From the NCBI GenBank assembly GCA_015057325.1, contig SVEQ01000006.1, forward strand, positions 137,324 to 201,323: a stretch of 64,000 nucleotides of DNA. Reading direction: 5' to 3'. This document shows positions 1 through 64,000 of the stretch, one piece after another. The notes under the pieces were generated by a model. That model searched no databases. It worked only from the letters and a program-made list of their open reading frames with translations, and was not told where the DNA came from. The DNA is from Lachnospiraceae bacterium. Lineage in GTDB: Bacteria > Bacillota > Clostridia > Lachnospirales > Lachnospiraceae. Both the position numbers and the translations under genes were made by a program. The stretch's first letter is position 1. Every line of letters starts with the position of its first letter.

Positions 1-300
1 AATTTTCTTGAGCAGGGCAAATATATGTCGGGAGCGAAACTCACATCAGGTACATACTATTTAAATGGTGATGCTAATTCAAAACAATACTATGTAGTAT
101 ATGATAATCAAATTGAATTTTCGGCTGAAAATGGTAATAAATGGTATTACAAAACATTATCTAAAGACGATGGTGATTATGTTTATTATGGCTATGGTTT
201 GAACGGAAATGGGTTTTCAGAAGGTATTGGTTTGAAATATACGAATGATAAGCTAATATCCGAGGTGGATGGTAGTACTTACATTTTGTGTGACAAGTAA
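1..300 (+). CDS. C-terminal part of an unidentified protein
   Basis: The reading frame is open from the first base of the window, so the ATG at 25 may be internal and the gene probably begins upstream. The visible 99 residues are rich in Tyr, Gly and Asn with short alternating beta-like segments, as in secreted or cell-wall-associated domains, and end in a short Lys tail. No family is recognised. It is followed by a rho-independent terminator, so this is the end of a transcription unit. Confidence 0.5.
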   Translation, partial: NFLEQGKYMSGAKLTSGTYYLNGDANSKQYYVVYDNQIEFSAENGNKWYYKTLSKDDGDYVYYGYGLNGNGFSEGIGLKYTNDKLISEVDGSTYILCDK

Positions 301-393
301 ATTGGTTCATATCACCTGTCTTTTATTTGTCGTTTACGCTCTGTACAGGTCGTTCGTGCAAAACCTCTTGTAAAATTAAATAGTAATAACTGA

Positions 394-446
394 AAAATCA
401 GTCTATCCGTACCTGGCTAAAGTACAAGGATGGACTGATTTTTTTA
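394..446 (+). terminator. Rho-independent terminator
   Basis: An AAATCAGTC-type arm at 394-403 pairs with GACTGATTT at 433-441, extended by ATCC/GGAT inside, and is followed by a run of T. It ends the transcript of the partial gene upstream and separates it from the ABC operon that starts at 533. The rest of 301-532 holds no gene that I can support. Confidence 0.8.
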
Positions 447-532
447 TTATTTAAGAATTTCTTTAAATTTTAATTTTATACTGTAGTTAAGTTAAGAAAC
501 TATGAGAAGAAAGTTTTTACAAGGAGGCAATT

Positions 533-1447
533 ATGTCAGAAGTAATAGTAGATGTGAAAAATCTTACAAAACAGTATGGAACGCAGCTCGCACTTGATAA
601 CATTTCATTTCAGATTAAGAAAGGAAGTATCGTTGGTCTTATCGGTCCTAACGGTGCAGGTAAGACTACCATAATGAAGATAATGGGTGGCCTTGCGTTT
701 CAGACAAGCGGAGAGCTTTCTATGTATGGGGCAAGTGATGAGAAAGGACTTAATCATGCAAGAACAAGAATGAGCTTTATGATTGAGACACCTTATGAAA
801 AGGATAAAATGACAGCAAGAGAGAATCTTGAAAAGCAGAGACTTCAAAAAGGTATTCCCGATAAGAAAAGAATAGATGAGGTGTTAGACATAGTTAATCT
901 TTCAGATACAGGCAAGAAGCTTGTTAAGAATTTCTCACTTGGTATGAGACAGCGACTGGGACTTGCCAATGCACTTATGGGAAAACCTGAGTTCATGGTA
1001 CTTGATGAACCGATTAACGGTCTTGATCCGGAGGGTATCGTCGAGATAAGAGAATTGTTTAGAAAGCTTAATAAGGAAGAGGATATTACGCTTGTAATTT
1101 CATCACATATCTTAAGCGAGTTGTCACTTCTTTGTACGGATTACATATTTATTAACCATGGTCAAATTAAGGGAGTGTTTACTGCTGATGAGCTTAAGGC
1201 GGCTTGCAGCGAGTACTATCATATCGACACGGACAATAACGAAAAAGCAAGTGCAATACTTATCAATAAATGTGGAATTGAAAAAGTGGAGGCACTAGAA
1301 GATGGAAGTCTTAGAATATATGACGGACTTGAGGATATAAGGAACATTTCAAAGACATTATATGAGAATGGAATCATTCCGATAGAACTTTCGAAGAATG
1401 AAGTTAATCTTGAGGATTACTACATGAAAATGGTACAGGGGGAGTAG
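533..1447 (+). CDS. ABC transporter ATP-binding protein
   Basis: ATPase subunit of an ABC-2-type (export) system, 304 residues. Walker A GPNGAGKTT is at residues 38-46, the signature is LGMRQRLGLA-like, and Walker B reads MVLDEPINGLDP, followed by the switch-region SSHIL. The ATG has a strong AAGGAGG site 5 bases upstream. The two downstream genes encode hydrophobic subunits, and the layout matches small bacitracin/lantibiotic-immunity or drug-export ABC systems (ATPase plus two permeases). The C-terminal third is a family-typical extension after the ATPase core. Cytoplasmic, acting at the membrane. The substrate cannot be inferred. Confidence 0.9.
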   Translation: MSEVIVDVKNLTKQYGTQLALDNISFQIKKGSIVGLIGPNGAGKTTIMKIMGGLAFQTSGELSMYGASDEKGLNHARTRMSFMIETPYEKDKMTARENLEKQRLQKGIPDKKRIDEVLDIVNLSDTGKKLVKNFSLGMRQRLGLANALMGKPEFMVLDEPINGLDPEGIVEIRELFRKLNKEEDITLVISSHILSELSLLCTDYIFINHGQIKGVFTADELKAACSEYYHIDTDNNEKASAILINKCGIEKVEALEDGSLRIYDGLEDIRNISKTLYENGIIPIELSKNEVNLEDYYMKMVQGE

Positions 1448-1449
1448 AT

Positions 1450-2250
1450 ATGTATAACATTGTTAAATCTTTAAACTACAGTGCCCGCCGTGATACGACC
1501 ATTATAATAACAATAATCTCAATGTTAGGTATTCCTGCATTTGTTGCGTATCTTAGTGGAATGCTTAATGGTGACTCGATGCAAAAAATGACACCGTCGG
1601 CATATTTTGGCGGACAGACTATGGGTACGGTTTTTGTGTTTACGTGTTTTGGAATAATGATTCTTGCCTGTAAGCTTTGCGCGGGTGATGCATCGGATAA
1701 GACGATTAATTATGAGTTTTTGGCAGGACATAGCAGAGTAAGCATATTTGCAGGAAGAATGGTGGCAGGATTTCTTTGGGGAGCGGTACTTAACTTCATA
1801 ATAATGATGGTTCCGGTAGTTGTTTTTGAGATGCTTTACGGCTGGGGATTGGAAACTGATAAGACAGAGGTACTTATACGCTGCGGACTTGTGTTTTTTG
1901 CAATAGTAAGATTTACGGCATACAGCATGATGTTAGCAACAATTACAAGAAGTGCCGGCAAGGGAATAGCACTCGGCTATGCAACGCTTATGGTTATTGC
2001 CGTGGTACAGTCGATTCTTGAAGAAATGTTGGATATAGTAGTTGTTTATCCGACAGCATTTACTAATGCGTGCTTCCTGCTTATTTCCGAAAACTCCAGA
2101 AATGTTGTTATAGACGGAAAGACGGTTATGCTATTTGATACTTCGGTTACATCGGATATGGCAGTTAAGACTATTATTGTATCGCTTCTGTTTACTGCGG
2201 TTTATATGATAATTACATATGTGAATTTCAAGAAGAAGGATAGGGATTAG
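1450..2250 (+). CDS. ABC-2-type transporter permease
   Basis: Integral membrane protein of 266 residues with about six hydrophobic segments; starts 2 bases after the ATPase stop, with a GGGGGAG site inside the end of that gene, so the two are translationally coupled. The motif NYEFLAGHSR near residue 90 is repeated in the next gene as NYEILSGHSR, showing that the two permeases are paralogues that probably form a heterodimeric channel. No large extracellular domain is visible. Confidence 0.85.
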   Translation: MYNIVKSLNYSARRDTTIIITIISMLGIPAFVAYLSGMLNGDSMQKMTPSAYFGGQTMGTVFVFTCFGIMILACKLCAGDASDKTINYEFLAGHSRVSIFAGRMVAGFLWGAVLNFIIMMVPVVVFEMLYGWGLETDKTEVLIRCGLVFFAIVRFTAYSMMLATITRSAGKGIALGYATLMVIAVVQSILEEMLDIVVVYPTAFTNACFLLISENSRNVVIDGKTVMLFDTSVTSDMAVKTIIVSLLFTAVYMIITYVNFKKKDRD

Positions 2251-2326
2251 TTAGGAGATTATCATATATTAGAACAGCAGTTGGATATAGCAATGTGGAT
2301 AGCGCGTTAAGAAAAGAGGATGGTTT

Positions 2327-3103
2327 ATGAAAAATATAATGAAATCAATAGGCTATGAAGTGCTGCATAGTAAAATGCTTGTCAGGCTGTATATATTATT
2401 TGTAGCACTTATGGTACTTACTACTATGTTGAATACAGACAGCTCCGGAGTGAGTGCTATGCTTGCAGGTAATGATGGTACTTCGTATGAGTTTCCGATG
2501 CTCATAGTTGCAATAATTGTGGGAGTTATTTGCGGAAGTGATTTTAATGATAAGGTTGCAAATTATGAGATATTATCAGGTCACTCGCGAAAGACTGTAT
2601 TTTTTGCAAGAGCATTGATGGCTGTATGTATTTCGTCGGTTCTTGCGACAGTGTTATGCTTTGTTCCGATAATTGTCGGCAGCGCAATATTTGGGTGGGG
2701 TAACAAACTTGTATTCTCGGATTTGATTATTAGAAATCTACTTTTGATTTTTCCGTTTGCGCGATTGACAGCATTTCTTGTGGTTGTAACCTTTATTGTC
2801 AAAAATCCGTATGTAATTATGGCGTCAGGCTTTGTGATTATGCTTGGCGGAGGCATACTTGGAGATTTGGTTGGTGATGGGAAAAATTGTTTCATCAGTA
2901 TATATAACATGAAATATTTATGTAGTTATGAAGGCTGGAATACTTATAACCTCGACCCGGTAAAAGGCGTCGTCGAATACTACGCCTACAACAGCACCGT
3001 CACCTCATCTCTCGTCCTCGGCACTGTGTTCGCCTCTATAATCATGATTATATTCTATCTGTTCATGGGGTATGCATTGTTCCGTAGAGACGAGTTGAAT
3101 TAA
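2327..3103 (+). CDS. ABC-2-type transporter permease, paralogue of the preceding gene
   Basis: Membrane protein of 258 residues with about six hydrophobic stretches and the shared NYEILSGHSRKTVFFAR motif following the second membrane segment. GAGGATGG precedes the ATG. It completes an ATPase-permease-permease export operon (533-3103). The last 50 codons (2950-3050) use noticeably more C-ending codons than the rest of the gene, which may reflect a local recombination patch. The substrate is unknown. Confidence 0.85.
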   Translation: MKNIMKSIGYEVLHSKMLVRLYILFVALMVLTTMLNTDSSGVSAMLAGNDGTSYEFPMLIVAIIVGVICGSDFNDKVANYEILSGHSRKTVFFARALMAVCISSVLATVLCFVPIIVGSAIFGWGNKLVFSDLIIRNLLLIFPFARLTAFLVVVTFIVKNPYVIMASGFVIMLGGGILGDLVGDGKNCFISIYNMKYLCSYEGWNTYNLDPVKGVVEYYAYNSTVTSSLVLGTVFASIIMIIFYLFMGYALFRRDELN

Positions 3104-3138
3104 TACAAAGAATGTCTGATTTTATTGAATTTGTAACT

Positions 3139-3282
3139 GGTTTGTGAATGCTATGTAGTTTCCATAAACAGACCGTTTATGAACGTCGGTACTTAGTGAG
3201 CATGAAGTGCGAACTTAGTACCGCTACGTGAATAACCGAGCGAGAGCGTGTCTGTGTTGGAACTGCATAGTATTCACAAACC
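3139..3282. repeat. Structured intergenic repeat, copy 1
   Basis: About 144 bases with long terminal inverted arms (3139-3163 pairing with 3259-3282), an inner ACAGAC/GTCTGT pair, and a central hairpin (GGTACT...AGTACC, 3188-3222) capped by GCAT-GAA-GTGC. The same layout recurs at 8357-8552 with compensating base changes. It lies between the ABC permease and the S41 peptidase. The conserved core reads about the same in both copies while the outer arms differ in sequence but still pair. I know no named family for it. Confidence 0.75.
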
Positions 3283-3309
3283 TGAATAATGTAAAAGAAA
3301 GGAATAATT

Positions 3310-5100
3310 ATGGATATTTCATTCACTATAATAGAATTAATCATGATGGCACTTCTTTTTGTAGTCGCGCAGCAGTCCGAAAAGAAGCCTAATAATATGT
3401 GGCGACTTCTTTACGTCGCACCAGCATTTATAGCGGTAATAATGGTACTGCTTATCGGCTTTGACGTGCATCATACAGGAATATATGTTGCTGCCTTTGT
3501 GCAGATTTGTGCTCTTTTTGCGGATAAGGTAAGGGCTAAACAGATATTGGCCGTGTGTTCGGTAGCTTTGATTGCGGTAAGCTTTGCGCTTATCACGCTC
3601 TCGTCAAATTACCACAGAGAAGCATACTATGCGGATTTTGAAAAAACATTTAATGCCATGAAAGAGCATTATGTGCTTGACAAGGAAAAGGGGATTGACT
3701 GGAACGGGCTTTATGCTAAGTATGATCCACTTTTCAAAGAAGTTGATAAGACACAGGATTATGTGAAAAATTATCAGGTATGGCAACAGTTTTGCGGAGA
3801 GTTTTATGATGGACACGTAGGATACCGGATGAGCAGTGATGGCCTTTTTCGCTATGCATTTTGCAAGTCGTATGGCAATGATTACGGACTTTCTCTTGCA
3901 AGACTTTCAACCGGGGAGTTTGTGGCAATAAATGTTGAAGGGTATGACAACTCATATTCTGTTGACAATAAAGACAAAGATGATGTTGGTTTTTACATGG
4001 TGAAGAAGGTCTTTGATTGTAAGGATGCGGATAAACTTACTCTTAAAAATGCAGGAATTAAAAACGGTACAATAATTACAAAATGGAACGGCAAGCCGAT
4101 AGATGAATACTATGACGAGATTAAATATTATATGGAGCAGTATCCGGTAAGGGAAAATGAAGAGTTCTATCTTCCTATGTATGTTGCAGGTATTGGTCGT
4201 GATATGGATTACGGAGTAACTTATGTGCCCGGTGAAACATATGAAAATGTCGAAGGGAAAGAAATGACGGATGCGCCGGTGGCTGATATAACATTTATAG
4301 ATGAATCCGGAGAAGAAAAAACAATAACAGCACCTTGCCTTGGCTCCTATATGATGAGAATGTATGATACTAATAAAAAACTCGATGATGGAGTTAATAT
4401 TACCAATCTTAAGTGGCAAAAGATTAATGATGACACATATATTATCCGTATAAGCGAGATGGCTTATGATCAGGAAACATATAGTGGAACAGATTTCACC
4501 GAAATGACTGATAAATTAAGAGGAGAGGTGGAAGCGCTTAAGAAAGAAGGTGTTAAGAATATAGTATTTGACCTTCGCTCAAACGGAGGAGGAAGCCCAT
4601 ACTTTGTAGAGGGAATTGCATGTCTTTTTGCACCAAAGGGTGAACACCTTACATATTACAGTGCGGTTATTAATGAGGATACGGCAACCTTTGAGCGAGG
4701 AGAGGACGGAAAGTATATAATGGGAACGCCTTCCTCTTATGTGGGCGAGGACTTGTGGCATGATGGCAATATCATTTTGCTTGTAAATGCCAAGACGGTA
4801 AGTGCGGGGGATGATATGACTTATATGATGGGTGATTTCCCTAATGTTAAGGTCATCGGACTTACAAGCAGTAACAGCTCATGCCAGGCGGTTAAGGTTT
4901 TGATGCTTAATGAAGGAGAGATTTCATTTTCGGCGGTTCCAAATCTTCTTCCAAATGGTGAAATTGCTATCGATACCTATACAGATCATGTTGGAAGGAC
5001 GCCTTTTGATGAGAAAATCCCTTTTGATGAAAATGTTATTGAGAGTATTTTTGATAAAGGAGAAGATTGCCTACTTAATTACGCGGTAAATGCATTTTAA
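3310..5100 (+). CDS. S41 family (C-terminal processing) peptidase, membrane anchored
   Basis: 596 residues. Four hydrophobic segments in the first ~100 residues anchor it; the long middle part contains a PDZ-like segment; the C-terminal TSPc-like domain has the VFDLRSNGGG strand and the nucleophile region VSAGDD, with Ser498 as the likely catalytic residue. These are marks of tail-specific serine proteases that act outside the membrane. The start follows AAAGGAA. It stands alone between two intergenic regions. The substrate is unknown; the N-terminal membrane bundle is longer than in ordinary CtpA proteins, so a sensory or regulatory role is possible. Confidence 0.8.
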   Translation: MDISFTIIELIMMALLFVVAQQSEKKPNNMWRLLYVAPAFIAVIMVLLIGFDVHHTGIYVAAFVQICALFADKVRAKQILAVCSVALIAVSFALITLSSNYHREAYYADFEKTFNAMKEHYVLDKEKGIDWNGLYAKYDPLFKEVDKTQDYVKNYQVWQQFCGEFYDGHVGYRMSSDGLFRYAFCKSYGNDYGLSLARLSTGEFVAINVEGYDNSYSVDNKDKDDVGFYMVKKVFDCKDADKLTLKNAGIKNGTIITKWNGKPIDEYYDEIKYYMEQYPVRENEEFYLPMYVAGIGRDMDYGVTYVPGETYENVEGKEMTDAPVADITFIDESGEEKTITAPCLGSYMMRMYDTNKKLDDGVNITNLKWQKINDDTYIIRISEMAYDQETYSGTDFTEMTDKLRGEVEALKKEGVKNIVFDLRSNGGGSPYFVEGIACLFAPKGEHLTYYSAVINEDTATFERGEDGKYIMGTPSSYVGEDLWHDGNIILLVNAKTVSAGDDMTYMMGDFPNVKVIGLTSSNSSCQAVKVLMLNEGEISFSAVPNLLPNGEIAIDTYTDHVGRTPFDEKIPFDENVIESIFDKGEDCLLNYAVNAF

Positions 5101-5164
5101 TTACTTAATAATACAAAATAATCGTAAAAATTAATACTTTTTGAAAGGATTATTCCCTTGTTTC

Positions 5165-5245
5165 ATACCTCCTGTCGTGTTAGAATTTTCCCATTCTTAT
5201 AATTATGTTAGTGTGGGGAGATACTAATAACACGTAAGGAGGTAT
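5165..5245 (+). promoter_or_regulatory. Inverted repeat that can hide the trxB ribosome site
   Basis: ATACCTCCT..CGTGTTAG at 5165-5183 is complementary to CTAATAACACG..AGGAGGTAT at 5224-5245, so the GGAGG of trxB would be buried in the stem if both arms are in the mRNA. A TATAAT sequence in the loop (about 5198) is an alternative: if transcription starts there, only the right arm is transcribed and the repeat would be a DNA operator instead. The sequence cannot decide between the two. Confidence 0.5.
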
Positions 5246-5249
5246 TTTT

Positions 5250-6149
5250 ATGTACGACATCGTTATTATCGGTAGTGGTCCGGCAGGACTTTCTGCTGCG
5301 GTGTATGCAAAACGTGCAGGTCTTTCGGTTGTGATTGTAGAGAAAACTTTCTACGGAACCGGACAGGTTGCAGAGAGCAGTCAGGTGGACAATTATTTGG
5401 GTCTCCCTGAAACAAATGGTTTTGACCTTGGAGAGAAGTTTAGAAGCCATGCAGAAAACTTCGGAACAGAGTTTATTACAGGTGAAGCAGTAGGCTTTGA
5501 GAAAAAGGACAATACTTGGATTGTCAAATTAAAAGATGAGAGTACGCTTGAAACAAAGACCGTAATATATGCGGCAGGTGCGGTTCATCGCCACCTCGGT
5601 ATTCCGGGTGAAAATGATCTCGCTGCAAAGGGCGTTTCTTACTGTGCTACATGTGATGGTTCATTTTTTAAGGGACGTACGGTAGCTGTTGTAGGCGGTG
5701 GTGACACTGCACTTGATGATGCGCTTTATCTTTCTAAGTTGGCAGCAAAAGTGTATGTGGTTCACAGACGTGATGAGTTTAGAGGAAGCAAGTCAACGGT
5801 TGAGAAGTTGAAGGCTGCTGAGAATGTTGAATTGGTGCTTAGCGCTGTTCCTTCGAAAGTTTGCGGTGAGGATTCCGTTACGGGACTTACCTTAGCAGAC
5901 GGAAGAACTTTGGAAGTTGACGGTGTATTTATTGCAGTTGGAATGATTCCGCTTACCAAAATTGTTGACGGTGTTGTGGAACTTGATGAGGCGGGATACG
6001 TTAAGGCAGATGAAACTTGCGTGACTTCTGAGGCAGGTTTTTATGCAGCAGGTGACGTGAGAACAAAATCACTTAGACAGGTGGTAACAGCAGTTGCTGA
6101 CGGTGCGTGTGCAGTTACAAGTGCAGAGCACTATATTAACAATGATTAA
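5250..6149 (+). CDS. trxB: Thioredoxin reductase
   Basis: FAD/NADPH-dependent disulfide reductase of 299 residues, the usual size. It has the N-terminal FAD-binding GSGPAGLSAA, the redox-active CATC at Cys132 and Cys135, the NADPH-binding GGGDTALDDA, and the C-terminal GDV motif of FAD binding. It recycles oxidised thioredoxin (or a related small redox protein) in the cytoplasm. A very strong AAGGAGGT site precedes the ATG and lies in an inverted repeat. It is monocistronic or read with the GH3 gene 57 bases downstream. Confidence 0.92.
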   Translation: MYDIVIIGSGPAGLSAAVYAKRAGLSVVIVEKTFYGTGQVAESSQVDNYLGLPETNGFDLGEKFRSHAENFGTEFITGEAVGFEKKDNTWIVKLKDESTLETKTVIYAAGAVHRHLGIPGENDLAAKGVSYCATCDGSFFKGRTVAVVGGGDTALDDALYLSKLAAKVYVVHRRDEFRGSKSTVEKLKAAENVELVLSAVPSKVCGEDSVTGLTLADGRTLEVDGVFIAVGMIPLTKIVDGVVELDEAGYVKADETCVTSEAGFYAAGDVRTKSLRQVVTAVADGACAVTSAEHYINND

Positions 6150-6206
6150 AATCACTGATGTTTTACGTTTATATTTAGGCGTTTTGAGGTTAGGGAGATA
6201 GATATA

Positions 6207-8354
6207 ATGAACAAAGAGTTTAAGAAAATTGCAGAAGAGTTGGTAGATAAGATGACTCTTGAAGAAGCAGCGGGACAGATACGTTATGACAGCCCGGCTA
6301 TAGAGAGACTTAATATACCATCTTATAACTGGTGGGGAGAGGGCCTTCACGGTCTGGCAAGAGCAGGAACATCAACGGTCTTCCCACAGTCGATAGCGTT
6401 GGCTGCAATGTTTGACAAAGATACATTATACAGAATCGGACAGGTTATTTCGACAGAAGCAAGAGCGAAATACAATGAGTCCAGAAAACGCGATGACAGA
6501 GATTTATATAAAAACATAACGATGTGGTCGCCTAACATTAACATCTTTCGTGATGCGCGTTGGGGACGAGGGCAGGAGACCTACGGCGAGGACCCGTACC
6601 TTACAGCCAGACTTGGAGTCGCATTTATCAAGGGACTTCAAGGTGAAGGGCATTATATTAAGACAGCAGCGTGCGCCAAACATTTTGCGGCCCATTCGGG
6701 GCCGGAGGCAACAAGGCACGGGTTCAATGCTGTAGCATCTAAGAAGGATATAGAGGAAACCTACATACCGGCATTTAAGGCGGCGGTGACGGAAGCTGAT
6801 GTGTGCGGAGTTATGGGTGCTTACAACAGACTTAACGGCGAACCGACATGTGCAAGCAGTTTCCTGATGGATACGCTTAAGAATAAATGGCATTTTGACG
6901 GATACTTTGTTTCTGATTTCCTTGCACTTATGGATTTTCATGAGGCACATAAGGTAACAAACAATGTTGAAGAGACAGTCGCAATGGCACTCAAAGCCGG
7001 TTGCGATGTCAATGCCGGATATGCATACAGAAGTGTGATGAGTGCTTACGAACAGGGACTTATTACAGAGGAAGAAATAAGAAATGCTGCAAAGAACGCA
7101 TACAAGGTTCGAGCGGCGCTTGGAATGTTTGAAGAATCAACAGAGTATGACAGTCTGGGAGTTCTTGATATTGATACCGATGAGTCAGCGAAACTTTCGT
7201 ATGAAGCAAGTACCAAATCGGTTGTGATGCTTAAGAATGACGGAGTGCTTCCGCTTGACAGAAGCAAAGTGAAGACAATCGGAGTGATTGGGCCTACTGC
7301 AACTTCCGTTAAAGTTCTTGAAGGCAACTACAACGGATTGTCATCAAGATACATAACGAACCTTGACGGCATAAGACAAGCAGCCGGCAATGACATAAGA
7401 GTATTGTATTCGGAAGGGGCGCATTTATTTGAAGACAGAGTTCAGCCGTTGGCACTTCCGGATGACAGATTAAGCGAGGCTGAAGCGGTTGCGCAGGCGA
7501 GCGATGTTGTCATACTTTGCGTGGGACTTGACACTTCGATAGAAGGTGAAGAAGGTGATACCGGTAATGCATTTGCTGCGGGCGATAAGACGTCACTTTT
7601 CCTGCCGGAGTCACAGCAGAAATTAGTAAGAGTAGTCGCAAAATGTGGCAAACCTGTTGTTGTGGTTTGCAACACGGGTAGCGCGATAGATTTCTCGTTT
7701 GAAGAGGAACATTTTAACGCGATACTTCAGTGTTGGTACAGCGGACAGCATGGCGGCAAAGCTGTGGCGGATATGCTTTTTGGTGATGTGTGTCCTTCTG
7801 GCAAACTTCCGGTAACATTCTACTATGATGATACGCAGCCACCGATGGAGGACTACAGCATGAAGGGAAGAACCTACAGATATATTAAGGGCGAGCCTCT
7901 GTATCCTTTCGGCTACGGATTATCATATACAGATTTTGAATATTCAAAGCTATGCGTCAGCGAAGATGGTCATAGCATAACAATAAATGTAAAAAATACG
8001 GGACAATTCGATGCGGACGAAGTCGTGGAACTATACGTCGACAAACAGCCTGCGGAGAAGCTTGATAACGGAAACAACAATATTGCAGACCTTAACAAGC
8101 TATTGATTCCGGATAATCAACCACATTTTTCTCTTTGCGGATTTGAAAGAGTATCGGTGGGTGCAGGTAAGGAGGTGACCGTCAACATACCTGTTCCGGA
8201 CGAGGCTTATGAAACCGTATTGGAAGATGGACAAAGAGTAACACTTAAGGGAACATATACCTTCTATGTCGGAGGAACCCAACCCGACTCACGAAGCACC
8301 ACCCTCACAGGCAAGACCAGTCTTGTCTGCGAGTTTATTAAAGAAAACTTTTAA
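6207..8354 (+). CDS. Glycoside hydrolase family 3, beta-xylosidase/beta-glucosidase type
   Basis: 715 residues, full length for GH3. The N-terminal barrel has the NWWGEGLHG motif typical of the xylan beta-xylosidase branch, the RWGRGQETYGEDP strand, KHFAAHS, and the nucleophile in FVSDF (Asp237). The second alpha/beta domain starts near residue 330 and a fibronectin III-like domain forms the C-terminus. No signal peptide, so it should act in the cytoplasm on imported oligosaccharides. The downstream aldolase and isomerase genes fit pentose or hexose use. Exact substrate specificity cannot be read from sequence. Confidence 0.88.
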   Translation: MNKEFKKIAEELVDKMTLEEAAGQIRYDSPAIERLNIPSYNWWGEGLHGLARAGTSTVFPQSIALAAMFDKDTLYRIGQVISTEARAKYNESRKRDDRDLYKNITMWSPNINIFRDARWGRGQETYGEDPYLTARLGVAFIKGLQGEGHYIKTAACAKHFAAHSGPEATRHGFNAVASKKDIEETYIPAFKAAVTEADVCGVMGAYNRLNGEPTCASSFLMDTLKNKWHFDGYFVSDFLALMDFHEAHKVTNNVEETVAMALKAGCDVNAGYAYRSVMSAYEQGLITEEEIRNAAKNAYKVRAALGMFEESTEYDSLGVLDIDTDESAKLSYEASTKSVVMLKNDGVLPLDRSKVKTIGVIGPTATSVKVLEGNYNGLSSRYITNLDGIRQAAGNDIRVLYSEGAHLFEDRVQPLALPDDRLSEAEAVAQASDVVILCVGLDTSIEGEEGDTGNAFAAGDKTSLFLPESQQKLVRVVAKCGKPVVVVCNTGSAIDFSFEEEHFNAILQCWYSGQHGGKAVADMLFGDVCPSGKLPVTFYYDDTQPPMEDYSMKGRTYRYIKGEPLYPFGYGLSYTDFEYSKLCVSEDGHSITINVKNTGQFDADEVVELYVDKQPAEKLDNGNNNIADLNKLLIPDNQPHFSLCGFERVSVGAGKEVTVNIPVPDEAYETVLEDGQRVTLKGTYTFYVGGTQPDSRSTTLTGKTSLVCEFIKENF

Positions 8355-8356
8355 TA

Positions 8357-8552
8357 CAATTGCGAAAACAACGAAAAATGCAACGCATTGTGTGTATTAT
8401 ACAGAATCCAAAAACAGACCCTTTGTGACCGCCGGTACTTAACGAACACGAAGTGTGAGTTTAGTACCGCTGCGTGAACAACGGAGCGGGAGCGTGTCTG
8501 TGTTGGAACTGTATAATATACACAAAAGCTGGAAAAAGTAGTTTCGCAATTG
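8357..8552. repeat. Structured intergenic repeat, copy 2 (longer outer stem)
   Basis: Same architecture as 3139-3282. Core arms TGTATTATACAG (about 8392-8403) pair with CTGTATAATATACA, the GGTACT/AGTACC hairpin carries AAC/GTT where copy 1 has AGT/ACT, and its tip is ACAC-GAA-GTGT. An additional distal arm CAATTGCGAAA (8357-8367) pairs with TTTCGCAATTG (8542-8552). It fills the gap between the GH3 gene and the aldolase gene, so it would be in the mRNA if they are co-transcribed. Confidence 0.75.
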
Positions 8553-8583
8553 GATGAAAAACTTATAAAAAGGAGACAAGACT

Positions 8584-9237
8584 ATGAAATTTTTTATTGA
8601 CACAGCAAACGTAGACGATATCAGAAAGGCCAACGACATGGGCGTTATTTGCGGAGTAACAACCAACCCTTCGCTTATTGCAAAAGAGGGAAGAGATTTC
8701 AACGAAGTGATTAAGGAAATTACATCCATTGTTGACGGTCCTATAAGTGGAGAAGTTAAGGCCACCACAGTTGACGCAGAGGGCATGATTAATGAAGGTC
8801 GTGAGATTGCAAAGATTCATCCTAACATGGTTGTTAAGATTCCTATGACAGCAGAGGGACTTAAAGCGGTTAAGACACTTTCGGCAGAGGGAATTAAGAC
8901 AAATGTAACTTTAATATTCTCAGCTAATCAGGCACTTCTTGCAGCAAGAGCAGGTGCAACTTATGTATCACCTTTCCTTGGAAGACTTGATGATATTAAC
9001 CAACCGGGTATCAACCTTATCGAGGACATCGTTCAGATTTTTGAAAACTATGGAATTGAGACAGAAATTATTGCGGCAAGTGTAAGAAATACAATGCACG
9101 TTATGGATTGCGCACTTGCAGGTGCTGACATTGCAACAGTTCCATACAAAGTAATAGAGCAAATGATCAATCATCCGCTTACAGACCAGGGAATTGAGAA
9201 ATTCCAGAAGGATTATAAGGCAGTATTTGGAGAGTAA
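8584..9237 (+). CDS. fsa: Fructose-6-phosphate aldolase / small transaldolase-like protein
   Basis: 217 residues, the length of the FSA/TalC subgroup. It starts [13 protein letters not shown], contains the [10 protein letters not shown] strand, and has the Schiff-base lysine in MVVKIPMT (Lys85). It performs reversible aldol cleavage or transfer on C3/C6 sugars (fructose-6-phosphate, sedoheptulose-7-phosphate) in the cytoplasm; family members differ in whether they are true transaldolases. Strong AAGGAGA site. It lies 25 bases upstream of the isomerase gene, forming an operon. Confidence 0.9.
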
Positions 9238-9262
9238 TTAACATATTAAGGAGGATTTTATT

Positions 9263-10747
9263 ATGCAGAATGTACCTGAGGTAAAATTGGGAATTATTGC
9301 AGTGAGCAGAGATTGTTTCCCAATGAGTTTATCGGAGAGCAGAAAGAAAGAGGTTGTTGCAGCTTACAAGAAATCATACGGAGATATTTTTGAGTGTGAG
9401 ACTGTAGTTGAGAATGAGATTGATATGAGAAAGGCTCTTTCTGAAGTAAATGCAGCAGGCGTTAATGCACTTGTTGTATATCTTGGAAACTTTGGACCTG
9501 AGTCATGTGAGACATTACTTGTTAAGGAGTTTGCAGGACCTTCTATGGTAGTTGCTGCAGCGGAAGAGGCTGGCGACAGACTTCTTGATGACAGAGGAGA
9601 CGCATACTGCGGTATGTTAAATGCAAGCTACAACTTAAAGCTTCGTAATTTGAAGGCATACATACCTGAATATCCGGTTGGAACTGCTGATGAGGTTGCT
9701 GAAATGATCAGTGATTTTAGCACAATAGCCAAGGTTAAGATTGCACTTTCTGATCTTAAGATTATCGGTTTTGGACCAAGACCACAGGACTTCCTTGCAT
9801 GTAATGCACCGGTTAAACCGCTTTACAATCTTGGAATAGAAATTGAAGAGAACTCAGAGCTTGATTTGTTTGAAGCATTTAACAAGCATGAGGGTGATGC
9901 ACGTATCGCAGACGTTGTTGCGGATATGGCAAAGGAACTCGGAGACGGTAACAAGAAACCGGAAGTATTAGAGAAACTTGCACAGTACGAGCTTACGCTT
10001 CTTGATTGGATTGACGCTCATAAGGGTAGCAGAAGTCATGTTGTTATTGCCGGTAAATGCTGGCCTGCATTCCAGACACAGTTTGGTTTCGTTCCTTGCT
10101 ACGTTAACAGCCGTTTGGCATCACGCGGTATTCCTGTTTCGTGTGAGGTTGACATTTACGGTGCCTTAAGTGAGTATATCGGACAGCTTGTAAGTGATGA
10201 TGCAGTTACACTTCTTGATATTAACAATTCAGTACCTCGCGATATGTATGAGAGTGAAATCAAGGGCAAGTTCGATTATCCTTACACAATTAAGGACACA
10301 TTTATGGGCTTCCATTGTGGAAATACATGTACAACAAAGCTTGCATTCCATGAGATGAAGTACCAGAAGATTATGGCAAGAACACTTCCTAAGGAAGTTA
10401 CAAACGGAACACTTGAGGGTGACCTTATTCCGGGTCATGCAACCGTATACAGATTGCAGAGTACAGCCGACACCAAGCTTCGTGCTTACGTTGCAGAGGG
10501 CGAGATTCTTCCTGTAAGAACGAGATCATTTGGTTCAATCGGAATCTTTGCAATTCCTGAAATGGGACGTTTCTACAGACATGTGTTGATTGAGAAGAAT
10601 TATCCTCACCATGCTGCTATTACATTTCACCACAACGGAAGACTTCTTTATGAGGTATTTAAGTTCATCGGTGTTGAACTTGACGAGATAGATTACAACC
10701 AGCCAAAGGGAACTTTATACCCTTCTGAAAATCCGTTTGCTAACTAA
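9263..10747 (+). CDS. L-fucose/L-arabinose isomerase family protein
   Basis: 494 residues with the overall layout of fucose/arabinose isomerases: an N-terminal Rossmann-like region (LGIIAVSRDCF), a middle domain, and a C-terminal region with FMGFHCGNTC and HHAAITFHHNGR containing likely metal-binding His residues. TAAGGAGG precedes the ATG. In this context (GH3, aldolase) it probably interconverts an aldose and a ketose, but specificity is uncertain and members of this family have been misannotated. Next gene starts 70 bases downstream. Confidence 0.75.
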   Translation: MQNVPEVKLGIIAVSRDCFPMSLSESRKKEVVAAYKKSYGDIFECETVVENEIDMRKALSEVNAAGVNALVVYLGNFGPESCETLLVKEFAGPSMVVAAAEEAGDRLLDDRGDAYCGMLNASYNLKLRNLKAYIPEYPVGTADEVAEMISDFSTIAKVKIALSDLKIIGFGPRPQDFLACNAPVKPLYNLGIEIEENSELDLFEAFNKHEGDARIADVVADMAKELGDGNKKPEVLEKLAQYELTLLDWIDAHKGSRSHVVIAGKCWPAFQTQFGFVPCYVNSRLASRGIPVSCEVDIYGALSEYIGQLVSDDAVTLLDINNSVPRDMYESEIKGKFDYPYTIKDTFMGFHCGNTCTTKLAFHEMKYQKIMARTLPKEVTNGTLEGDLIPGHATVYRLQSTADTKLRAYVAEGEILPVRTRSFGSIGIFAIPEMGRFYRHVLIEKNYPHHAAITFHHNGRLLYEVFKFIGVELDEIDYNQPKGTLYPSENPFAN

Positions 10748-10816
10748 TTTTCCTGTTGCATATTAAAGGGTATGCGTGGTAAAATAAAGGATATTTTTGT
10801 TGTACAGGAGAATGGG

Positions 10817-12298
10817 ATGAAGATAGGATTTGATAATGACAAGTATTTGAAAATGCAATCAGAGCACATTAAGGAGAGAATCGGTAAGTTCGGCGGTAAG
10901 CTGTATCTTGAGTTTGGTGGTAAGTTGTTTGATGATTACCATGCGATGAGAGTTTTGCCGGGTTTTGCTGCGGACAGTAAGATTAACATGCTCGCGAAAA
11001 TCAAAGAGGATGTTGAGGTTGTTATTGTTATAAATGCAGGCGACATCGAGAAGAATAAGGTTCGTGGCGACCTTGGAATTACTTATGATATGGATGTGCT
11101 TCGTCTTATTGATGCTTTCAGAGGATACGGCCTTTTCATAGGAAGTGTTGTTCTTACAAGATTTGCCGGACAGGAGAGTGCGGTTAATTATCAGAAGAGA
11201 TTAGAGGCTCTTGGAATTAAAGTGTACAGACACTATTCAATTCCGGGATATCCAAGTAATGTTCCTCTTATATTAAGTGATGAGGGATATGGTAAGAATG
11301 AATATATAGAGACAAGTCATTCACTTGTTGTTGTAACAGCACCGGGACCGGGAAGCGGTAAGATGGCAGTTTGTCTTTCCCAGTTATACAATGAGCATAA
11401 ACGTGGTGTTGATGCGGGATATGCCAAGTTTGAGACATTTCCTATCTGGAATATACCACTTAATCATCCGGTTAACCTTGCTTATGAGGCAGCAACAGCA
11501 GACCTTAATGATGTTAACATGATTGATCCTTTCCACCTTGAAGCATACGGCGAGACAACTGTTAACTATAACAGAGATGTTGAAGTATTCCCTGTACTTA
11601 ACGGAATGTTTACCAAGATATACGGAGAGTCACCTTATAAGTCACCTACAGACATGGGTGTTAATATGGCAGGCTGCTGTATAGTAGATGATGATGCGGT
11701 AAGAGCTGCATCTAATCAGGAAATAATCAGAAGATATTTCACTGCTCAATGTGAACTTAGAAAAGGTAACGGCAGACAGGAAGAGATAGACAAGATTAAG
11801 CTTCTTATGGAGAAGAGCGGAATCGGTATCCAGGACAGAAAGGTTGTAAGTGCGGCTAATACTAAGGCAGAACTTACAGGAGAGCCTGCGGCAGCAATAG
11901 AACTTCCGGACGGAAGTATTGTTACAGGTAAGACTTCAGAACTTTTAGGTGCATCTTCTGCAATGCTTCTTAATTCTTTGAAGGTGCTTGCGGGTCTTGA
12001 TGACAGTGTTAAGCTTATTACACCGGAAATTATCGAACCTATTATGCAGTTAAAGACAGAGAATCTTGGAGGTAACAATCCAAGACTTCACATTGATGAG
12101 ATTCTTATTGCGCTTACAATATGTGCAAGAACAGATGAGAATACCAGACTTGCTCTTGACCAGCTTGATAAGTTAAAAGGTTGTGAGGTACATTCGTCAG
12201 TTATTCTTTCTAACGTTGATGAAAGCACATTTAAGAAATTGGGAGTTAATCTCACATGCTCGCCTGTATATCAGACGAACAAGTTGTTCCACAAATAA
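10817..12298 (+). CDS. DUF1846 family protein
   Basis: 493 residues from the ATG at 10817, which follows CAGGAG with good spacing; the ATG at 10772 would add 15 residues and has no spaced ribosome site. The sequence (MKIGFDNDKYLKMQSEHI, GKLYLEFGGKLFDDYHAMRVLPGF, VTAPGPGSGKMA) is the conserved DUF1846 family of low-GC Gram-positives; its biochemical function is not established as far as I know. A Gly-rich PGPGSGK loop suggests nucleotide or phosphate binding. It ends in a strong terminator, so it is the last gene of the carbohydrate-associated run. Confidence 0.85.
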   Translation: MKIGFDNDKYLKMQSEHIKERIGKFGGKLYLEFGGKLFDDYHAMRVLPGFAADSKINMLAKIKEDVEVVIVINAGDIEKNKVRGDLGITYDMDVLRLIDAFRGYGLFIGSVVLTRFAGQESAVNYQKRLEALGIKVYRHYSIPGYPSNVPLILSDEGYGKNEYIETSHSLVVVTAPGPGSGKMAVCLSQLYNEHKRGVDAGYAKFETFPIWNIPLNHPVNLAYEAATADLNDVNMIDPFHLEAYGETTVNYNRDVEVFPVLNGMFTKIYGESPYKSPTDMGVNMAGCCIVDDDAVRAASNQEIIRRYFTAQCELRKGNGRQEEIDKIKLLMEKSGIGIQDRKVVSAANTKAELTGEPAAAIELPDGSIVTGKTSELLGASSAMLLNSLKVLAGLDDSVKLITPEIIEPIMQLKTENLGGNNPRLHIDEILIALTICARTDENTRLALDQLDKLKGCEVHSSVILSNVDESTFKKLGVNLTCSPVYQTNKLFHK

Positions 12299-12308
12299 AA
12301 ATGCAATG

Positions 12309-12347
12309 CACCCGTTGGTATTATATATGCCGACGGGTGTTTTTTTT
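12309..12347 (+). terminator. Rho-independent terminator
   Basis: CACCCGTTGG at 12309-12318 pairs with CCGACGGGTG at 12330-12339 (one G-T pair), followed by eight T. It ends the DUF1846 transcript. Confidence 0.92.
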
Positions 12348-12363
12348 GTTTTCTTGCTATAGG

Positions 12364-12396
12364 TAAAGGTTATCGCCAGTCATACCTTTATGGTAT
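12364..12396. promoter_or_regulatory. Inverted repeats upstream of metN
   Basis: TAAAGGT (12364-12370) pairs with ACCTTTA (12384-12390), and an overlapping ATACC/GGTAT pair covers 12382-12396. They lie 80-115 bases before metN, where an operator for methionine control could sit. I looked for an S-box (SAM riboswitch) core and did not find it. Confidence 0.35.
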
Positions 12397-12478
12397 TTCA
12401 CAAAACTAGAATCAGGTGCTATTATAAAACCTGCCAAGGCAAGAAAGCGTACCTATAAAAAAGAGGAAGGGGAGAAAC

Positions 12479-13510
12479 ATGTCAGAGATAGTACTTGATA
12501 ATATTTCAAAATCATTTACTTCCAAAGACGGACAGGTAGATGCGCTCAAAAATGTAAGCTTACAAATTGAAAAGGGAGAGATATACGGAGTAATCGGTAT
12601 GTCGGGAGCAGGTAAGAGTACATTAGTGCGATGTATTAACTTTTTGGAAAAACCCGATGAGGGAAAAGTTCTTATCGAGGGAAAGTCGTTGGAGGATTTT
12701 TCAAAGAAGGAACTTCAAAAACAGAGAGAAAGCATAGGAATGATATTCCAGCATTTCAATCTGTTGATGCAGAAGACGGTTCTTGAAAATGTCTGTTTTC
12801 CACTTTACATTCAGAAGGTAGGAAAGAAACAGGCGAGAGCAAAAGCCGAGGAGCTGCTTGAACTGGTGGGATTAAGCGATAAGAAAAAAGCATATCCCGC
12901 ACAACTTTCAGGAGGACAGAAACAAAGAGTTGCCATAGCAAGAGCACTCGCATCTGATCCCAAAATACTATTGTGTGATGAGGCTACAAGCGCATTAGAC
13001 CCTCAGACCACATTATCAATTTTGGAACTTTTAGAGGATATTAATAAGAAGTTTGGAATTACAATCGTAATAATAACTCACCAGATGTCGGTGGTAAGAA
13101 AGATTTGTAATCGTGTAGCCATTATGGAAAATGGTAACCTTGCAGAGACAGGAATTGTCAGCGAAGTATTTTCACATCCAAAGACAGACGTTGCAAAGCG
13201 TCTAATCAGACAAGACGTTGACAATGAAACCGATGAGGAAACGCTTGCGAGAGAGCAGATAAAAAATGGTGAGATTATAAGAATAACATTTTCGGAGAAC
13301 TCGGCATTTGAGCCGGTCATAGCAAACCTTGTGTTAACCTTCAAAGAACCCGTCAATATCTTAAGAGCATCAACAAAAAATGTTGGTGGTGTTGCAAAGG
13401 GAGATATGATTTTGGAGTTTGCAAAGGATAGCAAGAACAGCGAGGCTATGAAGAAATATCTCTTAGAACATGACATTGAGATAGAAGAAAATGTTAAGGA
13501 GGTGATCTAG
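12479..13510 (+). CDS. metN: Methionine ABC importer ATP-binding protein
   Basis: 343 residues, normal for MetN. Walker A GMSGAGKST at 40-48, Q-loop in MIFQHFNLL, signature [16 protein letters not shown], Walker B LLCDEATSALDP. Beyond residue ~260 is the NIL domain (residues 265-340) that binds methionine and inhibits transport when the cell is replete. AGGGGAG lies before the ATG. It powers uptake of D/L-methionine through MetI, with MetQ as binding protein; the three genes follow one another closely. Confidence 0.94.
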   Translation: MSEIVLDNISKSFTSKDGQVDALKNVSLQIEKGEIYGVIGMSGAGKSTLVRCINFLEKPDEGKVLIEGKSLEDFSKKELQKQRESIGMIFQHFNLLMQKTVLENVCFPLYIQKVGKKQARAKAEELLELVGLSDKKKAYPAQLSGGQKQRVAIARALASDPKILLCDEATSALDPQTTLSILELLEDINKKFGITIVIITHQMSVVRKICNRVAIMENGNLAETGIVSEVFSHPKTDVAKRLIRQDVDNETDEETLAREQIKNGEIIRITFSENSAFEPVIANLVLTFKEPVNILRASTKNVGGVAKGDMILEFAKDSKNSEAMKKYLLEHDIEIEENVKEVI

Positions 13511-13511
13511 T

Positions 13512-14171
13512 ATGTGGACACCTGAAATAACACAAATGATTATCAAAGGAGTGGGTGAGACACTTTACATGACTTTGTTATCAACCGCTTTGGGTTATCT
13601 GTTTGGTCTTCCTATGGGAGTATTGCTGGCTGTTACGGATAAAGACGGATTGTCACCCAATCCGGTTATATATAAGATATTTGATTTTATTGCAAATATA
13701 GTGCGAAGTATTCCGTTTTTGATTTTGTTAATACTTATAATACCTCTTACAAGATTACTTGTCGGTAAGAGTACAGGTTCAACAGCAACGGTAGTTCCGC
13801 TTGTAGCGGCTGCTGTACCATTTATCGCACGAATGGTTGAATCATCGCTTAAGGAAGTGGATTACGGAGTGATTGAAGCTGCACGTTCAATGGGAGCAGG
13901 CAACTTCAGAATAATAACCAAAGTGATGCTTGTTGAGGCGAGAACGTCGCTGATTACAGGAGTCACAATAGCTACGGGAACTATACTTGGTTACTCGGCA
14001 ATGGCAGGAACTGTCGGCGGAGGCGGTTTGGGAGATATCGCAATTCGTTACGGTTATTACAGATACCAGTCAGATATTATGATTGTAACTGTAGTGTTGC
14101 TCGTATTGCTGGTACAGGTATTCCAAACAGTCGGAATGTATTTTGCATCGAGACTGGATAAAAGAAAATAA
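13512..14171 (+). CDS. metI: Methionine ABC importer permease
   Basis: 219 residues with five to six membrane segments and the EAA loop (VDYGVIEAARSMGAGNFRI) that contacts MetN. Starts 1 base after metN, with AAGGAGGTGAT inside the metN end, so coupled translation is expected. The MetI dimer forms the pore. Confidence 0.93.
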   Translation: MWTPEITQMIIKGVGETLYMTLLSTALGYLFGLPMGVLLAVTDKDGLSPNPVIYKIFDFIANIVRSIPFLILLILIIPLTRLLVGKSTGSTATVVPLVAAAVPFIARMVESSLKEVDYGVIEAARSMGAGNFRIITKVMLVEARTSLITGVTIATGTILGYSAMAGTVGGGGLGDIAIRYGYYRYQSDIMIVTVVLLVLLVQVFQTVGMYFASRLDKRK

Positions 14172-14196
14172 AAAAAGTGAAAGTGAGGAAGAAATT

Positions 14197-15081
14197 ATGA
14201 AAAAGAGATTATTATCGTTATTAACAGCAGGTGTTTTAACAGCAGCGGTGCTTACAGGATGCGGAGCAAAAGAGGAAGCAGCAACAGAGGCTGCAACACA
14301 GGCAGAGCAGGAAACAGAGGCAGAGGCAACAGAAGAGGCTAAGACAGAGAATGAAGTTATCAAGATTGCAGCTTCACCTACACCACATGCAGAGATATTA
14401 AACGAGGCTAAAAAGCTTCTTGCAGACAAGGGTTATGATTTGGAGATCACAGAGTTTGAAGATTATGTACAGCCTAATGAGGTTGTTGAGGCAGGCGAGT
14501 ATGACGCTAACTACTTCCAGCATATTCCATACCTTGACAGTTTCAATGAGGAAAAGGGAACTCACCTTGTAAATGCAGGTGGAATCCACTATGAGCCATT
14601 CGGTATTTATCCGGGAACAAAGACTTCTCTTGACGATATTGCAGATGGTGATTCAATTGCAGTTCCTAATGATACAACTAACGAGGCAAGAGCACTTCTC
14701 TTACTTCAGGACAACGGAATCATCAAGTTAAAGGATGGCGCAGGTCTTACAGCAACTGTAACAGATATCGAGGAGAATCCTCATAACATCGAGATCGTTG
14801 AGCTTGAGGCTGCACAGGTGGCACGTGTTGTATCTGAGAATGCATTCGTAGTATTAAACGGTAACTATGCATTAGAGGCAGGTTTCTCTGTTGGTAAGGA
14901 TGCACTTGCATATGAGAAGAATGATTCAGAAGCTGCAAAGACATATGTTAATGTTATTGCTGTTAAGGAAGGCAATGAGAATAATGAGGGCATCAAGGCA
15001 TTGGTAGAAGTACTTAAGTCTGATGAGATTAAGAACTTTATTACAAGCACTTATGATGGAGCAGTTGTTCCTTTCGAATAA
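14197..15081 (+). CDS. metQ: Methionine-binding lipoprotein
   Basis: 294 residues from the ATG at 14197, which has GAGGAAG upstream; the earlier start at 14143 overlaps metI and lacks a ribosome site. It has a lipoprotein signal peptide with lipobox LTGC (Cys22), a Glu/Thr-rich linker, then a NlpA/MetQ periplasmic-binding-type domain (NEVIKIAASPTPHAEIL, DYDANYFQH-like QHIPYL). Anchored outside the membrane, it delivers methionine to MetNI. Confidence 0.93.
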   Translation: MKKRLLSLLTAGVLTAAVLTGCGAKEEAATEAATQAEQETEAEATEEAKTENEVIKIAASPTPHAEILNEAKKLLADKGYDLEITEFEDYVQPNEVVEAGEYDANYFQHIPYLDSFNEEKGTHLVNAGGIHYEPFGIYPGTKTSLDDIADGDSIAVPNDTTNEARALLLLQDNGIIKLKDGAGLTATVTDIEENPHNIEIVELEAAQVARVVSENAFVVLNGNYALEAGFSVGKDALAYEKNDSEAAKTYVNVIAVKEGNENNEGIKALVEVLKSDEIKNFITSTYDGAVVPFE

Positions 15082-15140
15082 TTCGTTTTATGAGAATAAT
15101 GTATGTTTTTTGAATAATCGTGTTGTGTGTAAATAGATTA

Positions 15141-15166
15141 AGCGGGTCGCAAGACCCGCTTTTATT
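15141..15166 (+). terminator. Rho-independent terminator after metQ
   Basis: AGCGGGTC at 15141-15148 pairs with GACCCGCT at 15153-15160 around a GCAA tetraloop, with T-rich sequence following on the plus strand. It overlaps the stop of the oppositely oriented regulator gene and could work for both. Confidence 0.88.
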
Positions 15167-15467
15167 TGAATTCTTTAATTATATCATTGAGTATTTTCTT
15201 CTGTTCTTTTGTAAGTGTAACCCACTTGTTAAAGAACTCTAACTGCTCATCATTAAGATGAACGGTGGATGTTTCGTCTTGGAAAAATTGAGAAAGCGTT
15301 ATACCAAACGCCTTACATATTGCTTCGAGTGTCGGGATAGAAGGAGTAGTGTTTCTTGTATGTAAATTTGACAATGTAGATGTCGATAAGCCGGACTTAG
15401 CCGAAAGCTTATATGAAGACCAATTATGTTCTTTCATTAATTCATCTATTTTTTGAACTACATCCAT
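15162..15467 (-). CDS. XRE-family transcriptional regulator
   Basis: 101 residues from the ATG at 15467, which has GGAGGAAG at ideal distance; the ATG at 15494 would place that ribosome site inside the coding region. The N-terminal 65 residues are a Cro/CI helix-turn-helix (YKLSAKSGLSTSTLSNL...TPSIPTLEAICKAFGI). The short C-terminal helix region is typical of Lachnospiraceae XRE proteins. Target unknown; a palindrome in the divergent promoter region at 15554-15569 is a candidate site for it. Confidence 0.88.
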   Translation of the reverse strand: MDVVQKIDELMKEHNWSSYKLSAKSGLSTSTLSNLHTRNTTPSIPTLEAICKAFGITLSQFFQDETSTVHLNDEQLEFFNKWVTLTKEQKKILNDIIKEFK

Positions 15468-15553
15468 GACCTCTTCCTCCGATTGTTTACTCATTTATAA
15501 TCATTCTAATATTCTTTTGAGATATATAGTAGTGCTAATACGTAATATAAATA

Positions 15554-15569
15554 ATACTCAAATGAGTAT
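15554..15569. promoter_or_regulatory. Palindrome between XRE gene and dehydrogenase
   Basis: ATACTCA and TGAGTAT form two perfect 7-base half-sites separated by AA. It lies 87 bases upstream of the XRE start and about 40 bases upstream of the dehydrogenase -35 box, as expected for an operator of a small HTH regulator. Confidence 0.45.
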
Positions 15570-15606
15570 GTATATATGACAACTACAAGTTAACATTTTC
15601 TTTGGG

Positions 15607-15635
15607 TTGTGCCTGCTTTTGGAGGGTGGTATAAT
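15607..15635 (+). promoter_or_regulatory. Sigma-A-type promoter of the dehydrogenase gene
   Basis: TTGTGC at 15607-15612, a 17-base spacer and a perfect TATAAT at 15630-15635, about 100 bases before the coding start. Confidence 0.65.
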
Positions 15636-15734
15636 ATGAACACTTAACGATTTAGATGAAGTGGGGAAGCGTTTAGTGAAAAAAACCGTTGAGGTTAATA
15701 CTTTATTATTTTTAAGAATGTGAGGTTTATGCAT

Positions 15735-16691
15735 ATGAAAGCAGTTTTGCTTGAGGCGGATGCGGTCAATCATAACGATTTGTCGTGGGAACCGCTTACA
15801 GATGTAATAGAAACAGAGATTTTTTCTAACACAACTGAGGACGACAAATACGAGCACATAGGGGATGCAGAGGTTGTGTTTCTTAATAAGATAAAAATGG
15901 ATGAGGAAGCATTTTCAAAGTGTCCTAATCTTAAGTACATAGGCGTGTGTGCGACAGGCTACAATGTAATTGATTTAGATGCGGCAAGAAGGCATGGGGT
16001 TACGGTTACAAATGTTCCTGCATACAGCACAGAGTCGGTTGCACAGCTTACATGGGGACTTATTCTTGAGTCGGTATGCCACATAAGCATGCATAACGAA
16101 AGTGTTCACAAAGGAGATTGGGTAAAGTCAGAGATATTCTGCTATTGGTTAGCGCCTGTAACAGAACTTTCCGGCAAGACTTTAGGAGTAGTTGGTTACG
16201 GAAATATTGGAAGAAGAGTGTGTGATGTTGCAAAAGCATTTGGAATGAAGGTGCTTGTGCATACAGCACATCCTAATAAGTATGCGAATGAATCGGGTAT
16301 AGAGTTTGTTAATCTTGATACGCTGTTTAAGGAGTCGGATATCGTATCGCTTCATTGTCCTCTTACAAAAGAGACCGAGTGTATCATCAATAAAGAAAAT
16401 ATTACTCAGATGAAAGATGGTGTAATCATTATAAATGTTAGCCGTGGTGGTCTTGTGAATGAGAGGGACCTTGCAGATGCACTTGAAAGTGGCAAGGTGT
16501 CTGCAGCAGGAGTGGATGTTGTTTCGGTTGAGCCGATGAGTGTTGACAATCCGCTTCTTACTGCACCTAACATTACAATTACACCTCACATGGCATGGGC
16601 AAGTGTAGATGCAAGAAAGCGACTTGTAGATGTTGTTGCAGGCAATTTCAAGGCATATCTTGAAGGCAGAAAAGAGAATGTGGTGAGTTAG
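15735..16691 (+). CDS. D-2-hydroxyacid dehydrogenase, NAD-dependent
   Basis: 318 residues from the ATG at 15735 (TGTGAGG nine bases upstream; ATG 15729 and GTG 15720 are in frame but less well placed). NAD-binding GYGNIGRR near residue 150, the substrate-binding Arg in INVSRGGLVNE, the catalytic Glu near DVVSVEP and the His in TPHMAW are all present. Family members reduce 2-keto acids or hydroxypyruvate (glycerate dehydrogenase branch) in the cytoplasm. Monocistronic. Its terminator appears to have been split by the inserted element that starts at 16729. Confidence 0.88.
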   Translation: MKAVLLEADAVNHNDLSWEPLTDVIETEIFSNTTEDDKYEHIGDAEVVFLNKIKMDEEAFSKCPNLKYIGVCATGYNVIDLDAARRHGVTVTNVPAYSTESVAQLTWGLILESVCHISMHNESVHKGDWVKSEIFCYWLAPVTELSGKTLGVVGYGNIGRRVCDVAKAFGMKVLVHTAHPNKYANESGIEFVNLDTLFKESDIVSLHCPLTKETECIINKENITQMKDGVIIINVSRGGLVNERDLADALESGKVSAAGVDVVSVEPMSVDNPLLTAPNITITPHMAWASVDARKRLVDVVAGNFKAYLEGRKENVVS

Positions 16692-16701
16692 TTTATTTAA
16701 A

Positions 16702-16728
16702 AATAATCCCGGCAAATATCATTTTAAT
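16702..16728. repeat. Left copy of a 27-bp flanking duplication
   Basis: The first 24 bases (16702-16725) are identical to 22047-22070 and the next three differ at one position (AAT versus GAT). This copy has only the left arm and part of the loop of the terminator that is complete at 22050-22088. The IS-like end begins immediately after it, at GAG 16729-16731. Confidence 0.8.
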
Positions 16729-16860
16729 GAGCGTGTGAAAGTTTTTCTGTAAATGAGATATCCTAAGATAATTAACAAGCTGGATAATGGCAAAATCCAT
16801 TGTTCAGCTTGTTTTGACTATATGTAATCCCGTTGCTTTTGTCAAGAATTATGTTATAAT
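16729..16860 (+). repeat. IS-end/hairpin/promoter module, copy 1
   Basis: Begins with an IS256-like end, followed by GAGATATCCTAAGATAA, then a hairpin AACAAGCTG (16774-16782) / CAGCTTGTT (16805-16813) with inner ATGG/CCAT and a T run as in an intrinsic terminator, then a promoter: TTGCTT 16833-16838, 16-base spacer, TATAAT 16855-16860. The promoter points at the HD-GYP gene. Copies 2 and 3 at 19499 and 20352 have the same parts with different but still complementary hairpin arms. Confidence 0.75.
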
Positions 16861-16909
16861 ATATATTATATTGCAGGATAACGCACAACGGAAATAGGAT
16901 ATTACAAAT

Positions 16910-19318
16910 ATGAATATGAAAAGTGAGAAAAAGAATCATAGAACCAGGCATTTGGGGATGATGCTTGTAATGGTATTTCTTTTGAACGTTGCATTTTCAG
17001 CAAGCATAATCGTAAGCTCATATTTGTTTAATAAGGCCACCCGTGAGTATCGGGAAGAGATTATTAACAAGTCGGCAAGACTGGCTGCTGATATGATAGA
17101 TGCTGATCGGATTAATCAATGGCTTGAGACCGGAGTAGATGAAGAGTACATGAAAACTGCCAATACACTTCAAAGCATTTGCGATAACACTCCGTATGTT
17201 CAGTATCTTTATGTGTATCAGATCAGGCAGGATGGATGTCATGTCATATTTGACCTTGAAACTACGGAAACTGACTTGGAAAAATATGATGAATTGCCGG
17301 AAGTATCTACAGATGTCATAGGCGACATTATAGAGTTTGATGAAAGCTTTTATGATGATATTCCTACGTTGCTTGCAGGCGGACAGATTGATATAAAAGA
17401 AAGTAATGACAGCTTTGGATGGCTTCTTACAAAATATGAGCCGGTTTTTGATTCAACAGGAAACTGTGCCGCTTATGTTGGCGTAGATATATCAATGATC
17501 GGGGTTAATGATTATAATCATACTTTTTTAAGGTATGTTGCCGCGATATCTGCATTTTTCCTCGTAGTGCTTACGATAGGCGGTTATCAATATTATAAAC
17601 ACTCACAAAAGGTTGATGAACTCGAGGAATCCGAGCGCAGAAGAAAGCAGCAGCATGTTCTGTTTGAGCAGACGGCAGATGCTTTGGCTGGAGCAATTGA
17701 TGCAAAGGATAAGTATACAAACGGTCATTCGCGACGTGTTGCCGGGTATTCAGAGAAAATCGCAAGGGCTGCCGGAAAAACGGATGAAGAGTGTGAAAAG
17801 GTGTATTTTGCTGCACTTTTACACGATGTTGGAAAAATCGGAGTTCCCCTGGAGATACTTCAAAAAACGTCACGTCTGTCTGATGAAGAATTTAAGCAGA
17901 TCAAAGAACATCCTGTGGTCGGTGGAAACATATTGTCAAGCATACATGATTCACCATGGCTTAGCATAGGAGCGAGATATCATCATGAAAAGTATGACGG
18001 AAAAGGGTATCCTGAAGGGAAAAAAGGTAGGGATATTCCTGAGATAGCAAGAATCATTGCCGTTGCGGATGCTTATGATGCCATGACTTCAAACCGAAGC
18101 TATCGTGAGGCAATCCCCCAGCATATTGTCAGGGAGGAGCTTGTTAAGGGAAGCGGATCCCAGTTTGATCCCGAATATGCAAGGATCATGATACATATGA
18201 TCGATCAGGACATTGAATACAAGATGAAGGAAAGAATATCGGGATCGGAAGCGGTTAATACAGATGTACTGCGTTGTGAAAGCATATATCATGACTGTTC
18301 GGGCGGTATAGGTATTTCAAGAAGAAAGACCAGGATAAGGCTTTGCAGTCAGCCTGACGGCGGAACGGATAAGAACGAAAGTATTCCGACGATCATAATT
18401 TTTGATGCGCTGGATGCTCATGTTCATCCGGGAGAAGAAGATAATAAATATCTACTCTATTACGAGTATGCACAAATAAGGCTTGATGGGAAAGTTAAGG
18501 AATGCAATGTAAGAAAGAGTGAAGTCAGATTCAGCAACAAAGATACGGATATGGAGTATCCTTCGCTGTATGATACGCAGGATGGACAAAGGTATATGAT
18601 CGAAGCGGTCAGAAACCGCGACCACATACAGCTTTGGATCTCGAATGAAAAGGAAAAGTTTGAAGTGATCCTTGCACTTCCCTGTACTTCGCGTTACGCA
18701 TATATTTCCATCACAGGTGAACACCTCGAGGTTCACAATATTAAAGTTAACGTTGATGAAGATGTTACGGACTGGGATGCCGTTCCGCGCATTGCCGAGG
18801 AGATCAGTTTTATTAAGGATTGTCCGACGGGAGATATTCCCAATATCCAGTCTGATGGACCAAGACTTGCAACGACAAAAGGGATGCTTATCGGTGAGAA
18901 TATGAAGTTATCGTTCCACGAAATGAGTTATCCAACGGCGCGTCTTGTATGGCATTGTCCGTATTTTTGCATCTTTACATCATCAGACGGACAGGTTGAC
19001 GGGGAGAACTACCATGAATATCTTCTGCTTAAGATGAACGGTGAAAGCTGGAAATCTGAAGAAAAGGTTGAGAATACAGTAAATATTGAACTGACAGAAG
19101 CCTTTGAGGGCTGGGACACTTGGAAAGAAAAGAATAAGCAGGGATTGGATTGTAACGTGCAGATCCGAAGAGAGAGTGATCGGGTATTCCTTCAGACCGA
19201 AAATCTGGGTGTCAGGATTGACAGCATTTCAATAATACAGGATTGTCCGGAGAAAGTGTATATAGCGCTTACAGGTGACCAGTGTGCTATTACCGACATT
19301 CATATTTTCAATGAATGA
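16910..19318 (+). CDS. HD-GYP domain protein with extracellular sensor and C-terminal beta-rich region
   Basis: 802 residues. Membrane segment at ~20-42, an extracytoplasmic sensor (to ~205) whose end GWLLTKYEPVFD...AAYVGVDIS resembles the GGDEF protein at 55069, a second membrane segment, then the HD-GYP domain with HD at 305-306 and HHEKYDGKGYP at 358-368. Such domains hydrolyse c-di-GMP (or cyclic GMP-AMP). Residues ~450-802 form an unusual cytoplasmic tail of two related halves, each ending with a TGE/TGD...I..I(K/H)(V/I) motif; its function is unknown. It is cargo of the 16.7-22.0 kb element and uses more ATC/GATC-type codons than neighbours. No terminator is seen after it; 19319-19498 holds nothing recognisable. 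Confidence 0.85.
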   Translation: MNMKSEKKNHRTRHLGMMLVMVFLLNVAFSASIIVSSYLFNKATREYREEIINKSARLAADMIDADRINQWLETGVDEEYMKTANTLQSICDNTPYVQYLYVYQIRQDGCHVIFDLETTETDLEKYDELPEVSTDVIGDIIEFDESFYDDIPTLLAGGQIDIKESNDSFGWLLTKYEPVFDSTGNCAAYVGVDISMIGVNDYNHTFLRYVAAISAFFLVVLTIGGYQYYKHSQKVDELEESERRRKQQHVLFEQTADALAGAIDAKDKYTNGHSRRVAGYSEKIARAAGKTDEECEKVYFAALLHDVGKIGVPLEILQKTSRLSDEEFKQIKEHPVVGGNILSSIHDSPWLSIGARYHHEKYDGKGYPEGKKGRDIPEIARIIAVADAYDAMTSNRSYREAIPQHIVREELVKGSGSQFDPEYARIMIHMIDQDIEYKMKERISGSEAVNTDVLRCESIYHDCSGGIGISRRKTRIRLCSQPDGGTDKNESIPTIIIFDALDAHVHPGEEDNKYLLYYEYAQIRLDGKVKECNVRKSEVRFSNKDTDMEYPSLYDTQDGQRYMIEAVRNRDHIQLWISNEKEKFEVILALPCTSRYAYISITGEHLEVHNIKVNVDEDVTDWDAVPRIAEEISFIKDCPTGDIPNIQSDGPRLATTKGMLIGENMKLSFHEMSYPTARLVWHCPYFCIFTSSDGQVDGENYHEYLLLKMNGESWKSEEKVENTVNIELTEAFEGWDTWKEKNKQGLDCNVQIRRESDRVFLQTENLGVRIDSISIIQDCPEKVYIALTGDQCAITDIHIFNE

Positions 19319-19498
19319 AATAGTGCTTATTGTCTTTATGATTGATAATAAATTGATGAAAAGACGCGGCTAATTGATTGATATTATCCTAAAAGAAGCT
19401 TATAATCTTAAAAATGCCTGTTTATTGTGAAAACAAAAGAAAGTTCTTTTAAACATCTTAAATATGCCATGAAACAGATATGGGGAGCGGATAAACTG

Positions 19499-19633
19499 CG
19501 AGTGTGTGAAAGTTTTTCTGTAAATGAGATATCCTAAGATAATTGACGAGCTGTATGGCGGTAAGATTACCGTTGTCCAGCTCGTTTTGACTATACCTAA
19601 TCCCATTGATTTCGTCAAGAATTATGATAAAAT
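19499..19633 (+). repeat. IS-end/hairpin/promoter module, copy 2
   Basis: Same head as copy 1 (nearly identical over about 40 bases). Hairpin ACGAGCTG (19546-19553) / CAGCTCGT (19578-19585) with inner CGGT/ACCG and T run; promoter TTGATT 19606-19611, 16-base spacer, TAAAAT 19628-19633. It drives the DUF3592 gene. The A-to-G change in the left arm is matched by T-to-C in the right arm compared with copy 1. Confidence 0.75.
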
Positions 19634-19687
19634 TGGTATATAATTATATTCCAGTAAAATAATAAGAATGTGAGGGAGATTTAAATT

Positions 19688-20107
19688 ATGAGCATTGGAA
19701 TGATTTTCTTAGGATTACTGTTACTATTTTTTCATCTAATAACGATTTATTTTGTATTCGACGGTTTCAGAAAATTAATAGTATGTACGGTAAAATCATT
19801 TGGCAGAGTAGTGTCGGTAACATCTGAAGAGAAAAGACGCAAAGATTCTCAAACTGGTAAGACAACTTATTATACAGAGTATGCAGTTCAATATGAATAC
19901 GAATATAATGGTCAGAGGTATCTTAATAAAATGTTTTATAACGACCATTGCATATACTCTGACGGTGATAGTTTTGAAATAAAGATAAATCCACGCAAGC
20001 CGGAAGACATTTGGATGAGGAAGGATATAAAAAATATAGTTATCCTAATTTGCTTTTTAGTTCTTTTGGGGTTTTTTGATCTTATGTATATAGCTAGTTT
20101 ATTTTAA
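19688..20107 (+). CDS. DUF3592 family small membrane protein
   Basis: 139 residues with a membrane segment at each end (residues ~3-28 and ~118-137) and a soluble beta-rich middle (TYYTEYAVQYEYEYNGQRY...INPRKPEDIW) that is typical of DUF3592 domains. GTGAGGGAG precedes the ATG. The function of the family is unknown; proteins of this type are often found as orphans or near toxin-immunity genes. Cargo of the element, under its own module promoter. Confidence 0.75.
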   Translation: MSIGMIFLGLLLLFFHLITIYFVFDGFRKLIVCTVKSFGRVVSVTSEEKRRKDSQTGKTTYYTEYAVQYEYEYNGQRYLNKMFYNDHCIYSDGDSFEIKINPRKPEDIWMRKDIKNIVILICFLVLLGFFDLMYIASLF

Positions 20108-20351
20108 TCTTATATATTTGATCTTATAAGACTATTGCTTATCTTGTAAAAACTTTAATGCATCATTGAAGATCCTATGGATGGGCCTTTTATCTCTTCT
20201 AGCTTTGTATTTACCTTAACGTTTCAACTGGATTCTAAAGAAGGAAAGGCCTTGATGCTTTCGGCTCCATATTGTGTTACTGATGGCATTAATGAAGCGT
20301 GTTTTGGTGCTGCAATCCTTGAGCTAGGGATGGGTGAGACCCATATGGATA
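20108..20351 (+). other. Gene-poor stretch with a possible remnant ORF (20177-20359)
   Basis: The stretch between the DUF3592 gene and module 3 contains a 60-codon frame from 20177 that runs into module 3 and ends inside it. No ribosome site precedes its ATG and an in-frame stop lies just upstream, so it looks like the tail of a former gene that was cut when module 3 arrived, not a working gene. I do not recognise the product. Confidence 0.35.
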
Positions 20352-20483
20352 GAGTGTGAAAGTTTTTCTGTAAATAAGATTTCCTAAGATAATAGACGAG
20401 TTAAATAATAGTATTTATGCTATTATTTGACTCGTTTTGACTATACAGATTTTGTTTTATTCCGTCAAGTTTTTTGTTATAAT
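20352..20483 (+). repeat. IS-end/hairpin/promoter module, copy 3
   Basis: Same head with three changes from copy 1. The hairpin is completely different in sequence but is the strongest: a 16-pair stem, 20396-20411 with 20420-20435, one G-T pair, then TTTT. The promoter is TTTTAT, 17-base spacer, TATAAT 20478-20483. It drives the gene at 20520. Confidence 0.75.
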
Positions 20484-20519
20484 GCTTTATGCTACCATAT
20501 CTTAATAGGAGGGCATGAC

Positions 20520-21293
20520 ATGGATGGTGAATTGTACGAGTTGGCAAGACTTGCTTTATATACTAAAAGAACTATGAAAAATGGTAACGAAAATGAATAC
20601 AAACTGGGAGAATATGTGAACAGAATGATTTTTTCATTTCTACCATCAGAAGGTTCTTTCTTTATAAAAGCGGATGAGTGCACTGACACACAAAGTTGGT
20701 ATAAAGCCTTACAAAAACGAGCTGTAAAGGAAATCCACTTAGTAATTTTTTTCGAAGAAAACAATATTAAGTTTGCTGGTTTTTCTAATTCTGCTAAACA
20801 AGGGCTTTTTACAGAGTATAAAGATGGAAAAAAGACGTTTTGGGCTGCTAAATGGGAATTTGATAGTGTATCCAAGTCATGGACGGTTTATTATAAAGAA
20901 TTTGAATGGACTGGTAACTCTAATTTGACATATAACTTTCCTGAGTGCAGTAAAGACTTTGAAAGAGCACTTATTGATATTGAGAAATTAGCATGTAAAC
21001 TTGGCTTTGATAATTTCGCTTATATTTTTAAAGACGCTTATGGCATTCTGACAAGCAAGGATGCTCCTTTAATTCCAGAATGGACAAACGATTCTATGCT
21101 GGATTTACAGGGTGAAAAAGCAAAATTGTTTTGGGCTGCTTCGAGAGCGGATGTTTTTGGCGGAATGGGATCATGGAACGATATCCCAGACTGTGTTGCG
21201 CACGAAATGGGATTGCAAGAAGACTATGATCGACTATCGCATGATTTGTATATTTCTATAAAAAAGGCGGTTATGAATGCGGTAAATTGTTAA
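20520..21293 (+). CDS. Hypothetical protein, possible immunity-type (DUF4303-like)
   Basis: 257 residues from the ATG at 20520, which has AGGAGGG upstream; the ATG at 20427 lies before the module promoter and is rejected. Soluble, mixed alpha/beta, with LEVIFFEENN-like HLVIFFEEN strand, KKTFWAAKWEFD, and a C-terminal VFGGMGSWNDIPD segment followed by a YDRLSHDLY helix. I associate that C-terminal motif with immunity-type proteins of bacterial contact toxins, from memory only. No toxin gene is next to it, so it would be an orphan. Ends in a perfect terminator. Confidence 0.55.
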   Translation: MDGELYELARLALYTKRTMKNGNENEYKLGEYVNRMIFSFLPSEGSFFIKADECTDTQSWYKALQKRAVKEIHLVIFFEENNIKFAGFSNSAKQGLFTEYKDGKKTFWAAKWEFDSVSKSWTVYYKEFEWTGNSNLTYNFPECSKDFERALIDIEKLACKLGFDNFAYIFKDAYGILTSKDAPLIPEWTNDSMLDLQGEKAKLFWAASRADVFGGMGSWNDIPDCVAHEMGLQEDYDRLSHDLYISIKKAVMNAVNC

Positions 21294-21316
21294 CGCGCTA
21301 TATAGCTTGTTAAGTT

Positions 21317-21350
21317 GCAGTTCTACTCGATGTGAGTAGAACTGCTTTTT
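21317..21350 (+). terminator. Rho-independent terminator
   Basis: GCAGTTCTACTC (21317-21328) pairs perfectly with GAGTAGAACTGC (21334-21345), followed by TTTTT. Confidence 0.92.
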
Positions 21351-21352
21351 GT

Positions 21353-21953
21353 TTATTCTGGGAGTCTTCCTTCATACATAATCTGAAGCTCGCCATAGAC
21401 TCTTCCCCAGTTTCGGAGTGGCATGGTCCATTTCTTGGTCGCTTCAAAAGTGGATAGGTATAATGCTTTAAGAATAGCCTGATCACTCGGAAAAACGCTT
21501 CTTTGACGGTTCAGCTTGCGATAAGTGGCATTGAGGCTTTCGATGGCGTTGGTAGTATAGATGACAGTTCTTACCTCTGATGAGAACTTGATGAACCAGG
21601 CATCTCTGATATTCAGTATTAGGAAAGGCGGTAGCTATAGCCTCTTTGATTCCTGAAAGCCCATCAGCACAGACAATCATGATGTCTTTAACTCCTCGAT
21701 TTTTTAACTCATTCAGTACAGAGAGCCAGTATTTAGCGCTTTCATTTTCGCTTCTCTCTGATTTATGATAACCAAGATGGTCATCCATCTCAGCTTCCAT
21801 CATTTCCTTAATGGTGCCACCGAGAAGATCCTTGAGTGCATCTTGGATATCCTCAGCAGTTTCGATGTCATACTCCTGCAGGAGCTGTTGAATAATCTGA
21901 CGTTTTCCGTCTGTCATCTGAACTTTGTGTACGGTTTTCTTTTCTCTTGCCAT
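21353..21953 (-). pseudogene. IS256-family transposase, two internal deletions
   Basis: The frame from ATG 21953 (MAREKKTVHKVQMTDGKRQ) is an intact N-terminus to residue ~68 (HLGYHKSERS), then jumps in frame to the ESAKYWLSVLNELKNRG region: about 125 residues, with the first catalytic Asp, are missing (junction near 21750). A second deletion near 21587, after CLVHQ, shifts the frame; the correct C-terminus (IYTTNAIESLN, then LSTFEATKKWTMPLRNWGR, EGRLPE) continues in another frame to a stop at 21353-21355. About 600 of ~1200 bases remain. It cannot make an active transposase. Confidence 0.9.
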
Positions 21954-21954
21954 A

Positions 21955-22046
21955 ATAAAGGCCTCCTTAAAATATTAATATTTTACCTTAGGAGACCTCA
22001 ATAATACATAACTATTATATTTTTACAGACTTTTTTTCACAGACTC
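21955..22046 (-). repeat. IS256 terminal region with transposase leader
   Basis: Read on the minus strand from 22046: GAGTCTGTGAAAAAAAG, CTGTAAA, then GAGGTCTCCTAAGGTAA and an AT-rich palindrome (TAAAATATTAATATTTTA) that places the transposase GGAGG in a hairpin. The TGTGAAA/CTGTAAA pair and the GAG..TCCTAAG..TAA block recur in the heads of the three modules, which links them to this IS. Confidence 0.75.
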
Positions 22047-22073
22047 AATAATCCCGGCAAATATCATTTTGAT
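22047..22073. repeat. Right copy of the 27-bp flanking duplication
   Basis: Matches 16702-16728 at 26 of 27 positions and directly abuts the IS end at 22046. Here it is part of a complete terminator. Confidence 0.8.
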
Positions 22074-22089
22074 AGTTGTCGGGATTTTG
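22050..22089 (-). terminator. Terminator of yqeY, originally shared with the dehydrogenase
   Basis: AATCCCGGCAA (22050-22060) pairs with TTGTCGGGATT (22076-22086), one G-T pair. T runs occur on both sides, so it could end transcripts from both directions. Its left arm is duplicated at 16702, downstream of the dehydrogenase. Confidence 0.82.
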
Positions 22090-22095
22090 TGGTTT

Positions 22096-22530
22096 TTATG
22101 AAAGTTTTGAAACTACCTGATTGATGAGTTTGCCGTCGGCCTTGCCTTTTAACTCGCCCATTACAGCTTTCATAATCTGTCCTTTGTTGCCGGTTGCGAG
22201 AACATCTGCGAATTTCTCTTTGATAATGCTTTCGATTTCCTCTTCTGAAAGCATCTTTGGTGCATATTCCTGCATGATATCATATCGTGCCTGATATTCA
22301 GCTTTAAGCTCTGCACGCTCATCAGGACATGTGTCTAACTGTTCCTTTACAGATTTAACTTCTTTAAGGATTGCACGGTCAACAACTTCTTCAGGGATGT
22401 CATCTCTTTTTCCTTCATCTATTGCAATCTTCTTTGCTGCGGATACGAGTGTAGAAATAGCATCTTTTCTTGTTTTGTCATGTGCCTTCATGGCAGCAAT
22501 CATGTCTTTTTGTAATGTTTCGAATTGCAT
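22096..22530 (-). CDS. yqeY: GatB/YqeY domain protein
   Basis: 144 residues, full length for YqeY. It has the family N-terminus (LQKDMIAAMKAHDKTRKDAISTLVSAAKK) and the C-terminal GQIMKAVMGELKGKADGKLINQVVSKL, a domain shared with the tail of GatB. Its cellular role is not well defined; a tRNA-related function is suspected from the GatB likeness. AGGAGGAAC lies before the ATG. Monocistronic. Confidence 0.9.
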   Translation of the reverse strand: MQFETLQKDMIAAMKAHDKTRKDAISTLVSAAKKIAIDEGKRDDIPEEVVDRAILKEVKSVKEQLDTCPDERAELKAEYQARYDIMQEYAPKMLSEEEIESIIKEKFADVLATGNKGQIMKAVMGELKGKADGKLINQVVSKLS

Positions 22531-22639
22531 TTATTTGTTCCTCCTGATTATTTCTTTGTTCATGAGTATAGCACAATTTATTCGGTAATTCTATGTTAAC
22601 TGCTTTGAAAAATATATAATATGTATTATAAAAGAAAAA

Positions 22640-23839
22640 ATGATAATTAGACCGGATTATATTAATGAGATTATTCCGTTTATGGATGCTTCGATTGTAA
22701 AAATACTTGCTGGTGTAAGACGTTGTGGCAAATCAACGATTCTTTCTATGCTTGCAGAAGAATTTGAAAAGCGTGGTATTGACAAACAATTCATTATTGA
22801 ACGCCAATATAATGAAGTTGACATTCAAGATGGTTTTTCCTATAAGGATATGTTCAATGATATTAAGGCGCAGATAAAAGGAAAAGAGAGATACTATCTT
22901 TTGTTGGATGAACTTCAGGAGATTGATGGTTGGGAGAAAACGGTTAATACTCTTTTAGAAAAATATAATGTAGATATTTATGTGACAGGCTCCAACTCAA
23001 AGCTGATGTCTTCAGAGATATCCACATATCTTACGGGACGATACGTGTTGATTCCTGTGTATACACTATCGTTACGCGAATATATTGCATTTAAGGGTAA
23101 GAGTGTAAATGATTCACGAACAGTTTTTGATGAGTATGTGCAGTACGGTGGGTTTCCAGTTATCGGTATAAGTAATTTTGACACTAATTCTGCGTATCAA
23201 GTTGTTGAAGGGATATATGCATCGGTTATAACTAATGATATTTCAAAACGTCACAAGATAAGGAATCAGGAACTATTCGACAGAGTCGTAAGATATATAA
23301 TTGAAAATGTAGGTAAAACACTTTCTGCTAACACAATAGTGAAATTTTTAAAAAGTGAAAATAGATCACTTTCTGTTGAGACAATATACAACTATTTAAA
23401 ATGGCTTAATGATGCATTTATCATTTATCCTTGCAAAAGATATGATTTGCAGGGGAAAGAACTGTTAAAAACGCAGGAAAAGTACTACTTATCCGATATC
23501 TCATTTAAATACAGTCAAATGGGATTTGATACAAAAATGCTGTCAGCTTTATTTGAGAATATAGTGTATCTGGAGATGAAAAGACGCGGATATGAGGTAT
23601 ATATCGGTAAAAAATATGATAAAGAAATCGATTTTGTTGGTATCAGGCGCGATGAGAAAATATATGTTCAGGTCTGCGTGCAACTGTCGGCTGAATTGTC
23701 ACGAGAGACAGATAATCTTATGGCTATTAAGGATCATTACAGAAAATATGTGGTGTGTAGGGATCCGCTGGCAGGCGGTAATGTAAACGGAATACAAATT
23801 GTGCATATAGCGGATTTTCTTATAGATGAAAACTGGTGA
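22640..23839 (+). CDS. AAA ATPase with DUF4143 (AAA_14 type)
   Basis: 399 residues. Walker A GVRRCGKST at 25-33, Walker B YYLLLDELQEID near 93-103, a sensor-like YVTGSNSKL, then a winged-helix/nuclease-like C-terminal DUF4143 region with an EIDFVGIRRDEKIYVQV strand, in which E..D..(Q)V is reminiscent of a degraded PD-(D/E)XK fold. The family is very common in anaerobes and its role is unknown; mobile or defence-related roles have been suggested. A weak A-rich ribosome site precedes the ATG. A paralogue is at 49806. Confidence 0.85.
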   Translation: MIIRPDYINEIIPFMDASIVKILAGVRRCGKSTILSMLAEEFEKRGIDKQFIIERQYNEVDIQDGFSYKDMFNDIKAQIKGKERYYLLLDELQEIDGWEKTVNTLLEKYNVDIYVTGSNSKLMSSEISTYLTGRYVLIPVYTLSLREYIAFKGKSVNDSRTVFDEYVQYGGFPVIGISNFDTNSAYQVVEGIYASVITNDISKRHKIRNQELFDRVVRYIIENVGKTLSANTIVKFLKSENRSLSVETIYNYLKWLNDAFIIYPCKRYDLQGKELLKTQEKYYLSDISFKYSQMGFDTKMLSALFENIVYLEMKRRGYEVYIGKKYDKEIDFVGIRRDEKIYVQVCVQLSAELSRETDNLMAIKDHYRKYVVCRDPLAGGNVNGIQIVHIADFLIDENW

Positions 23840-23973
23840 GCTTAGTATGAGTATCAACCCTGATGAGCAGAGCAGCATTATTATCGTGGTGCGGTTAGGA
23901 TGTTTGCATTGTTATTTTTGGATGCTATAAAAGAACTTGCATAAAGAAATCTAAAAAACAAAAACACAAATAG

Positions 23974-24014
23974 CGGTAATTTGCCACTTCTTCAATACGG
24001 AGAGGTGGTTTTTT
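23974..24014 (+). terminator. Rho-independent terminator
   Basis: CCACTTCT pairs with AGAGGTGG (one G-T pair) across a 9-base loop, followed by TTTTTT. A near-identical arm (CCACTTCTTC) forms another hairpin at 26648, in each case just upstream of a TATCCGTT palindrome promoter. Confidence 0.8.
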
Positions 24015-24040
24015 GTTGTTCTTGAATTATCCGATCTACA

Positions 24041-24075
24041 TATCCGTTGATTAACGGATAGCTGCCCCGTATGAT
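24041..24075 (+). promoter_or_regulatory. Palindrome promoter A of the putative WYL regulon
   Basis: TATCCGTT (24041-24048) and AACGGATA (24053-24060) form a perfect palindrome with a 4-base centre that overlaps the -35 box TTGATT (24047-24052). After a 17-base spacer comes TATGAT (24070-24075). The following leader (ATAGGTA..AGCA..AAACAACCGATCGG) is shared with promoter B. Confidence 0.75.
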
Positions 24076-24133
24076 ATAGGTACAGCAATAAACAACCGAT
24101 CGGAGCTGCCAAAGAATAGGAGGCGAGGTGGTA

Positions 24134-24331
24134 GTGGACCAAAAGAAGGTAGTTTACATGAAAAAGTATTTAAAAAAAAGAGACAAAGCCATCAAAGAAC
24201 TGGTTTATGCGCAGTTACAATATGATCCGCAATATCGGGAGTATCTGCGAAGAATTAAAATTAAACGTCTTTGCATAAGAAGTAATATTGTAATTCTTAT
24301 GGTTATAATATTGATATTATGGTTTATGTAA
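24134..24331 (+). CDS. Small basic single-pass membrane protein
   Basis: 65 residues from GTG 24134 (AGGAGG at 24118-24123, spacing 10); GTG 24128 is possible but very close to the ribosome site, and ATG 24158 would give 57 residues. The first 45 residues are strongly basic (KKYLKKRDKAIKEL...RRIKIKRLCIR), followed by one C-terminal membrane segment of hydrophobic residues. No family recognised. Size and charge would suit a toxin-like peptide or a membrane tether, but nothing shows this. Driven by promoter A. Confidence 0.5.
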   Translation: MDQKKVVYMKKYLKKRDKAIKELVYAQLQYDPQYREYLRRIKIKRLCIRSNIVILMVIILILWFM

Positions 24332-24408
24332 GCATCATGCCTGTCGTGTATCTATGAAGCATAGCTGAATAGAAACGAAGATTCAATAAAGAGCGAGAAA
24401 TCTTCAAT

Positions 24409-24442
24409 ATCCGTTGGATGACGGATGATTGACTCGTATGAT
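24409..24442 (+). promoter_or_regulatory. Palindrome promoter B of the putative WYL regulon
   Basis: ATCCGT (24409-24414) and ACGGAT (24421-24426) flank TGGATG; the -35 box TTGGAT (24414-24419) lies in the centre, then 17 bases, then TATGAT (24437-24442). The leader matches promoter A. It directs the RHH-EEP gene. Confidence 0.72.
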
Positions 24443-24512
24443 ATAGGTATAGCAGCAAACAACCGATCGGGCGGCTTAATAAAAAAATACTAATGAAAAT
24501 GGAGGAAAAAAT

Positions 24513-25397
24513 ATGGTAGAAAAAAAGGAATTAAAAAGAGAGATATCATTTAAGGTGCCGGTAGATATGTATGCTAAGTATAAGAGGTATTGCGACTCAC
24601 AGGGAGTTATGCCGGCAGTAGATCTCCGCAGGTATATCACGGAGAGAGCAACATCAAGCTACGTTTTTGGTGAAAGAGTGACTTTCTTTGCTTTAAATAT
24701 GCACATGAAAAATATAGAAAGATATAGTGTTCCATATGACGGTGATGAGGATCAAAGAATTGACGAAATTGCTGATTACATAATAGCTTCACATTCCGAT
24801 GTTGCATGTCTTAGTGAATTCATGCCGACAGAAAAAGGAAAAAGATTAGTAGAAAGATTAGAGAATGCAGGATATACAATTCATTACCCTGTAAGTGATA
24901 TGGATTATGAGAGAGCCAAAAACCTCTGGTGCGTAACCATCTTAGCAATAAAAAATGATCGTGGTCTTAAGTTTGAGCAAATATACGATACAAATGAAAT
25001 GTTTCCACAGTATCGATATGTGGCAGGTGTATTATCAAAAGGTAGCAGTAGTATAGTAATTGTTGGCGTACATGTTCCTTGTGTGGATGATGATACAAAC
25101 CCATATCAGGTCGATAGAAAAGAAAAATCGCTGGCATACCTTAAAGAACTTAAAGATTTATATTCATCAAAACAGGTTTTGTTTTTTGGAGACTTCAATG
25201 AAACCTTTGAAGGCAAAGACATATTTGACGATATGATAGACGTCACTGGGAAAAAGGCTACCTGGGACAAGTATGGCATTGACAAGTTTCTTGTGACACA
25301 GGAATTATCATCGCATTGTAAAGGCTCTGCAGTCATTGATCATCCTGTAATACAGAATTTGACGGATCACTGCGCAATTCGTATGAATTTGGATTAA
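24513..25397 (+). CDS. Ribbon-helix-helix/EEP (endonuclease-exonuclease-phosphatase) fusion
   Basis: 294 residues. Residues 1-48 (KREISFKVPVDMYAKYKRYCDSQG...DLRRYITERA) read like a CopG/Arc-type DNA-binding domain. From ~55 follows an EEP fold: ALNMHMKN, DVACLSEF (metal-binding Glu), VGVHVP, FFGDFNE at 225-230 and LTDHCAI with Asp285-His286. These are the catalytic marks of DNase I/exonuclease III/phosphatase-type enzymes. AATGGAGGAAA precedes the ATG. It could be a sequence-directed nuclease or a phosphodiesterase. Ends in a strong terminator. Confidence 0.7.
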   Translation: MVEKKELKREISFKVPVDMYAKYKRYCDSQGVMPAVDLRRYITERATSSYVFGERVTFFALNMHMKNIERYSVPYDGDEDQRIDEIADYIIASHSDVACLSEFMPTEKGKRLVERLENAGYTIHYPVSDMDYERAKNLWCVTILAIKNDRGLKFEQIYDTNEMFPQYRYVAGVLSKGSSSIVIVGVHVPCVDDDTNPYQVDRKEKSLAYLKELKDLYSSKQVLFFGDFNETFEGKDIFDDMIDVTGKKATWDKYGIDKFLVTQELSSHCKGSAVIDHPVIQNLTDHCAIRMNLD

Positions 25398-25479
25398 ACA
25401 GAGATGTTGATATGTACGTTAGTGGATTGTCTTGGCTTGATTGATGAGTCCTGCGAATATAACAATATAATAGCGTTGG

Positions 25480-25515
25480 CAGGCACAAACAATATCATGG
25501 TTTGTGCCTGTTTTT
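25480..25515 (+). terminator. Rho-independent terminator
   Basis: CAGGCACAAAC (25480-25490) pairs perfectly with GTTTGTGCCTG (25500-25510), followed by TTTTT. Confidence 0.92.
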
Positions 25516-25582
25516 CGTTGTAATGCTATTTCATTTGTGCTATCTTTTAGTAAGGATAAAATCGGTAAAGGAGAGAACGCAA

Positions 25583-26635
25583 ATGACCTTAGAAGAATAC
25601 ATGGAAGAATTGTATCTTATGGATAAACAGTACGGACAGGAGGAAGAACTGTATCCGCTTATAAATATATTGTTGCGTCAATCAGGAAGTGTTGCGGGAT
25701 TGTCGCTTAGGGATGTGCATAATGCGTCAAAGGCTGAGAGTATAAAACATAGAGAATTATTAAAAGGTCCTTCGGGTTTTCCGGATTTAGTGATATTGGA
25801 TAAAGAATTTGGTGAAGATGGTGGAAATCCTTCGAATGATAATAATCAGTATGTGTATGGTTGTCTTGAAGCAAAAATAAACGATGATTTTAAACCAATG
25901 GATGACGAGTATTTAAATAAAAATTTGACTGTAAAAACAAAAACTAAAATATTGATTCGTTATGATGATCAATATAAAAACCCATATTATATTATTGTTG
26001 ATAATGACTTCTCGGAAATAAAAATAAATAATGATTATTATTGTATATATATGGACGGGGATAAGAATGAAAAGATTTATAATAATCAAAAGGAGATATT
26101 TAATGATAATCATATAGATACAATAAAATTGGATGAATTTGACATTTCAAGTGTGAAACATATTTATTACACTAAAGTCGACCCATATGGAATCACTAAA
26201 GAAACAACTGTGAAAGAATTGGTGAATAACATTCGAGATAATCTAAGTTCTGATGATATTATTATCTTTAAAAAACTAACAATAATTTGTTGTCAAGACG
26301 AAGAGACAACAATCAATACACAATTATTTGGACAAATAGTTTTCTTTGGTAATGTTATATATACAGATGGAAAGACCTGGCATTTATACAAAAGAGAATG
26401 TTATAACGAAGTTGAAGGAGGACATAATATCAAGATATCACATGAAGTGATTGGTGATTTGAGCGAGATATTTGATAGTTATAAAGAATACAAAAAAGAG
26501 ATAAGGGAGATAGATAAATATGTAGATTGTCACGTATATAAGTTTACACCTGCTGCATATAAAAAATGGAAAGAGCTTTTAAAAAACCTAGCCAAAATTG
26601 AATGGGAACCCGAAATTGAAGAAACAAAAGAATAG
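25583..26635 (+). CDS. PD-(D/E)XK-type nuclease-like protein
   Basis: 350 residues from the ATG at 25583, with AAAGGAGAG upstream; the longer frame from 25502 overlaps the preceding terminator and is rejected. Early part: a helical region, then GFPDLVIL (Pro67-Asp68) and YGCLEAKI (Glu96-x-Lys98), the core of PD-(D/E)XK nucleases. The middle (residues ~130-200) is very rich in Asn, Asp, Tyr and Ile with low complexity. The C-terminus has no recognised domain. Function is an inference; the motif is short and could be coincidental. The A+T content is higher than in neighbours, a sign of transfer. Confidence 0.55.
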   Translation: MTLEEYMEELYLMDKQYGQEEELYPLINILLRQSGSVAGLSLRDVHNASKAESIKHRELLKGPSGFPDLVILDKEFGEDGGNPSNDNNQYVYGCLEAKINDDFKPMDDEYLNKNLTVKTKTKILIRYDDQYKNPYYIIVDNDFSEIKINNDYYCIYMDGDKNEKIYNNQKEIFNDNHIDTIKLDEFDISSVKHIYYTKVDPYGITKETTVKELVNNIRDNLSSDDIIIFKKLTIICCQDEETTINTQLFGQIVFFGNVIYTDGKTWHLYKRECYNEVEGGHNIKISHEVIGDLSEIFDSYKEYKKEIREIDKYVDCHVYKFTPAAYKKWKELLKNLAKIEWEPEIEETKE

Positions 26636-26647
26636 CATCATCCCCAA

Positions 26648-26672
26648 CCACTTCTTCATTTTGAAGAAGTGG
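26648..26672 (+). terminator. Hairpin after the PD-(D/E)XK gene, likely terminator
   Basis: CCACTTCTTC (26648-26657) pairs perfectly with GAAGAAGTGG (26663-26672). The following sequence is TATAAATTT and not a pure T run, so termination may be weak. The arm matches the terminator at 23974. Confidence 0.65.
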
Positions 26673-26688
26673 TATAAATTTAATCACA

Positions 26689-26725
26689 CTATCCGTTGGT
26701 GAACGGATAGTCGAAGAGGTATAAA
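26689..26725 (+). promoter_or_regulatory. Palindrome promoter C of the putative WYL regulon
   Basis: CTATCCGTT (26689-26697) and AACGGATAG (26702-26710) form a perfect 9-base palindrome. The -35 TTGGTG (26696-26701) overlaps it, an 18-base spacer follows, then TATAAA (26720-26725). It drives the acidic peptide, WYL gene and probably the three phosphoesterases. The leader can fold through CGAAG.GGTAT/ATACCTTCG. Confidence 0.72.
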
Positions 26726-26777
26726 TAAAACGTAAACAAAAAACGAAATACCTTCGAAGAAAGAGAGGCTGATTAAT

Positions 26778-26906
26778 ATGAAAAATATGTATGATGAAGA
26801 AACTTTTGACGGCATTCTTTGGGATGACGTTATGTCTAATTTTTTCCCGGAAGCAAGAAATGAGGATGACATCGCAGAGGAACTGGAAGATATCTGGAAT
26901 GATTGA
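26778..26906 (+). CDS. Very acidic 42-residue peptide
   Basis: Short frame MKNMYDEETFDGILWDDV..., ending DIWND, preceded by AGAGAGG and 50 bases downstream of promoter C. It has 15 Asp/Glu against one Lys and one Arg (net about -13), three aromatic clusters, no Cys and no membrane segment. The spacing to the WYL gene is 51 bases, so they are probably co-transcribed. Acidic peptides of this kind can act as DNA mimics or as partners of a DNA-binding protein; that is only a suggestion. Confidence 0.55.
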   Translation: MKNMYDEETFDGILWDDVMSNFFPEARNEDDIAEELEDIWND

Positions 26907-26957
26907 ATTATAATCATATACAGATAAAGAAAACAAAGTAAAAAAGGAGATGTTTGT

Positions 26958-28136
26958 ATGGCTAATAAAAGTAAGAAGAGTGGAAAAGTCGGGAATGTGA
27001 GAAAGGATCCGATTGATTTAATACATATAAGGATACTTGATGTTCTCAAAAAAAATACAAACTATGACAAACCTATGCTTTTGCAGGATTTAACACGCAA
27101 TGTCTATGGTTATAACGTGGAACAATGGAAAAGTATAGGGACCAAAGAACGTGATCATGGAATGGAATGTGTTAAAAAGAATGTAGAACAAATTGGCAGG
27201 CTTGAAAAGGAGAAAAGCAAAAGTGAATGGCATCCGCCGATAGTATTTGCTTATAATGATAAAGAAAAGACGAAAGGTACAAAGATGAAAATCTGGTATG
27301 AGCAGAATTTCACATTTTCTGAGCTTAATCTATTGTATGCGAGTTTTTTGCATTGCAGCATGCTTCCGGCTACTGCAAGAAAAGATCTGTTAAAAAAGGT
27401 CGCTGATATTGCGTGCGTTGATGCAGACTACACTTTGCGAGGAATTGAAGAATTATATGATGTTAAGAGTGCTGAGATGTCAAAAGACGAGCATTCATTT
27501 AAGAAAAAAAGGATAGAAAACAATTTGCTTGAAAACATTGATATACTATTGGAGGCTATGGCAGAGCCTTATGAGGCCAGACCGCTTAGAATTGAGTTTG
27601 ATTACTGTAACTATACAAAAGAGGGAAAATATAAGACTATACGAAATCATTGGAAATACAAAGTATCGCCGGTAACGCTTATTATTGATCAAGGTACTTT
27701 TTGGCTGTTAGGTATTGATGAAAGGAATAAAGGAGAATATACCCGATATAGAGTAGATCGTATGAAGAATATAGAGCAATATCAGGATTATGATGCTACA
27801 AAATTACAAAGAGAAGATAAGGAAGTTTATAATGAGAACTATAGCGTCAGGCATATGTTTGGTAGTTACGGTGAGACAATTGAAGTAGTGGTGAAGCTTC
27901 TCAATAAAAAGACTTCTTACAATCTTGTGTATGAAACCTTTGGAGAGGATTTTGAATGGGTTGATAAAGACGATGGTTTTGATAGGATCAAGATTATAGG
28001 GACAGAGTATGGCATTATGAAATGGGCGTTAGTAAATCTTCGTGATGTAGAAGTAGAGACGGAAAGCGTGCGTAAGGCAATAGTTAAGGAATTACAAGGG
28101 TTAAATGGGTTGTATCTGAAAAAAGAGAACGGCTGA
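26958..28136 (+). CDS. WYL-domain transcriptional regulator
   Basis: 392 residues. N-terminal winged-helix-like region (DLIHIRILDVLKKNTNYDKPMLLQDLTRNVYG, residues ~17-60), a middle helical region, then the WYL domain with HWKYKVSPVTLIIDQGTFWLLGID and YRVDRMKNIE (residues ~225-275) and a C-terminal extension (WCX-like) from ~300. WYL proteins bind small ligands or nucleic acids and are known to regulate phage-defence islands (BrxR, CapW). AAAAAGGAG precedes the ATG. It is the only dedicated regulator in the island and the obvious candidate for binding the TATCCGTT palindromes. Confidence 0.85.
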   Translation: MANKSKKSGKVGNVRKDPIDLIHIRILDVLKKNTNYDKPMLLQDLTRNVYGYNVEQWKSIGTKERDHGMECVKKNVEQIGRLEKEKSKSEWHPPIVFAYNDKEKTKGTKMKIWYEQNFTFSELNLLYASFLHCSMLPATARKDLLKKVADIACVDADYTLRGIEELYDVKSAEMSKDEHSFKKKRIENNLLENIDILLEAMAEPYEARPLRIEFDYCNYTKEGKYKTIRNHWKYKVSPVTLIIDQGTFWLLGIDERNKGEYTRYRVDRMKNIEQYQDYDATKLQREDKEVYNENYSVRHMFGSYGETIEVVVKLLNKKTSYNLVYETFGEDFEWVDKDDGFDRIKIIGTEYGIMKWALVNLRDVEVETESVRKAIVKELQGLNGLYLKKENG

Positions 28137-28179
28137 ATATGATAAAAGCATCATTTTACTGATGAAAAGAGGTGATTTT

Positions 28180-28896
28180 ATGGCTACATACGCTATTTCC
28201 GATATTCACGGAGAATATGACAAGTTTATTGAACTACTCAATATCATCAATCTTAAGGAAGAGGATACATTATATGTTTTGGGTGACATTTTGGACAGGG
28301 GACCTTACCCAATCAAGGTTTTGAAAAAGTTGATGGGAATGCCCAATGTTATATGTATTGTAGGTAATCATGAAATTATGGCGCTTGAATGTCTTGAATT
28401 TCTTTCTAAGGAAATAACAGACACTTCTTTAGAAGAATTAGATAAAGAGATGTTAGAAAACCTGGTTACATGGCAATATAACGGAAGTAGTACAACCATC
28501 AAAGAGTTTAAAGAGTTAGATAAGGAATCACGAATTGACGTGATAGAATACATAAAGGATTTTCTGGTGTATGATAAGTTGACGATAGAAGGAAGAAAGT
28601 TTCTCCTTGTACATGCCGGACTTGGAAACTTTTCGCCGGATAAAGATATTGAAGATTATTCTTTGCATGATCTGGTGTGGAAACGGGCTGATTATAATGT
28701 GCAGTATTTTGATGATGTGTATGTCATAAGCGGTCATACGCCGACGCAAACGATTGAGGGAAATCCAAATCCCGGGTTCATTTACAAAAACAATAACCAT
28801 ATCGCCATAGATTGCGGGGCTCATTATCCGGGTGGAAGGCTAGCTGCCATATGTTTAGATACGATGGAAGAGTTTTACGTTGGAACGGGTTGTTGA
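28180..28896 (+). CDS. PPP-family metallophosphoesterase 1
   Basis: 238 residues from the ATG at 28180 (AGAGGTGA upstream); the ATG at 28162 precedes that site and is rejected. Metal-binding motifs: SDIHGE (7-12), GDILDRG (35-41), GNHE (62-65), HAGL, SGHTPT and a C-terminal IDCGA. This is the bacterial PPP pattern found in PrpA/PrpE-like protein phosphatases and ApaH-like Ap4A hydrolases. Substrate could be phosphoproteins or dinucleotides. First of three consecutive members. Confidence 0.85.
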   Translation: MATYAISDIHGEYDKFIELLNIINLKEEDTLYVLGDILDRGPYPIKVLKKLMGMPNVICIVGNHEIMALECLEFLSKEITDTSLEELDKEMLENLVTWQYNGSSTTIKEFKELDKESRIDVIEYIKDFLVYDKLTIEGRKFLLVHAGLGNFSPDKDIEDYSLHDLVWKRADYNVQYFDDVYVISGHTPTQTIEGNPNPGFIYKNNNHIAIDCGAHYPGGRLAAICLDTMEEFYVGTGC

Positions 28897-28993
28897 ACTA
28901 AGACGTATTCGATGGGCAAATTAAACTAATAGTTCAATGACAAGTTGATGATAGCGAGATATAATAAAAAAAATTGGAAAGGTGGATGAAATT

Positions 28994-29707
28994 ATGAGTA
29001 AAGTTTTAGTGATACCGGACGTGCATTTAAAGCCTTGGATATTCGATCAGGCAGTGGAAATAATGGTAAATACCGACTGCGAGAGAGCGGTGTGCGTTGG
29101 CGATGTCGTTGATGATTGGGACAAACAAAAAGATGTCAGATTATATGAGAAAACGTTGGATAAAATGTTGGACTTTGCGAGAAGATATCCCGATACCTTG
29201 TGGTGCATGGGTAACCATGATTTATCATATCTCTGGGAACAGTACGATCATCCGGGTTATTCCGTGATGGCGGCTGATATGGTTGTTTCAAAGTTTGAGA
29301 TGCTTAAAGATATAGCAACTTTGCCGGAATATGTCGGCATAATACATAGACTTGATAATACTATCTTTTCACATGCAGGATTATGTAAAGACTTTGTTCT
29401 TACGCAATTGGGTGAAATGATGGGAGATATTGATTGTATGTTGGATACAATTAACGGTTATGGTGTAGAAGAATTGTGGGAAAATAATTCGCCAATTTGG
29501 GTTAGACCACAATACGGCAGGCTTACTAACGGACTCTATTCCGAAGGACTATTGCAAGTTGTTGGGCATACTCCGGTAATGGAGATACTTGTTGAGGATG
29601 GTATTATAACGGTAGATACATTCTCGACATATCCAAATGGAAGACCACTTGGAAATCAGGTTTTATGCTGGATTGATACTGTTTCAAAAGAGTATGGTTT
29701 GCTTTAA
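28994..29707 (+). CDS. Metallophosphoesterase 2 (divergent)
   Basis: 237 residues from the ATG at 28994, with AAAGGTGG eight bases upstream; an in-frame GTG at 28982 lies within that site. Motifs: PDVHL (8-12, HL instead of HG), GDVVDDW (36-42, lacking the RG), GNHD (73-76), SHAGL, VGHTPV, and VDTFS instead of IDCGA. It is the most divergent of the three; the loss of the Arg after the second motif suggests a substrate without the usual phosphate contact. Confidence 0.8.
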   Translation: MSKVLVIPDVHLKPWIFDQAVEIMVNTDCERAVCVGDVVDDWDKQKDVRLYEKTLDKMLDFARRYPDTLWCMGNHDLSYLWEQYDHPGYSVMAADMVVSKFEMLKDIATLPEYVGIIHRLDNTIFSHAGLCKDFVLTQLGEMMGDIDCMLDTINGYGVEELWENNSPIWVRPQYGRLTNGLYSEGLLQVVGHTPVMEILVEDGIITVDTFSTYPNGRPLGNQVLCWIDTVSKEYGLL

Positions 29708-29725
29708 ATATAGGAGGACGATACA

Positions 29726-30541
29726 ATGATCTACGCTATGAGTGATATACATGGTTGCATTGACGCACTGGAAAAGAAAATGGAAAATGTTAATCTTGAG
29801 GGGGATAACCGTATCATCTTTCTGGGTGATTACATTGATTACGGGAAAAATTCCGGAAGTGTGCTTAGATTTATCCATGACCTGCAAAAACAATATGGCG
29901 AAGAAAAAGTAATAGTGCTTAAGGGTAATCATGAAGCAATGCTCCTTGAATGGATAGATGATTTCAAAAAAGGTCTTACTCCCGAGATGGGGGAACTAGT
30001 ATATGATTCTTGGTTAAAGACTGATTCGGAACATAGATACAATACATTTAGAACTTTGGTTAAAAAAGAACAGTTAGAGCAACTACTGGAAATAAAAAAG
30101 ACAGCGTCGTTTGGTAAACTAAATGTTACTGCAGTTAAAATGCTGCTTGAGACAAATGGCGATCTTATCAAATGGATTAGATTAATGCCAAGTTTTTATG
30201 AAACCCCAAACCAGATTTTTGTTCATGCCGGTGTTGATGAGGAGGCTGAAGATTTTTGGAAATGGGGAACAGGAGATGAGATTTTTCTTGGAAAGTTTCC
30301 TGCGTCCTTGGGTAAGTTTTGTAAGACTATAGTTGCAGGCCATGTTGGTACGGGAAGCATTGCGAGAGATAAGTCGTTTCATGATATTTATTATGATGGA
30401 GTAAGCCACTATTATATTGACGGTTCGGTGTACAAACACGGGAAACTTCTGCTTCTTGCATACGATGAAGAAAATGATAAATACTATCAGATAGAAAATG
30501 GCAGGCAGGTTCCTATACATAAGTTTGAAAAGTACAGATAA
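29726..30541 (+). CDS. PPP-family metallophosphoesterase 3
   Basis: 271 residues; TAGGAGGACG precedes the ATG, 18 bases after the previous stop. Motifs: SDIHG (6-10), GDYIDYG (34-40, Tyr in place of Arg), GNHE (67-70), HAGV, AGHVGTG, and YYIDGSVY at the end. An insertion of ~50 residues after GNHE (residues 75-150) is longer than in the first paralogue. A strong terminator follows, so the operon from promoter C ends here. Confidence 0.82.
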   Translation: MIYAMSDIHGCIDALEKKMENVNLEGDNRIIFLGDYIDYGKNSGSVLRFIHDLQKQYGEEKVIVLKGNHEAMLLEWIDDFKKGLTPEMGELVYDSWLKTDSEHRYNTFRTLVKKEQLEQLLEIKKTASFGKLNVTAVKMLLETNGDLIKWIRLMPSFYETPNQIFVHAGVDEEAEDFWKWGTGDEIFLGKFPASLGKFCKTIVAGHVGTGSIARDKSFHDIYYDGVSHYYIDGSVYKHGKLLLLAYDEENDKYYQIENGRQVPIHKFEKYR

Positions 30542-30551
30542 CGAGACTGAA

Positions 30552-30595
30552 AAATCCTGGCAATTACTGTGAGTGGTAATTGCCGGGATTGTTTT
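30552..30595 (+). terminator. Rho-independent terminator ending the phosphoesterase operon
   Basis: AATCCTGGCAATTAC (30553-30567) pairs with GTAATTGCCGGGATT (30576-30590), one T-G pair, followed by GTTTT. It is also placed to end the convergent DinB-like gene. Confidence 0.9.
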
Positions 30596-31106
30596 ACTTC
30601 TTGCGATATCTTCCAAATAGAATTCCGTCGTCGATATATTTGTCTGCGTCAGACACCCACATTGGAAACTTGCCGGTTGCAACAGCGGTTTGACCGTTTA
30701 GCATTCCTGTATGAAATGAAAGGTGTCTGTATTGTCGAAGTACCAGTTCAAATCTTGTATAAGGGCAGTTCTCGGGTTTTTCATAAAGCATTTCATCTGT
30801 TAGAGTATCAAGATATGCGAATGTCTTCTCTACAACATGATCAAGGTATGCAAGAAGTTGTTCGTCTGATAATATAACACTTGTCGGATTGTCCGGGTTA
30901 TCCATTCCATCTTCGTGGAAGTCGGGCTCGTCATACACAAACGGGTTTATGAACCATTTATCGGCTGAATGAAGGGCGTGATAAGCCCAACGCCAGCATG
31001 GAGCACCACAGCATATCGCATCTCTGTCATAACTCTGAATGGACGTCTTAATATTAAGGAAATTGGGTTTAATAGTTTCTTTGATAATCTCAATCAATTC
31101 TCTCAT
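30594..31106 (-). CDS. DinB-like (four-helix, metal-binding) protein
   Basis: 170 residues from the ATG at 31106, which has AAGGAGG upstream; the start at 31139 lacks one. Helical protein with WRWAYHALHSADKWF and RQYRHLSFHTGML, whose His residues match the metal site of DinB/YfiT-type proteins. These proteins include thiol-dependent transferases; the role here is unknown. Monocistronic, divergent from a LysR gene. Confidence 0.7.
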   Translation of the reverse strand: MRELIEIIKETIKPNFLNIKTSIQSYDRDAICCGAPCWRWAYHALHSADKWFINPFVYDEPDFHEDGMDNPDNPTSVILSDEQLLAYLDHVVEKTFAYLDTLTDEMLYEKPENCPYTRFELVLRQYRHLSFHTGMLNGQTAVATGKFPMWVSDADKYIDDGILFGRYRKK

Positions 31107-31237
31107 AATTGTTATCCTCCTTATTAAACACGATTGCAATTTCTTTGTTCTGGATTTATAATACCATTAGAATAACTATCAGTAAAATTGAAATAAATAA
31201 TTATAACAATCAAAATATATGATTGGAGGGGATAAGG

Positions 31238-32116
31238 ATGACACTTACACAACTTTCAACATTTATAGAGATAGCAGATACGAACAATTTTACATCGGCG
31301 GCGAACAAACTTGGTTATGCACAGTCGACAGTTACAACGCAGATAAAACAACTTGAAGAGGAACTTGGGTGCCCTGTGTTTGACAGACTTGGGAAGACGG
31401 TGGTGCTTACGCCGGCAGGGTACAGACTTCTTATGTATGCCAACAAGCTTTTGCAGTTAGAACGTGAGATTCACATGGAGGTTCCGGAAGCGGATGAGCC
31501 TTCGGGAGTTTTGAAACTTGGTGTATCCGAGTCGCTATGTTATAACAGACTTCCACACTATCTTATGGAGTATAAGACAAGGTATCCTAAGGTTGATATA
31601 CAGATACATTTCATCATGCACGATACATTCCCTGAAATGCTTAAAAAAGGTGAACTGGATCTTGTCTATACGCTTAACCCTCTTATAGAGGACGAGAATT
31701 TGGACATGCTATATAAGAAAGAAGAGACGTTAGGGTTTTACGTAAGTCCCACACATCCGCTTGCAAAGAAAAAGAAAGTCGTTGAAGCAGATTTGAATGA
31801 TGTGCCATTGTTGCTCACATCACATAATTGTAGTTTCAGACATATGCTACTTAATGATTTCGAAGATAAACAGATAAAGTCAAATGTTATATTGGAAACG
31901 AGCAGTAAGGAGGTTCTTAAACAATTTGCAATGAACGGTCTCGGGGTAGCATTTATGCCTGATATGGCAGCGGAGAAAGAATTGGAGAACAAAAGCCTTG
32001 TGCGACTTCCATGGAAGGGTGCAGACTTCCCTATATATTCGCAGGTGTTTGTCCATAAGGATAAATATGTTAATAAAGCAATAGAAGGAATGCTTAATCT
32101 AATTAGTGAAGATTGA
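31238..32116 (+). CDS. LysR-family transcriptional regulator
   Basis: 292 residues from the ATG at 31238 (GGAGGGG upstream); the TTG at 31223 is rejected. N-terminal winged helix (FTSAANKLGYAQSTVTTQIKQLEEELGCPVFDR, residues ~17-50), then a two-lobed substrate-binding domain. It is divergent from the DinB-like gene and upstream of pepD; either may be a target. The intergenic DNA is A+T-rich with no clear T-N11-A palindrome that I would defend. Confidence 0.88.
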   Translation: MTLTQLSTFIEIADTNNFTSAANKLGYAQSTVTTQIKQLEEELGCPVFDRLGKTVVLTPAGYRLLMYANKLLQLEREIHMEVPEADEPSGVLKLGVSESLCYNRLPHYLMEYKTRYPKVDIQIHFIMHDTFPEMLKKGELDLVYTLNPLIEDENLDMLYKKEETLGFYVSPTHPLAKKKKVVEADLNDVPLLLTSHNCSFRHMLLNDFEDKQIKSNVILETSSKEVLKQFAMNGLGVAFMPDMAAEKELENKSLVRLPWKGADFPIYSQVFVHKDKYVNKAIEGMLNLISED

Positions 32117-32163
32117 TAATTTAATATACATACCACGTTTTTGTATAGGAGGACTATGAAAAA

Positions 32164-33627
32164 ATGAGATTATTAGAAGGATTACAACCCGAAAAGGTGT
32201 TTTATTACTTTGAGGAGATAAGCAATATTCCAAGAGGTTCATATCATGAGAAAGCGATAAGTGATTATTTGGTCGAGTTTGCAAAAGCACATGGGATTAC
32301 TTACTTTCAGGACGAATTGTATAATGTCGTGATGCAGGTGAGCGCAAGTAAAGGAAGAGAAAATGATGAACCGGTTATCCTTCAAGGACATATGGATATG
32401 GTTTGCGAGGCGCGTCCGGGTGTTGATATTGATATGGAAAAAGAACCGCTTAAACTTTGTGTAGATGGCGATTATGTATATGCTAAGGATACGACTCTTG
32501 GTGGTGATGACGGAATAGCGGTTGCTTATATGCTTGCGATTGCTGATGATGAGAATATTTCACATCCACCGCTTGAATATATAATAACCGTGTCTGAAGA
32601 AGTCGGCATGGAGGGCGCAAATGGAATAGACTTATCAATGTTAAAAGGGCATGCGATGTTAAATGTTGACTCTGAAGACGAGGGAGTGTTCACAACAAGT
32701 TGTGCGGGTGGTGTTTCTGTGCATGTTACGCTTCCGCTTGATAGAGAGGATTTATCAGATGATGTGAGTTTGGTTGAGTTATCAGTGTCGGGCCTTGTTG
32801 GTGGGCATTCGGGTTGCGAGATTGATAAAGGCAGAGCAAATGCTAATAAGATACTTGGCAGGGCGTTGTATGAACTGTCTGAGAAGGTTGATTTTTGTAT
32901 AGTAAAACTTTGGGGTGGAAAGAAGGATAATGCGATTCCTATACAGGCGAATGCAATTATAGGATTGTCGGAGGACAACGCTATTAAAACGCTAGAAGAT
33001 TTTCTTGAAAAACTCAACCAGGAACTGAAAAAGGAATACCTTAAGGTAGATGAAAATATCACATTGTTTTCAAAAAGAATTGCTAATATTAAGAGTGATA
33101 CTATGAGTAAAGCATTTACCGAATCTTCAAGAGACAAAATCATAACGTATCTAATGTGTGTGCCAAACGGAATACAGAATATGAGTATGTCGGTTCCCGG
33201 ACTTGTTGAAACTTCACTTAACCTTGGAATACTTGAAACAAAAGAGAATCATTTATTTGCGCAGCATTCGGTGAGAAGTAGTGTGAGTACGAGGAAGGAA
33301 TATGTTGTCAAACAGCTTCAATCACTAGCAATCGCACTTGGTGGCAAGGTTGAATGCAAGGGCGATTATCCTGCGTGGGAATATCGAGAGGACTCAAAGG
33401 TGCGTGACAGGGCAGTTTTACTTTGGAAGCAGATGTATGGCAAAGAACCTGTGGTTGAAGGAATTCACGCAGGCCTGGAATGTGGATTGTTAGCAGCTAA
33501 GATTAAGAATCTAGATTGTATATCTATTGGTCCGGATATGAATGATATACACACCTATAATGAACGATTGTCTATATCTTCCACAAAGAGAGTGTATGAT
33601 TTTATCGTCGAGTTTTTGAATGTGTAA
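32164..33627 (+). CDS. pepD: Aminoacyl-histidine dipeptidase
   Basis: 487 residues, M20 metallopeptidase of the PepD type. LQGHMDMVCE (metal His and catalytic Asp near residue 80), TTLGGDDGIAVA (bridging Asp), SEEVGMEGA (catalytic and metal Glu), MLNVDSEDEG, and the closing HAGLECG. It cleaves Xaa-His and related dipeptides in the cytoplasm. The AGGAGG site first meets an ATG at 32156 that gives only M-K-K-stop; the pepD ATG at 32164 is properly spaced. Confidence 0.92.
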   Translation: MRLLEGLQPEKVFYYFEEISNIPRGSYHEKAISDYLVEFAKAHGITYFQDELYNVVMQVSASKGRENDEPVILQGHMDMVCEARPGVDIDMEKEPLKLCVDGDYVYAKDTTLGGDDGIAVAYMLAIADDENISHPPLEYIITVSEEVGMEGANGIDLSMLKGHAMLNVDSEDEGVFTTSCAGGVSVHVTLPLDREDLSDDVSLVELSVSGLVGGHSGCEIDKGRANANKILGRALYELSEKVDFCIVKLWGGKKDNAIPIQANAIIGLSEDNAIKTLEDFLEKLNQELKKEYLKVDENITLFSKRIANIKSDTMSKAFTESSRDKIITYLMCVPNGIQNMSMSVPGLVETSLNLGILETKENHLFAQHSVRSSVSTRKEYVVKQLQSLAIALGGKVECKGDYPAWEYREDSKVRDRAVLLWKQMYGKEPVVEGIHAGLECGLLAAKIKNLDCISIGPDMNDIHTYNERLSISSTKRVYDFIVEFLNV

Positions 33628-33721
33628 GTGCTTAATTTTAGGTTGTGGGTTTACTAAAATAATGATAAAATGAAACCTAGTTGAAATGAATTAAACGAGT
33701 ACAAGATAGGAGGGTATCTAT

Positions 33722-34123
33722 ATGGCATGTTTTTTGGTACCAACAGGTGAAGCGATTGTCACAACAGTTTTGACAAAAGCTTTCAAATCAAAAGAGAAAG
33801 CGGAACTTGAAGCAACTAATGAAGAAATCAGCGAAAAGGTGTCTTCTAAGATTCCTTTCTCTAAGAAACTATCATGGCTTAACAATATGCTTTGGGGTGG
33901 TTCGGCACTTCTTGCATTTGAGCATGTATGGCATGGAGAGGTTGTTCCTTGGTTTCCGTTTTTGACGGCTATGGAAAGTCCTGATGAGGCTTCAGCGATG
34001 CTTCACGAGATGTCGACGGTTGGTGTTTCGATGGCTGTGTTGGTTACAGCAGTATGGGGTATTATGGTGCTTGCTTCGGATATAATTATGAAAGGCGATG
34101 CAGTTAGCAAAATTAAACAATAA
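33722..34123 (+). CDS. Small membrane protein upstream of larB
   Basis: 133 residues, TAGGAGGG before the ATG. An N-terminal amphipathic stretch (ACFLVPTGEAIVTTVLTKAFKSKEK), a charged segment, then two membrane helices (about 62-80 and 103-122) joined by a loop with HVWHGE. No known family. Twelve bases before the next small membrane gene, so the two probably act together. His and Glu in the loop between helices could bind a metal, but this is speculative. Confidence 0.7.
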   Translation: MACFLVPTGEAIVTTVLTKAFKSKEKAELEATNEEISEKVSSKIPFSKKLSWLNNMLWGGSALLAFEHVWHGEVVPWFPFLTAMESPDEASAMLHEMSTVGVSMAVLVTAVWGIMVLASDIIMKGDAVSKIKQ

Positions 34124-34135
34124 AGGAGAGTAGCT

Positions 34136-34444
34136 ATGACATTATTAATTACAGTATTGGCAGCATGTGTTGCTACTATAGTATGGTATAAGATAACACC
34201 AAACAGTACAATGGGAATTGGCTTTTTGGTGCTTACGTATTGGGGCGCGTCACTTATGTGGTTGTGTGATGCTATATTTGAATATAGGGAATTGGGTGCC
34301 GAATTTTTTACACCGAGTGTAGAAGATATGATAAATGATATTTTTCTTGGTTTTTCGGTTGTCGCACTTGGCCTTATCATATGGCTTGTAAGACTTATGA
34401 TTAAAGATCCTGAAGGAAAACTTAAACAAAATTTGAGCAAATAG
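34136..34444 (+). CDS. Small three-helix membrane protein
   Basis: 102 residues with three hydrophobic helices (about 2-18, 26-46, 68-90) and a polar loop EYRELGAEFFTPSVEDM. AAAGGAGAG lies before the ATG. Coupled with the gene upstream and followed by a terminator, so these two form their own small operon next to larBC. No known family. Confidence 0.7.
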   Translation: MTLLITVLAACVATIVWYKITPNSTMGIGFLVLTYWGASLMWLCDAIFEYRELGAEFFTPSVEDMINDIFLGFSVVALGLIIWLVRLMIKDPEGKLKQNLSK

Positions 34445-34452
34445 ATTATAAG

Positions 34453-34481
34453 AACTGTCATGAGTTGTCATGGCAGTTTTT
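34453..34481 (+). terminator. Rho-independent terminator
   Basis: AACTGTCATGA (34453-34463) pairs with TCATGGCAGTT (34468-34478), one T-G pair, followed by T residues. It separates the small membrane pair from larB. Confidence 0.8.
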
Positions 34482-34514
34482 GTGCATGATACAGAAGGAT
34501 GTTTGTGAGGGAAT

Positions 34515-35276
34515 ATGACTATAGAACAGATTTTGACTGCGGTTAAAAATGGTGAAATGACACCGGATGATGCTGCTAATATGATTAAGAACGACATGCA
34601 GGTGCTTGGTTATAACGACATGGGTTATGCAAGGCTTGATAGTGACAGAAAAAGCAGAACAGGTTTTGCTGAAGTGGTGTTTTGCAGTGGTAAGAGCGAT
34701 GAACAATTGCTTAACATTTATAGACAGATACTTGATAAAGAGGGAGAAGTGCTTGGAACAAGAGCGACCAAGCAACAGTATGATTATCTTTGTCGAGAGT
34801 TTGAGGAGCTGTTTTTCGACGAACAGTCGGGCATATTAAAGATTGAAAAGAAAGATAAAGAGTTAATTGGCAACGTTGTTGTGTGCAGTGCAGGGACGGC
34901 TGACATACCTGTTGCGGAGGAGGCGGCGCAGACGGCAGAGTTTTTCGGAACAAAGGTTAATCGTATATATGATGTTGGTGTTTCCGGGATACATAGACTT
35001 TTGTCAAAGAGCGATGAATTACAATTGGCAAACTGCGTGATTGCTGTTGCAGGAATGGAAGGGGCATTACCAAGTGTTATCGGTGGCCTGGTGAGAAATC
35101 CTGTTATTGCCGTGCCGACGTCAGTGGGATATGGTGCAAACTTTGAGGGGTTGTCCGCATTGCTTACCATGATTAATTCATGTGCAAACGGAATTGCAGT
35201 AGTTAACATTAATAACGGATACGGTGCCGGTTACTTGGCGACTCAAATGAACAGATTGGCTTTGGGAATTAAATAA
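34515..35276 (+). CDS. larB: Nickel-pincer cofactor biosynthesis protein LarB
   Basis: 253 residues. The C-terminal two thirds are an AIR-carboxylase-like fold with VVCSAGTADIPVAEEA, VNRIYDVGVSGIHRLL, AVAGMEGALPSVIGGL and PTSVGYGANFEGL, which mark LarB. LarB carboxylates and hydrolyses nicotinic acid adenine dinucleotide to start synthesis of the nickel-pincer cofactor of lactate racemase and relatives. Followed after 13 bases by larC. GTGAGGG before the ATG. Confidence 0.9.
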   Translation: MTIEQILTAVKNGEMTPDDAANMIKNDMQVLGYNDMGYARLDSDRKSRTGFAEVVFCSGKSDEQLLNIYRQILDKEGEVLGTRATKQQYDYLCREFEELFFDEQSGILKIEKKDKELIGNVVVCSAGTADIPVAEEAAQTAEFFGTKVNRIYDVGVSGIHRLLSKSDELQLANCVIAVAGMEGALPSVIGGLVRNPVIAVPTSVGYGANFEGLSALLTMINSCANGIAVVNINNGYGAGYLATQMNRLALGIK

Positions 35277-35289
35277 GGGAAGGTGTAAT

Positions 35290-36162
35290 ATGAATAAGAC
35301 TTTGTATTTGGAATGTTATTCGGGAATAAGTGGAGATATGACAGTGGCGGCACTACTTGATCTTGGCGCTGATGAAAAGGTGCTGAGAGAGGTGCTTGAC
35401 AGTTTGCCACTTGACGGATATCATGTGGAAATTAGTAGGGTATTAAAATCCGGAATAGATGCTTGTGATTTTAATGTTGTGCTGGAAAATCAGGATAATC
35501 ATGATCATGATATGGAATACCTTTACGGACATCTTCATGACCATACGCATGGACATGAGCATACACATGAACATAATCATGAGCATGGACATGAGCATAC
35601 GCACGAACATAATCATGAGCATGGGCACAATCACGCACATGGACACCATGAGCATCGTGGCATGAAAGAGATTACAGAGATCATCAATAAAGGTAAAATG
35701 ACAGATGGCGCACGAGCATACGCGCTTCGCATATTTGATATACTTGCTCATGCAGAGTCAAAGGCACATAATGTTCCTGTTGAGGAGGTTCATTTTCATG
35801 AAGTGGGTGCCGTTGATTCCATAGTGGATATAGTTGCTATTGCGGTATGCCTTGATAATCTTGATATAAAGGATTGCGTAGTTACCAATCTTACAGAAGG
35901 AAAGGGGACAGTAAGATGTCAGCATGGTATTCTTCCGGTTCCTGTTCCGGCTGTGTTAAACATTGTTTCGGATAATCATATTCCAATAGAAATTACAGAT
36001 ATTACGGGAGAACTTGTTACTCCGACGGGAGCAGCGGTCGTTGCAGCCATTGCAACCACACATGAACTTCCTAAAACATTTACCGTAGTAAAAACCGGAC
36101 TTGGAGCCGGCAAACGCCGGTATGAGTGTGCCGGAATACTTCGGGCCATGATTATAGAGTAA
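35290..36162 (+). CDS. larC: LarC N-terminal domain (nickel insertion), separate protein
   Basis: 290 residues: starts TLYLECYSGISGDM, has a His-rich insert at residues 70-124 (over 20 His, likely nickel storage), then EEVHFHEVGAVDSIVDI and TPTGAAVVAAI. This corresponds to LarC1 alone. In Lactiplantibacillus, LarC1 and LarC2 are joined by a programmed frameshift; here the frame stops at 36162 and the next gene, 13 bases on, is a different (PII-like) protein. No LarC2 segment (nickel/CTP-binding part) is visible in any frame. LarE and LarA are not in the window. Confidence 0.88.
   Translation: MNKTLYLECYSGISGDMTVAALLDLGADEKVLREVLDSLPLDGYHVEISRVLKSGIDACDFNVVLENQDNHDHDMEYLYGHLHDHTHGHEHTHEHNHEHGHEHTHEHNHEHGHNHAHGHHEHRGMKEITEIINKGKMTDGARAYALRIFDILAHAESKAHNVPVEEVHFHEVGAVDSIVDIVAIAVCLDNLDIKDCVVTNLTEGKGTVRCQHGILPVPVPAVLNIVSDNHIPIEITDITGELVTPTGAAVVAAIATTHELPKTFTVVKTGLGAGKRRYECAGILRAMIIE
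35557..35628 (+). repeat. Two 36-bp tandem units coding the His-rich insert of LarC
   Basis: Units 35557-35592 and 35593-35628 differ at only a few positions and each codes for twelve residues with six His. Length variation between strains by slippage is likely. Confidence 0.8.
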
Positions 36163-36175
36163 AGGAGAGAAAGAT

Positions 36176-36529
36176 ATGCATTTGCTTGTACTTATACTTA
36201 CACACGGAAACGGAATAAATGAGCTTTTGCGCGAACTTGCAGAGCAGGGCATTTCCGGTTGTACGATAGTAAACACCACGGGAATGAAGAGCATTATTGA
36301 GAATTATGAAGATCTTCCTATGTTTGGTATGTTTCGTCATATTATGGAGGAAGAGGACAAGGAAGAAAACAAGATGTTGTTATTTGTTCTTAAGGACGAC
36401 GAGATAAGCAAGACAAAACGAACAATACATAACATTCTCGGTGATTTTAATTCGCCTAATACCGGAATCATGTTCACACTTCCGATAGATTCAGCAGAAG
36501 GGATCGGTGGCAGTGATGCATTTAAATGA
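36176..36529 (+). CDS. PII-like small protein
   Basis: 117 residues; AAAGGAGAG before the ATG. The pattern (ILTHGNGINELLRELAEQGISGCTIVNTTGM, then MLLFVLKDDEISKTKRTIHNILGDF, and TLPIDSAEG) has the beta-alpha-beta repeat of PII/CutA1-like ferredoxin folds. It overlaps the downstream antiporter gene by 14 bases, which suggests translational coupling; PII-like proteins often gate a neighbouring transporter. The assignment is by fold pattern only. Confidence 0.6.
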   Translation: MHLLVLILTHGNGINELLRELAEQGISGCTIVNTTGMKSIIENYEDLPMFGMFRHIMEEEDKEENKMLLFVLKDDEISKTKRTIHNILGDFNSPNTGIMFTLPIDSAEGIGGSDAFK

Positions 36530-37685
36530 TCTTATATACATCGCAATATTCTTAGCGGGAGCACTGATTGCGGGAAAGATTGTTAAGCAAATGCACCTTC
36601 CCAATGTGACGGGATATCTTGTCATGGGAATACTTGTCGGTCCGCATGCGCTCAATATTATAAATGAAGATGTTATCGGACATTTTTCGATTGTGTCTGA
36701 TATGGCGCTTGGCTTTATTGCGTTTTCAATTGGTGCTGAGTTTTCTATCAAGTATTTGAAGAAGGTAGGAAAATCTCCGGTAGTAATTGCGATACTGGAA
36801 GGCTGTTCGGCAACGCTACTGGTAGATATTACATTATTATTGTTGGGTTATGATACACCGCTTTCACTTGCACTGGGTGCAATTGCGTCTGCAACGGCGG
36901 CTGCATCTACGCTTATGATAGTTAAGCAGTACAAGGCAAAGGGTCCGGTTACTAACACACTTCTTCCTGTAGTTGCCATGGATGATGCGGTTGCCCTTAT
37001 GAACTTTGGTATATCAATGGCAGTAATCAAGGTTATAAGTTCAGGTTCATTTTCTGCAAAAGCAATGCTGATGCCACTTGTTGAAATCTTCGGTGCTCTT
37101 ATATTTGGTGCGATACTTGGTATCATTATGACGCAGCTTGTAAAATTGTATACCGGACGTGGTAATAGACTTGCAATTACGGTGGGGATGACATTTTTAT
37201 GCATAGGTGTTTGTAATATGACCGGCATGTCATCACTTCTTGCTTGTATGATGATGAGTGCTGTATTTGCCAACACATCAAGATATACAGATAAGATATT
37301 CGAACCGCTTGATCGTATGACACCGCCGTTTTACATGATGTTCTTTATACTTTCGGGGGCATCTTTGGATATAACAATTATTCCGAAAATCGGACTTGTC
37401 GGTGCAGTATATGTAATTGTTCGTGTGCTCGGTAAGATGCTTGGTGCTTATTTGGGCGCAGCTATTTCCAAAGCTCCGCCGGTAGTTAAGAAATATCTTG
37501 GTCTTACACTTATTCCGCAGGAAGGAGTTGCAATCGGACTTGTTACGGTTGCCAAGGGTGCGCTTCCGCAATACGGAAACACAATTCAGACCGTAGTGCT
37601 TTGTGGAATTGTAATATATGAACTCCTAGGCCCGCTGATTACTAAAATAACGCTCAAAGCAGCTAAGGAGATTTCAACTACATAA
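36516..37685 (+). CDS. CPA2-family cation:proton antiporter
   Basis: 389 residues from ATG 36516; GTG 36507 is in frame but AGAAGGGA sits closer to the ATG. About 12 membrane helices with LPNVTGYLVMGILVGP, AASTLMIVKQY and VAMDDAVALMNFG, the last containing the paired Asp of ion-binding sites in CPA antiporters. Lacks a KTN/RCK tail, so the PII-like protein may supply control. Followed by a perfect terminator; larB-larC-PII-antiporter look like one operon. Confidence 0.85.
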   Translation: MHLNDLIYIAIFLAGALIAGKIVKQMHLPNVTGYLVMGILVGPHALNIINEDVIGHFSIVSDMALGFIAFSIGAEFSIKYLKKVGKSPVVIAILEGCSATLLVDITLLLLGYDTPLSLALGAIASATAAASTLMIVKQYKAKGPVTNTLLPVVAMDDAVALMNFGISMAVIKVISSGSFSAKAMLMPLVEIFGALIFGAILGIIMTQLVKLYTGRGNRLAITVGMTFLCIGVCNMTGMSSLLACMMMSAVFANTSRYTDKIFEPLDRMTPPFYMMFFILSGASLDITIIPKIGLVGAVYVIVRVLGKMLGAYLGAAISKAPPVVKKYLGLTLIPQEGVAIGLVTVAKGALPQYGNTIQTVVLCGIVIYELLGPLITKITLKAAKEISTT

Positions 37686-37690
37686 TATAA

Positions 37691-37729
37691 AGAAACGTAC
37701 ATAGGAAAATCTATGTACGTTTCTTTTTT
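37691..37729 (+). terminator. Rho-independent terminator
   Basis: AGAAACGTACATAG (37691-37704) pairs perfectly with CTATGTACGTTTCT (37711-37724), followed by T residues. Confidence 0.93.
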
Positions 37730-37810
37730 GAGGGGGATATGAGAAAGTATGAAAATGAAAAACTTGTAATTAAATTATATAAACCACCTGCCTAATTAGA
37801 TTATGTATGC

Positions 37811-40534
37811 TTAAGGTCTGCTTGGTGGGGTGTTTCCACCGGGACCACCCATTCCTCCTGTTGATGCTTCCGTAGTTGCGGTGAGTGTTGTTGAAGATGA
37901 ACCAACATTTAATGTATAGCTGCTACCGGATGTTACTGATGGTGATGAATACATTATAAATCCGGCTGACTTTTTGGCTGTTGTTGAGTAAAGTTCATTG
38001 CCGTTTGCATCAGATATCTTAACACTGCTTCCTTTTGATATTGAAGTAGACGTTGTCTGAATGTAAGCCTGATCTGCCTGGGTTACACCCTCAACCATTC
38101 CGTTACTTCCTATGGCAAATAATGTTACGCCACTTCCTAATACAAAGTTATCATCTCTATCAATTGCTCCGTTGTTGCCTTCTGTTCCACCGATTACAGT
38201 GATGTTGCCACCGTATGCGTAGAACGAACCGTTACAATCGATGCCGTCTCCGTTAGCTTTAAATGAATATGTCGTTCCTGATTCGCCCTTGTTATTTAAA
38301 GTAACACTATGCTGCGCATCATCAGCAATTTCTACTTTGAGTGTTCCAGTGTTTACTGTAAGAGAGTTGTCGTCTGTCTTATAAGATGTCTTTGTATATG
38401 TTTCTTCGCTTTCGTCTGCATATACATATGTAACCTTGTCTTTCTTGGCTGCATTTATTCCATCGTCATTTGAATAAATGGTTACGGAAGGTTCCGCAGT
38501 ATTTGTTGTACCAATTATAATGTTGCTTGCCTCTATTCCTTCATATGCAGTTTGCACATCAACAGATGCACTGTTAAGAATGTAAAGATTGTTTACAACC
38601 GATAAACCGTCATCGGAAGATTTGATTGTAATTGTACCACCACTTATCGTAGCATCATTGTTGCTGTGGATTGCATCATCCGGCGAACCGATTATTGTCT
38701 TGCTGTCGCCACCTCCCATATTGGTTGTGGTTCCACCGTTATATTTGATTCCTGTAGCGGTTGTATCAAGTGTAATTGTTCCGCCTGTAATTGTGAGTCC
38801 GCCTGAAGCTTCTTGAGTATATGTTGTTCCTGTGGTAAGTTCACTATCAGCTGCTACAGAAGTATAACTGTAAGTCTTTGCTTTGGTACCTGCCTTGATT
38901 GCTTTATGACTTCCGGTGTCGTAATTAATTGTTTCTGTTTTTAATCCTGTGCTTTCATTTTCTGTTTCTGAATTGTAACTGCTGCCACTTACGCTGTTTG
39001 ACTTGTAGAAGTTAGTGTTGGCATATTCGTAATATGTCTTTATATTAATTGTTCCGTCTGCTATAACAACGTCTTCTGCCTGTATTCCGTCTCCGTAGCA
39101 GTTGTCTATCGTTACGGAACCGCCGGTTATAATTGCTGCTTGCCCTGCTTTGATACCGTCGCCACCGCATTCTGTTGTGCCGATTTTCACTGTTCCGCCT
39201 GTGATCTGTGCTGTGCCGTTCTTTGCACTTATGCCGTCATCAGCACAGTTGATTGTTGTAGTTCCGCCTGCTATCGTAACAAGTCCGTTCTTGGAAGTTA
39301 TACCCTTTCCGAGATTAGAGACAAGAGTAAGAGTTCCGTTGTTTATTGTAATACCGGTGTCTGTTCCTTTGAGACAGTCGCCGTTAGAGGTAACATTTAT
39401 AACACCACTTTCAATAACAAGTGACTCTTTTGAAGCAATTCCGTCGGATGGGTCATTGTTTCCAAAATCAGTAGTCTGACATGAGTCGACGATGTTGAGT
39501 GTTCCTGTGCCGGTAATGGTTATTGCTTTTTTGCTGTAAATAATTCCGTTTGCAGGTTCTTCGGTATAGTTTGCTGAACCTGTAATAGTTGAAGTTCCTT
39601 CTAATGTAAGTACCAAAGGGGCTTTGGTAGAAGATATAATTGGGGTATCGCTTGTAAGTGCAGAATTATCAATAGTTGCATTGTTTAGTGTTATTCCAAC
39701 AGTATCAGATACGCTATTAGGTATTTCTATTACTGTATTTGTTGTGTTACCCGTTAATGTATAATTTCCACCTTCATTAATCGTTACGGTTGTTGTTCCG
39801 CTTTCTTCGGTTACACTTACTTCGGTTGAAGCGGTAAGAGAAGAAAGATTAATCTCTGTTGTTTCGCCGTCCGGTGCTTCCATTCCTTTTACTGCTTCTT
39901 TTGTTGAAGTTGAACTTGCGGCTGTCGATGCTGCTGTTTCTAATTCGCTTTGAGCAGCTTCTTCGGTTTTGATTTCACTTGAAGTCGAGCCGCTTTGTGT
40001 GCTTGGAGGTGTGGGTTGAGTTCCGCCCGGATTGGTTTGTGTCTCAGTTGTTTTTTCTGTTGTACTTGTTGAACTTTGTGTAGTTGTCTGAGTAGTAGTT
40101 GCCTGTGTAGTTGTACTTTCGCTTGAACTATCTGTAGAACTATCATCGGCCTTGATTGTGTACTTGTATGATTTTGTTTTCTTTTTAACAGAACTTGATT
40201 TTAGTTTCTTCTTTGTGATTTTAGTTGATTTCTTGACGGCATATATTTTAAGAGTTGTCGTTTTGGAAATCTTGATTGTCTTTGATTTGCCGCTCTTAAT
40301 AACCTTAGAGGTTGTCAGATTTGAGCCTGTAGTGTAATACACCTTGTAACCTTTCTTCGCTGTTATGGTTACGGATAAATCTGATGAATATGTTCCTGCT
40401 TTTTTTGATATGGTGTAAGCCTTTGTGCTTACCTTACTGCTTGCTGCAGATGAAGTTGTGGCCGACGTTGGGATGTATGCCATTATTAAGGCAAACACCA
40501 TAAATCTGGCCAATAGTTTCTTTGCGTGTGTCAT
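37811..40534 (-). CDS. Large secreted Cthe_2159-like beta-helix protein
   Basis: 907 residues. Signal peptide (residues 1-~30, ending in AASS), a Lys/Ser/Thr-rich beta-sandwich segment of chitobiase-like type (GKSKTIKISKTTTLKIYAVKK, ~45-125), a long Ser/Thr/Gln linker, then a right-handed parallel beta-helix from ~230 with repeating (I/V)TGGT(I/V)(T/N)I and DGI.A.N(G/D) rungs, and a Gly/Pro-rich end. The family (DUF4353/Cthe_2159) binds pectin or other acidic polysaccharides; many rungs carry Asp suitable for calcium. No cell-wall anchor is visible. GGAGGAAG before the ATG. Monocistronic. Confidence 0.8.
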   Translation of the reverse strand: MTHAKKLLARFMVFALIMAYIPTSATTSSAASSKVSTKAYTISKKAGTYSSDLSVTITAKKGYKVYYTTGSNLTTSKVIKSGKSKTIKISKTTTLKIYAVKKSTKITKKKLKSSSVKKKTKSYKYTIKADDSSTDSSSESTTTQATTTQTTTQSSTSTTEKTTETQTNPGGTQPTPPSTQSGSTSSEIKTEEAAQSELETAASTAASSTSTKEAVKGMEAPDGETTEINLSSLTASTEVSVTEESGTTTVTINEGGNYTLTGNTTNTVIEIPNSVSDTVGITLNNATIDNSALTSDTPIISSTKAPLVLTLEGTSTITGSANYTEEPANGIIYSKKAITITGTGTLNIVDSCQTTDFGNNDPSDGIASKESLVIESGVINVTSNGDCLKGTDTGITINNGTLTLVSNLGKGITSKNGLVTIAGGTTTINCADDGISAKNGTAQITGGTVKIGTTECGGDGIKAGQAAIITGGSVTIDNCYGDGIQAEDVVIADGTINIKTYYEYANTNFYKSNSVSGSSYNSETENESTGLKTETINYDTGSHKAIKAGTKAKTYSYTSVAADSELTTGTTYTQEASGGLTITGGTITLDTTATGIKYNGGTTTNMGGGDSKTIIGSPDDAIHSNNDATISGGTITIKSSDDGLSVVNNLYILNSASVDVQTAYEGIEASNIIIGTTNTAEPSVTIYSNDDGINAAKKDKVTYVYADESEETYTKTSYKTDDNSLTVNTGTLKVEIADDAQHSVTLNNKGESGTTYSFKANGDGIDCNGSFYAYGGNITVIGGTEGNNGAIDRDDNFVLGSGVTLFAIGSNGMVEGVTQADQAYIQTTSTSISKGSSVKISDANGNELYSTTAKKSAGFIMYSSPSVTSGSSYTLNVGSSSTTLTATTEASTGGMGGPGGNTPPSRP

Positions 40535-40713
40535 ATAGCTTCCTCCTTTAATAAATCGTGTACGTAGAAATCATTTCTAATGGACAATTTCTATTATGAG
40601 GTAAGTATAAAATTGAAACCTTAAAAAAATATTGAAAAAAATACAAAAACTGATAAAATAATTCAATGTGTAATTAATTAATTTTTATACACGGGATAAG
40701 GAGAAAAGAAACA

Positions 40714-42321
40714 ATGAAAAACAACAAGAAGATATTGATTTCGGGTATCGTGCTTTTGGTATTTTATGTAATAGCATGGTACTGCATCGAAGTAAAAAAT
40801 GTAGCGGTAACAGAAACATTTTGGGCACTTCTTCCTTCGCTTATAGCGATTGTGCTTGCTTTGATTACCAAAGAAGTATACAGTTCACTCTTTATTGGTA
40901 TACTTACAGGAGCTCTCTTCTGGGGCAAGTTCCATCCGGTAGCAGTACTTAACCATGTATTCCAGGACGGAATAGTACATGTGGTTTCGGATTCATGGAA
41001 TGTCGGCATTCTTGTATTTCTCGTAATACTAGGAATGATGGTTCAGTTGATGAACAGAACCGGTGGCTCGCTTGCATTTGGTCGTTGGGCAACAACACAT
41101 ATCAAAGGAAGAGTAGGCGCGCAGTTAGCAACAATTCTTCTTGGAGTTTTAATATTCATAGATGATTATTTTAACTGTTTGACGGTTGGTTCGGTAATGC
41201 GTCCGGTTACAGACAAACAGAAGATAAGCCGTGAGAAGCTTTCTTACCTTATAGATGCTACTGCGGCACCGGTTTGTATTATTGCACCGATTTCTTCATG
41301 GGCAGCTGCGGTTGCAGGATTTGTTCAGGGCGAGAACGGTATGAGTCTTTTCTTAAAGGCAATTCCGTATAACTTCTACGCACTTCTTACAATACTTACA
41401 ATGGTACTTATTGTTACTATGAAGATTTCATTTGGCCCTATGAAGAAGTATGAAAATGATGCTCTTACGGATGAGTACTGGGCTAAAAAGAATTATGTAG
41501 GTGCAGAAGATACTTCGCTTAAGGTTAATCACAACGGAAGAGTTATTGATATGATTATACCGATTATTCTTCTTATTGCTCTTTGTACTGTGGGTATGAT
41601 ATATACAGGTGGTTTCTTCAAGGGAGAAACATTTATAGATTCGTTTGCTAACAGTGATGCTTCCGTAGGACTTGTTCTCGGTTCGGCATGTGCACTTATA
41701 ATTACAATTATTTTCTACTTGCTTCGCGGTGTAATATCATTTGATGATGCAATGGATTGTCTTCCTGAGGGATTTAAGCAGATGGTTCCTGCAATACTTA
41801 TTCTTACGTTTGCATGGTCACTTAAGGCAATGACTGACAATCTTGGTGCTGCACCATATGTTGCAGGTATTGTTGAGGGTTCAGCAACAGGCTTACAGGC
41901 ATTTCTTCCATGTATAATATTCCTTATTGCAATCGGTCTTTCATTTGCTACAGGAACATCATGGGGAACATTTGGTATATTAATTCCTATAGTTGTTAAC
42001 TGCTTCCAGAATACAGATTACAATCTTATGATAATCTCAATTTCAGCATGTATGGCAGGAGCAGTTTGCGGTGATCATTGCTCGCCTATATCAGATACAA
42101 CAATAATGTCATCGGCAGGAGCAGAGTGTGAGCATATTAATCACGTTTCAACGCAACTTCCTTACGCACTTACTGTTGCAGCAGTATCTGCAGTAACTTA
42201 TATTGCAGCGGGATTTATCAGAAACGCTTGGGTTTCATTGATAATAGGAGTAATACTTACAGTACTTGTGCTTCTTTGTATCAAGTATATGAGTGTGCCT
42301 GCGAAAGCAGAGGAACAATAA
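40714..42321 (+). CDS. NhaC-family Na+/H+ antiporter
   Basis: 535 residues, about 12 membrane helices. LIFIDDYFNCLTVGSVMRPVTD and GDHCSPISDTTIMSSAG are hallmarks of the NhaC/arsB-like antiporter superfamily. TAAGGAG precedes the ATG. In this subgroup the substrate may be sodium/proton or an amino or organic acid antiport, so the specific function stays open. Start codon lies 180 bases from the divergent beta-helix gene. Confidence 0.85.
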   Translation: MKNNKKILISGIVLLVFYVIAWYCIEVKNVAVTETFWALLPSLIAIVLALITKEVYSSLFIGILTGALFWGKFHPVAVLNHVFQDGIVHVVSDSWNVGILVFLVILGMMVQLMNRTGGSLAFGRWATTHIKGRVGAQLATILLGVLIFIDDYFNCLTVGSVMRPVTDKQKISREKLSYLIDATAAPVCIIAPISSWAAAVAGFVQGENGMSLFLKAIPYNFYALLTILTMVLIVTMKISFGPMKKYENDALTDEYWAKKNYVGAEDTSLKVNHNGRVIDMIIPIILLIALCTVGMIYTGGFFKGETFIDSFANSDASVGLVLGSACALIITIIFYLLRGVISFDDAMDCLPEGFKQMVPAILILTFAWSLKAMTDNLGAAPYVAGIVEGSATGLQAFLPCIIFLIAIGLSFATGTSWGTFGILIPIVVNCFQNTDYNLMIISISACMAGAVCGDHCSPISDTTIMSSAGAECEHINHVSTQLPYALTVAAVSAVTYIAAGFIRNAWVSLIIGVILTVLVLLCIKYMSVPAKAEEQ

Positions 42322-42350
42322 TCTTATAGTGATTTAAGGCGGGGATTTAA

Positions 42351-42995
42351 ATGTCAGATACATATAATCAGATAATCAAACATTATGAAGATTGCTTCCG
42401 TGAACACGGAGATAATTGCAGGGGTGTTGATTGGCCAAATGAAGCAGATGCTAAGGTGCGTTATAAAGTAATGTTAGATATTATTAACTATGATACATCT
42501 GCAGTTAGAAATAGCGATAGAAGCATAATGGATTTTGGCTGTGGACTTGGACATTTATACCAATATATACGGGATAATAATTATAACGTTAAGTATTGCG
42601 GAGTTGATATATCTGATGTGTTTTTGACGGAATGCAAAAGAAAATTTCCGGATGTTAATTTTGTTCAAATGGATATTTTAAAAGATGATTACAAAGACTT
42701 GGTAAAAAGCGTTGATTATGTAGTGATGAATGGCGTTTTTACAGAAAAGTGCACTTTGGAATACAGGGAAATGAAAATGTACTTTGAAAAAGTTCTTAAA
42801 CGTGCTTTTGAGATTTGTAATCGAGGTATTGCATTTAATGTAATGTCGAAAGATGTTGATTGGGAACGAGATGATTTGTTTCATTTGCCACTTGGTGAAT
42901 TGAGTAGTTTTCTGACAAAAGATCTATCTAGAAAATATGTTGTACGTAATGACTATGGTCTCTATGAATATACAACGTATGTGTATAAAGACTGA
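42351..42995 (+). CDS. Class I SAM-dependent methyltransferase
   Basis: 214 residues. MDFGCGLGHLYQYI (SAM-binding motif I near residue 62), YCGVDISDVFL (motif II), FVQMDIL. No substrate-binding domain is recognised. 30 bases after NhaC and 56 before the WbqC-type gene, which may form a small operon for a modified sugar or amino-sugar. Confidence 0.85.
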   Translation: MSDTYNQIIKHYEDCFREHGDNCRGVDWPNEADAKVRYKVMLDIINYDTSAVRNSDRSIMDFGCGLGHLYQYIRDNNYNVKYCGVDISDVFLTECKRKFPDVNFVQMDILKDDYKDLVKSVDYVVMNGVFTEKCTLEYREMKMYFEKVLKRAFEICNRGIAFNVMSKDVDWERDDLFHLPLGELSSFLTKDLSRKYVVRNDYGLYEYTTYVYKD

Positions 42996-43051
42996 CGATA
43001 CATAGATTGGTTTTAATATGTGTCGTGCATATAACGGGGAGTGCGCATATT

Positions 43052-43744
43052 ATGAGAATAGCGGTAATGCAACCATATTTTTTCCCATACATCGGATATT
43101 GGCAGCTAATTGGCTGTGTGGATACCTTTGTGCTTTTTGATGATGTTAATTATATTAACAGGGGCTGGATTAACAGGAATCGCATACTTTCTAATAAGAT
43201 TGACTATATTAGACTACCATTGTTAGGGGCAAGTCAGAATAAAAAGATTAATGAGGTTAGAGTTAATCTTGATGATTTGTTCTCAAAGCGTAATACAAAG
43301 ATTATACATGAAACCTATAGGAAAGCCCCATATTACAAGGAAATAATGCCATTAATTGAAAAGTGGATGTATATAGAAAATGATTTGCTTTCAGAATATC
43401 TTGGTGAGCAGATTAGAATGATTAGTAGGACTCTTGGAATAGAAAATAACACCATTTTATCGTCGTCTATAGAAGGATTGGAAAAACTTAGGCGAGAAGA
43501 TAGAATAATAGCTATATGCAGGAACTTGGGTGCTGATAAATATTACAATCCGGTTGGTGGCGTGGGACTGTACGACAAAGGTATTTTTAAAGAAAAAGGA
43601 GTAGATTTGTTTTTCATATCCCCAAATCTTACTCCGTATAAACAGTTTGGTACAGATTTCATCCCGTCGCTTTCAATAATAGATATGCTGATGTTTTGCG
43701 GGTTGGATTATACTCGCAATATGCTTAAAGATTACAGCATTTGA
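43052..43744 (+). CDS. WbqC family protein
   Basis: 230 residues from ATG 43052 (GGGGA upstream); the frame open from 43007 has no ribosome site. The sequence (MQPYFFPYIGYWQLI, FDDVNYINRGWINRNRI, YYNPVGGVGLYD) is the WbqC family, found in O-antigen and glycan loci, often beside methyltransferases or aminotransferases. The family is thought to act in acylation or modification of nucleotide-linked amino sugars. It overlaps the convergent transporter gene by 13 bases. Confidence 0.85.
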   Translation: MRIAVMQPYFFPYIGYWQLIGCVDTFVLFDDVNYINRGWINRNRILSNKIDYIRLPLLGASQNKKINEVRVNLDDLFSKRNTKIIHETYRKAPYYKEIMPLIEKWMYIENDLLSEYLGEQIRMISRTLGIENNTILSSSIEGLEKLRREDRIIAICRNLGADKYYNPVGGVGLYDKGIFKEKGVDLFFISPNLTPYKQFGTDFIPSLSIIDMLMFCGLDYTRNMLKDYSI

Positions 43745-44661
43745 TTACTTGTTTTTGCAGAAAACTGAGATACAACAATTGCTGCAAACATTATAATACA
43801 ACCGATTATTTCACGACCTGTTAAGAACTCGTGTAATACTATTGCAGAGGTTATGACCGCAAACACTGACTCCATACACATGAGCAGTGAAGCGATTGTG
43901 GCCTCTGTATATTTTTGCCCGATTATCTGCAGGGTGTATGCTATTCCGCAACTCATAATTCCTGAATAAAGTAGTGGTTTTGCAGCAACAAGAATGTTGG
44001 CTATAACGGGTGTTTCAAATATGAACATCATTATAATGGAAAGTCCGCCGCCTACAAAAAACTGAAGGCACGAAAGAAGCGTGCCGTCAACCTCTTTGGA
44101 AAACTTCTCGACGCTTAATATATGTATTCCGTAGAAAAATGCACATACAAGTGCAAGTAAATCGCCCTTGTTGATGTCGAGTGATTGCCCCGGCTTGATA
44201 CACAAAAAATATGTGCCGACAAATCCAAATACAACGCATATCCATGTTAGAAGCGGAACCTTCTTTTTGATAAACAGTCCAAGTATCGGAACAAAGAACA
44301 TATACAGTGCCGTGATAAATGCAATCTTACCCGCGGTTGAATAATAGAAGGCAAACTGCTGGAAGTTGCTTGCGGTAAAGAATATCAGTCCCAAAATGAT
44401 TCCGTATTTTAAAGCCTTTTTCGTGAATATATTTTTGACTTTCTTTTCTTCATTTTTTCTTTTTAAAATCTCTCTTATGAATATTACCGGAAGAAGGAAG
44501 AGTCCACCCATAACGGTTCTTATTCCGTTAAAAGTAAAGGCCTCGATTTTTTCCATACCTATACTCTGGGCAACGAAGGAAGTTCCCCATATAAATGCTG
44601 TTATAAGAAGAAGGAATACTCCTTTTGCCTGTGTCTTTGATGTCGTGACTTTAGCTTTCAT
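43732..44661 (-). CDS. EamA-family (DMT) transporter
   Basis: 309 residues, ten membrane helices in two EamA repeats; ITAFIWGTSFVAQSIG and AFTFNGIR are typical of the N-terminal half, SLLMCMESVFAVI of the second. AAAGGTAATG precedes the ATG. Substrate unknown. Confidence 0.85.
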   Translation of the reverse strand: MKAKVTTSKTQAKGVFLLLITAFIWGTSFVAQSIGMEKIEAFTFNGIRTVMGGLFLLPVIFIREILKRKNEEKKVKNIFTKKALKYGIILGLIFFTASNFQQFAFYYSTAGKIAFITALYMFFVPILGLFIKKKVPLLTWICVVFGFVGTYFLCIKPGQSLDINKGDLLALVCAFFYGIHILSVEKFSKEVDGTLLSCLQFFVGGGLSIIMMFIFETPVIANILVAAKPLLYSGIMSCGIAYTLQIIGQKYTEATIASLLMCMESVFAVITSAIVLHEFLTGREIIGCIIMFAAIVVSQFSAKTSNQML

Positions 44662-44738
44662 GTCAAATCATTACCTTTCGTAAATGTCACCGCTATTTTA
44701 TAGGTAGTTTATTGTACTGTCAAGAATGTATGAATTTG

Positions 44739-44767
44739 TTGACAGTTTAGAGATAATCAATTAAACT
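44739..44767 (+). promoter_or_regulatory. Possible promoter of the cyclophilin operon
   Basis: TTGACA at 44739-44744, 17-base spacer, TAAACT at 44762-44767. A TATAAT at 44776 has no fitting -35 box. Confidence 0.4.
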
Positions 44768-44805
44768 TGGAATGTTATAATAATATAAATAAGAGGTGTT
44801 TAGTT

Positions 44806-45489
44806 ATGTCTAAGAAAAATATCAAAAAAATGATTGCACTCATGGGTGCTGTTTCGTTGCTTGCATTTACAGGATGTGGAGCAGAGAATACTGATAATAA
44901 AACAGAGGCAGACAATAAGGATTCCGATACAGCTGATAACAATGCGCAGGACAAGGCTTCTGAGGGTGATTATTCATTTAACGGCAAGAGCTTTGTAATA
45001 ACATTGTATCCTGAGATTGCACCTATCACATGTGATAACTTCCAGAAGTTAGTAGAGGGTGGTTTCTATGACGGATTAACATTCCATAGAATAGTTGAAG
45101 GCTTTATGGCACAGGGCGGCGATCCTGTTGGAAATGGTACAGGCGGAAGCGATGAGAACATTAAGGGAGAGTTTGCTTCAAACGGTGTTGATAACAGAAT
45201 CTCACATCAGAAAGGTGTTATCTCAATGGCAAGAAGCCAGAATCCTAACAGTGCATCAAGCCAGTTCTTTATCTGCTATGCAGATTGTACATTCTTAGAT
45301 GGTGACTATGCAGCATTTGGTGAAGTTACTGAGGGAATGGAAGTTGTTGACGGTTTCCTTGAGGTTCCTCGTACTTTTGGTGGCGACGGTGCAATTTCTG
45401 CACCTACAGAGCCTGTTGTAATGGACAAGGTTGAAATGATCGATGCTGACGAGAACGGTAACCCAAGAGTTAAGGTTACAATGAGGTAA
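44806..45489 (+). CDS. Cyclophilin-type peptidyl-prolyl isomerase lipoprotein
   Basis: 227 residues from ATG 44806 (AAGAGGTG upstream). Lipoprotein signal with FTGC (Cys24), an Asp/Asn-rich linker, then a cyclophilin domain: [35 protein letters not shown] and [11 protein letters not shown]. The catalytic Arg (FHR) and the Gln/Phe of the binding site are present. It assists folding of exported proteins. Overlaps operon-like with the HAD gene 2 bases on. Confidence 0.9.
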
Positions 45490-45491
45490 TA

Positions 45492-46316
45492 ATGAACACA
45501 AAATACGTTTTTCTTGATATAGACGGAACTTTGGTAGACGGCAACGGAATAATACCGGAAAGTGCCGAGAAAGCAATAGATTTGGCAAGAAGTAACGGGC
45601 ATAAGATATTCATATGCTCGGGTCGTTCCAGATGCGAAATGCATGAGAATATCATGAAGGTTAAGCTTGACGGAATCATAGGCTCTGCGGGAGCCTATGT
45701 CGAGCTCGACGGTAAGGTTGTTTTTAATCGTTCAATGACGCCTGAAATGAACAAAAAACTTCTTGATTATTTTGAACCGAAGAAGATGTCGATATTCTTA
45801 GAGACTGATGATGAATTGTATATTAATGAAATAGGACTTGATTATGTTGGCAAATATATCAAGTGGTGTAAGGAAAATGACGTGCCTTATGATAAGGAGT
45901 TATTTTCATTGTTGAAATCCTATGAGGGCATCAAACATCCGGAACAGCTTGGAGTTAAAAAGCTTCTGTTTGTAACGGAGGATTACACTCTTGAGCAGGT
46001 TAAGGCAGATATGTCTGATGAGTTTACGGTTGTAGATAGTGGTATCAGACTTCCGGGACACAGCGGGGAATTGTCGGAGCCAGGCATGAACAAGGGCAAG
46101 GGAATAGAGTTTCTTCTTGACTATTATGATGCGGACATAAGCGATACGATAGGTGTTGGCGACGGCGAGAATGATACAGAGATGCTTAAGTTCTGTAATG
46201 TCGGAATTGCGATGGGTAATGCAACCGAGAATCTTAAAAAGATTGCGGATTATATAACAACTGATGTGAATGATAACGGACTGTATAATGCTTTTAAGCA
46301 TTTTGGTCTGATATGA
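45492..46316 (+). CDS. HAD-superfamily hydrolase, Cof type
   Basis: 274 residues. FLDIDGTLVDGNG (motif I with nucleophile Asp near residue 8), ICSGRS (motif II), KGKGIEFLL (motif III Lys), GVGDGENDTEMLKF (motif IV). C2B cap inserted between. Phosphatase acting on sugar phosphates or related metabolites. Starts right after the cyclophilin gene with GAGGTAA overlapping that gene's end. Confidence 0.9.
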   Translation: MNTKYVFLDIDGTLVDGNGIIPESAEKAIDLARSNGHKIFICSGRSRCEMHENIMKVKLDGIIGSAGAYVELDGKVVFNRSMTPEMNKKLLDYFEPKKMSIFLETDDELYINEIGLDYVGKYIKWCKENDVPYDKELFSLLKSYEGIKHPEQLGVKKLLFVTEDYTLEQVKADMSDEFTVVDSGIRLPGHSGELSEPGMNKGKGIEFLLDYYDADISDTIGVGDGENDTEMLKFCNVGIAMGNATENLKKIADYITTDVNDNGLYNAFKHFGLI

Positions 46317-46345
46317 ATAGATAAATGAGATAGGAGGACATGATA

Positions 46346-46633
46346 ATGCAGATTACTGATGAAACGATTGATTATGTCGGAATACTTGCAAAGCTTGAAC
46401 TTTCTGCTGAAGAGAAGGAGCAGGCAAAGAAGGATATGACAAACATGCTTGACTACGTTGGTAAGTTAAATGAGCTTGATACGGACGGAGTAGAGCCGAT
46501 GAGTCATACATTTTCGGTACACAATGTATTTCGTGAAGATGTGGTTGTTAACGGTGATGACAGGGAGAATATGCTTGCCAATGCACCTGAGAAGAAGGAT
46601 GGAGCTTACAAGGTTCCACGTACATTTGATTGA
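46346..46633 (+). CDS. gatC: Glutamyl/aspartyl-tRNA amidotransferase subunit C
   Basis: 95 residues from ATG 46346; the ATG at 46340 is too near the AGGAGG site. Typical GatC with ITDETIDYVGILAKLELS and VPRTFD tail. Stabilises GatA. First of gatCAB, which converts Glu-tRNA(Gln) and/or Asp-tRNA(Asn) into the correctly charged forms. Confidence 0.93.
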   Translation: MQITDETIDYVGILAKLELSAEEKEQAKKDMTNMLDYVGKLNELDTDGVEPMSHTFSVHNVFREDVVVNGDDRENMLANAPEKKDGAYKVPRTFD

Positions 46634-46652
46634 GGTGTGAAAGGAGTAAATG

Positions 46653-48122
46653 ATGAAGCTTAATTTGACTGCCGTAGAACTTGGCAAGAAGATAAAGAAT
46701 AAAGAGATATCCGTTGTGGAAGCTACCACTGCATACCTTGATGCTATAGAAGAGAGAGAAAAGGATATCAATGCATTTGTAACAATCGATAGAGAGGGTG
46801 CCCTTAAACGTGCCGAGGAAGTACAGAAGGGTATTGATGAAGGAAAGTATACAGGACCGCTTGCAGGTGTTCCTGTAGCAATTAAGGATAACATGTGCGT
46901 TAACGGAATGCTTACAACATGCTCATCAAAGATTCTATCTAACTTTGTACCTACATTTACTGCAACAGCTGTACAGAAGTTGTTAGATGAAGGTGCGGTT
47001 ATCGTAGGGAAGGCTAACATGGATGAGTTTGCGATGGGGTCAACAACAGAGACATCGTATTACGGAGAGACAAAGAATCCTTGGGATCTTACAAGAGTTC
47101 CGGGTGGTTCATCAGGTGGTTCGGCTGCTTCTGTTGCCGCATGTGAGGTTCCTTACGCACTCGGTTCAGATACAGGTGGAAGTATAAGACAGCCTGCAGG
47201 ATTTTGTGGAGTTGTCGGAATTAAGCCAACCTACGGAAGAGTGTCACGTTACGGACTTATCGCTTACGGTTCGTCGCTTGATCAGATAGGACCTCTTGCA
47301 AAGGATGTTACAGATTGCGCAACAATACTTGAAGCAATATGTGGCAAAGATGACAGAGATTCAACTTCAGTTAAGGAAGCGGGAGATGATTTCACATCAG
47401 CACTTGTTGATGATGTTAAGGGAATGAAAATAGGTATTCCAAAAGACTATCTTGGTGAGGGCTTAGACCCTGAGGTTAAAAAGGGTGTTCTTGCAGCTGC
47501 AAAAGCACTTGAGGCAAAGGGTGCGATTGTTGAAGAGTTTGATTTATCCCTTGTTGAGTATGCAATTCCTGCTTACTATATAATCGCTTCAGCGGAGGCA
47601 AGTTCAAACCTTGAGAGATTTGACGGTGTTAAGTACGGATATAGAACAGAGGAGTTTTCAGATCTTCACAACATGTATAAGAAGACAAGATCAGAGGGAT
47701 TTGGACCTGAGGTTAAGAGAAGAATAATGCTTGGTTCATTTGTTCTATCATCAGGATACTTTGATGCGTACTATATGAAGGCATTAAGAACAAAGGCACT
47801 TATCAAGCAGGCGTTTGACAAGGCGTTTGATAAGTATGATGTAATACTTGGTCCTGTTGCACCGACAACCGCACTAAAGCTTGGAGAGTCATTATCAGAT
47901 CCAATCAAGATGTACCTTGGAGATATATATACGGTATCCGTTAACCTTGCAGGACTTCCGGGAATATCACTTCCTTGCGGATATGACAAGAACGGTCTTC
48001 CGATAGGATTGCAGCTTCTTGGTAAGCACTTTGATGAGAAGAGCATTATTCGTGCAGCATATACATTTGAACAGACAATGCAGGCAAAGAGTCCCGCATA
48101 TGTTACGGAAAGGGGTGAGTGA
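46653..48122 (+). CDS. gatA: Glutamyl/aspartyl-tRNA amidotransferase subunit A
   Basis: 489 residues; ATG 46653 is better spaced from AAGGAG than ATG 46650. Amidase signature with the catalytic Lys in PVAIKDNM, the cis-Ser/nucleophile Ser in VPGGSSGGSAASVA and SDTGGSIRQPAGFCG. It releases ammonia from glutamine for GatB. Overlaps the ribosome site of gatB. Confidence 0.95.
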   Translation: MKLNLTAVELGKKIKNKEISVVEATTAYLDAIEEREKDINAFVTIDREGALKRAEEVQKGIDEGKYTGPLAGVPVAIKDNMCVNGMLTTCSSKILSNFVPTFTATAVQKLLDEGAVIVGKANMDEFAMGSTTETSYYGETKNPWDLTRVPGGSSGGSAASVAACEVPYALGSDTGGSIRQPAGFCGVVGIKPTYGRVSRYGLIAYGSSLDQIGPLAKDVTDCATILEAICGKDDRDSTSVKEAGDDFTSALVDDVKGMKIGIPKDYLGEGLDPEVKKGVLAAAKALEAKGAIVEEFDLSLVEYAIPAYYIIASAEASSNLERFDGVKYGYRTEEFSDLHNMYKKTRSEGFGPEVKRRIMLGSFVLSSGYFDAYYMKALRTKALIKQAFDKAFDKYDVILGPVAPTTALKLGESLSDPIKMYLGDIYTVSVNLAGLPGISLPCGYDKNGLPIGLQLLGKHFDEKSIIRAAYTFEQTMQAKSPAYVTERGE

Positions 48123-48124
48123 GC

Positions 48125-49555
48125 ATGGCAAAAGCATATGAAACAGTTATAGGTCTTGAAGTCCATGTAGAGCTTGCTACAAAGACAAAGATTTTCTGTG
48201 GTTGCTCAACTGAGTTCGGTGGAGCGCCTAACACACATACATGTCCTGTTTGTACAGGTATGCCGGGTTCACTGCCTGTACTTAACAAAGAGGTAGTTAA
48301 TAAGGCTATCGCTGTAGGACTTGCAACTAACTGTACTATTACACAGAACTGTAAGTTTGACAGAAAGAATTATTTCTATCCTGACAATCCGCAGAACTAC
48401 CAGATATCACAGCTTTACTATCCGATATGCCGAAACGGTAAGGTTGAGATAGAGGTTGAGGGCAAGAAGAAATGGATTGGTATCCATGAGATTCATATGG
48501 AAGAGGATGCAGGAAAGCTCATCCACGATCCATATACAGATAGTTCTTTGGTTGATTTCAACCGTTCGGGCGTGCCTCTTATCGAGATCGTTTCAGAGCC
48601 TGATATGAGAAGTGCTGAAGAGGTTATCGCATACCTTGATAAGCTTCGTATGACAATACAGTATCTTGGAGCATCTGATTGTAAGTTAAATGAAGGCTCG
48701 ATGCGTGCCGATGTCAATTTGTCAATCCGTGAGGTTGGCGCAGAAGAGTTCGGTACAAGAACAGAGATGAAGAACCTTAACTCATTTAAGGCTATTGCAA
48801 GAGCGATAGAAAATGAGCGTGAGCGCCAGATAGATATACTTGAGGCAGGAGAGAAGGTTGTTCAGGAGACAAGACGTTGGGATGATACGAAAGAGTATTC
48901 CTATGCAATGCGTTCTAAAGAGGATGCACAGGATTATCGTTACTTCCCGGATCCTGACCTTGTTCCTATTATCATTTCTGATGAGTGGCTTGAGGATATA
49001 AGAGCAAAACAGCCTGAGTTTAGAGATGAGAAGAAAGCAAGATATCAGGAGGAGTATGGACTTCCTGAGTATGATGCGGATATTCTTACAGGAACTAAGA
49101 AGCTTGCAGATATCTTTGAGGAGACTATTGCACTTGATGCTAATCCTAAGAAGGTTTCTAACTGGCTTATGGTTGAGACTATGAGAATATTAAAAGAGAA
49201 AGAAATGGATGCAGACGATATAACATTCTCTGCTACAAATCTTGCAAAGCTTATTAAGCTTACAGATTCACAGGCAATCAACTCAACTGTTGCTAAGGAA
49301 GTATTTGAGAAGATATTTGATGAGGATATCGATCCTGATAAGTATGTTGAGGAGAAAGGTCTTAAGACAGTTAATGACGAGGGTGCACTTCGTGCAACAA
49401 TCGAGCAGGTTATTGCTGACAATCCACAGTCTGTTGAAGACTACAGAAACGGTAAGGAGAAAGCTATCGGATTCCTTGTTGGTCAGACTATGAAGGCCAT
49501 GAAGGGTAAAGCTAATCCGGGAATGGTTAACCAGATACTTAAGGAGTTACTGTAA
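48125..49555 (+). CDS. gatB: Glutamyl/aspartyl-tRNA amidotransferase subunit B
   Basis: 476 residues from ATG 48125 (AAAGGGGTGAG upstream); an in-frame GTG at 48119 lies inside that site. Starts YETVIGLEVHVEL, zinc-type Cys CGCS...CPVC, kinase-like core (GSMRADVNLSIRE), and the C-terminal GatB/YqeY domain ending in GMVNQILKELL, which resembles the yqeY gene at 22096. Followed by a terminator. Confidence 0.95.
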   Translation: MAKAYETVIGLEVHVELATKTKIFCGCSTEFGGAPNTHTCPVCTGMPGSLPVLNKEVVNKAIAVGLATNCTITQNCKFDRKNYFYPDNPQNYQISQLYYPICRNGKVEIEVEGKKKWIGIHEIHMEEDAGKLIHDPYTDSSLVDFNRSGVPLIEIVSEPDMRSAEEVIAYLDKLRMTIQYLGASDCKLNEGSMRADVNLSIREVGAEEFGTRTEMKNLNSFKAIARAIENERERQIDILEAGEKVVQETRRWDDTKEYSYAMRSKEDAQDYRYFPDPDLVPIIISDEWLEDIRAKQPEFRDEKKARYQEEYGLPEYDADILTGTKKLADIFEETIALDANPKKVSNWLMVETMRILKEKEMDADDITFSATNLAKLIKLTDSQAINSTVAKEVFEKIFDEDIDPDKYVEEKGLKTVNDEGALRATIEQVIADNPQSVEDYRNGKEKAIGFLVGQTMKAMKGKANPGMVNQILKELL

Positions 49556-49590
49556 ATACAAAGTAACCGAAAACTTTATTGAATGATTTT

Positions 49591-49624
49591 AAAGGACAAA
49601 AACCAAGCTGGCTTTTGTCCTTTT
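49591..49624 (+). terminator. Rho-independent terminator after gatCAB
   Basis: AAAGGACAAAA (49591-49601) pairs with TTTTGTCCTTT (49613-49623) followed by TTG; the loop is ACCAAGCTGGC. The T tract is short because the stem itself ends in T. Confidence 0.8.
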
Positions 49625-49712
49625 GTCTATTAAATGCGTAATTTGTAAATGACAAATGCAAATGTTATAAATAAGTCTATATATGTTTCTCGATGCAAAA
49701 TGCAAAATAATT

Positions 49713-49783
49713 TTGCACAAATCGGCAATAATCTCAATGTTGTGCAAAGGACTCTTGCACAAAAATGCAAAAAATGATAAAAT
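49713..49783 (+). promoter_or_regulatory. Promoter with TTGCACAA-type repeated sites
   Basis: TTGCACAA at 49713 and 49755, and its reverse complement TTGTGCAA at 49740; extra TGCAAAA copies at 49694, 49701 and 49765. The third site overlaps the -35 box TTGCAC (49755-49760), followed by a 17-base spacer and TAAAAT (49778-49783). It controls the second DUF4143 gene. Confidence 0.6.
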
Positions 49784-49805
49784 GTGCATGGTGGAGGTGG
49801 TGTTT

Positions 49806-51023
49806 GTGAAATTAAAAAGAGAAATATATTTGCAACAGATACGTCCGTATTATGACTCGGATATTATTAAGGTTATTACCGGCGTAAGAAGATCAGGAAA
49901 GTCAATATTGTTAGAAACAATTAAGGATGAATTAATTGATAATGGAATTGCAGGAGATAATATCATTTATATAAATCTTGAGGACATGGACTATGAATAT
50001 ATAGTGGATGCAAGTGATTTGAATGAGGAGATTAAGAATAGGATTACTAATGACGGAAAATATTATATATTTTTGGATGAGGTACAGCATGTTGATCGAT
50101 TTGAAAAAGCATTGGCATCATTTAGAGCAACACTTAATGTTTCTCTTTTTGTCACCGGTAGTAATTCGACTTTGTTGTCGGGAGAGATGTCAACACTTTT
50201 AACAGGTCGCACGGTTGAATTTGAAATTCTTCCATTCTCTTTTCTTGAAATGAAGCAGTACTTTGAATTGAACAAAATGGAATGGAATGAGGATATGTTC
50301 TATGACTATTTAAAATGGGGTGGCTTCCCGCTACGTTTTGACTACAAAGATGGGAAAGCTATTCATCGATATCTGTCTAATTTGTATGAGAGCATTGTGA
50401 ACAGAGATATCGTAAGTAAGAGTAGAAGCACGGACAAAAAGAATTTTATGGAAATATCTTTATATATTCTTGCTAATGCCGGAAAAGAACTTTCTGTTGA
50501 TAACATTGTTGCTGCTTTCAAAAAAAATAATAAGGAAATTTCACGCAGAACAATATATAATTATATTGAACGAATGAAAAAAGCATATCTGATTCACGGA
50601 GTGGGTAGATATAATATAGCAGGCAAAACTGCTCTTGGTAATCGTGAGAAACAGTATGCTATTGATGTAGGATTTCGTATAATTAACACAAATACAATTA
50701 ATTATGAGGATACATTTTTTCTTGAAAACATTATTTATAATGAATTGATTACAAGAGGATTTACAGTGTTTGCAGGGAAAACATACAAAGGAGAAGTAGA
50801 TTTTGTTGCAATTAAAGAAGGGAAAAAATGCTTCATACAGGTTGCATATCTATTGTCTTCCGAAACAACTATAAAGAGAGAATTTGGAGCGTACAGTAAA
50901 ATTACAGATGCCTCACCAAAGTATGTTATGTCTCTTGATAAAGTTGATTTAAGCCATGACGGGATTGTTCATGTCAATATAATTGATTTTCTGTTGAGGA
51001 AGGTTGACTTGATGCTCACGTAA
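49806..51023 (+). CDS. AAA ATPase with DUF4143, second paralogue
   Basis: 405 residues from GTG 49806 (GGAGGTGG upstream). ATG 49788 is possible but has no ribosome site. Walker A GVRRSGKS at 26-33, Walker B YYIFLDEVQHVD, VTGSNSTLLSGE sensor, then DUF4143 with FLKW-like YLKWGGFPLR and the EVDFVAIKEGKKCFIQV strand at the end. Same layout and length as the protein of 22640; the two differ through most of the sequence, so they are old paralogues. It stands in front of the zinc-ribbon operon. Confidence 0.85.
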   Translation: MKLKREIYLQQIRPYYDSDIIKVITGVRRSGKSILLETIKDELIDNGIAGDNIIYINLEDMDYEYIVDASDLNEEIKNRITNDGKYYIFLDEVQHVDRFEKALASFRATLNVSLFVTGSNSTLLSGEMSTLLTGRTVEFEILPFSFLEMKQYFELNKMEWNEDMFYDYLKWGGFPLRFDYKDGKAIHRYLSNLYESIVNRDIVSKSRSTDKKNFMEISLYILANAGKELSVDNIVAAFKKNNKEISRRTIYNYIERMKKAYLIHGVGRYNIAGKTALGNREKQYAIDVGFRIINTNTINYEDTFFLENIIYNELITRGFTVFAGKTYKGEVDFVAIKEGKKCFIQVAYLLSSETTIKREFGAYSKITDASPKYVMSLDKVDLSHDGIVHVNIIDFLLRKVDLMLT

Positions 51024-51048
51024 TATTGAATAGGAGATTTTTTACTTT

Positions 51049-52656
51049 ATGTACACATGTAAAAATTGTGCGGGAAATTTACAATATGATATAGAATCGG
51101 GCAAGTTAAAATGCTCCTACTGTAAAAGCCTTTTTGATCCATACGAGGTTAGTGCAGGAAAGGAAGCGGACGAGGAAAATGAATATGAGGTTACAGTGTT
51201 TACATGTCCGCAGTGCGCCGGAAGGATATACAGTATGGATACGCAGGCGTTGGCATATTGCAGTTTTTGTGGGGCATCTTCCGTGTTGGAAGGGAGACTT
51301 GAACGCATAGAGCATCCTAAGTATATTATACCGTTTACGGTTTCAAAGGAGGATTGCAAAAGGATATACAGCGCAAAGCTTAAGAGGGTAAGATATGCTC
51401 CAAACTGGCTTAAAGATGCGGAACACATTGACAGTTTTCGTGGAATCTACATACCCTACTGGATATACAATGCATCGCAGAATGGTCCTGTAGAAGTGCT
51501 TGCAACAAAAAAGAATGAAAAGAGAATTATTGAAAATAACCAGGAAAAAATAAAAGTATATTCAGTATATGGTGATTTGGAATGTGAGTATCGCGGAGTT
51601 GCGTTTGATGCATCCGCTACTTTTGAGGATGAATTAAGTGAGCAGTTAACACCATTTGATATGAGAAAGCTTCAGGAATTTTCGCCTGCTTTTCTTAATG
51701 GCTTCTATGCTGATATAGCAGATGTTAATGAAGATGTATATATGTCCAGAGCGGAAAAAATGATAAATGATGCAACTACATCATTTATAGATACTCAACA
51801 GGAACTGTACGATTATCATGTTGAACCGGTGCCGTATGCTTCGGGAGTATATCATACAATGATGGGCAAAGCTGAGCTTGCAATGCTTCCGGTATGGTTG
51901 CTTACTTATAGAAGAGATGGAAGAGTGGCTCGTGTGGCAATCAATGGTCAAACGGGAAAACTTGCAGGAAGACTTCCCATTGATAGAAAGAAATACATAG
52001 GTGAAAATCTGTTTTGGGCATTGCCTGTATTTGCGACATTGGGCTTATTACTGCAATTTTTAGACATTGGAGTGAGCATACTCCTTACTACATATATGAT
52101 GACGGTGGCAGTTCTTTGTATTGCAGGTGTATATGCATACAACATTAAGAAAATGTGGGAGGTAGAAAATCTCATAGAGGATGAAGGCTTCAATACCGCA
52201 AGGGTTAAGAAGATTGATATTAATAAACGTAAGACTGATTTTGGGGAAGCAACCGCTGTATGGATAACAGGTTGTGGCTTGGTGGGATTAGCGTTGCATG
52301 CGGTGGCTATACAATTTGGGTCAGATGGAGGATTGGGAGAACCGGAAATAGCACGTATAATATTTGGCCTTGGATTGCTGTTCCTTGCAATGGCTGTTTT
52401 TATGACCGGAAGAGAAGCTTTTAAAGGAATATATGATCCGGCAAGAATAAAACCATTGTTTTGGGTGTTGATAGCATTTGTCATTGTTTTGTTATGTTTC
52501 GTGTTAAATGTGTCGGATATTATCAGATGTGCAGGAATTATCGTATCAATGCTTATTTGTGTAGCAACAATGCTTAGATTGGTCAGATATCATAATCGCA
52601 TGATAACAAGAACAATACCCCAGTATAAATACAAAGGGGGTGCTGATAATGAATGA
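51049..52656 (+). CDS. Double zinc-ribbon membrane protein
   Basis: 535 residues. Two N-terminal zinc ribbons: Cys4/7...22/25 and Cys53/56...71/74. A soluble part (residues 90-300) carrying YIPYWIYNASQNGPVEV, then about five membrane helices from ~320 (FWALPVFATLGLLLQFL onward). Similar TFIIB-type zinc-ribbon membrane proteins occur widely in Lachnospiraceae near TPM- or SPFH-domain genes; function unknown. AATAGGAGA before the ATG; overlaps the next gene by 8 bases. Confidence 0.75.
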   Translation: MYTCKNCAGNLQYDIESGKLKCSYCKSLFDPYEVSAGKEADEENEYEVTVFTCPQCAGRIYSMDTQALAYCSFCGASSVLEGRLERIEHPKYIIPFTVSKEDCKRIYSAKLKRVRYAPNWLKDAEHIDSFRGIYIPYWIYNASQNGPVEVLATKKNEKRIIENNQEKIKVYSVYGDLECEYRGVAFDASATFEDELSEQLTPFDMRKLQEFSPAFLNGFYADIADVNEDVYMSRAEKMINDATTSFIDTQQELYDYHVEPVPYASGVYHTMMGKAELAMLPVWLLTYRRDGRVARVAINGQTGKLAGRLPIDRKKYIGENLFWALPVFATLGLLLQFLDIGVSILLTTYMMTVAVLCIAGVYAYNIKKMWEVENLIEDEGFNTARVKKIDINKRKTDFGEATAVWITGCGLVGLALHAVAIQFGSDGGLGEPEIARIIFGLGLLFLAMAVFMTGREAFKGIYDPARIKPLFWVLIAFVIVLLCFVLNVSDIIRCAGIIVSMLICVATMLRLVRYHNRMITRTIPQYKYKGGADNE

Positions 52657-53344
52657 TATTATTACGCAGGTAATTGCCAATCTGGCATGGTTGTCTCTGG
52701 CATTTACATTTACGCTTCCGTTTATATTTCAAATATTGAAAAAAACAGTAACAACCCAAAAAGGTGAGCAAAAGGGCAATCTGATATGGGGCGATAACAA
52801 AAAAAGCATTAATAATATCAGTGTTGTATACAACAAATTATTGGATGCACCAATCAATTTTGTGAAATATTATAATATTGAAGATTTATACATCAACAAT
52901 TATCCTACGCTAAAGGATAAGCAAAGAGAGAAAGTATATATAGATATTATTAATAGTGCCGGGAAATACGTGCATATTATTACGCCATTTTTACAAGCTG
53001 ATGAGGTGATGGAGGATTCTTTGACAAACGCCGTAAAACGCGGAGTAGAGATTAAGATCATACTTGCGGGCTCGGAAAAACAAACATCATCCTTTACGAT
53101 TACTAAATCACAGATTGAGAAACTGACTTCTTTGGGAGTGGAGTTCTTTGAATATAGGAATGGATTAATTTATGTTAATCTATGTACCAGTGATGACGAT
53201 AAAGCTATGGTTGATGCAGTTAATGATACAAACCGTGCGTTATTTTATCCGGCATCTGAACAAGATAGAAAAAGGAGAAACAGAAGTGTTGGCGAGTTAG
53301 AAGGAGATTTTGAAAGAACGATTAAGAAAAGTGTGAGACTATAA
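52649..53344 (+). CDS. PLD-like (cardiolipin-synthase-type) protein lacking HKD residues
   Basis: 231 residues from ATG 52649 (GGGGGTG upstream), starting inside the preceding gene. One N-terminal membrane helix (8-30), then a single PLD-like unit: AGKYVHIITPFLQADEVMEDSLTNAVKRGVEIKIILAG matches the first strands of cardiolipin synthases. Where the active site HxKx4D is expected, residues 175-182 read Y-V-N with Asp182 kept, so His and Lys are gone. The usual second PLD unit is absent. Probably non-catalytic; a scaffold or regulator of lipid or protein binding is an inference. Confidence 0.6.
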   Translation: MNDIITQVIANLAWLSLAFTFTLPFIFQILKKTVTTQKGEQKGNLIWGDNKKSINNISVVYNKLLDAPINFVKYYNIEDLYINNYPTLKDKQREKVYIDIINSAGKYVHIITPFLQADEVMEDSLTNAVKRGVEIKIILAGSEKQTSSFTITKSQIEKLTSLGVEFFEYRNGLIYVNLCTSDDDKAMVDAVNDTNRALFYPASEQDRKRRNRSVGELEGDFERTIKKSVRL

Positions 53345-53377
53345 ATTAGTTTTTTGATCGAAAATGAAAGGCGAAAG

Positions 53378-54580
53378 ATGGATAAGAAAAAAATCTTTGC
53401 TATTATTCTATCTGTTTTAATTTCTGTTTTTATTACAGGTGCTAATGCACATGCACTTAGTCCTGAAGTGAAGCAACAGCTTATGGATGAATATCGGGCT
53501 GGACTTGAGAGCTTACATGGAACGCAGCTTTCTGATGAGCAGATAGAAGCTATGACTAAGGAGTATATTGATAAAGTTGAATCTGCAATAACTGGTAGTA
53601 CATATACAACTTCAGAAAATCGATATGCTGATGAAGATAAATACGTAACATATGTTAACTCCGCAGATGAGTTTTTTGAGGAAGTCTGTTATCAGCTTAA
53701 AGCTCATAGAAAGATTGAGTATTATGATACGGATGTAGAAATATTGTATAACAATTCGGATTATGTTTTTCATGGTATAGATAATTATTATTTTAAGGAT
53801 GATCCTATGATGAGTTCCGGTTATTTGATCGGGTTTTGCACTCAGGGTACGACAACATATAGCTGTGAGGAGAGAGATATTCCGGGAGAGAAAAAATACC
53901 GAATAGGGATTAAATTTCAATATGCATATACGCAGGAAGAGATAGAAAAACATTCTGACAAGATGAAGGAACTTTCACAATCGTTGAAACGTGAAAATGA
54001 TTTGGAAAGTGTTAAGGCAGTTCACGATTACCTGATTGAAAAGTTTGATTGGAAAGATGAGATAAAGGATTCCATCGCTGGCTTTAAGTATTCGGGTGCG
54101 ACAGGTATAGGATATTCGATGTCAGTATATGAACTGTTACAGAACATGGGTATCAATGTCATGATTGTCGGAGGCAATGTGACTGTCGATGGTCAGGAGG
54201 GTTATAATACATGGAATGTAGTTGAGTTAGATGGGAAGTGGTACAATCTCGATGTGAGCTGGGATGATAATGATGAATACGGGGCTGTATATGATTGGTT
54301 CTTAAAAAATAATGCTGATTTTGAAAGACATTCATATAAAGATGAGGATAGCAATATTAAGGATATGATTTCTGAGGAATCATGTTCGGTGCCCAGAGAA
54401 TTGTTTTATAACAGTGAAGTGTCGGATAATAATACCACAGAGCAGTATAATTACAAAATTATTAAGAAAAAACATATGACACCCGGACAACTGGCTCAGA
54501 AATTATGGTATTTGGCAATATATTTAATTGTTGGCATAGCATACATTATAAGACGCAAAAAAATAATAGAAAAAGAATGA
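53378..54580 (+). CDS. Transglutaminase-like protein with altered catalytic triad, membrane anchored
   Basis: 400 residues from ATG 53378 (GAAAGGCG upstream). Signal peptide 1-~26, a variable middle, a transglutaminase-like domain (residues ~205-310; VKAVHDYLIEKFDW, SVYELLQNMGINVMIVGG, TWNVVELDGKWYNLDVSWDD), and a C-terminal membrane helix with RRKK. By alignment from memory, the nucleophile Cys position is Gly243 and the His position is Asn277, while Asp292 is kept. So the domain is probably inactive, perhaps a peptide-binding module outside the cell. Confidence 0.65.
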   Translation: MDKKKIFAIILSVLISVFITGANAHALSPEVKQQLMDEYRAGLESLHGTQLSDEQIEAMTKEYIDKVESAITGSTYTTSENRYADEDKYVTYVNSADEFFEEVCYQLKAHRKIEYYDTDVEILYNNSDYVFHGIDNYYFKDDPMMSSGYLIGFCTQGTTTYSCEERDIPGEKKYRIGIKFQYAYTQEEIEKHSDKMKELSQSLKRENDLESVKAVHDYLIEKFDWKDEIKDSIAGFKYSGATGIGYSMSVYELLQNMGINVMIVGGNVTVDGQEGYNTWNVVELDGKWYNLDVSWDDNDEYGAVYDWFLKNNADFERHSYKDEDSNIKDMISEESCSVPRELFYNSEVSDNNTTEQYNYKIIKKKHMTPGQLAQKLWYLAIYLIVGIAYIIRRKKIIEKE

Positions 54581-54600
54581 CAGAAAGAGAGAAAACAACA

Positions 54601-54999
54601 ATGGGAACATTTAAAAACATGGAAGAAGCAAGAGAGTATTTCAAAAAGGATAGATTTGCAACAGAGAATGGTATGCACCTTGATGAGCTTACAGATGAGT
54701 ATAGTGTGTGCAGTGTTGAATTGACGGACAAGCACAAGAACGCCAATGGCGGAATAATGGGAGGAGTAATTTTCACGTTAGCTGACCTTGCATTTGCAGC
54801 ACTTATTAATCAGGTTCATATGCCCGCTGTTGCACAACAGGTAAGTATCAACTACTTGAATGCACCCAAAGGGGACAAGCTTGTTGCTACCGCACATATA
54901 ATAAAAAACGGTAGAAGTTCTGCGGTTATCAACGTTCATGTAGTTGATAATCAAGAAAGAATGGTTGCACAATTCGTTGGTACAGGCTTTAAGTTATAG
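54601..54999 (+). CDS. PaaI-type hotdog thioesterase
   Basis: 132 residues. GGIMGGVIFTLADLAFAALIN carries the hotdog helix with Asp, and SINYLNAPKGDKLVATAHIIKNGRSSAVINVHV the strand region of PaaI-like acyl-CoA thioesterases. ATG 54601 follows GAAAGAGAG; ATG 54577 overlaps the stop of the previous gene (ATGA) and would add eight residues. Last gene of the 49.8-55.0 kb run. Confidence 0.8.
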   Translation: MGTFKNMEEAREYFKKDRFATENGMHLDELTDEYSVCSVELTDKHKNANGGIMGGVIFTLADLAFAALINQVHMPAVAQQVSINYLNAPKGDKLVATAHIIKNGRSSAVINVHVVDNQERMVAQFVGTGFKL

Positions 55000-55068
55000 G
55001 ATTGCGTAAATATAAGGGTTATGTTACAATAATAGGTACGATTGTAGAAAAATGCTGGGGGAAGTTAT

Positions 55069-56520
55069 ATGAAGCTTTCGTTGAAGACAAAAACAGTATT
55101 ATTACTTATAGCGATAATGGTTGTGCTTAGCGGGACGACTATTTTGGTGAGCAGTCGAAGAATTGGAAGTATTCTCGAAACACATTATAGTACGGATGCT
55201 AAGGAATTGGCGTATACTGTGTCTAAAAGTTTGGATGTAGATAAGGCTACAGAACTGTCAAATGCTGTTTTGGAAATATACAATTCTGCGGAGGAGAAAG
55301 TAACCAGCGATGAATGGGGTTCAAGGGAGTTTTATCAGTATGTAGGGTTATATACGGATATTAAGGAATTAGATTGTTATAAGGAATTGTATGAGCAGGT
55401 CAGGGCAATACAGGATGTTAATGATGTTGATTGTGTGTATGTTTATACAGTTATTCATGATGAGAGGGTTGGTGTATATATGCTTGACGCAGACCCGGAG
55501 GAACCTTGCCCGATAGGATGTATTGATACTATTGTTGACAATAATGATGCCATTTTTGATGATCCGGCTGCGGAATGTGAACCGTATGTTACCAATACAG
55601 AATCGTACGGCTGGCTTGTATCCTGTATGGCGCCTGTTATTGATAAGGACGGTAATGTTCCGTGTTATATAGGTGTGGATATATCAATGGATGAAGTAAG
55701 AGGTAGTCAGATAAGATATGTTGCAGCATTGGTTATTCTGCTTGTTTCGATTTCACTGATTTTGTGTGCAATATCAATACTTCTTGTTAACAGAACTATT
55801 GTTAAGCCAATTAATATTTTGTCTGAAGCAGCTGTTAAGTACTGTAAAGGAGAGAAAACAGGAGCAAGACTTGGTTTTGCGGCTATAGATATTCATACCG
55901 GCGATGAGATTGAAGCACTTTCCGAATCAATGAAACAGATGGAACGAGATATCAATGATAATATAGCAAATCTGTTGGAAGCAAGTAAGGAGCTTACTGA
56001 TACTAAGGAAAGAGCTCAGAGAATGAATGAACTTGCGTATAAGGATGCACTTACAGGAGTACGTAATAAGACTTCGTATGACATAGAAATTATGCGCTTG
56101 AAAAATGAACTTGCCGATGGTCATACCAAGTTTGGTATGGTGATGATAGATCTTAATTACCTTAAGAGAATTAATGATTCCTACGGTCATGAGAATGGCA
56201 ACATCGCAATTATCAAGCTTTGTAATATAATATGTGCGATATTCCAGCATTCTCCTGTATTTAGAGTTGGTGGAGACGAGTTTGTGGTTATTCTAAAAAA
56301 CACTGATTATGACAAGGTTAGAAGTCTTGTTACAACATTTAATACAACAATCGACGAAGTGAGCATGGATATGTCAATCAATCCATGGGAAAGAGTATCT
56401 GCAGCAATCGGATATGCGATTTATGATGTGAATCATGACCTTAATGTTGAGGACGTATTCAAACGAGCAGATAAGGCAATGTATGCCCGCAAGAAAGAAA
56501 TGAAGTCTATCAGAGTCTGA
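55069..56520 (+). CDS. GGDEF diguanylate cyclase with extracellular sensor
   Basis: 483 residues. Membrane helix ~7-28, extracytoplasmic sensor to ~220 with GWLVSCMAPVIDKDG..CYIGVDIS, helix ~225-250, HAMP-like linker, then GGDEF at 401-405 with FRVGGDEFVVIL. No RxxD inhibitory site lies five residues upstream. It makes c-di-GMP. The sensor ends with the same pattern as the HD-GYP protein at 16910, so both may respond to the same type of signal. GGGGGAAG before the ATG. Confidence 0.88.
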   Translation: MKLSLKTKTVLLLIAIMVVLSGTTILVSSRRIGSILETHYSTDAKELAYTVSKSLDVDKATELSNAVLEIYNSAEEKVTSDEWGSREFYQYVGLYTDIKELDCYKELYEQVRAIQDVNDVDCVYVYTVIHDERVGVYMLDADPEEPCPIGCIDTIVDNNDAIFDDPAAECEPYVTNTESYGWLVSCMAPVIDKDGNVPCYIGVDISMDEVRGSQIRYVAALVILLVSISLILCAISILLVNRTIVKPINILSEAAVKYCKGEKTGARLGFAAIDIHTGDEIEALSESMKQMERDINDNIANLLEASKELTDTKERAQRMNELAYKDALTGVRNKTSYDIEIMRLKNELADGHTKFGMVMIDLNYLKRINDSYGHENGNIAIIKLCNIICAIFQHSPVFRVGGDEFVVILKNTDYDKVRSLVTTFNTTIDEVSMDMSINPWERVSAAIGYAIYDVNHDLNVEDVFKRADKAMYARKKEMKSIRV

Positions 56521-56567
56521 TAGCTTTATTATATGATTATTTTATGTAACATTTAGGAGGAATAATA

Positions 56568-57407
56568 ATGTTCAAGAAGTTTTTAGCAATGGCAACAGCG
56601 TTAACAATGTGTTTTTCACTTGCAGCTTGTGGCTCAAAAGAGGTTGGAGAAATCAAGACAGACGACTCTTCGTCAATTGAGAAAGATGTATCATCAAATG
56701 CAAGTGATTTGAAGGCAATTCAGGATAAAGGTGTTATAGTAATCGGTATCACAGATTTCGAGCCTATGGATTACAAGGATGAGAATGGTGATTGGATTGG
56801 TTTTGATGCAGATATGGCAAAAGAGTTTGCTAAGAGTCTTGGTGTCGAAGCGCAGTTTGTTGAGATTGAGTGGGATAACAAGGCACTTGAACTTGATTCG
56901 GGAAGTATTGATTGTGTGTGGAATGGTATGACACTTACGGATGAAGTTAAGAGTGCAATGGATTGTTCTAATCCTTATTGTAACAATGCACAGGTTGTAA
57001 TTGTACCTTCTGATAAGGCTTCAGAGTACAATTCAGTAGATAGTGTAAAGGGACTTAATTTTGCTGTTGAGGTTGGTAGTGCAGGTGAAGCAGAGGCAGA
57101 AGCTAACGGACTTACATATACATCTGTTACAAACCAGGCTAGTGCACTTATGGAGGTTGCTGCAGGAACATCTGATGCAGCTATCATAGATTCACTTATG
57201 GCCGCTGCAATGGTCGGTGAAGGGACAAGTTATGAAAACCTTACATATACTGTTGGACTTAACAGCGAGGAGTATGGTGTTGGTTTCCGTAAGGGTTCTG
57301 ATCTTGTAGCTAAGTTAAATGAGTTCTTTAAGGCAAGTTACGAGGATGGCTCAATGCAGAAGACGGCAGAGACATATGGCGTGCAGGCAGCACTTATTGC
57401 ACAGTAG
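56568..57407 (+). CDS. Polar amino acid ABC importer, substrate-binding lipoprotein
   Basis: 279 residues. Lipobox LAAC (Cys21), then a family 3 solute-binding fold: GVIVIGITDFEPMDYKDENGDWIGFDADMAKEFAKSLG, WNGMTLTDEVKSAMDCSNPY, YGVGFRKGSDL. The ligand is likely a polar amino acid or cystine. TAGGAGG site. Confidence 0.92.
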   Translation: MFKKFLAMATALTMCFSLAACGSKEVGEIKTDDSSSIEKDVSSNASDLKAIQDKGVIVIGITDFEPMDYKDENGDWIGFDADMAKEFAKSLGVEAQFVEIEWDNKALELDSGSIDCVWNGMTLTDEVKSAMDCSNPYCNNAQVVIVPSDKASEYNSVDSVKGLNFAVEVGSAGEAEAEANGLTYTSVTNQASALMEVAAGTSDAAIIDSLMAAAMVGEGTSYENLTYTVGLNSEEYGVGFRKGSDLVAKLNEFFKASYEDGSMQKTAETYGVQAALIAQ

Positions 57408-57434
57408 ATAATTAACGAAATAAGAGGAATTGTA

Positions 57435-58121
57435 ATGGATACATTTATGGAACAGCTACCTATTGTAGTGCATTCACTTAATATAGGATTTCTTCAGACA
57501 ATGAAGCTGTTTTTCGTAACTTTGCTTGGCGCCTTACCGCTTGGACTTTTGATTTGCTTCGGCTCAAAGTCTAAGATTACACCAATCAGAGTTGTGCTTA
57601 AGTTATTTATATGGATCATCAGAGGAACCCCTCTGATGATTCAGTTGCTTATAATTTATTATTTCCCGGGACTTGTTCTTAAGAACCCTGTATGGGGTGG
57701 CGGAGAAGGAGGAAGATTCTTTGCTTCATCGGTAGCATTTATAATTAATTATGCATGCTACTTCTCAGAGATTTTCCGCGGAGGAATTATAAGTATTCCC
57801 GTAGGTCAGGACGAGGCAGGTAAGGTCCTGGGAATGACGAGGTCGCAGATATTTTTCAAAGTCAAACTTTTACAGATGATTAAGAGGATTCTCCCTCCTA
57901 TGTCTAATGAAATACTTACCCTTGTCAAAGATACTTCGCTTGCAAGAATTATTGCCTTGCAGGAGATAATCTGGGCCGGTCAGGCATTTATGAAGGGTTC
58001 ACAGGGTATATCAGGTGCTATATGGCCATTGTTCTTCACAGCCATATACTATCTTGTTTGTAACGGACTGTTGACGCTTTTGCTTGGCGGTTTGGAAAAG
58101 AAACTTGAATATTTCAGATAG
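57435..58121 (+). CDS. Polar amino acid ABC importer, permease
   Basis: 228 residues with five helices and the EAA loop ([20 protein letters not shown]). [19 protein letters not shown] is the HisM/GlnP-type N-terminal motif. AAGAGGAA site; 27 bases after the binding-protein gene. Confidence 0.92.
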
Positions 58122-58135
58122 GATTGGAGGAAGAT

Positions 58136-58924
58136 ATGGGTATATTAGAGGTAGAGCATATCGGTAAATCCTTCGATCGTACAGAAGTGCTCAAAGATAT
58201 ATGTTTCACACTTGAAAAAAGCCAGGTGCTTTCAATTATAGGGTCGTCGGGAAGTGGTAAGACAACACTTTTAAGATGCCTTAATTTCCTTGAACATGCG
58301 GATCAGGGAATAATCAAAGTTAATGATAAAATCGTTTTTGACGCGTCGGATAAAGAGTATCTTAAGGAGTCCGTTGTAAGAAAGAACAGACTTCATTTTG
58401 GAATGGTATTTCAATCTTTTAATCTTTTTCCACAGTATACGGCGTTGCAGAACGTAATGCTTGCCAAACAGCTGCAGGCAAAGAAGTTACCTGAATATAA
58501 GGAAAAGAAAAAAGAGATACTTCAAGAGATTGAGGATGAAGCCAAAATGCTTCTTTATCAGATGGGATTATCAGAGCGTATGGATAACTATCCTCATCAG
58601 TTGTCGGGAGGTCAGTGCCAGCGAGTTGCTATTGCAAGAGCGCTTGCCTTAAAACCTGATATATTATGTTTTGATGAGCCGACTTCGGCACTTGATCCAG
58701 AACTTACGGGTGAAGTACTTCGAGTCATCAAAGAACTTGCAGAAACCAAAATGACAATGATAATTGTTACACATGAGATGGCTTTTGCAAGGGATGTGTC
58801 TGATAAGGTTATATTTATGGATGACGGATATGTACTCGAACAGGGTACACCTGATGATGTGTTTAATAATCCAAAAGAAGAGCGTACCAAGCAATTCTTG
58901 GGAAGATTTATATCTAATAATTAA
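58136..58924 (+). CDS. Polar amino acid ABC importer, ATP-binding protein
   Basis: 262 residues from ATG 58136 (GGATTGGAGG upstream). Walker [11 protein letters not shown]-loop [10 protein letters not shown], signature [16 protein letters not shown], Walker [13 protein letters not shown], and the GlnQ-type HEMAFAR. Completes the importer with the two upstream genes. Confidence 0.93.
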
Positions 58925-58945
58925 TTACGTCGGGAGTGTAATGAT

Positions 58946-59728
58946 ATGGAATTGGATGTTGAGAAGTACAATGAAATGGTCAAACAAGAGGAAGCGTGTC
59001 TGTTTCCAAAGTCGTACAAGTGTCCTATTTGTTATGAAGATTTTAAATCATTGGCAGTCAGAAAAGCAAAGATGATTGCACAGGGAACAGATGAGGATTT
59101 AAGACCACATTTCAAATGGGTAGATCCGTTAAAGTACGAGGTGGTTGTTTGTCCTGTATGCGGATACGGAGCAATGGCAAGATACTTTGATGAAATGATT
59201 CCTACGTGGAGAAAACAACTTCAGCAGGGGCTTCCGTCCTTTGCAAAAGACAGGTCGTTTATTGGAGGTAATCGTTTAACATACAGCGAAGCTTTGAAGC
59301 AATATGATATAGCAATTCAAAGCGATTATTTGGCAGCATTCAAGGAAAGCCGTAAGGCGTATACATATCTTAAACGTGGTTGGGTTGTTCGAGGAAAACT
59401 TGAGACAGAAAGCGATTTTCTTACTGAGCAGGAGATAAAAGATCTTCGCCAGGAGGAAAGAGGTTGTCTTGACAGGGCATTTGAGGGATACATGAAAGCG
59501 TTTTCTGAGGAGAAGTTTCCGTTAAGCGGTATGGATGAACATACGCTGACATATCTTTGTGCGGCGATAGCAAGCAGACTTGGAAGGTATAAGGATGCAA
59601 TATCATTACTCTCAAGACTTATGGGACCTTCGGTTAATGCAAGAATAAAGGATAAGGCTTATGATCTTAAGGAGAATGTACGAGAAAGACTCAAGGAGAT
59701 AGAGGCTGCTGAACGTGCTTTGCAGTAG
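58946..59728 (+). CDS. DUF2225 family protein
   Basis: 260 residues. Two Cys pairs, CPIC (residues ~27-30) and CPVCGYGA (~71-78), make a zinc-ribbon-like N-terminus; the remaining part is helical and TPR-like (AYTYLKRGWVVRGKLE, AIASRLGRYKDAISLLSRL). The DUF2225 family is found in clostridia with unknown function. CGGGAGTG before the ATG; 21 bases from the ABC ATPase gene. Confidence 0.85.
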   Translation: MELDVEKYNEMVKQEEACLFPKSYKCPICYEDFKSLAVRKAKMIAQGTDEDLRPHFKWVDPLKYEVVVCPVCGYGAMARYFDEMIPTWRKQLQQGLPSFAKDRSFIGGNRLTYSEALKQYDIAIQSDYLAAFKESRKAYTYLKRGWVVRGKLETESDFLTEQEIKDLRQEERGCLDRAFEGYMKAFSEEKFPLSGMDEHTLTYLCAAIASRLGRYKDAISLLSRLMGPSVNARIKDKAYDLKENVRERLKEIEAAERALQ

Positions 59729-59748
59729 AAGAATGTATAAGATATAAG

Positions 59749-59783
59749 AAAAGGATGGAACGTTATGTTCCATCCTTTGTTTT
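59749..59783 (+). terminator. Rho-independent terminator, shared by convergent genes
   Basis: AAAGGATGGAAC (59750-59761) pairs perfectly with GTTCCATCCTTT (59767-59778), with TTTTT following on the plus strand. On the other strand the stem ends in TTT, so it may serve the PurF-like gene too. Confidence 0.92.
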
Positions 59784-59785
59784 TG

Positions 59786-61195
59786 TTATTCCTTACCGTC
59801 CCAACAGTATGTACAAAGCTTGTCTGTAGGTATTCCTACGGAAGAAAGAAGGTCATCTAATCTGTTATATCTGAGTGATGTGAAGTTTAATTCTTTTCTG
59901 ATTTCCTCAAGCATCTGCTCGTACTTTTCTGATTCGGGATTTGCATATTCCTGAAGTGTTTCTTCGCTTACATCTTCAGTTCCTTCGAGTCGTGCTATAA
60001 CACGTCTTGTTATCAAGTCCATTTCAGAGGTTGAACGTGAGAAGTTTAAGTATTTACATCCGTATAATAATGGCGGACAGGCCGGACGGATGTGAACTTC
60101 TTTTGCACCGCTCTGATATAAGAACTCGGTTGTTTCTCTAAGCTGAGTACCACGAACTATTGAATCGTCTATCAACAACAAACTCTTGTCTTTAATCAAA
60201 TCGTGAACCGGCAAAAGTTTCATCTTTGCAATAAGGTCACGCTTGCTCTGGATTGTTGGCATAAATGATCTCGGCCATGTGGGGGTGTATTTGATAAACG
60301 GTCTCGAGAACGGTATGCCGGATTCATTAGAGTAACCAACGGCATGTGCTGTTCCTGAATCCGGAACTCCTGCAACGATGTCAGGCTTAACGTTATCTCT
60401 CTTTGCAAGGCAAGCACCGCAGTTGTAACGCATTTTTTCAACACTGATTCCTTCGTATGAACTTGAAGGATATCCGTAATATACCCAAAGGAAAGTACAG
60501 ATTTTCATATCCTTACCGGGTGTTACTAATGTTTTAACTCCTGTTCTGTCGACAACAACAACCTCGCCGGGACCTAATTCCTTGTAATCCTCGTAGCCTA
60601 AGTTTCTGTAGGCAAAATCTTCGAAAGTAAGGCAGTAAGCGTCTTCCTTCTTTCCTATAGCCATAGGAGTTCTTCCCATTTTGTCTCTGGCACCGTATAT
60701 TCCCTTCGGTGTAAGTACCATAAATGTAAGTGAGCCGTCGACAATATCAAGTGCATATTTGATACCGTCTATAATGTTTTCTTTCTGGTTGATAATCGCA
60801 GCGACAAGCTCTGTTGGGTTGATATCTCCACCGCTCATCTCAAGGAAGTGAGAATTGCCTGCCTCAAAAAGTTTGTCAACGATTTCTTCTGTGTTATTTA
60901 TCTTACTAACGGTTGTAATTGCGTAGGTTCCATGATGAGAACGCACAATAAGCGGCTGGGGTTCGTAATCGGAAATACAACCGATTCCCATATAGCCTTC
61001 CATCTCACGCATATCCTTATCAAACTTTGTACGGAAAGGTGAGTTTTCTATGTTGTGAATGGCACGATCAAATCCCTTCTTGCCAAATACAGCCATACCA
61101 CCTCTGCGTGTTCCAAGATGCGAATGATAGTCCGTTCCGAAGAACAAATCAAAAATACAATCTTCCTTTGCAACTACTCCGAAAAATCCGCCCAT
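59786..61195 (-). CDS. PurF-like amidophosphoribosyltransferase without glutaminase cysteine
   Basis: 469 residues. Full class II amidotransferase plus PRTase layout: TRRGGMAVF (29-37), GGDINPTELV, and the PRPP loop LLLIDDSIVRGTQL; it ends CTYCWDG like PurF. But residue 2 is Gly where PurF has the nucleophile Cys (MCG), and the HNG of the oxyanion hole reads HHG (87-89). Glutamine-dependent activity should be lost; ammonia-dependent or a different PRPP-linked role is possible. Minus strand, next to a TTGTCA-16-TATAAT promoter. The other purine genes are not nearby. I withhold the symbol purF. Confidence 0.8.
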   Translation of the reverse strand: MGGFFGVVAKEDCIFDLFFGTDYHSHLGTRRGGMAVFGKKGFDRAIHNIENSPFRTKFDKDMREMEGYMGIGCISDYEPQPLIVRSHHGTYAITTVSKINNTEEIVDKLFEAGNSHFLEMSGGDINPTELVAAIINQKENIIDGIKYALDIVDGSLTFMVLTPKGIYGARDKMGRTPMAIGKKEDAYCLTFEDFAYRNLGYEDYKELGPGEVVVVDRTGVKTLVTPGKDMKICTFLWVYYGYPSSSYEGISVEKMRYNCGACLAKRDNVKPDIVAGVPDSGTAHAVGYSNESGIPFSRPFIKYTPTWPRSFMPTIQSKRDLIAKMKLLPVHDLIKDKSLLLIDDSIVRGTQLRETTEFLYQSGAKEVHIRPACPPLLYGCKYLNFSRSTSEMDLITRRVIARLEGTEDVSEETLQEYANPESEKYEQMLEEIRKELNFTSLRYNRLDDLLSSVGIPTDKLCTYCWDGKE

Positions 61196-61248
61196 GATAA
61201 TCTCCTTATTCGTTAGTTAATCATTTATATAAGTTTCATTTGAAAAAC

Positions 61249-61276
61249 ATTATATAGTATAACAACCAAGTGACAA
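61249..61276 (-). promoter_or_regulatory. Sigma-A-type promoter of the PurF-like gene
   Basis: On the minus strand TTGTCA (61276-61271), 16 bases, TATAAT (61254-61249), about 50 bases before the start codon. Confidence 0.65.
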
Positions 61277-61435
61277 AGATACAAGAGGAAAATATAAAAA
61301 ATAATGAAGAAATTGTAAGAAAATCTTTGAAGGATTTGTATAGTAATTCGATGCGTTTCGTGCTATACTTAAAGGGAATTTATATGCAAATGAAGAGGGG
61401 TAAAGAGAATTATTTAAGATGGGGAGTGATTAATT

Positions 61436-62728
61436 GTGAATAAACGCATTTGGATGTTGTTTTCACTTCTTTTTGTTGGCGTTATTTCTATGAATATCAA
61501 GACGTGTGCCGCAGAAATTACGGAAACAACAACGGAAATTACAACAGAAACTACAACAGAAGCAATACAGGATATATTGCCGCCGGGCAACATTTCCGTT
61601 GAGATAGATAACAAGGGTTATATACAATTGCAGTGGGATGCTGTTTTGGGAGCCGATAAATATGTCATATACAGAAGGGTAGATCACGAAGAACTTACGG
61701 CAGAATATGCAACTTCAAAAAAACTTAAGTTCAAAGATAAGAAAGTGGACAAGGGGCATGTCTATTATTATTCGATTAAGGCAGTAAATGCGACAAGCGA
61801 GTCTGCGATATCAAAAGAAGTTTATAAGTTTGTTGAGGTTGATAAACCGCAAGTTACGGGAACATTTACCAAAAAAAAGAAGATAAAACTTACATGGGAT
61901 GTCGTTCCTGCGGCTGACGAATATGTTGTATATAAGCAGTTTTCTTCGGGCGATTACATAGAGGTTGATAAGACGAAGAAGAACAGTTATAAGGATTCGT
62001 ATGTCAAAAGCGGTGAGTACTATAAGTACAAGGTAGCATACAGAATCAAATTAAATAATGGCAAAACGATAGAAAAGAAGAGCAAGGTTTGTAGTGTATA
62101 TTCTAATCTAATAGATCCAAAAAAGAAAATGGTGGCACTCACATTTGATGACGGTCCGGGCAGATATACCCAAGAGATTGTTGATTGTTTGAAGGAGAAT
62201 GATGCCAGGGCAACATTTTACGTGTTGGGCTGCAATATTAACGGATATAAGAAGGCGATGAAAAATGCTCACAAGATAGGATGCGAGATAGGTAATCATT
62301 CATATAACCATAAGATTCTCTCGACAATATCTGCGGATGACGTTAAAACCCAGATGAAAGATACGGATGCAAAGATTGAGAAGGTAATAGGTGAAAAAGC
62401 CGTAACTATGCGTCCGCCGGGAGGTGGAGTTAACAAGACAGTACAGGAAGTGGTTGGCAAGCCTGTTATATTATGGTCGATTGATACTTTGGATTGGAAA
62501 CACAGGAATACACAAAAGACGATATCATCGGTAATGAATAACGTGAAGGATGGGGATATTATATTGATGCACGATATTCATGAACCAACGAAAAGAGCAG
62601 CATTATATCTTATACCGGCACTTAAAAAACAGGGGTATCAGTTGGTGACGGTATCGGAACTTGCAGAGTATAGGGGATACAAATTAAAAAAAGGAAGCAT
62701 ATATCACAGTTTGCGTAAGAAGAAGTAG
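61436..62728 (+). CDS. Secreted polysaccharide deacetylase with fibronectin-like repeats
   Basis: 430 residues from GTG 61436 (GGGGAG upstream). Signal peptide ~1-23, a Thr/Glu-rich linker, two fibronectin III-like domains (residues ~48-225; QLQWDAVLGADKYVIYRR and KLTWDVVPAADEYVVYK), then a NodB domain: ALTFDDGPG, GNHSYNHK, MRPPGGG, LWSIDTLDW, LMHDIHE. The metal-binding D-H-H set and catalytic Asp/His are present. It should N-deacetylate peptidoglycan or another wall polymer. Confidence 0.9.
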   Translation: MNKRIWMLFSLLFVGVISMNIKTCAAEITETTTEITTETTTEAIQDILPPGNISVEIDNKGYIQLQWDAVLGADKYVIYRRVDHEELTAEYATSKKLKFKDKKVDKGHVYYYSIKAVNATSESAISKEVYKFVEVDKPQVTGTFTKKKKIKLTWDVVPAADEYVVYKQFSSGDYIEVDKTKKNSYKDSYVKSGEYYKYKVAYRIKLNNGKTIEKKSKVCSVYSNLIDPKKKMVALTFDDGPGRYTQEIVDCLKENDARATFYVLGCNINGYKKAMKNAHKIGCEIGNHSYNHKILSTISADDVKTQMKDTDAKIEKVIGEKAVTMRPPGGGVNKTVQEVVGKPVILWSIDTLDWKHRNTQKTISSVMNNVKDGDIILMHDIHEPTKRAALYLIPALKKQGYQLVTVSELAEYRGYKLKKGSIYHSLRKKK

Positions 62729-62754
62729 TTTCATTACGAAAGGAGAGGGTTCAT

Positions 62755-64000
62755 ATGTTGAAGGAGTGGAATAAGGGGAACAAACCCGAGATTGAGGAAC
62801 TTGAAAAACGATTGGATGAGGCAAGACTTACACTTGCAACCAAGCAGATTGAAATTAAGGAAAAGAAACTTCCGGTTCTCGTAGTTTTAGAGGGGTTTGG
62901 AGCAGCGGGAAAAGGAAGCGTTTTAGGTAAGATTATAAGAAATCTTGATCCGAGATTCTTTAAGGTTGCTGTAATGGAAGAAGCAACCCCCGAGGAGAAA
63001 AGAAAGCCATTTTTGTACAGACATTTTGTAAAGATTCCTCCGGCAGGACAGTTTGTCTTCTTTGAAGGTGGCTGGATGGATGAGGTCACAGGAGACTATC
63101 TTTCCGGAAAACTTAGCAAGTCTGAATACAAGGATAGAATTAACAGTATCAAAGGATTTGAAAGGCAGCTTACCGATAACGGATATCTTGTTATGAAGTT
63201 CTTCTTCACCATCGGCAAGAAGGAACAGAAGAAGAGAATGGATGCGTTGCTTTCTGACAAGAATACGAAGTGGCGTGTTTCAAAGAAAGACATTAAGCAG
63301 AATGAAGAATATGACAAATGCAAGAAAGTATTTGATGATTATCTGGATGAAACTAATCAGCCTAATGCCCCATGGTATCTCATTTCTTCTGATGACAAGA
63401 AATGGGCTGAACTTCAGATGACTGAACTTCTTATTTCCGGAATAGATACGGCACTTATGAATTATTCCAAAGCGGTGCCTGTATTGCAAAATACATTCCC
63501 GATTGTTCCGATTCCCAAACTTGCTGATATCTCGCTTGAGGATAAGACGATTTCGGATGATCAATATAGAGTTGAACTCAAACTTTGCCAAAAGAAACTT
63601 CGCGAATTGCATAATAAGTTGTATAGAAAGAAAATACCTGTTATTATAGCATATGAAGGATGGGACGCAGCCGGCAAGGGTGGCAATATAAAAAGGATTG
63701 CTTCTGCTCTTGACCCTAGAGGTTATGAGGTTTTCCCTATAGCAAGTCCGGAGCCTCACGAGAAGGCAAGACATTATCTGTGGAGATTTTGGAACAGACT
63801 TCCAAAGGACGGTCATATAGCAATATTTGACCGTACATGGTATGGACGTGTTATGGTAGAGCGTCTCGAGGGATTTTGTAGTGAGAATGATTGGCAAAGA
63901 GCCTATTATGAAATAAATGAGTTTGAAAAGGAACTTGCCGATTGGGGAGCAATAGTTATAAAGTTCTGGGTACAAATTGATAAAGATACACAGCTTGAGA
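62755..64000 (+). CDS. pap: Polyphosphate:AMP phosphotransferase (PPK2 class II), C-terminus beyond window
   Basis: Frame open to the end of the window. ATG 62755 follows AAGGAGAGG. Two PPK2 units in tandem: the N-terminal one has VLEGFGAAGKGSVLGKI, the C-terminal one YEGWDAAGKGGNIKRI, FDRTWYGRVMVERLEG. Tandem PPK2 proteins of ~500 residues use polyphosphate to make ADP from AMP. In the first unit, Asp of the Walker-like loop is changed, as is usual for the structural half. At least 415 residues are visible. Confidence 0.9.
   Translation, partial: MLKEWNKGNKPEIEELEKRLDEARLTLATKQIEIKEKKLPVLVVLEGFGAAGKGSVLGKIIRNLDPRFFKVAVMEEATPEEKRKPFLYRHFVKIPPAGQFVFFEGGWMDEVTGDYLSGKLSKSEYKDRINSIKGFERQLTDNGYLVMKFFFTIGKKEQKKRMDALLSDKNTKWRVSKKDIKQNEEYDKCKKVFDDYLDETNQPNAPWYLISSDDKKWAELQMTELLISGIDTALMNYSKAVPVLQNTFPIVPIPKLADISLEDKTISDDQYRVELKLCQKKLRELHNKLYRKKIPVIIAYEGWDAAGKGGNIKRIASALDPRGYEVFPIASPEPHEKARHYLWRFWNRLPKDGHIAIFDRTWYGRVMVERLEGFCSENDWQRAYYEINEFEKELADWGAIVIKFWVQIDKDTQLE

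Follow-up and report, generated by a model that had tools for sequence, protein, structure and literature searches.

A putative autoregulated WYL regulon with nuclease-like and phosphoesterase genes in a rare chromosomal insertion of a Lachnospiraceae bacterium

What role could be played by a gene cluster in which a WYL-domain regulator, nuclease-like genes and phosphoesterase genes are found together with operator-like palindromes? This question is raised by a locus in a stretch of 64,000 nucleotides from a Lachnospiraceae bacterium, the whole of which is referred to here as the window. The locus is a rare insertion in the chromosome of approximately 6.6 kb, at about 23907-30549 when the borders are set against genome G264, and judged by these borders the block is a discrete insertion. 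The insertion site is variable among the genomes of the genus, and the surrounding 15.5-kb site is missing in G258, the closest genome by pepD identity. In G264, the same place is filled by a gene that looks glycerate-kinase-like by eye, and the remnant at the left border corresponds to its 3' end. Palindromes and genes were counted in 26 genus genomes, and the source genome has a size of 3.05 Mb. The full gene set is known from two of these genomes only, the source genome and G255 (locus L024), in which the genes are arranged in different orders. The features of the block are as follows.

23867..23906, + strand: left border, a 40-bp remnant with an 87.5% match to L077 11744-11783
23983..24009, + strand: terminator-like hairpin preceding the first palindrome; a similar hairpin lies at 26648-26673
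24041..24060, no strand: palindrome TATCCGTTGATTAACGGATA, with 0 mismatches to TATCCGTTNNNNAACGGATA, overlapping the -35 box predicted for the small-protein gene
24128..24331, + strand: P0007, basic protein of small size, with a segment near the C-terminus that looks hydrophobic by eye
24408..24427, no strand: imperfect palindrome, with 2 mismatches to TATCCGTTNNNNAACGGATA, overlapping the -35 box predicted for the EEP gene
24513..25397, + strand: P0002, RHH-like N-terminus (by eye) and predicted EEP nuclease domain
25583..26635, + strand: P0006, PD-(D/E)XK-like nuclease (motif only), with no palindrome in front
26690..26709, no strand: palindrome TATCCGTTGGTGAACGGATA, with 0 mismatches to TATCCGTTNNNNAACGGATA, overlapping the -35 box predicted for the operon of the acidic peptide and the WYL gene
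26778..26906, + strand: P0008, acidic peptide of 42 residues, charge -13
26958..28136, + strand: P0001, WYL-domain regulator (Pfam WYL 24.7 bits, cut-off 21.8)
28180..28896, + strand: P0003 (PPP1), NinI/ApaH-like PPP phosphoesterase (Metallophos 2.2e-16; PHROG 246 1.3e-44)
28937..28965, + strand: candidate own promoter of P0004, ATGACA-17-TATAAT (11/12 consensus match)
28994..29707, + strand: P0004 (PPP2), divergent calcineurin-like phosphoesterase (Metallophos)
29726..30541, + strand: P0005 (PPP3), PPP phosphoesterase (Metallophos 1.5e-12; PHROG 246 3.7e-29)
30550..30590, + strand: right border, where G264 homology resumes, including a terminator-like hairpin

The initial annotation had described a palindrome at three promoters. 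The copy at 24041 was recovered as described, whereas those given as 24409 and 26689 are each one base off (24408 and 26690), and the middle copy is imperfect. The common leader that had been noticed at two of these promoters is present: a stretch of 64 nt is shared by the first two palindrome copies and is 83% identical. In the whole genome, TATCCGTTNNNNAACGGATA is found exactly at two places only (24041 and 26690) and the reversed control at none. When up to three mismatches are allowed, 31 places are obtained genome-wide versus 19 for the control, indicating that the weak matches elsewhere are noise. A wide spread of the palindrome at unrelated promoters was not observed either: exact copies occur in 2 of the 26 genus genomes, which are also the only two with the WYL gene and the EEP gene. 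In L024, three palindromes are located before the peptide, before the WYL gene itself and before the EEP gene, in the same promoter position as the three of the window, giving six sites in two genomes. At the three dyads of the WYL operons (26690 in the window, 7654 and 7906 in L024), the symmetric arms are 10, 11 and 12 bp long (the 12-bp arms with one mismatch), those at 26690 being 10 bp. Because exact dyads and this WYL gene are present in the same two genomes, at the same promoter positions, a putative self-regulating WYL regulon with its own predicted operator is well supported. Near the WYL genes of L141 and L147, no perfect dyad with 8-bp arms was detected in the short stretches checked.

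In all six palindromes, a -35-like hexamer begins inside the palindrome and is followed, after a spacer of 17-18 bp, by a -10-like hexamer, in agreement with the proposed overlap with the -35 box. In a stricter scan, however, only the promoter at 24041 reaches 9 of 12 consensus bases among the three palindrome promoters of the window, and promoter-like sites across the region show no excess (32 vs 29.2 in shuffles). The promoter positions are therefore predictions, based on consensus matches. The peptide, the WYL regulator and the three PPP phosphoesterases had been regarded as one operon, and these genes do lie in a row, but the candidate promoter before P0004 means that this is only partly right. 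By eye, P0006 also seems to have its own promoter.

The acidic peptide and the WYL gene were both found as described, by charge and by a Pfam score above the cut-off, respectively. P0001 is 81% identical to the WYL protein of L024 and at most 34% identical to any protein of the other genus genomes. When P0001 was aligned by profile to 18 further WYL regulators, columns 1-393 were covered with a probability of 99.1, the N-terminal part being poorly aligned. No Pfam HTH, wHTH or WCX family was detected in the end pieces of P0001, and no sequence match was obtained in the PDB. The peptide P0008 is 74% identical in L024, with a pN of 0.132 versus a pS of 0.550, and, as a guess, it might modulate the WYL protein by mimicking DNA.

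Two putative nucleases are encoded in the block. P0002 matches Pfam Exo_endo_phos (E 0.0045) and exonuclease III models (about 7e-6), all below the cut-off. Its residues N62, E102, D227, N229, D257, D285 and H286 are kept in 3/3 sequences, and these Asn/Glu/Asp-x-Asn/Asp/Asp-His residues are presumably the EEP catalytic set. Of the RHH-EEP fusion suggested earlier, the EEP part has an intact motif, but the RHH part has no Pfam match and no PDB match. P0006 lies between the promoters, as was stated before; P67-D68 and E96-x-K98 are kept in 4/4 aligned relatives, and P0006, which matches no Pfam family, is assigned by this motif only. By residue conservation, both the EEP and the PD-(D/E)XK nuclease motifs are intact. 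The 3' part of P0007 is also found at L024 6549-6651, where the small protein is a remnant.

Three Metallophos proteins are present in the window, as expected from the initial annotation, but this set is not fixed. In L024, the slot of P0004 is filled by an AAA_33 kinase-like gene (4e-10), whose product also matches the PHROG families 'ATPase' (6.5e-5) and 'polynucleotide kinase' (0.00069), and the third phosphoesterase lacks about 49 N-terminal residues. No family match to polynucleotide kinase or HAD_SAK was found in the window cassette, and no RNA ligase family among the scanned proteins of the window cassette or L024.

In the favored reading, these genes form a compact mobile cassette around an autoregulated WYL repressor, which would serve nucleic-acid cleavage and end-processing, probably during stress or phage conflict; judged from the sequence, this is about as likely as not. 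In such a cassette, a WYL dimer would bind the dyads and block RNA polymerase, and a ligand arising from DNA or RNA damage or from phage infection would release the repressor. The EEP nuclease may then cut nucleic acid, with the phosphoesterases, joined in L024 by the polynucleotide-kinase-like enzyme, trimming or rephosphorylating the ends; alternatively, the output could be the removal of a nucleotide signal by the cassette enzymes. Counting against such end-processing, the substrates of PPP enzymes may instead be small nucleotides or other proteins.

Partners of this kind are also observed elsewhere. Among 27 loci of PPP1 relatives, 10 have another phosphoesterase, kinase, HAD_SAK_2, EEP, RdRP-like or PD-(D/E)XK-like gene, 2 have a WYL gene and 17 have none of the partners sought, the partner profiles having been seeded partly from the same 27 loci and the WYL profile having included L141. 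For comparison, none of the 13 loci of P0004 relatives has such partners (one match of E 1e-4 left out). Together with the second genome, these parts of the set found in other genera agree with the co-occurrence that had been expected. One of the known systems approached here is the HAD_SAK/Pnkp 'Swiss Army Knife' RNA repair, as a kinase-like gene is the neighbor of a PPP gene in both L024 and L133, and HAD_SAK_2 genes are found near PPP1 relatives in L134, L147 and L150. In contrast to that system, the cassette proteins are separate, without a ligase or HAD_SAK, and P0003 scores 31.6 bits against the Pnkp model, for which the cut-off is 750. An RdRP-like protein is located near a PPP1 relative in one genome.

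A more far-reaching and speculative proposal is that of a still-unnamed inducible immunity or damage-response system, which would combine a ligand-released WYL repressor, putative operators at multiple promoters, an EEP protein and an interchangeable slot (PPP1-[PPP2 or polynucleotide-kinase-like]-PPP3), with pieces of the kit, accompanied by HAD_SAK_2 and in one case an RdRP-like protein, recurring across Lachnospiraceae as separate RNA-damage modules. If true, a new effector set (EEP with PPP/kinase end processing) would be added to the WYL-controlled systems, and the regulon, being small, clearly delimited and provided with a defined operator, would be suited to asking which ligand WYL repressors sense. 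No description of the gene combination was found in literature titles and the beginnings of abstracts, which is weak evidence as most journals lie outside this coverage.

A phage-defence system proper, in which the WYL protein silences the EEP gene and its partners until infection and the nuclease then attacks phage or host nucleic acid, overlaps with the cassette reading and is a tentative possibility. Defence loci (BREX and CBASS) are under the control of the WYL regulators BrxR and CapW, the BrxR site having 11-bp arms with a 5-bp gap and the CapW palindromes of 19-24 bp lying over the -10 box (PMC9122601, PMC9122588). The cassette resembles these systems in having a WYL regulator and, in the predicted promoter of the regulator's own operon, an inverted repeat that spans about 20 bp or more, and its arms of 10-12 bp are comparable in length. 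It differs in that its site lies over the predicted -35, whereas that of CapW is over the -10 and that of BrxR downstream of it, in that the genes under its predicted control belong to neither BREX nor CBASS, and in that P0001 has no PDB sequence match. The surroundings also fit with defence: the insertion site is variable, the L024 copy lies next to genes for an MspI-type restriction enzyme and a C5 DNA methylase, a Vsr gene following at some distance, and the WYL-HAD_SAK_2-PPP1 row of L147 has as neighbors a gene of the helicase-DUF2726 type and an OLD-like match to TOPRIM that is below its cut-off. Against this stands the PADLOC result, in which no named defence system was found in the cassette, as the initial annotation had supposed; only WYL models with a CRISPR-associated label (P0001) and two weak single matches, PDC-S10 for P0005 (E 0.0017) and an orphan methyltransferase for P0002 (E 0.012), were obtained. 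Searches with tblastn of plasmid and phage collections, moreover, gave no match for P0001. A strong PDC-S01 match belongs to an AAA_14/DUF4143 neighbor at 22640, outside the cassette.

It is doubtful that the locus is a signaling cassette, in which the PPP enzymes would dephosphorylate proteins or dinucleotide polyphosphates, a nucleotide would be sensed by the WYL protein and the nucleases would be incidental neighbors. This explanation would be suited by the matches of P0003 and P0005 to sequences and models of ApaH and of Ser/Thr phosphatases, which fall mostly on the N-terminal motifs, and by the lack of a palindrome before P0006, but the EEP gene is preceded by one in both genomes and some PPP1 relatives lie beside a kinase-like gene or HAD_SAK_2 genes. 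Nearly the whole length of P0003 and of P0005 is also covered by matches to PHROG 246, the NinI-like Ser/Thr phosphatases of phages, yet the cassette is chromosomal and the P0003 relatives on viral contigs (13 loci) are only 28-37% identical.

It is unlikely that the palindrome is the site of a different regulator, for example the RHH-like part of P0002, with the WYL gene merely traveling along. A second dyad, CCGATCGG, is common to the leaders of the small-protein and EEP genes and absent from the rest of the window, which would be compatible with two sites for two DNA-binding proteins. In L024, however, CCGATCGG is present in the EEP leader alone, and the palindrome occurs before the peptide and again before the WYL gene, a placement that fits with WYL on the palindrome and RHH on CCGATCGG. 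If accessory genes had gathered by chance in an insertion hotspot and the palindromes were coincidental, this would agree with the different gene orders and with the truncated PPP3 and small-protein remnant of L024, but it is very improbable given that all six palindromes share one promoter position and that 24 other genus genomes are without exact sites.

Regarding the origin of the autoregulated cassette, the synonymous differences between the two copies are 0.376 for the WYL gene and 0.475 for PPP1, which are lower than that of the neighboring pepD (0.779), a pattern expected from transfer. The values of the EEP (0.694) and PD-(D/E)XK (0.677) genes are not much below pepD and that of PPP3 (0.806) is above it, which counts against the favored reading. 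In the window from 20000 to 34000, no RNA family reached its gathering threshold. A phage or plasmid origin was rejected, since P0001 and P0004 have no matches in tblastn of plasmids and phages, P0002 has none in plasmids and the viral relatives of P0003 are distant; scans of viral contigs gave no relative of P0001, its alignment A1, A2, P0004 or the L024 kinase-like protein. Relatives of P0005 are found in 257 plasmid records, all below 60% identity, and the two such loci that were inspected are surrounded by hypothetical proteins in one case and form part of a polysaccharide gene set in the other.

The palindromes that the initial annotation had placed at three promoters of the cassette are all present in the window, which is contig C22 of a 24-contig, 3.05-Mb genome (G000), but the copies are not equal: those at 24041 and 26690 match TATCCGTTNNNNAACGGATA in full, and the middle one at 24408 has two mismatches to it. 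In the whole 3.05 Mb, only these two exact places were found, both within the cassette, and the reversed control gave none. With up to three mismatches, 31 places were observed versus 19 for the reversed control, and weaker matches elsewhere are therefore uninformative. A wide spread over unrelated promoters, also raised in the initial annotation, was checked in 26 genus genomes, where places matching TATCCGTTNNNNAACGGATR without mismatch are limited to the two genomes with this WYL gene, G000 and G255; a single one-mismatch place is present in each of eight further genomes (reversed control: two genomes). Co-occurrence of the genes elsewhere was checked as well, and a second cassette copy is present in G255 at locus L024 (record JAFUXG010000007.1, from a roe-deer rumen MAG of Lachnospiraceae), with the following palindromes:

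L024 3976: three mismatches, upstream of the EEP nuclease gene
L024 7654: no mismatch, upstream of the acidic-peptide gene
L024 7906: one mismatch, upstream of the WYL gene

Each of the six sites in the window and L024 allows a -35-like hexamer beginning at palindrome base 7, with a -10-like hexamer 17-18 bp further on; for 26690, a start at base 8 gives a slightly better score. These placements are consensus matches and the promoters are predicted; a stricter scan of 23800-30700 passes one of the three window sites, the first, and promoter-like sites in this region are not enriched (32 vs 29.2 in shuffles). The dyads are longer at the three WYL-operon sites, with arms of 10 bp, 11 bp, and 12 bp with one mismatch. 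Within the window and L024, a second dyad, CCGATCGG, is confined to the small-protein and EEP leaders (window 24096 and 24463, L024 4030); it is a possible site for the RHH-like part of the EEP protein (P0002). Similar hairpins, CCACTTCTTCA...GTGG, sit shortly upstream of two window palindromes (23984-24009 and 26648-26673) and one L024 palindrome (7610).

Within the genus, the WYL regulator (P0001) and the EEP protein are as restricted as the exact palindrome. A close P0001 relative (81% identity) is present in one of 25 other genus genomes, G255, and the other WYL matches in these 25 genomes are 25-34% identical. A profile from both WYL copies matched a single family genome out of 397, that of the window itself, and a single-protein search matched 2/250, including its own, the second match being 29% identical. 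The EEP profile likewise matched only G000 and G255 among the 26 genus genomes, and across the order only its own genome (1/344).

The insertion borders are based on one uninterrupted relative, G264, which has the same neighbours but lacks the cassette. Its glycerate-kinase-like gene ends in a stretch matched by window 23867-23906, and homology is back at 30550, four bases past this gene, so that the inserted stretch is approximately 23907-30549. In G258, the closest by pepD identity (94%), 1.1 kb holding a different gene separates the blocks that match window 3543-16692 and 32162-35390, indicating that the whole 15.5-kb site is variable. Neighbour names (glycerate kinase, pepD, DinB-like, LysR-like, dehydrogenase) were assigned by eye. 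The site (window 16693-32161, absent from G258) also holds, outside the cassette:

21483-21953: piece of a Mutator-family transposase
22640-23839: AAA_14/DUF4143 gene

The L024 cassette has the same pepD-like gene behind it and an MspI-type restriction enzyme and C5 methylase on the opposite side; a PIN7-domain gene, the C5 methylase, the MspI-type endonuclease and Vsr lie around it (246-3824 and 13496-13924). Synonymous differences between the window and L024 are low for WYL (0.376), the first phosphoesterase PPP1 (0.475) and the peptide (0.550), and since these lie below those of pepD (0.779) and the next gene (0.705), they suggest that the WYL-PPP1 core moved by transfer or recombination. 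The values for EEP (0.694), PD-(D/E)XK (0.677) and PPP3 (0.806) are close to those of the neighbours.

Among the cassette genes, the catalytic motifs are retained: residues N62, E102, D227, N229, D257, D285 and H286 of P0002 are conserved in 3/3 sequences, including a relative of 24% identity in a different genus, and the PD and ExK motifs of the PD-(D/E)XK-like P0006 in 4/4. The 42-residue peptide is under coding constraint (pN 0.132 vs pS 0.550, window vs L024). By PHROG matches, P0003 (PPP1) and P0005 (PPP3) are NinI-like PPPs; the metallophosphoesterase P0004 is more divergent, and 12 of 294 other order genomes hold relatives of it (42-49% identity). The proposed single operon of peptide, WYL and three phosphoesterases holds in part: the genes from the peptide through P0003 are closely spaced, as are P0004 and P0005, but the 97-bp gap between P0003 and P0004 contains an 11-of-12 promoter match, the best of the region in the promoter scan. 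In L024, an AAA_33 kinase-like gene (PHROG matches including 'ATPase', 6.5e-5, and 'polynucleotide kinase', 0.00069) occupies the P0004 slot, and PPP3 is without approximately 49 N-terminal residues.

A predicted palindrome-WYL regulon is well supported by these sequence comparisons, and its function is hypothetical. A WYL dimer would bind the dyads and repress, a model taken from BrxR and CapW (PMC9122601, PMC9122588), and a ligand may free the repressor; WYL domains are proposed, in PMC4012209, to bind nucleotides or nucleic-acid fragments. The enzymes might work on nucleic-acid ends, possibly in stress or phage conflict. The regulator is of the same kind as known WYL regulators, with its operator over the predicted -35, and the effector set matches no named system in Pfam, NCBIfam, PHROGs and PADLOC scans.

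PPP1 matches (E<=1e-20) occur in 38/299 family genomes, its own included. Partners (another PPP, a second metallophosphoesterase, HAD_SAK_2, kinase, EEP, RdRP-like or P0006-like gene) were scored at 27 of 43 non-self matches (list rows 2-24 and 27-30); ten loci have at least one and 17 none. For P0004 relatives, 13 loci out of 14 non-self matches were scored and 0/13 have a partner, with one metallophosphoesterase match at E 1e-4 not counted, and the two counts are description more than test, because the profiles were partly seeded from the same loci. HAD_SAK_2 is above the Pfam cut-off at L134, L150, L173 and L147. WYL genes are present at two of the 27 loci, L141 (WYL domain 29.4 bits, over cut-off; sigma-70 region 2-like start just under it) and L147 (profile E 1.5e-6; Pfam WYL 16.4 bits, below cut-off). 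Against a roughly estimated chance expectation of 0.2-0.4 loci, taking some three WYL genes for each genome, this co-occurrence is only suggestive. These loci contain:

L141 11466-13112, minus strand: protein whose N-terminus resembles sigma-70 region 2 and whose C-terminus is WYL; an NT5C-type HAD and a PPP1 relative lie downstream
L147 8025-14784, minus strand: row of helicase-DUF2726, OLD-like TOPRIM (short match, below cut-off), WYL, unknown 323-aa protein, HAD_SAK_2 and PPP1 relative

P0006 relatives occur in 2/298 other family genomes. In one, G118, a stretch of approximately 9 kb encodes such a relative together with EEP and RdRP-like proteins and a PPP1 relative. The RdRP-like gene (L148 11786-15262, minus strand, G118 contig C49) encodes a 1158-aa bacterial protein with Pfam RdRP (PF05183, E 1.8e-9) and a DFDGD motif, and is flanked by the EEP gene and the P0006 relative.
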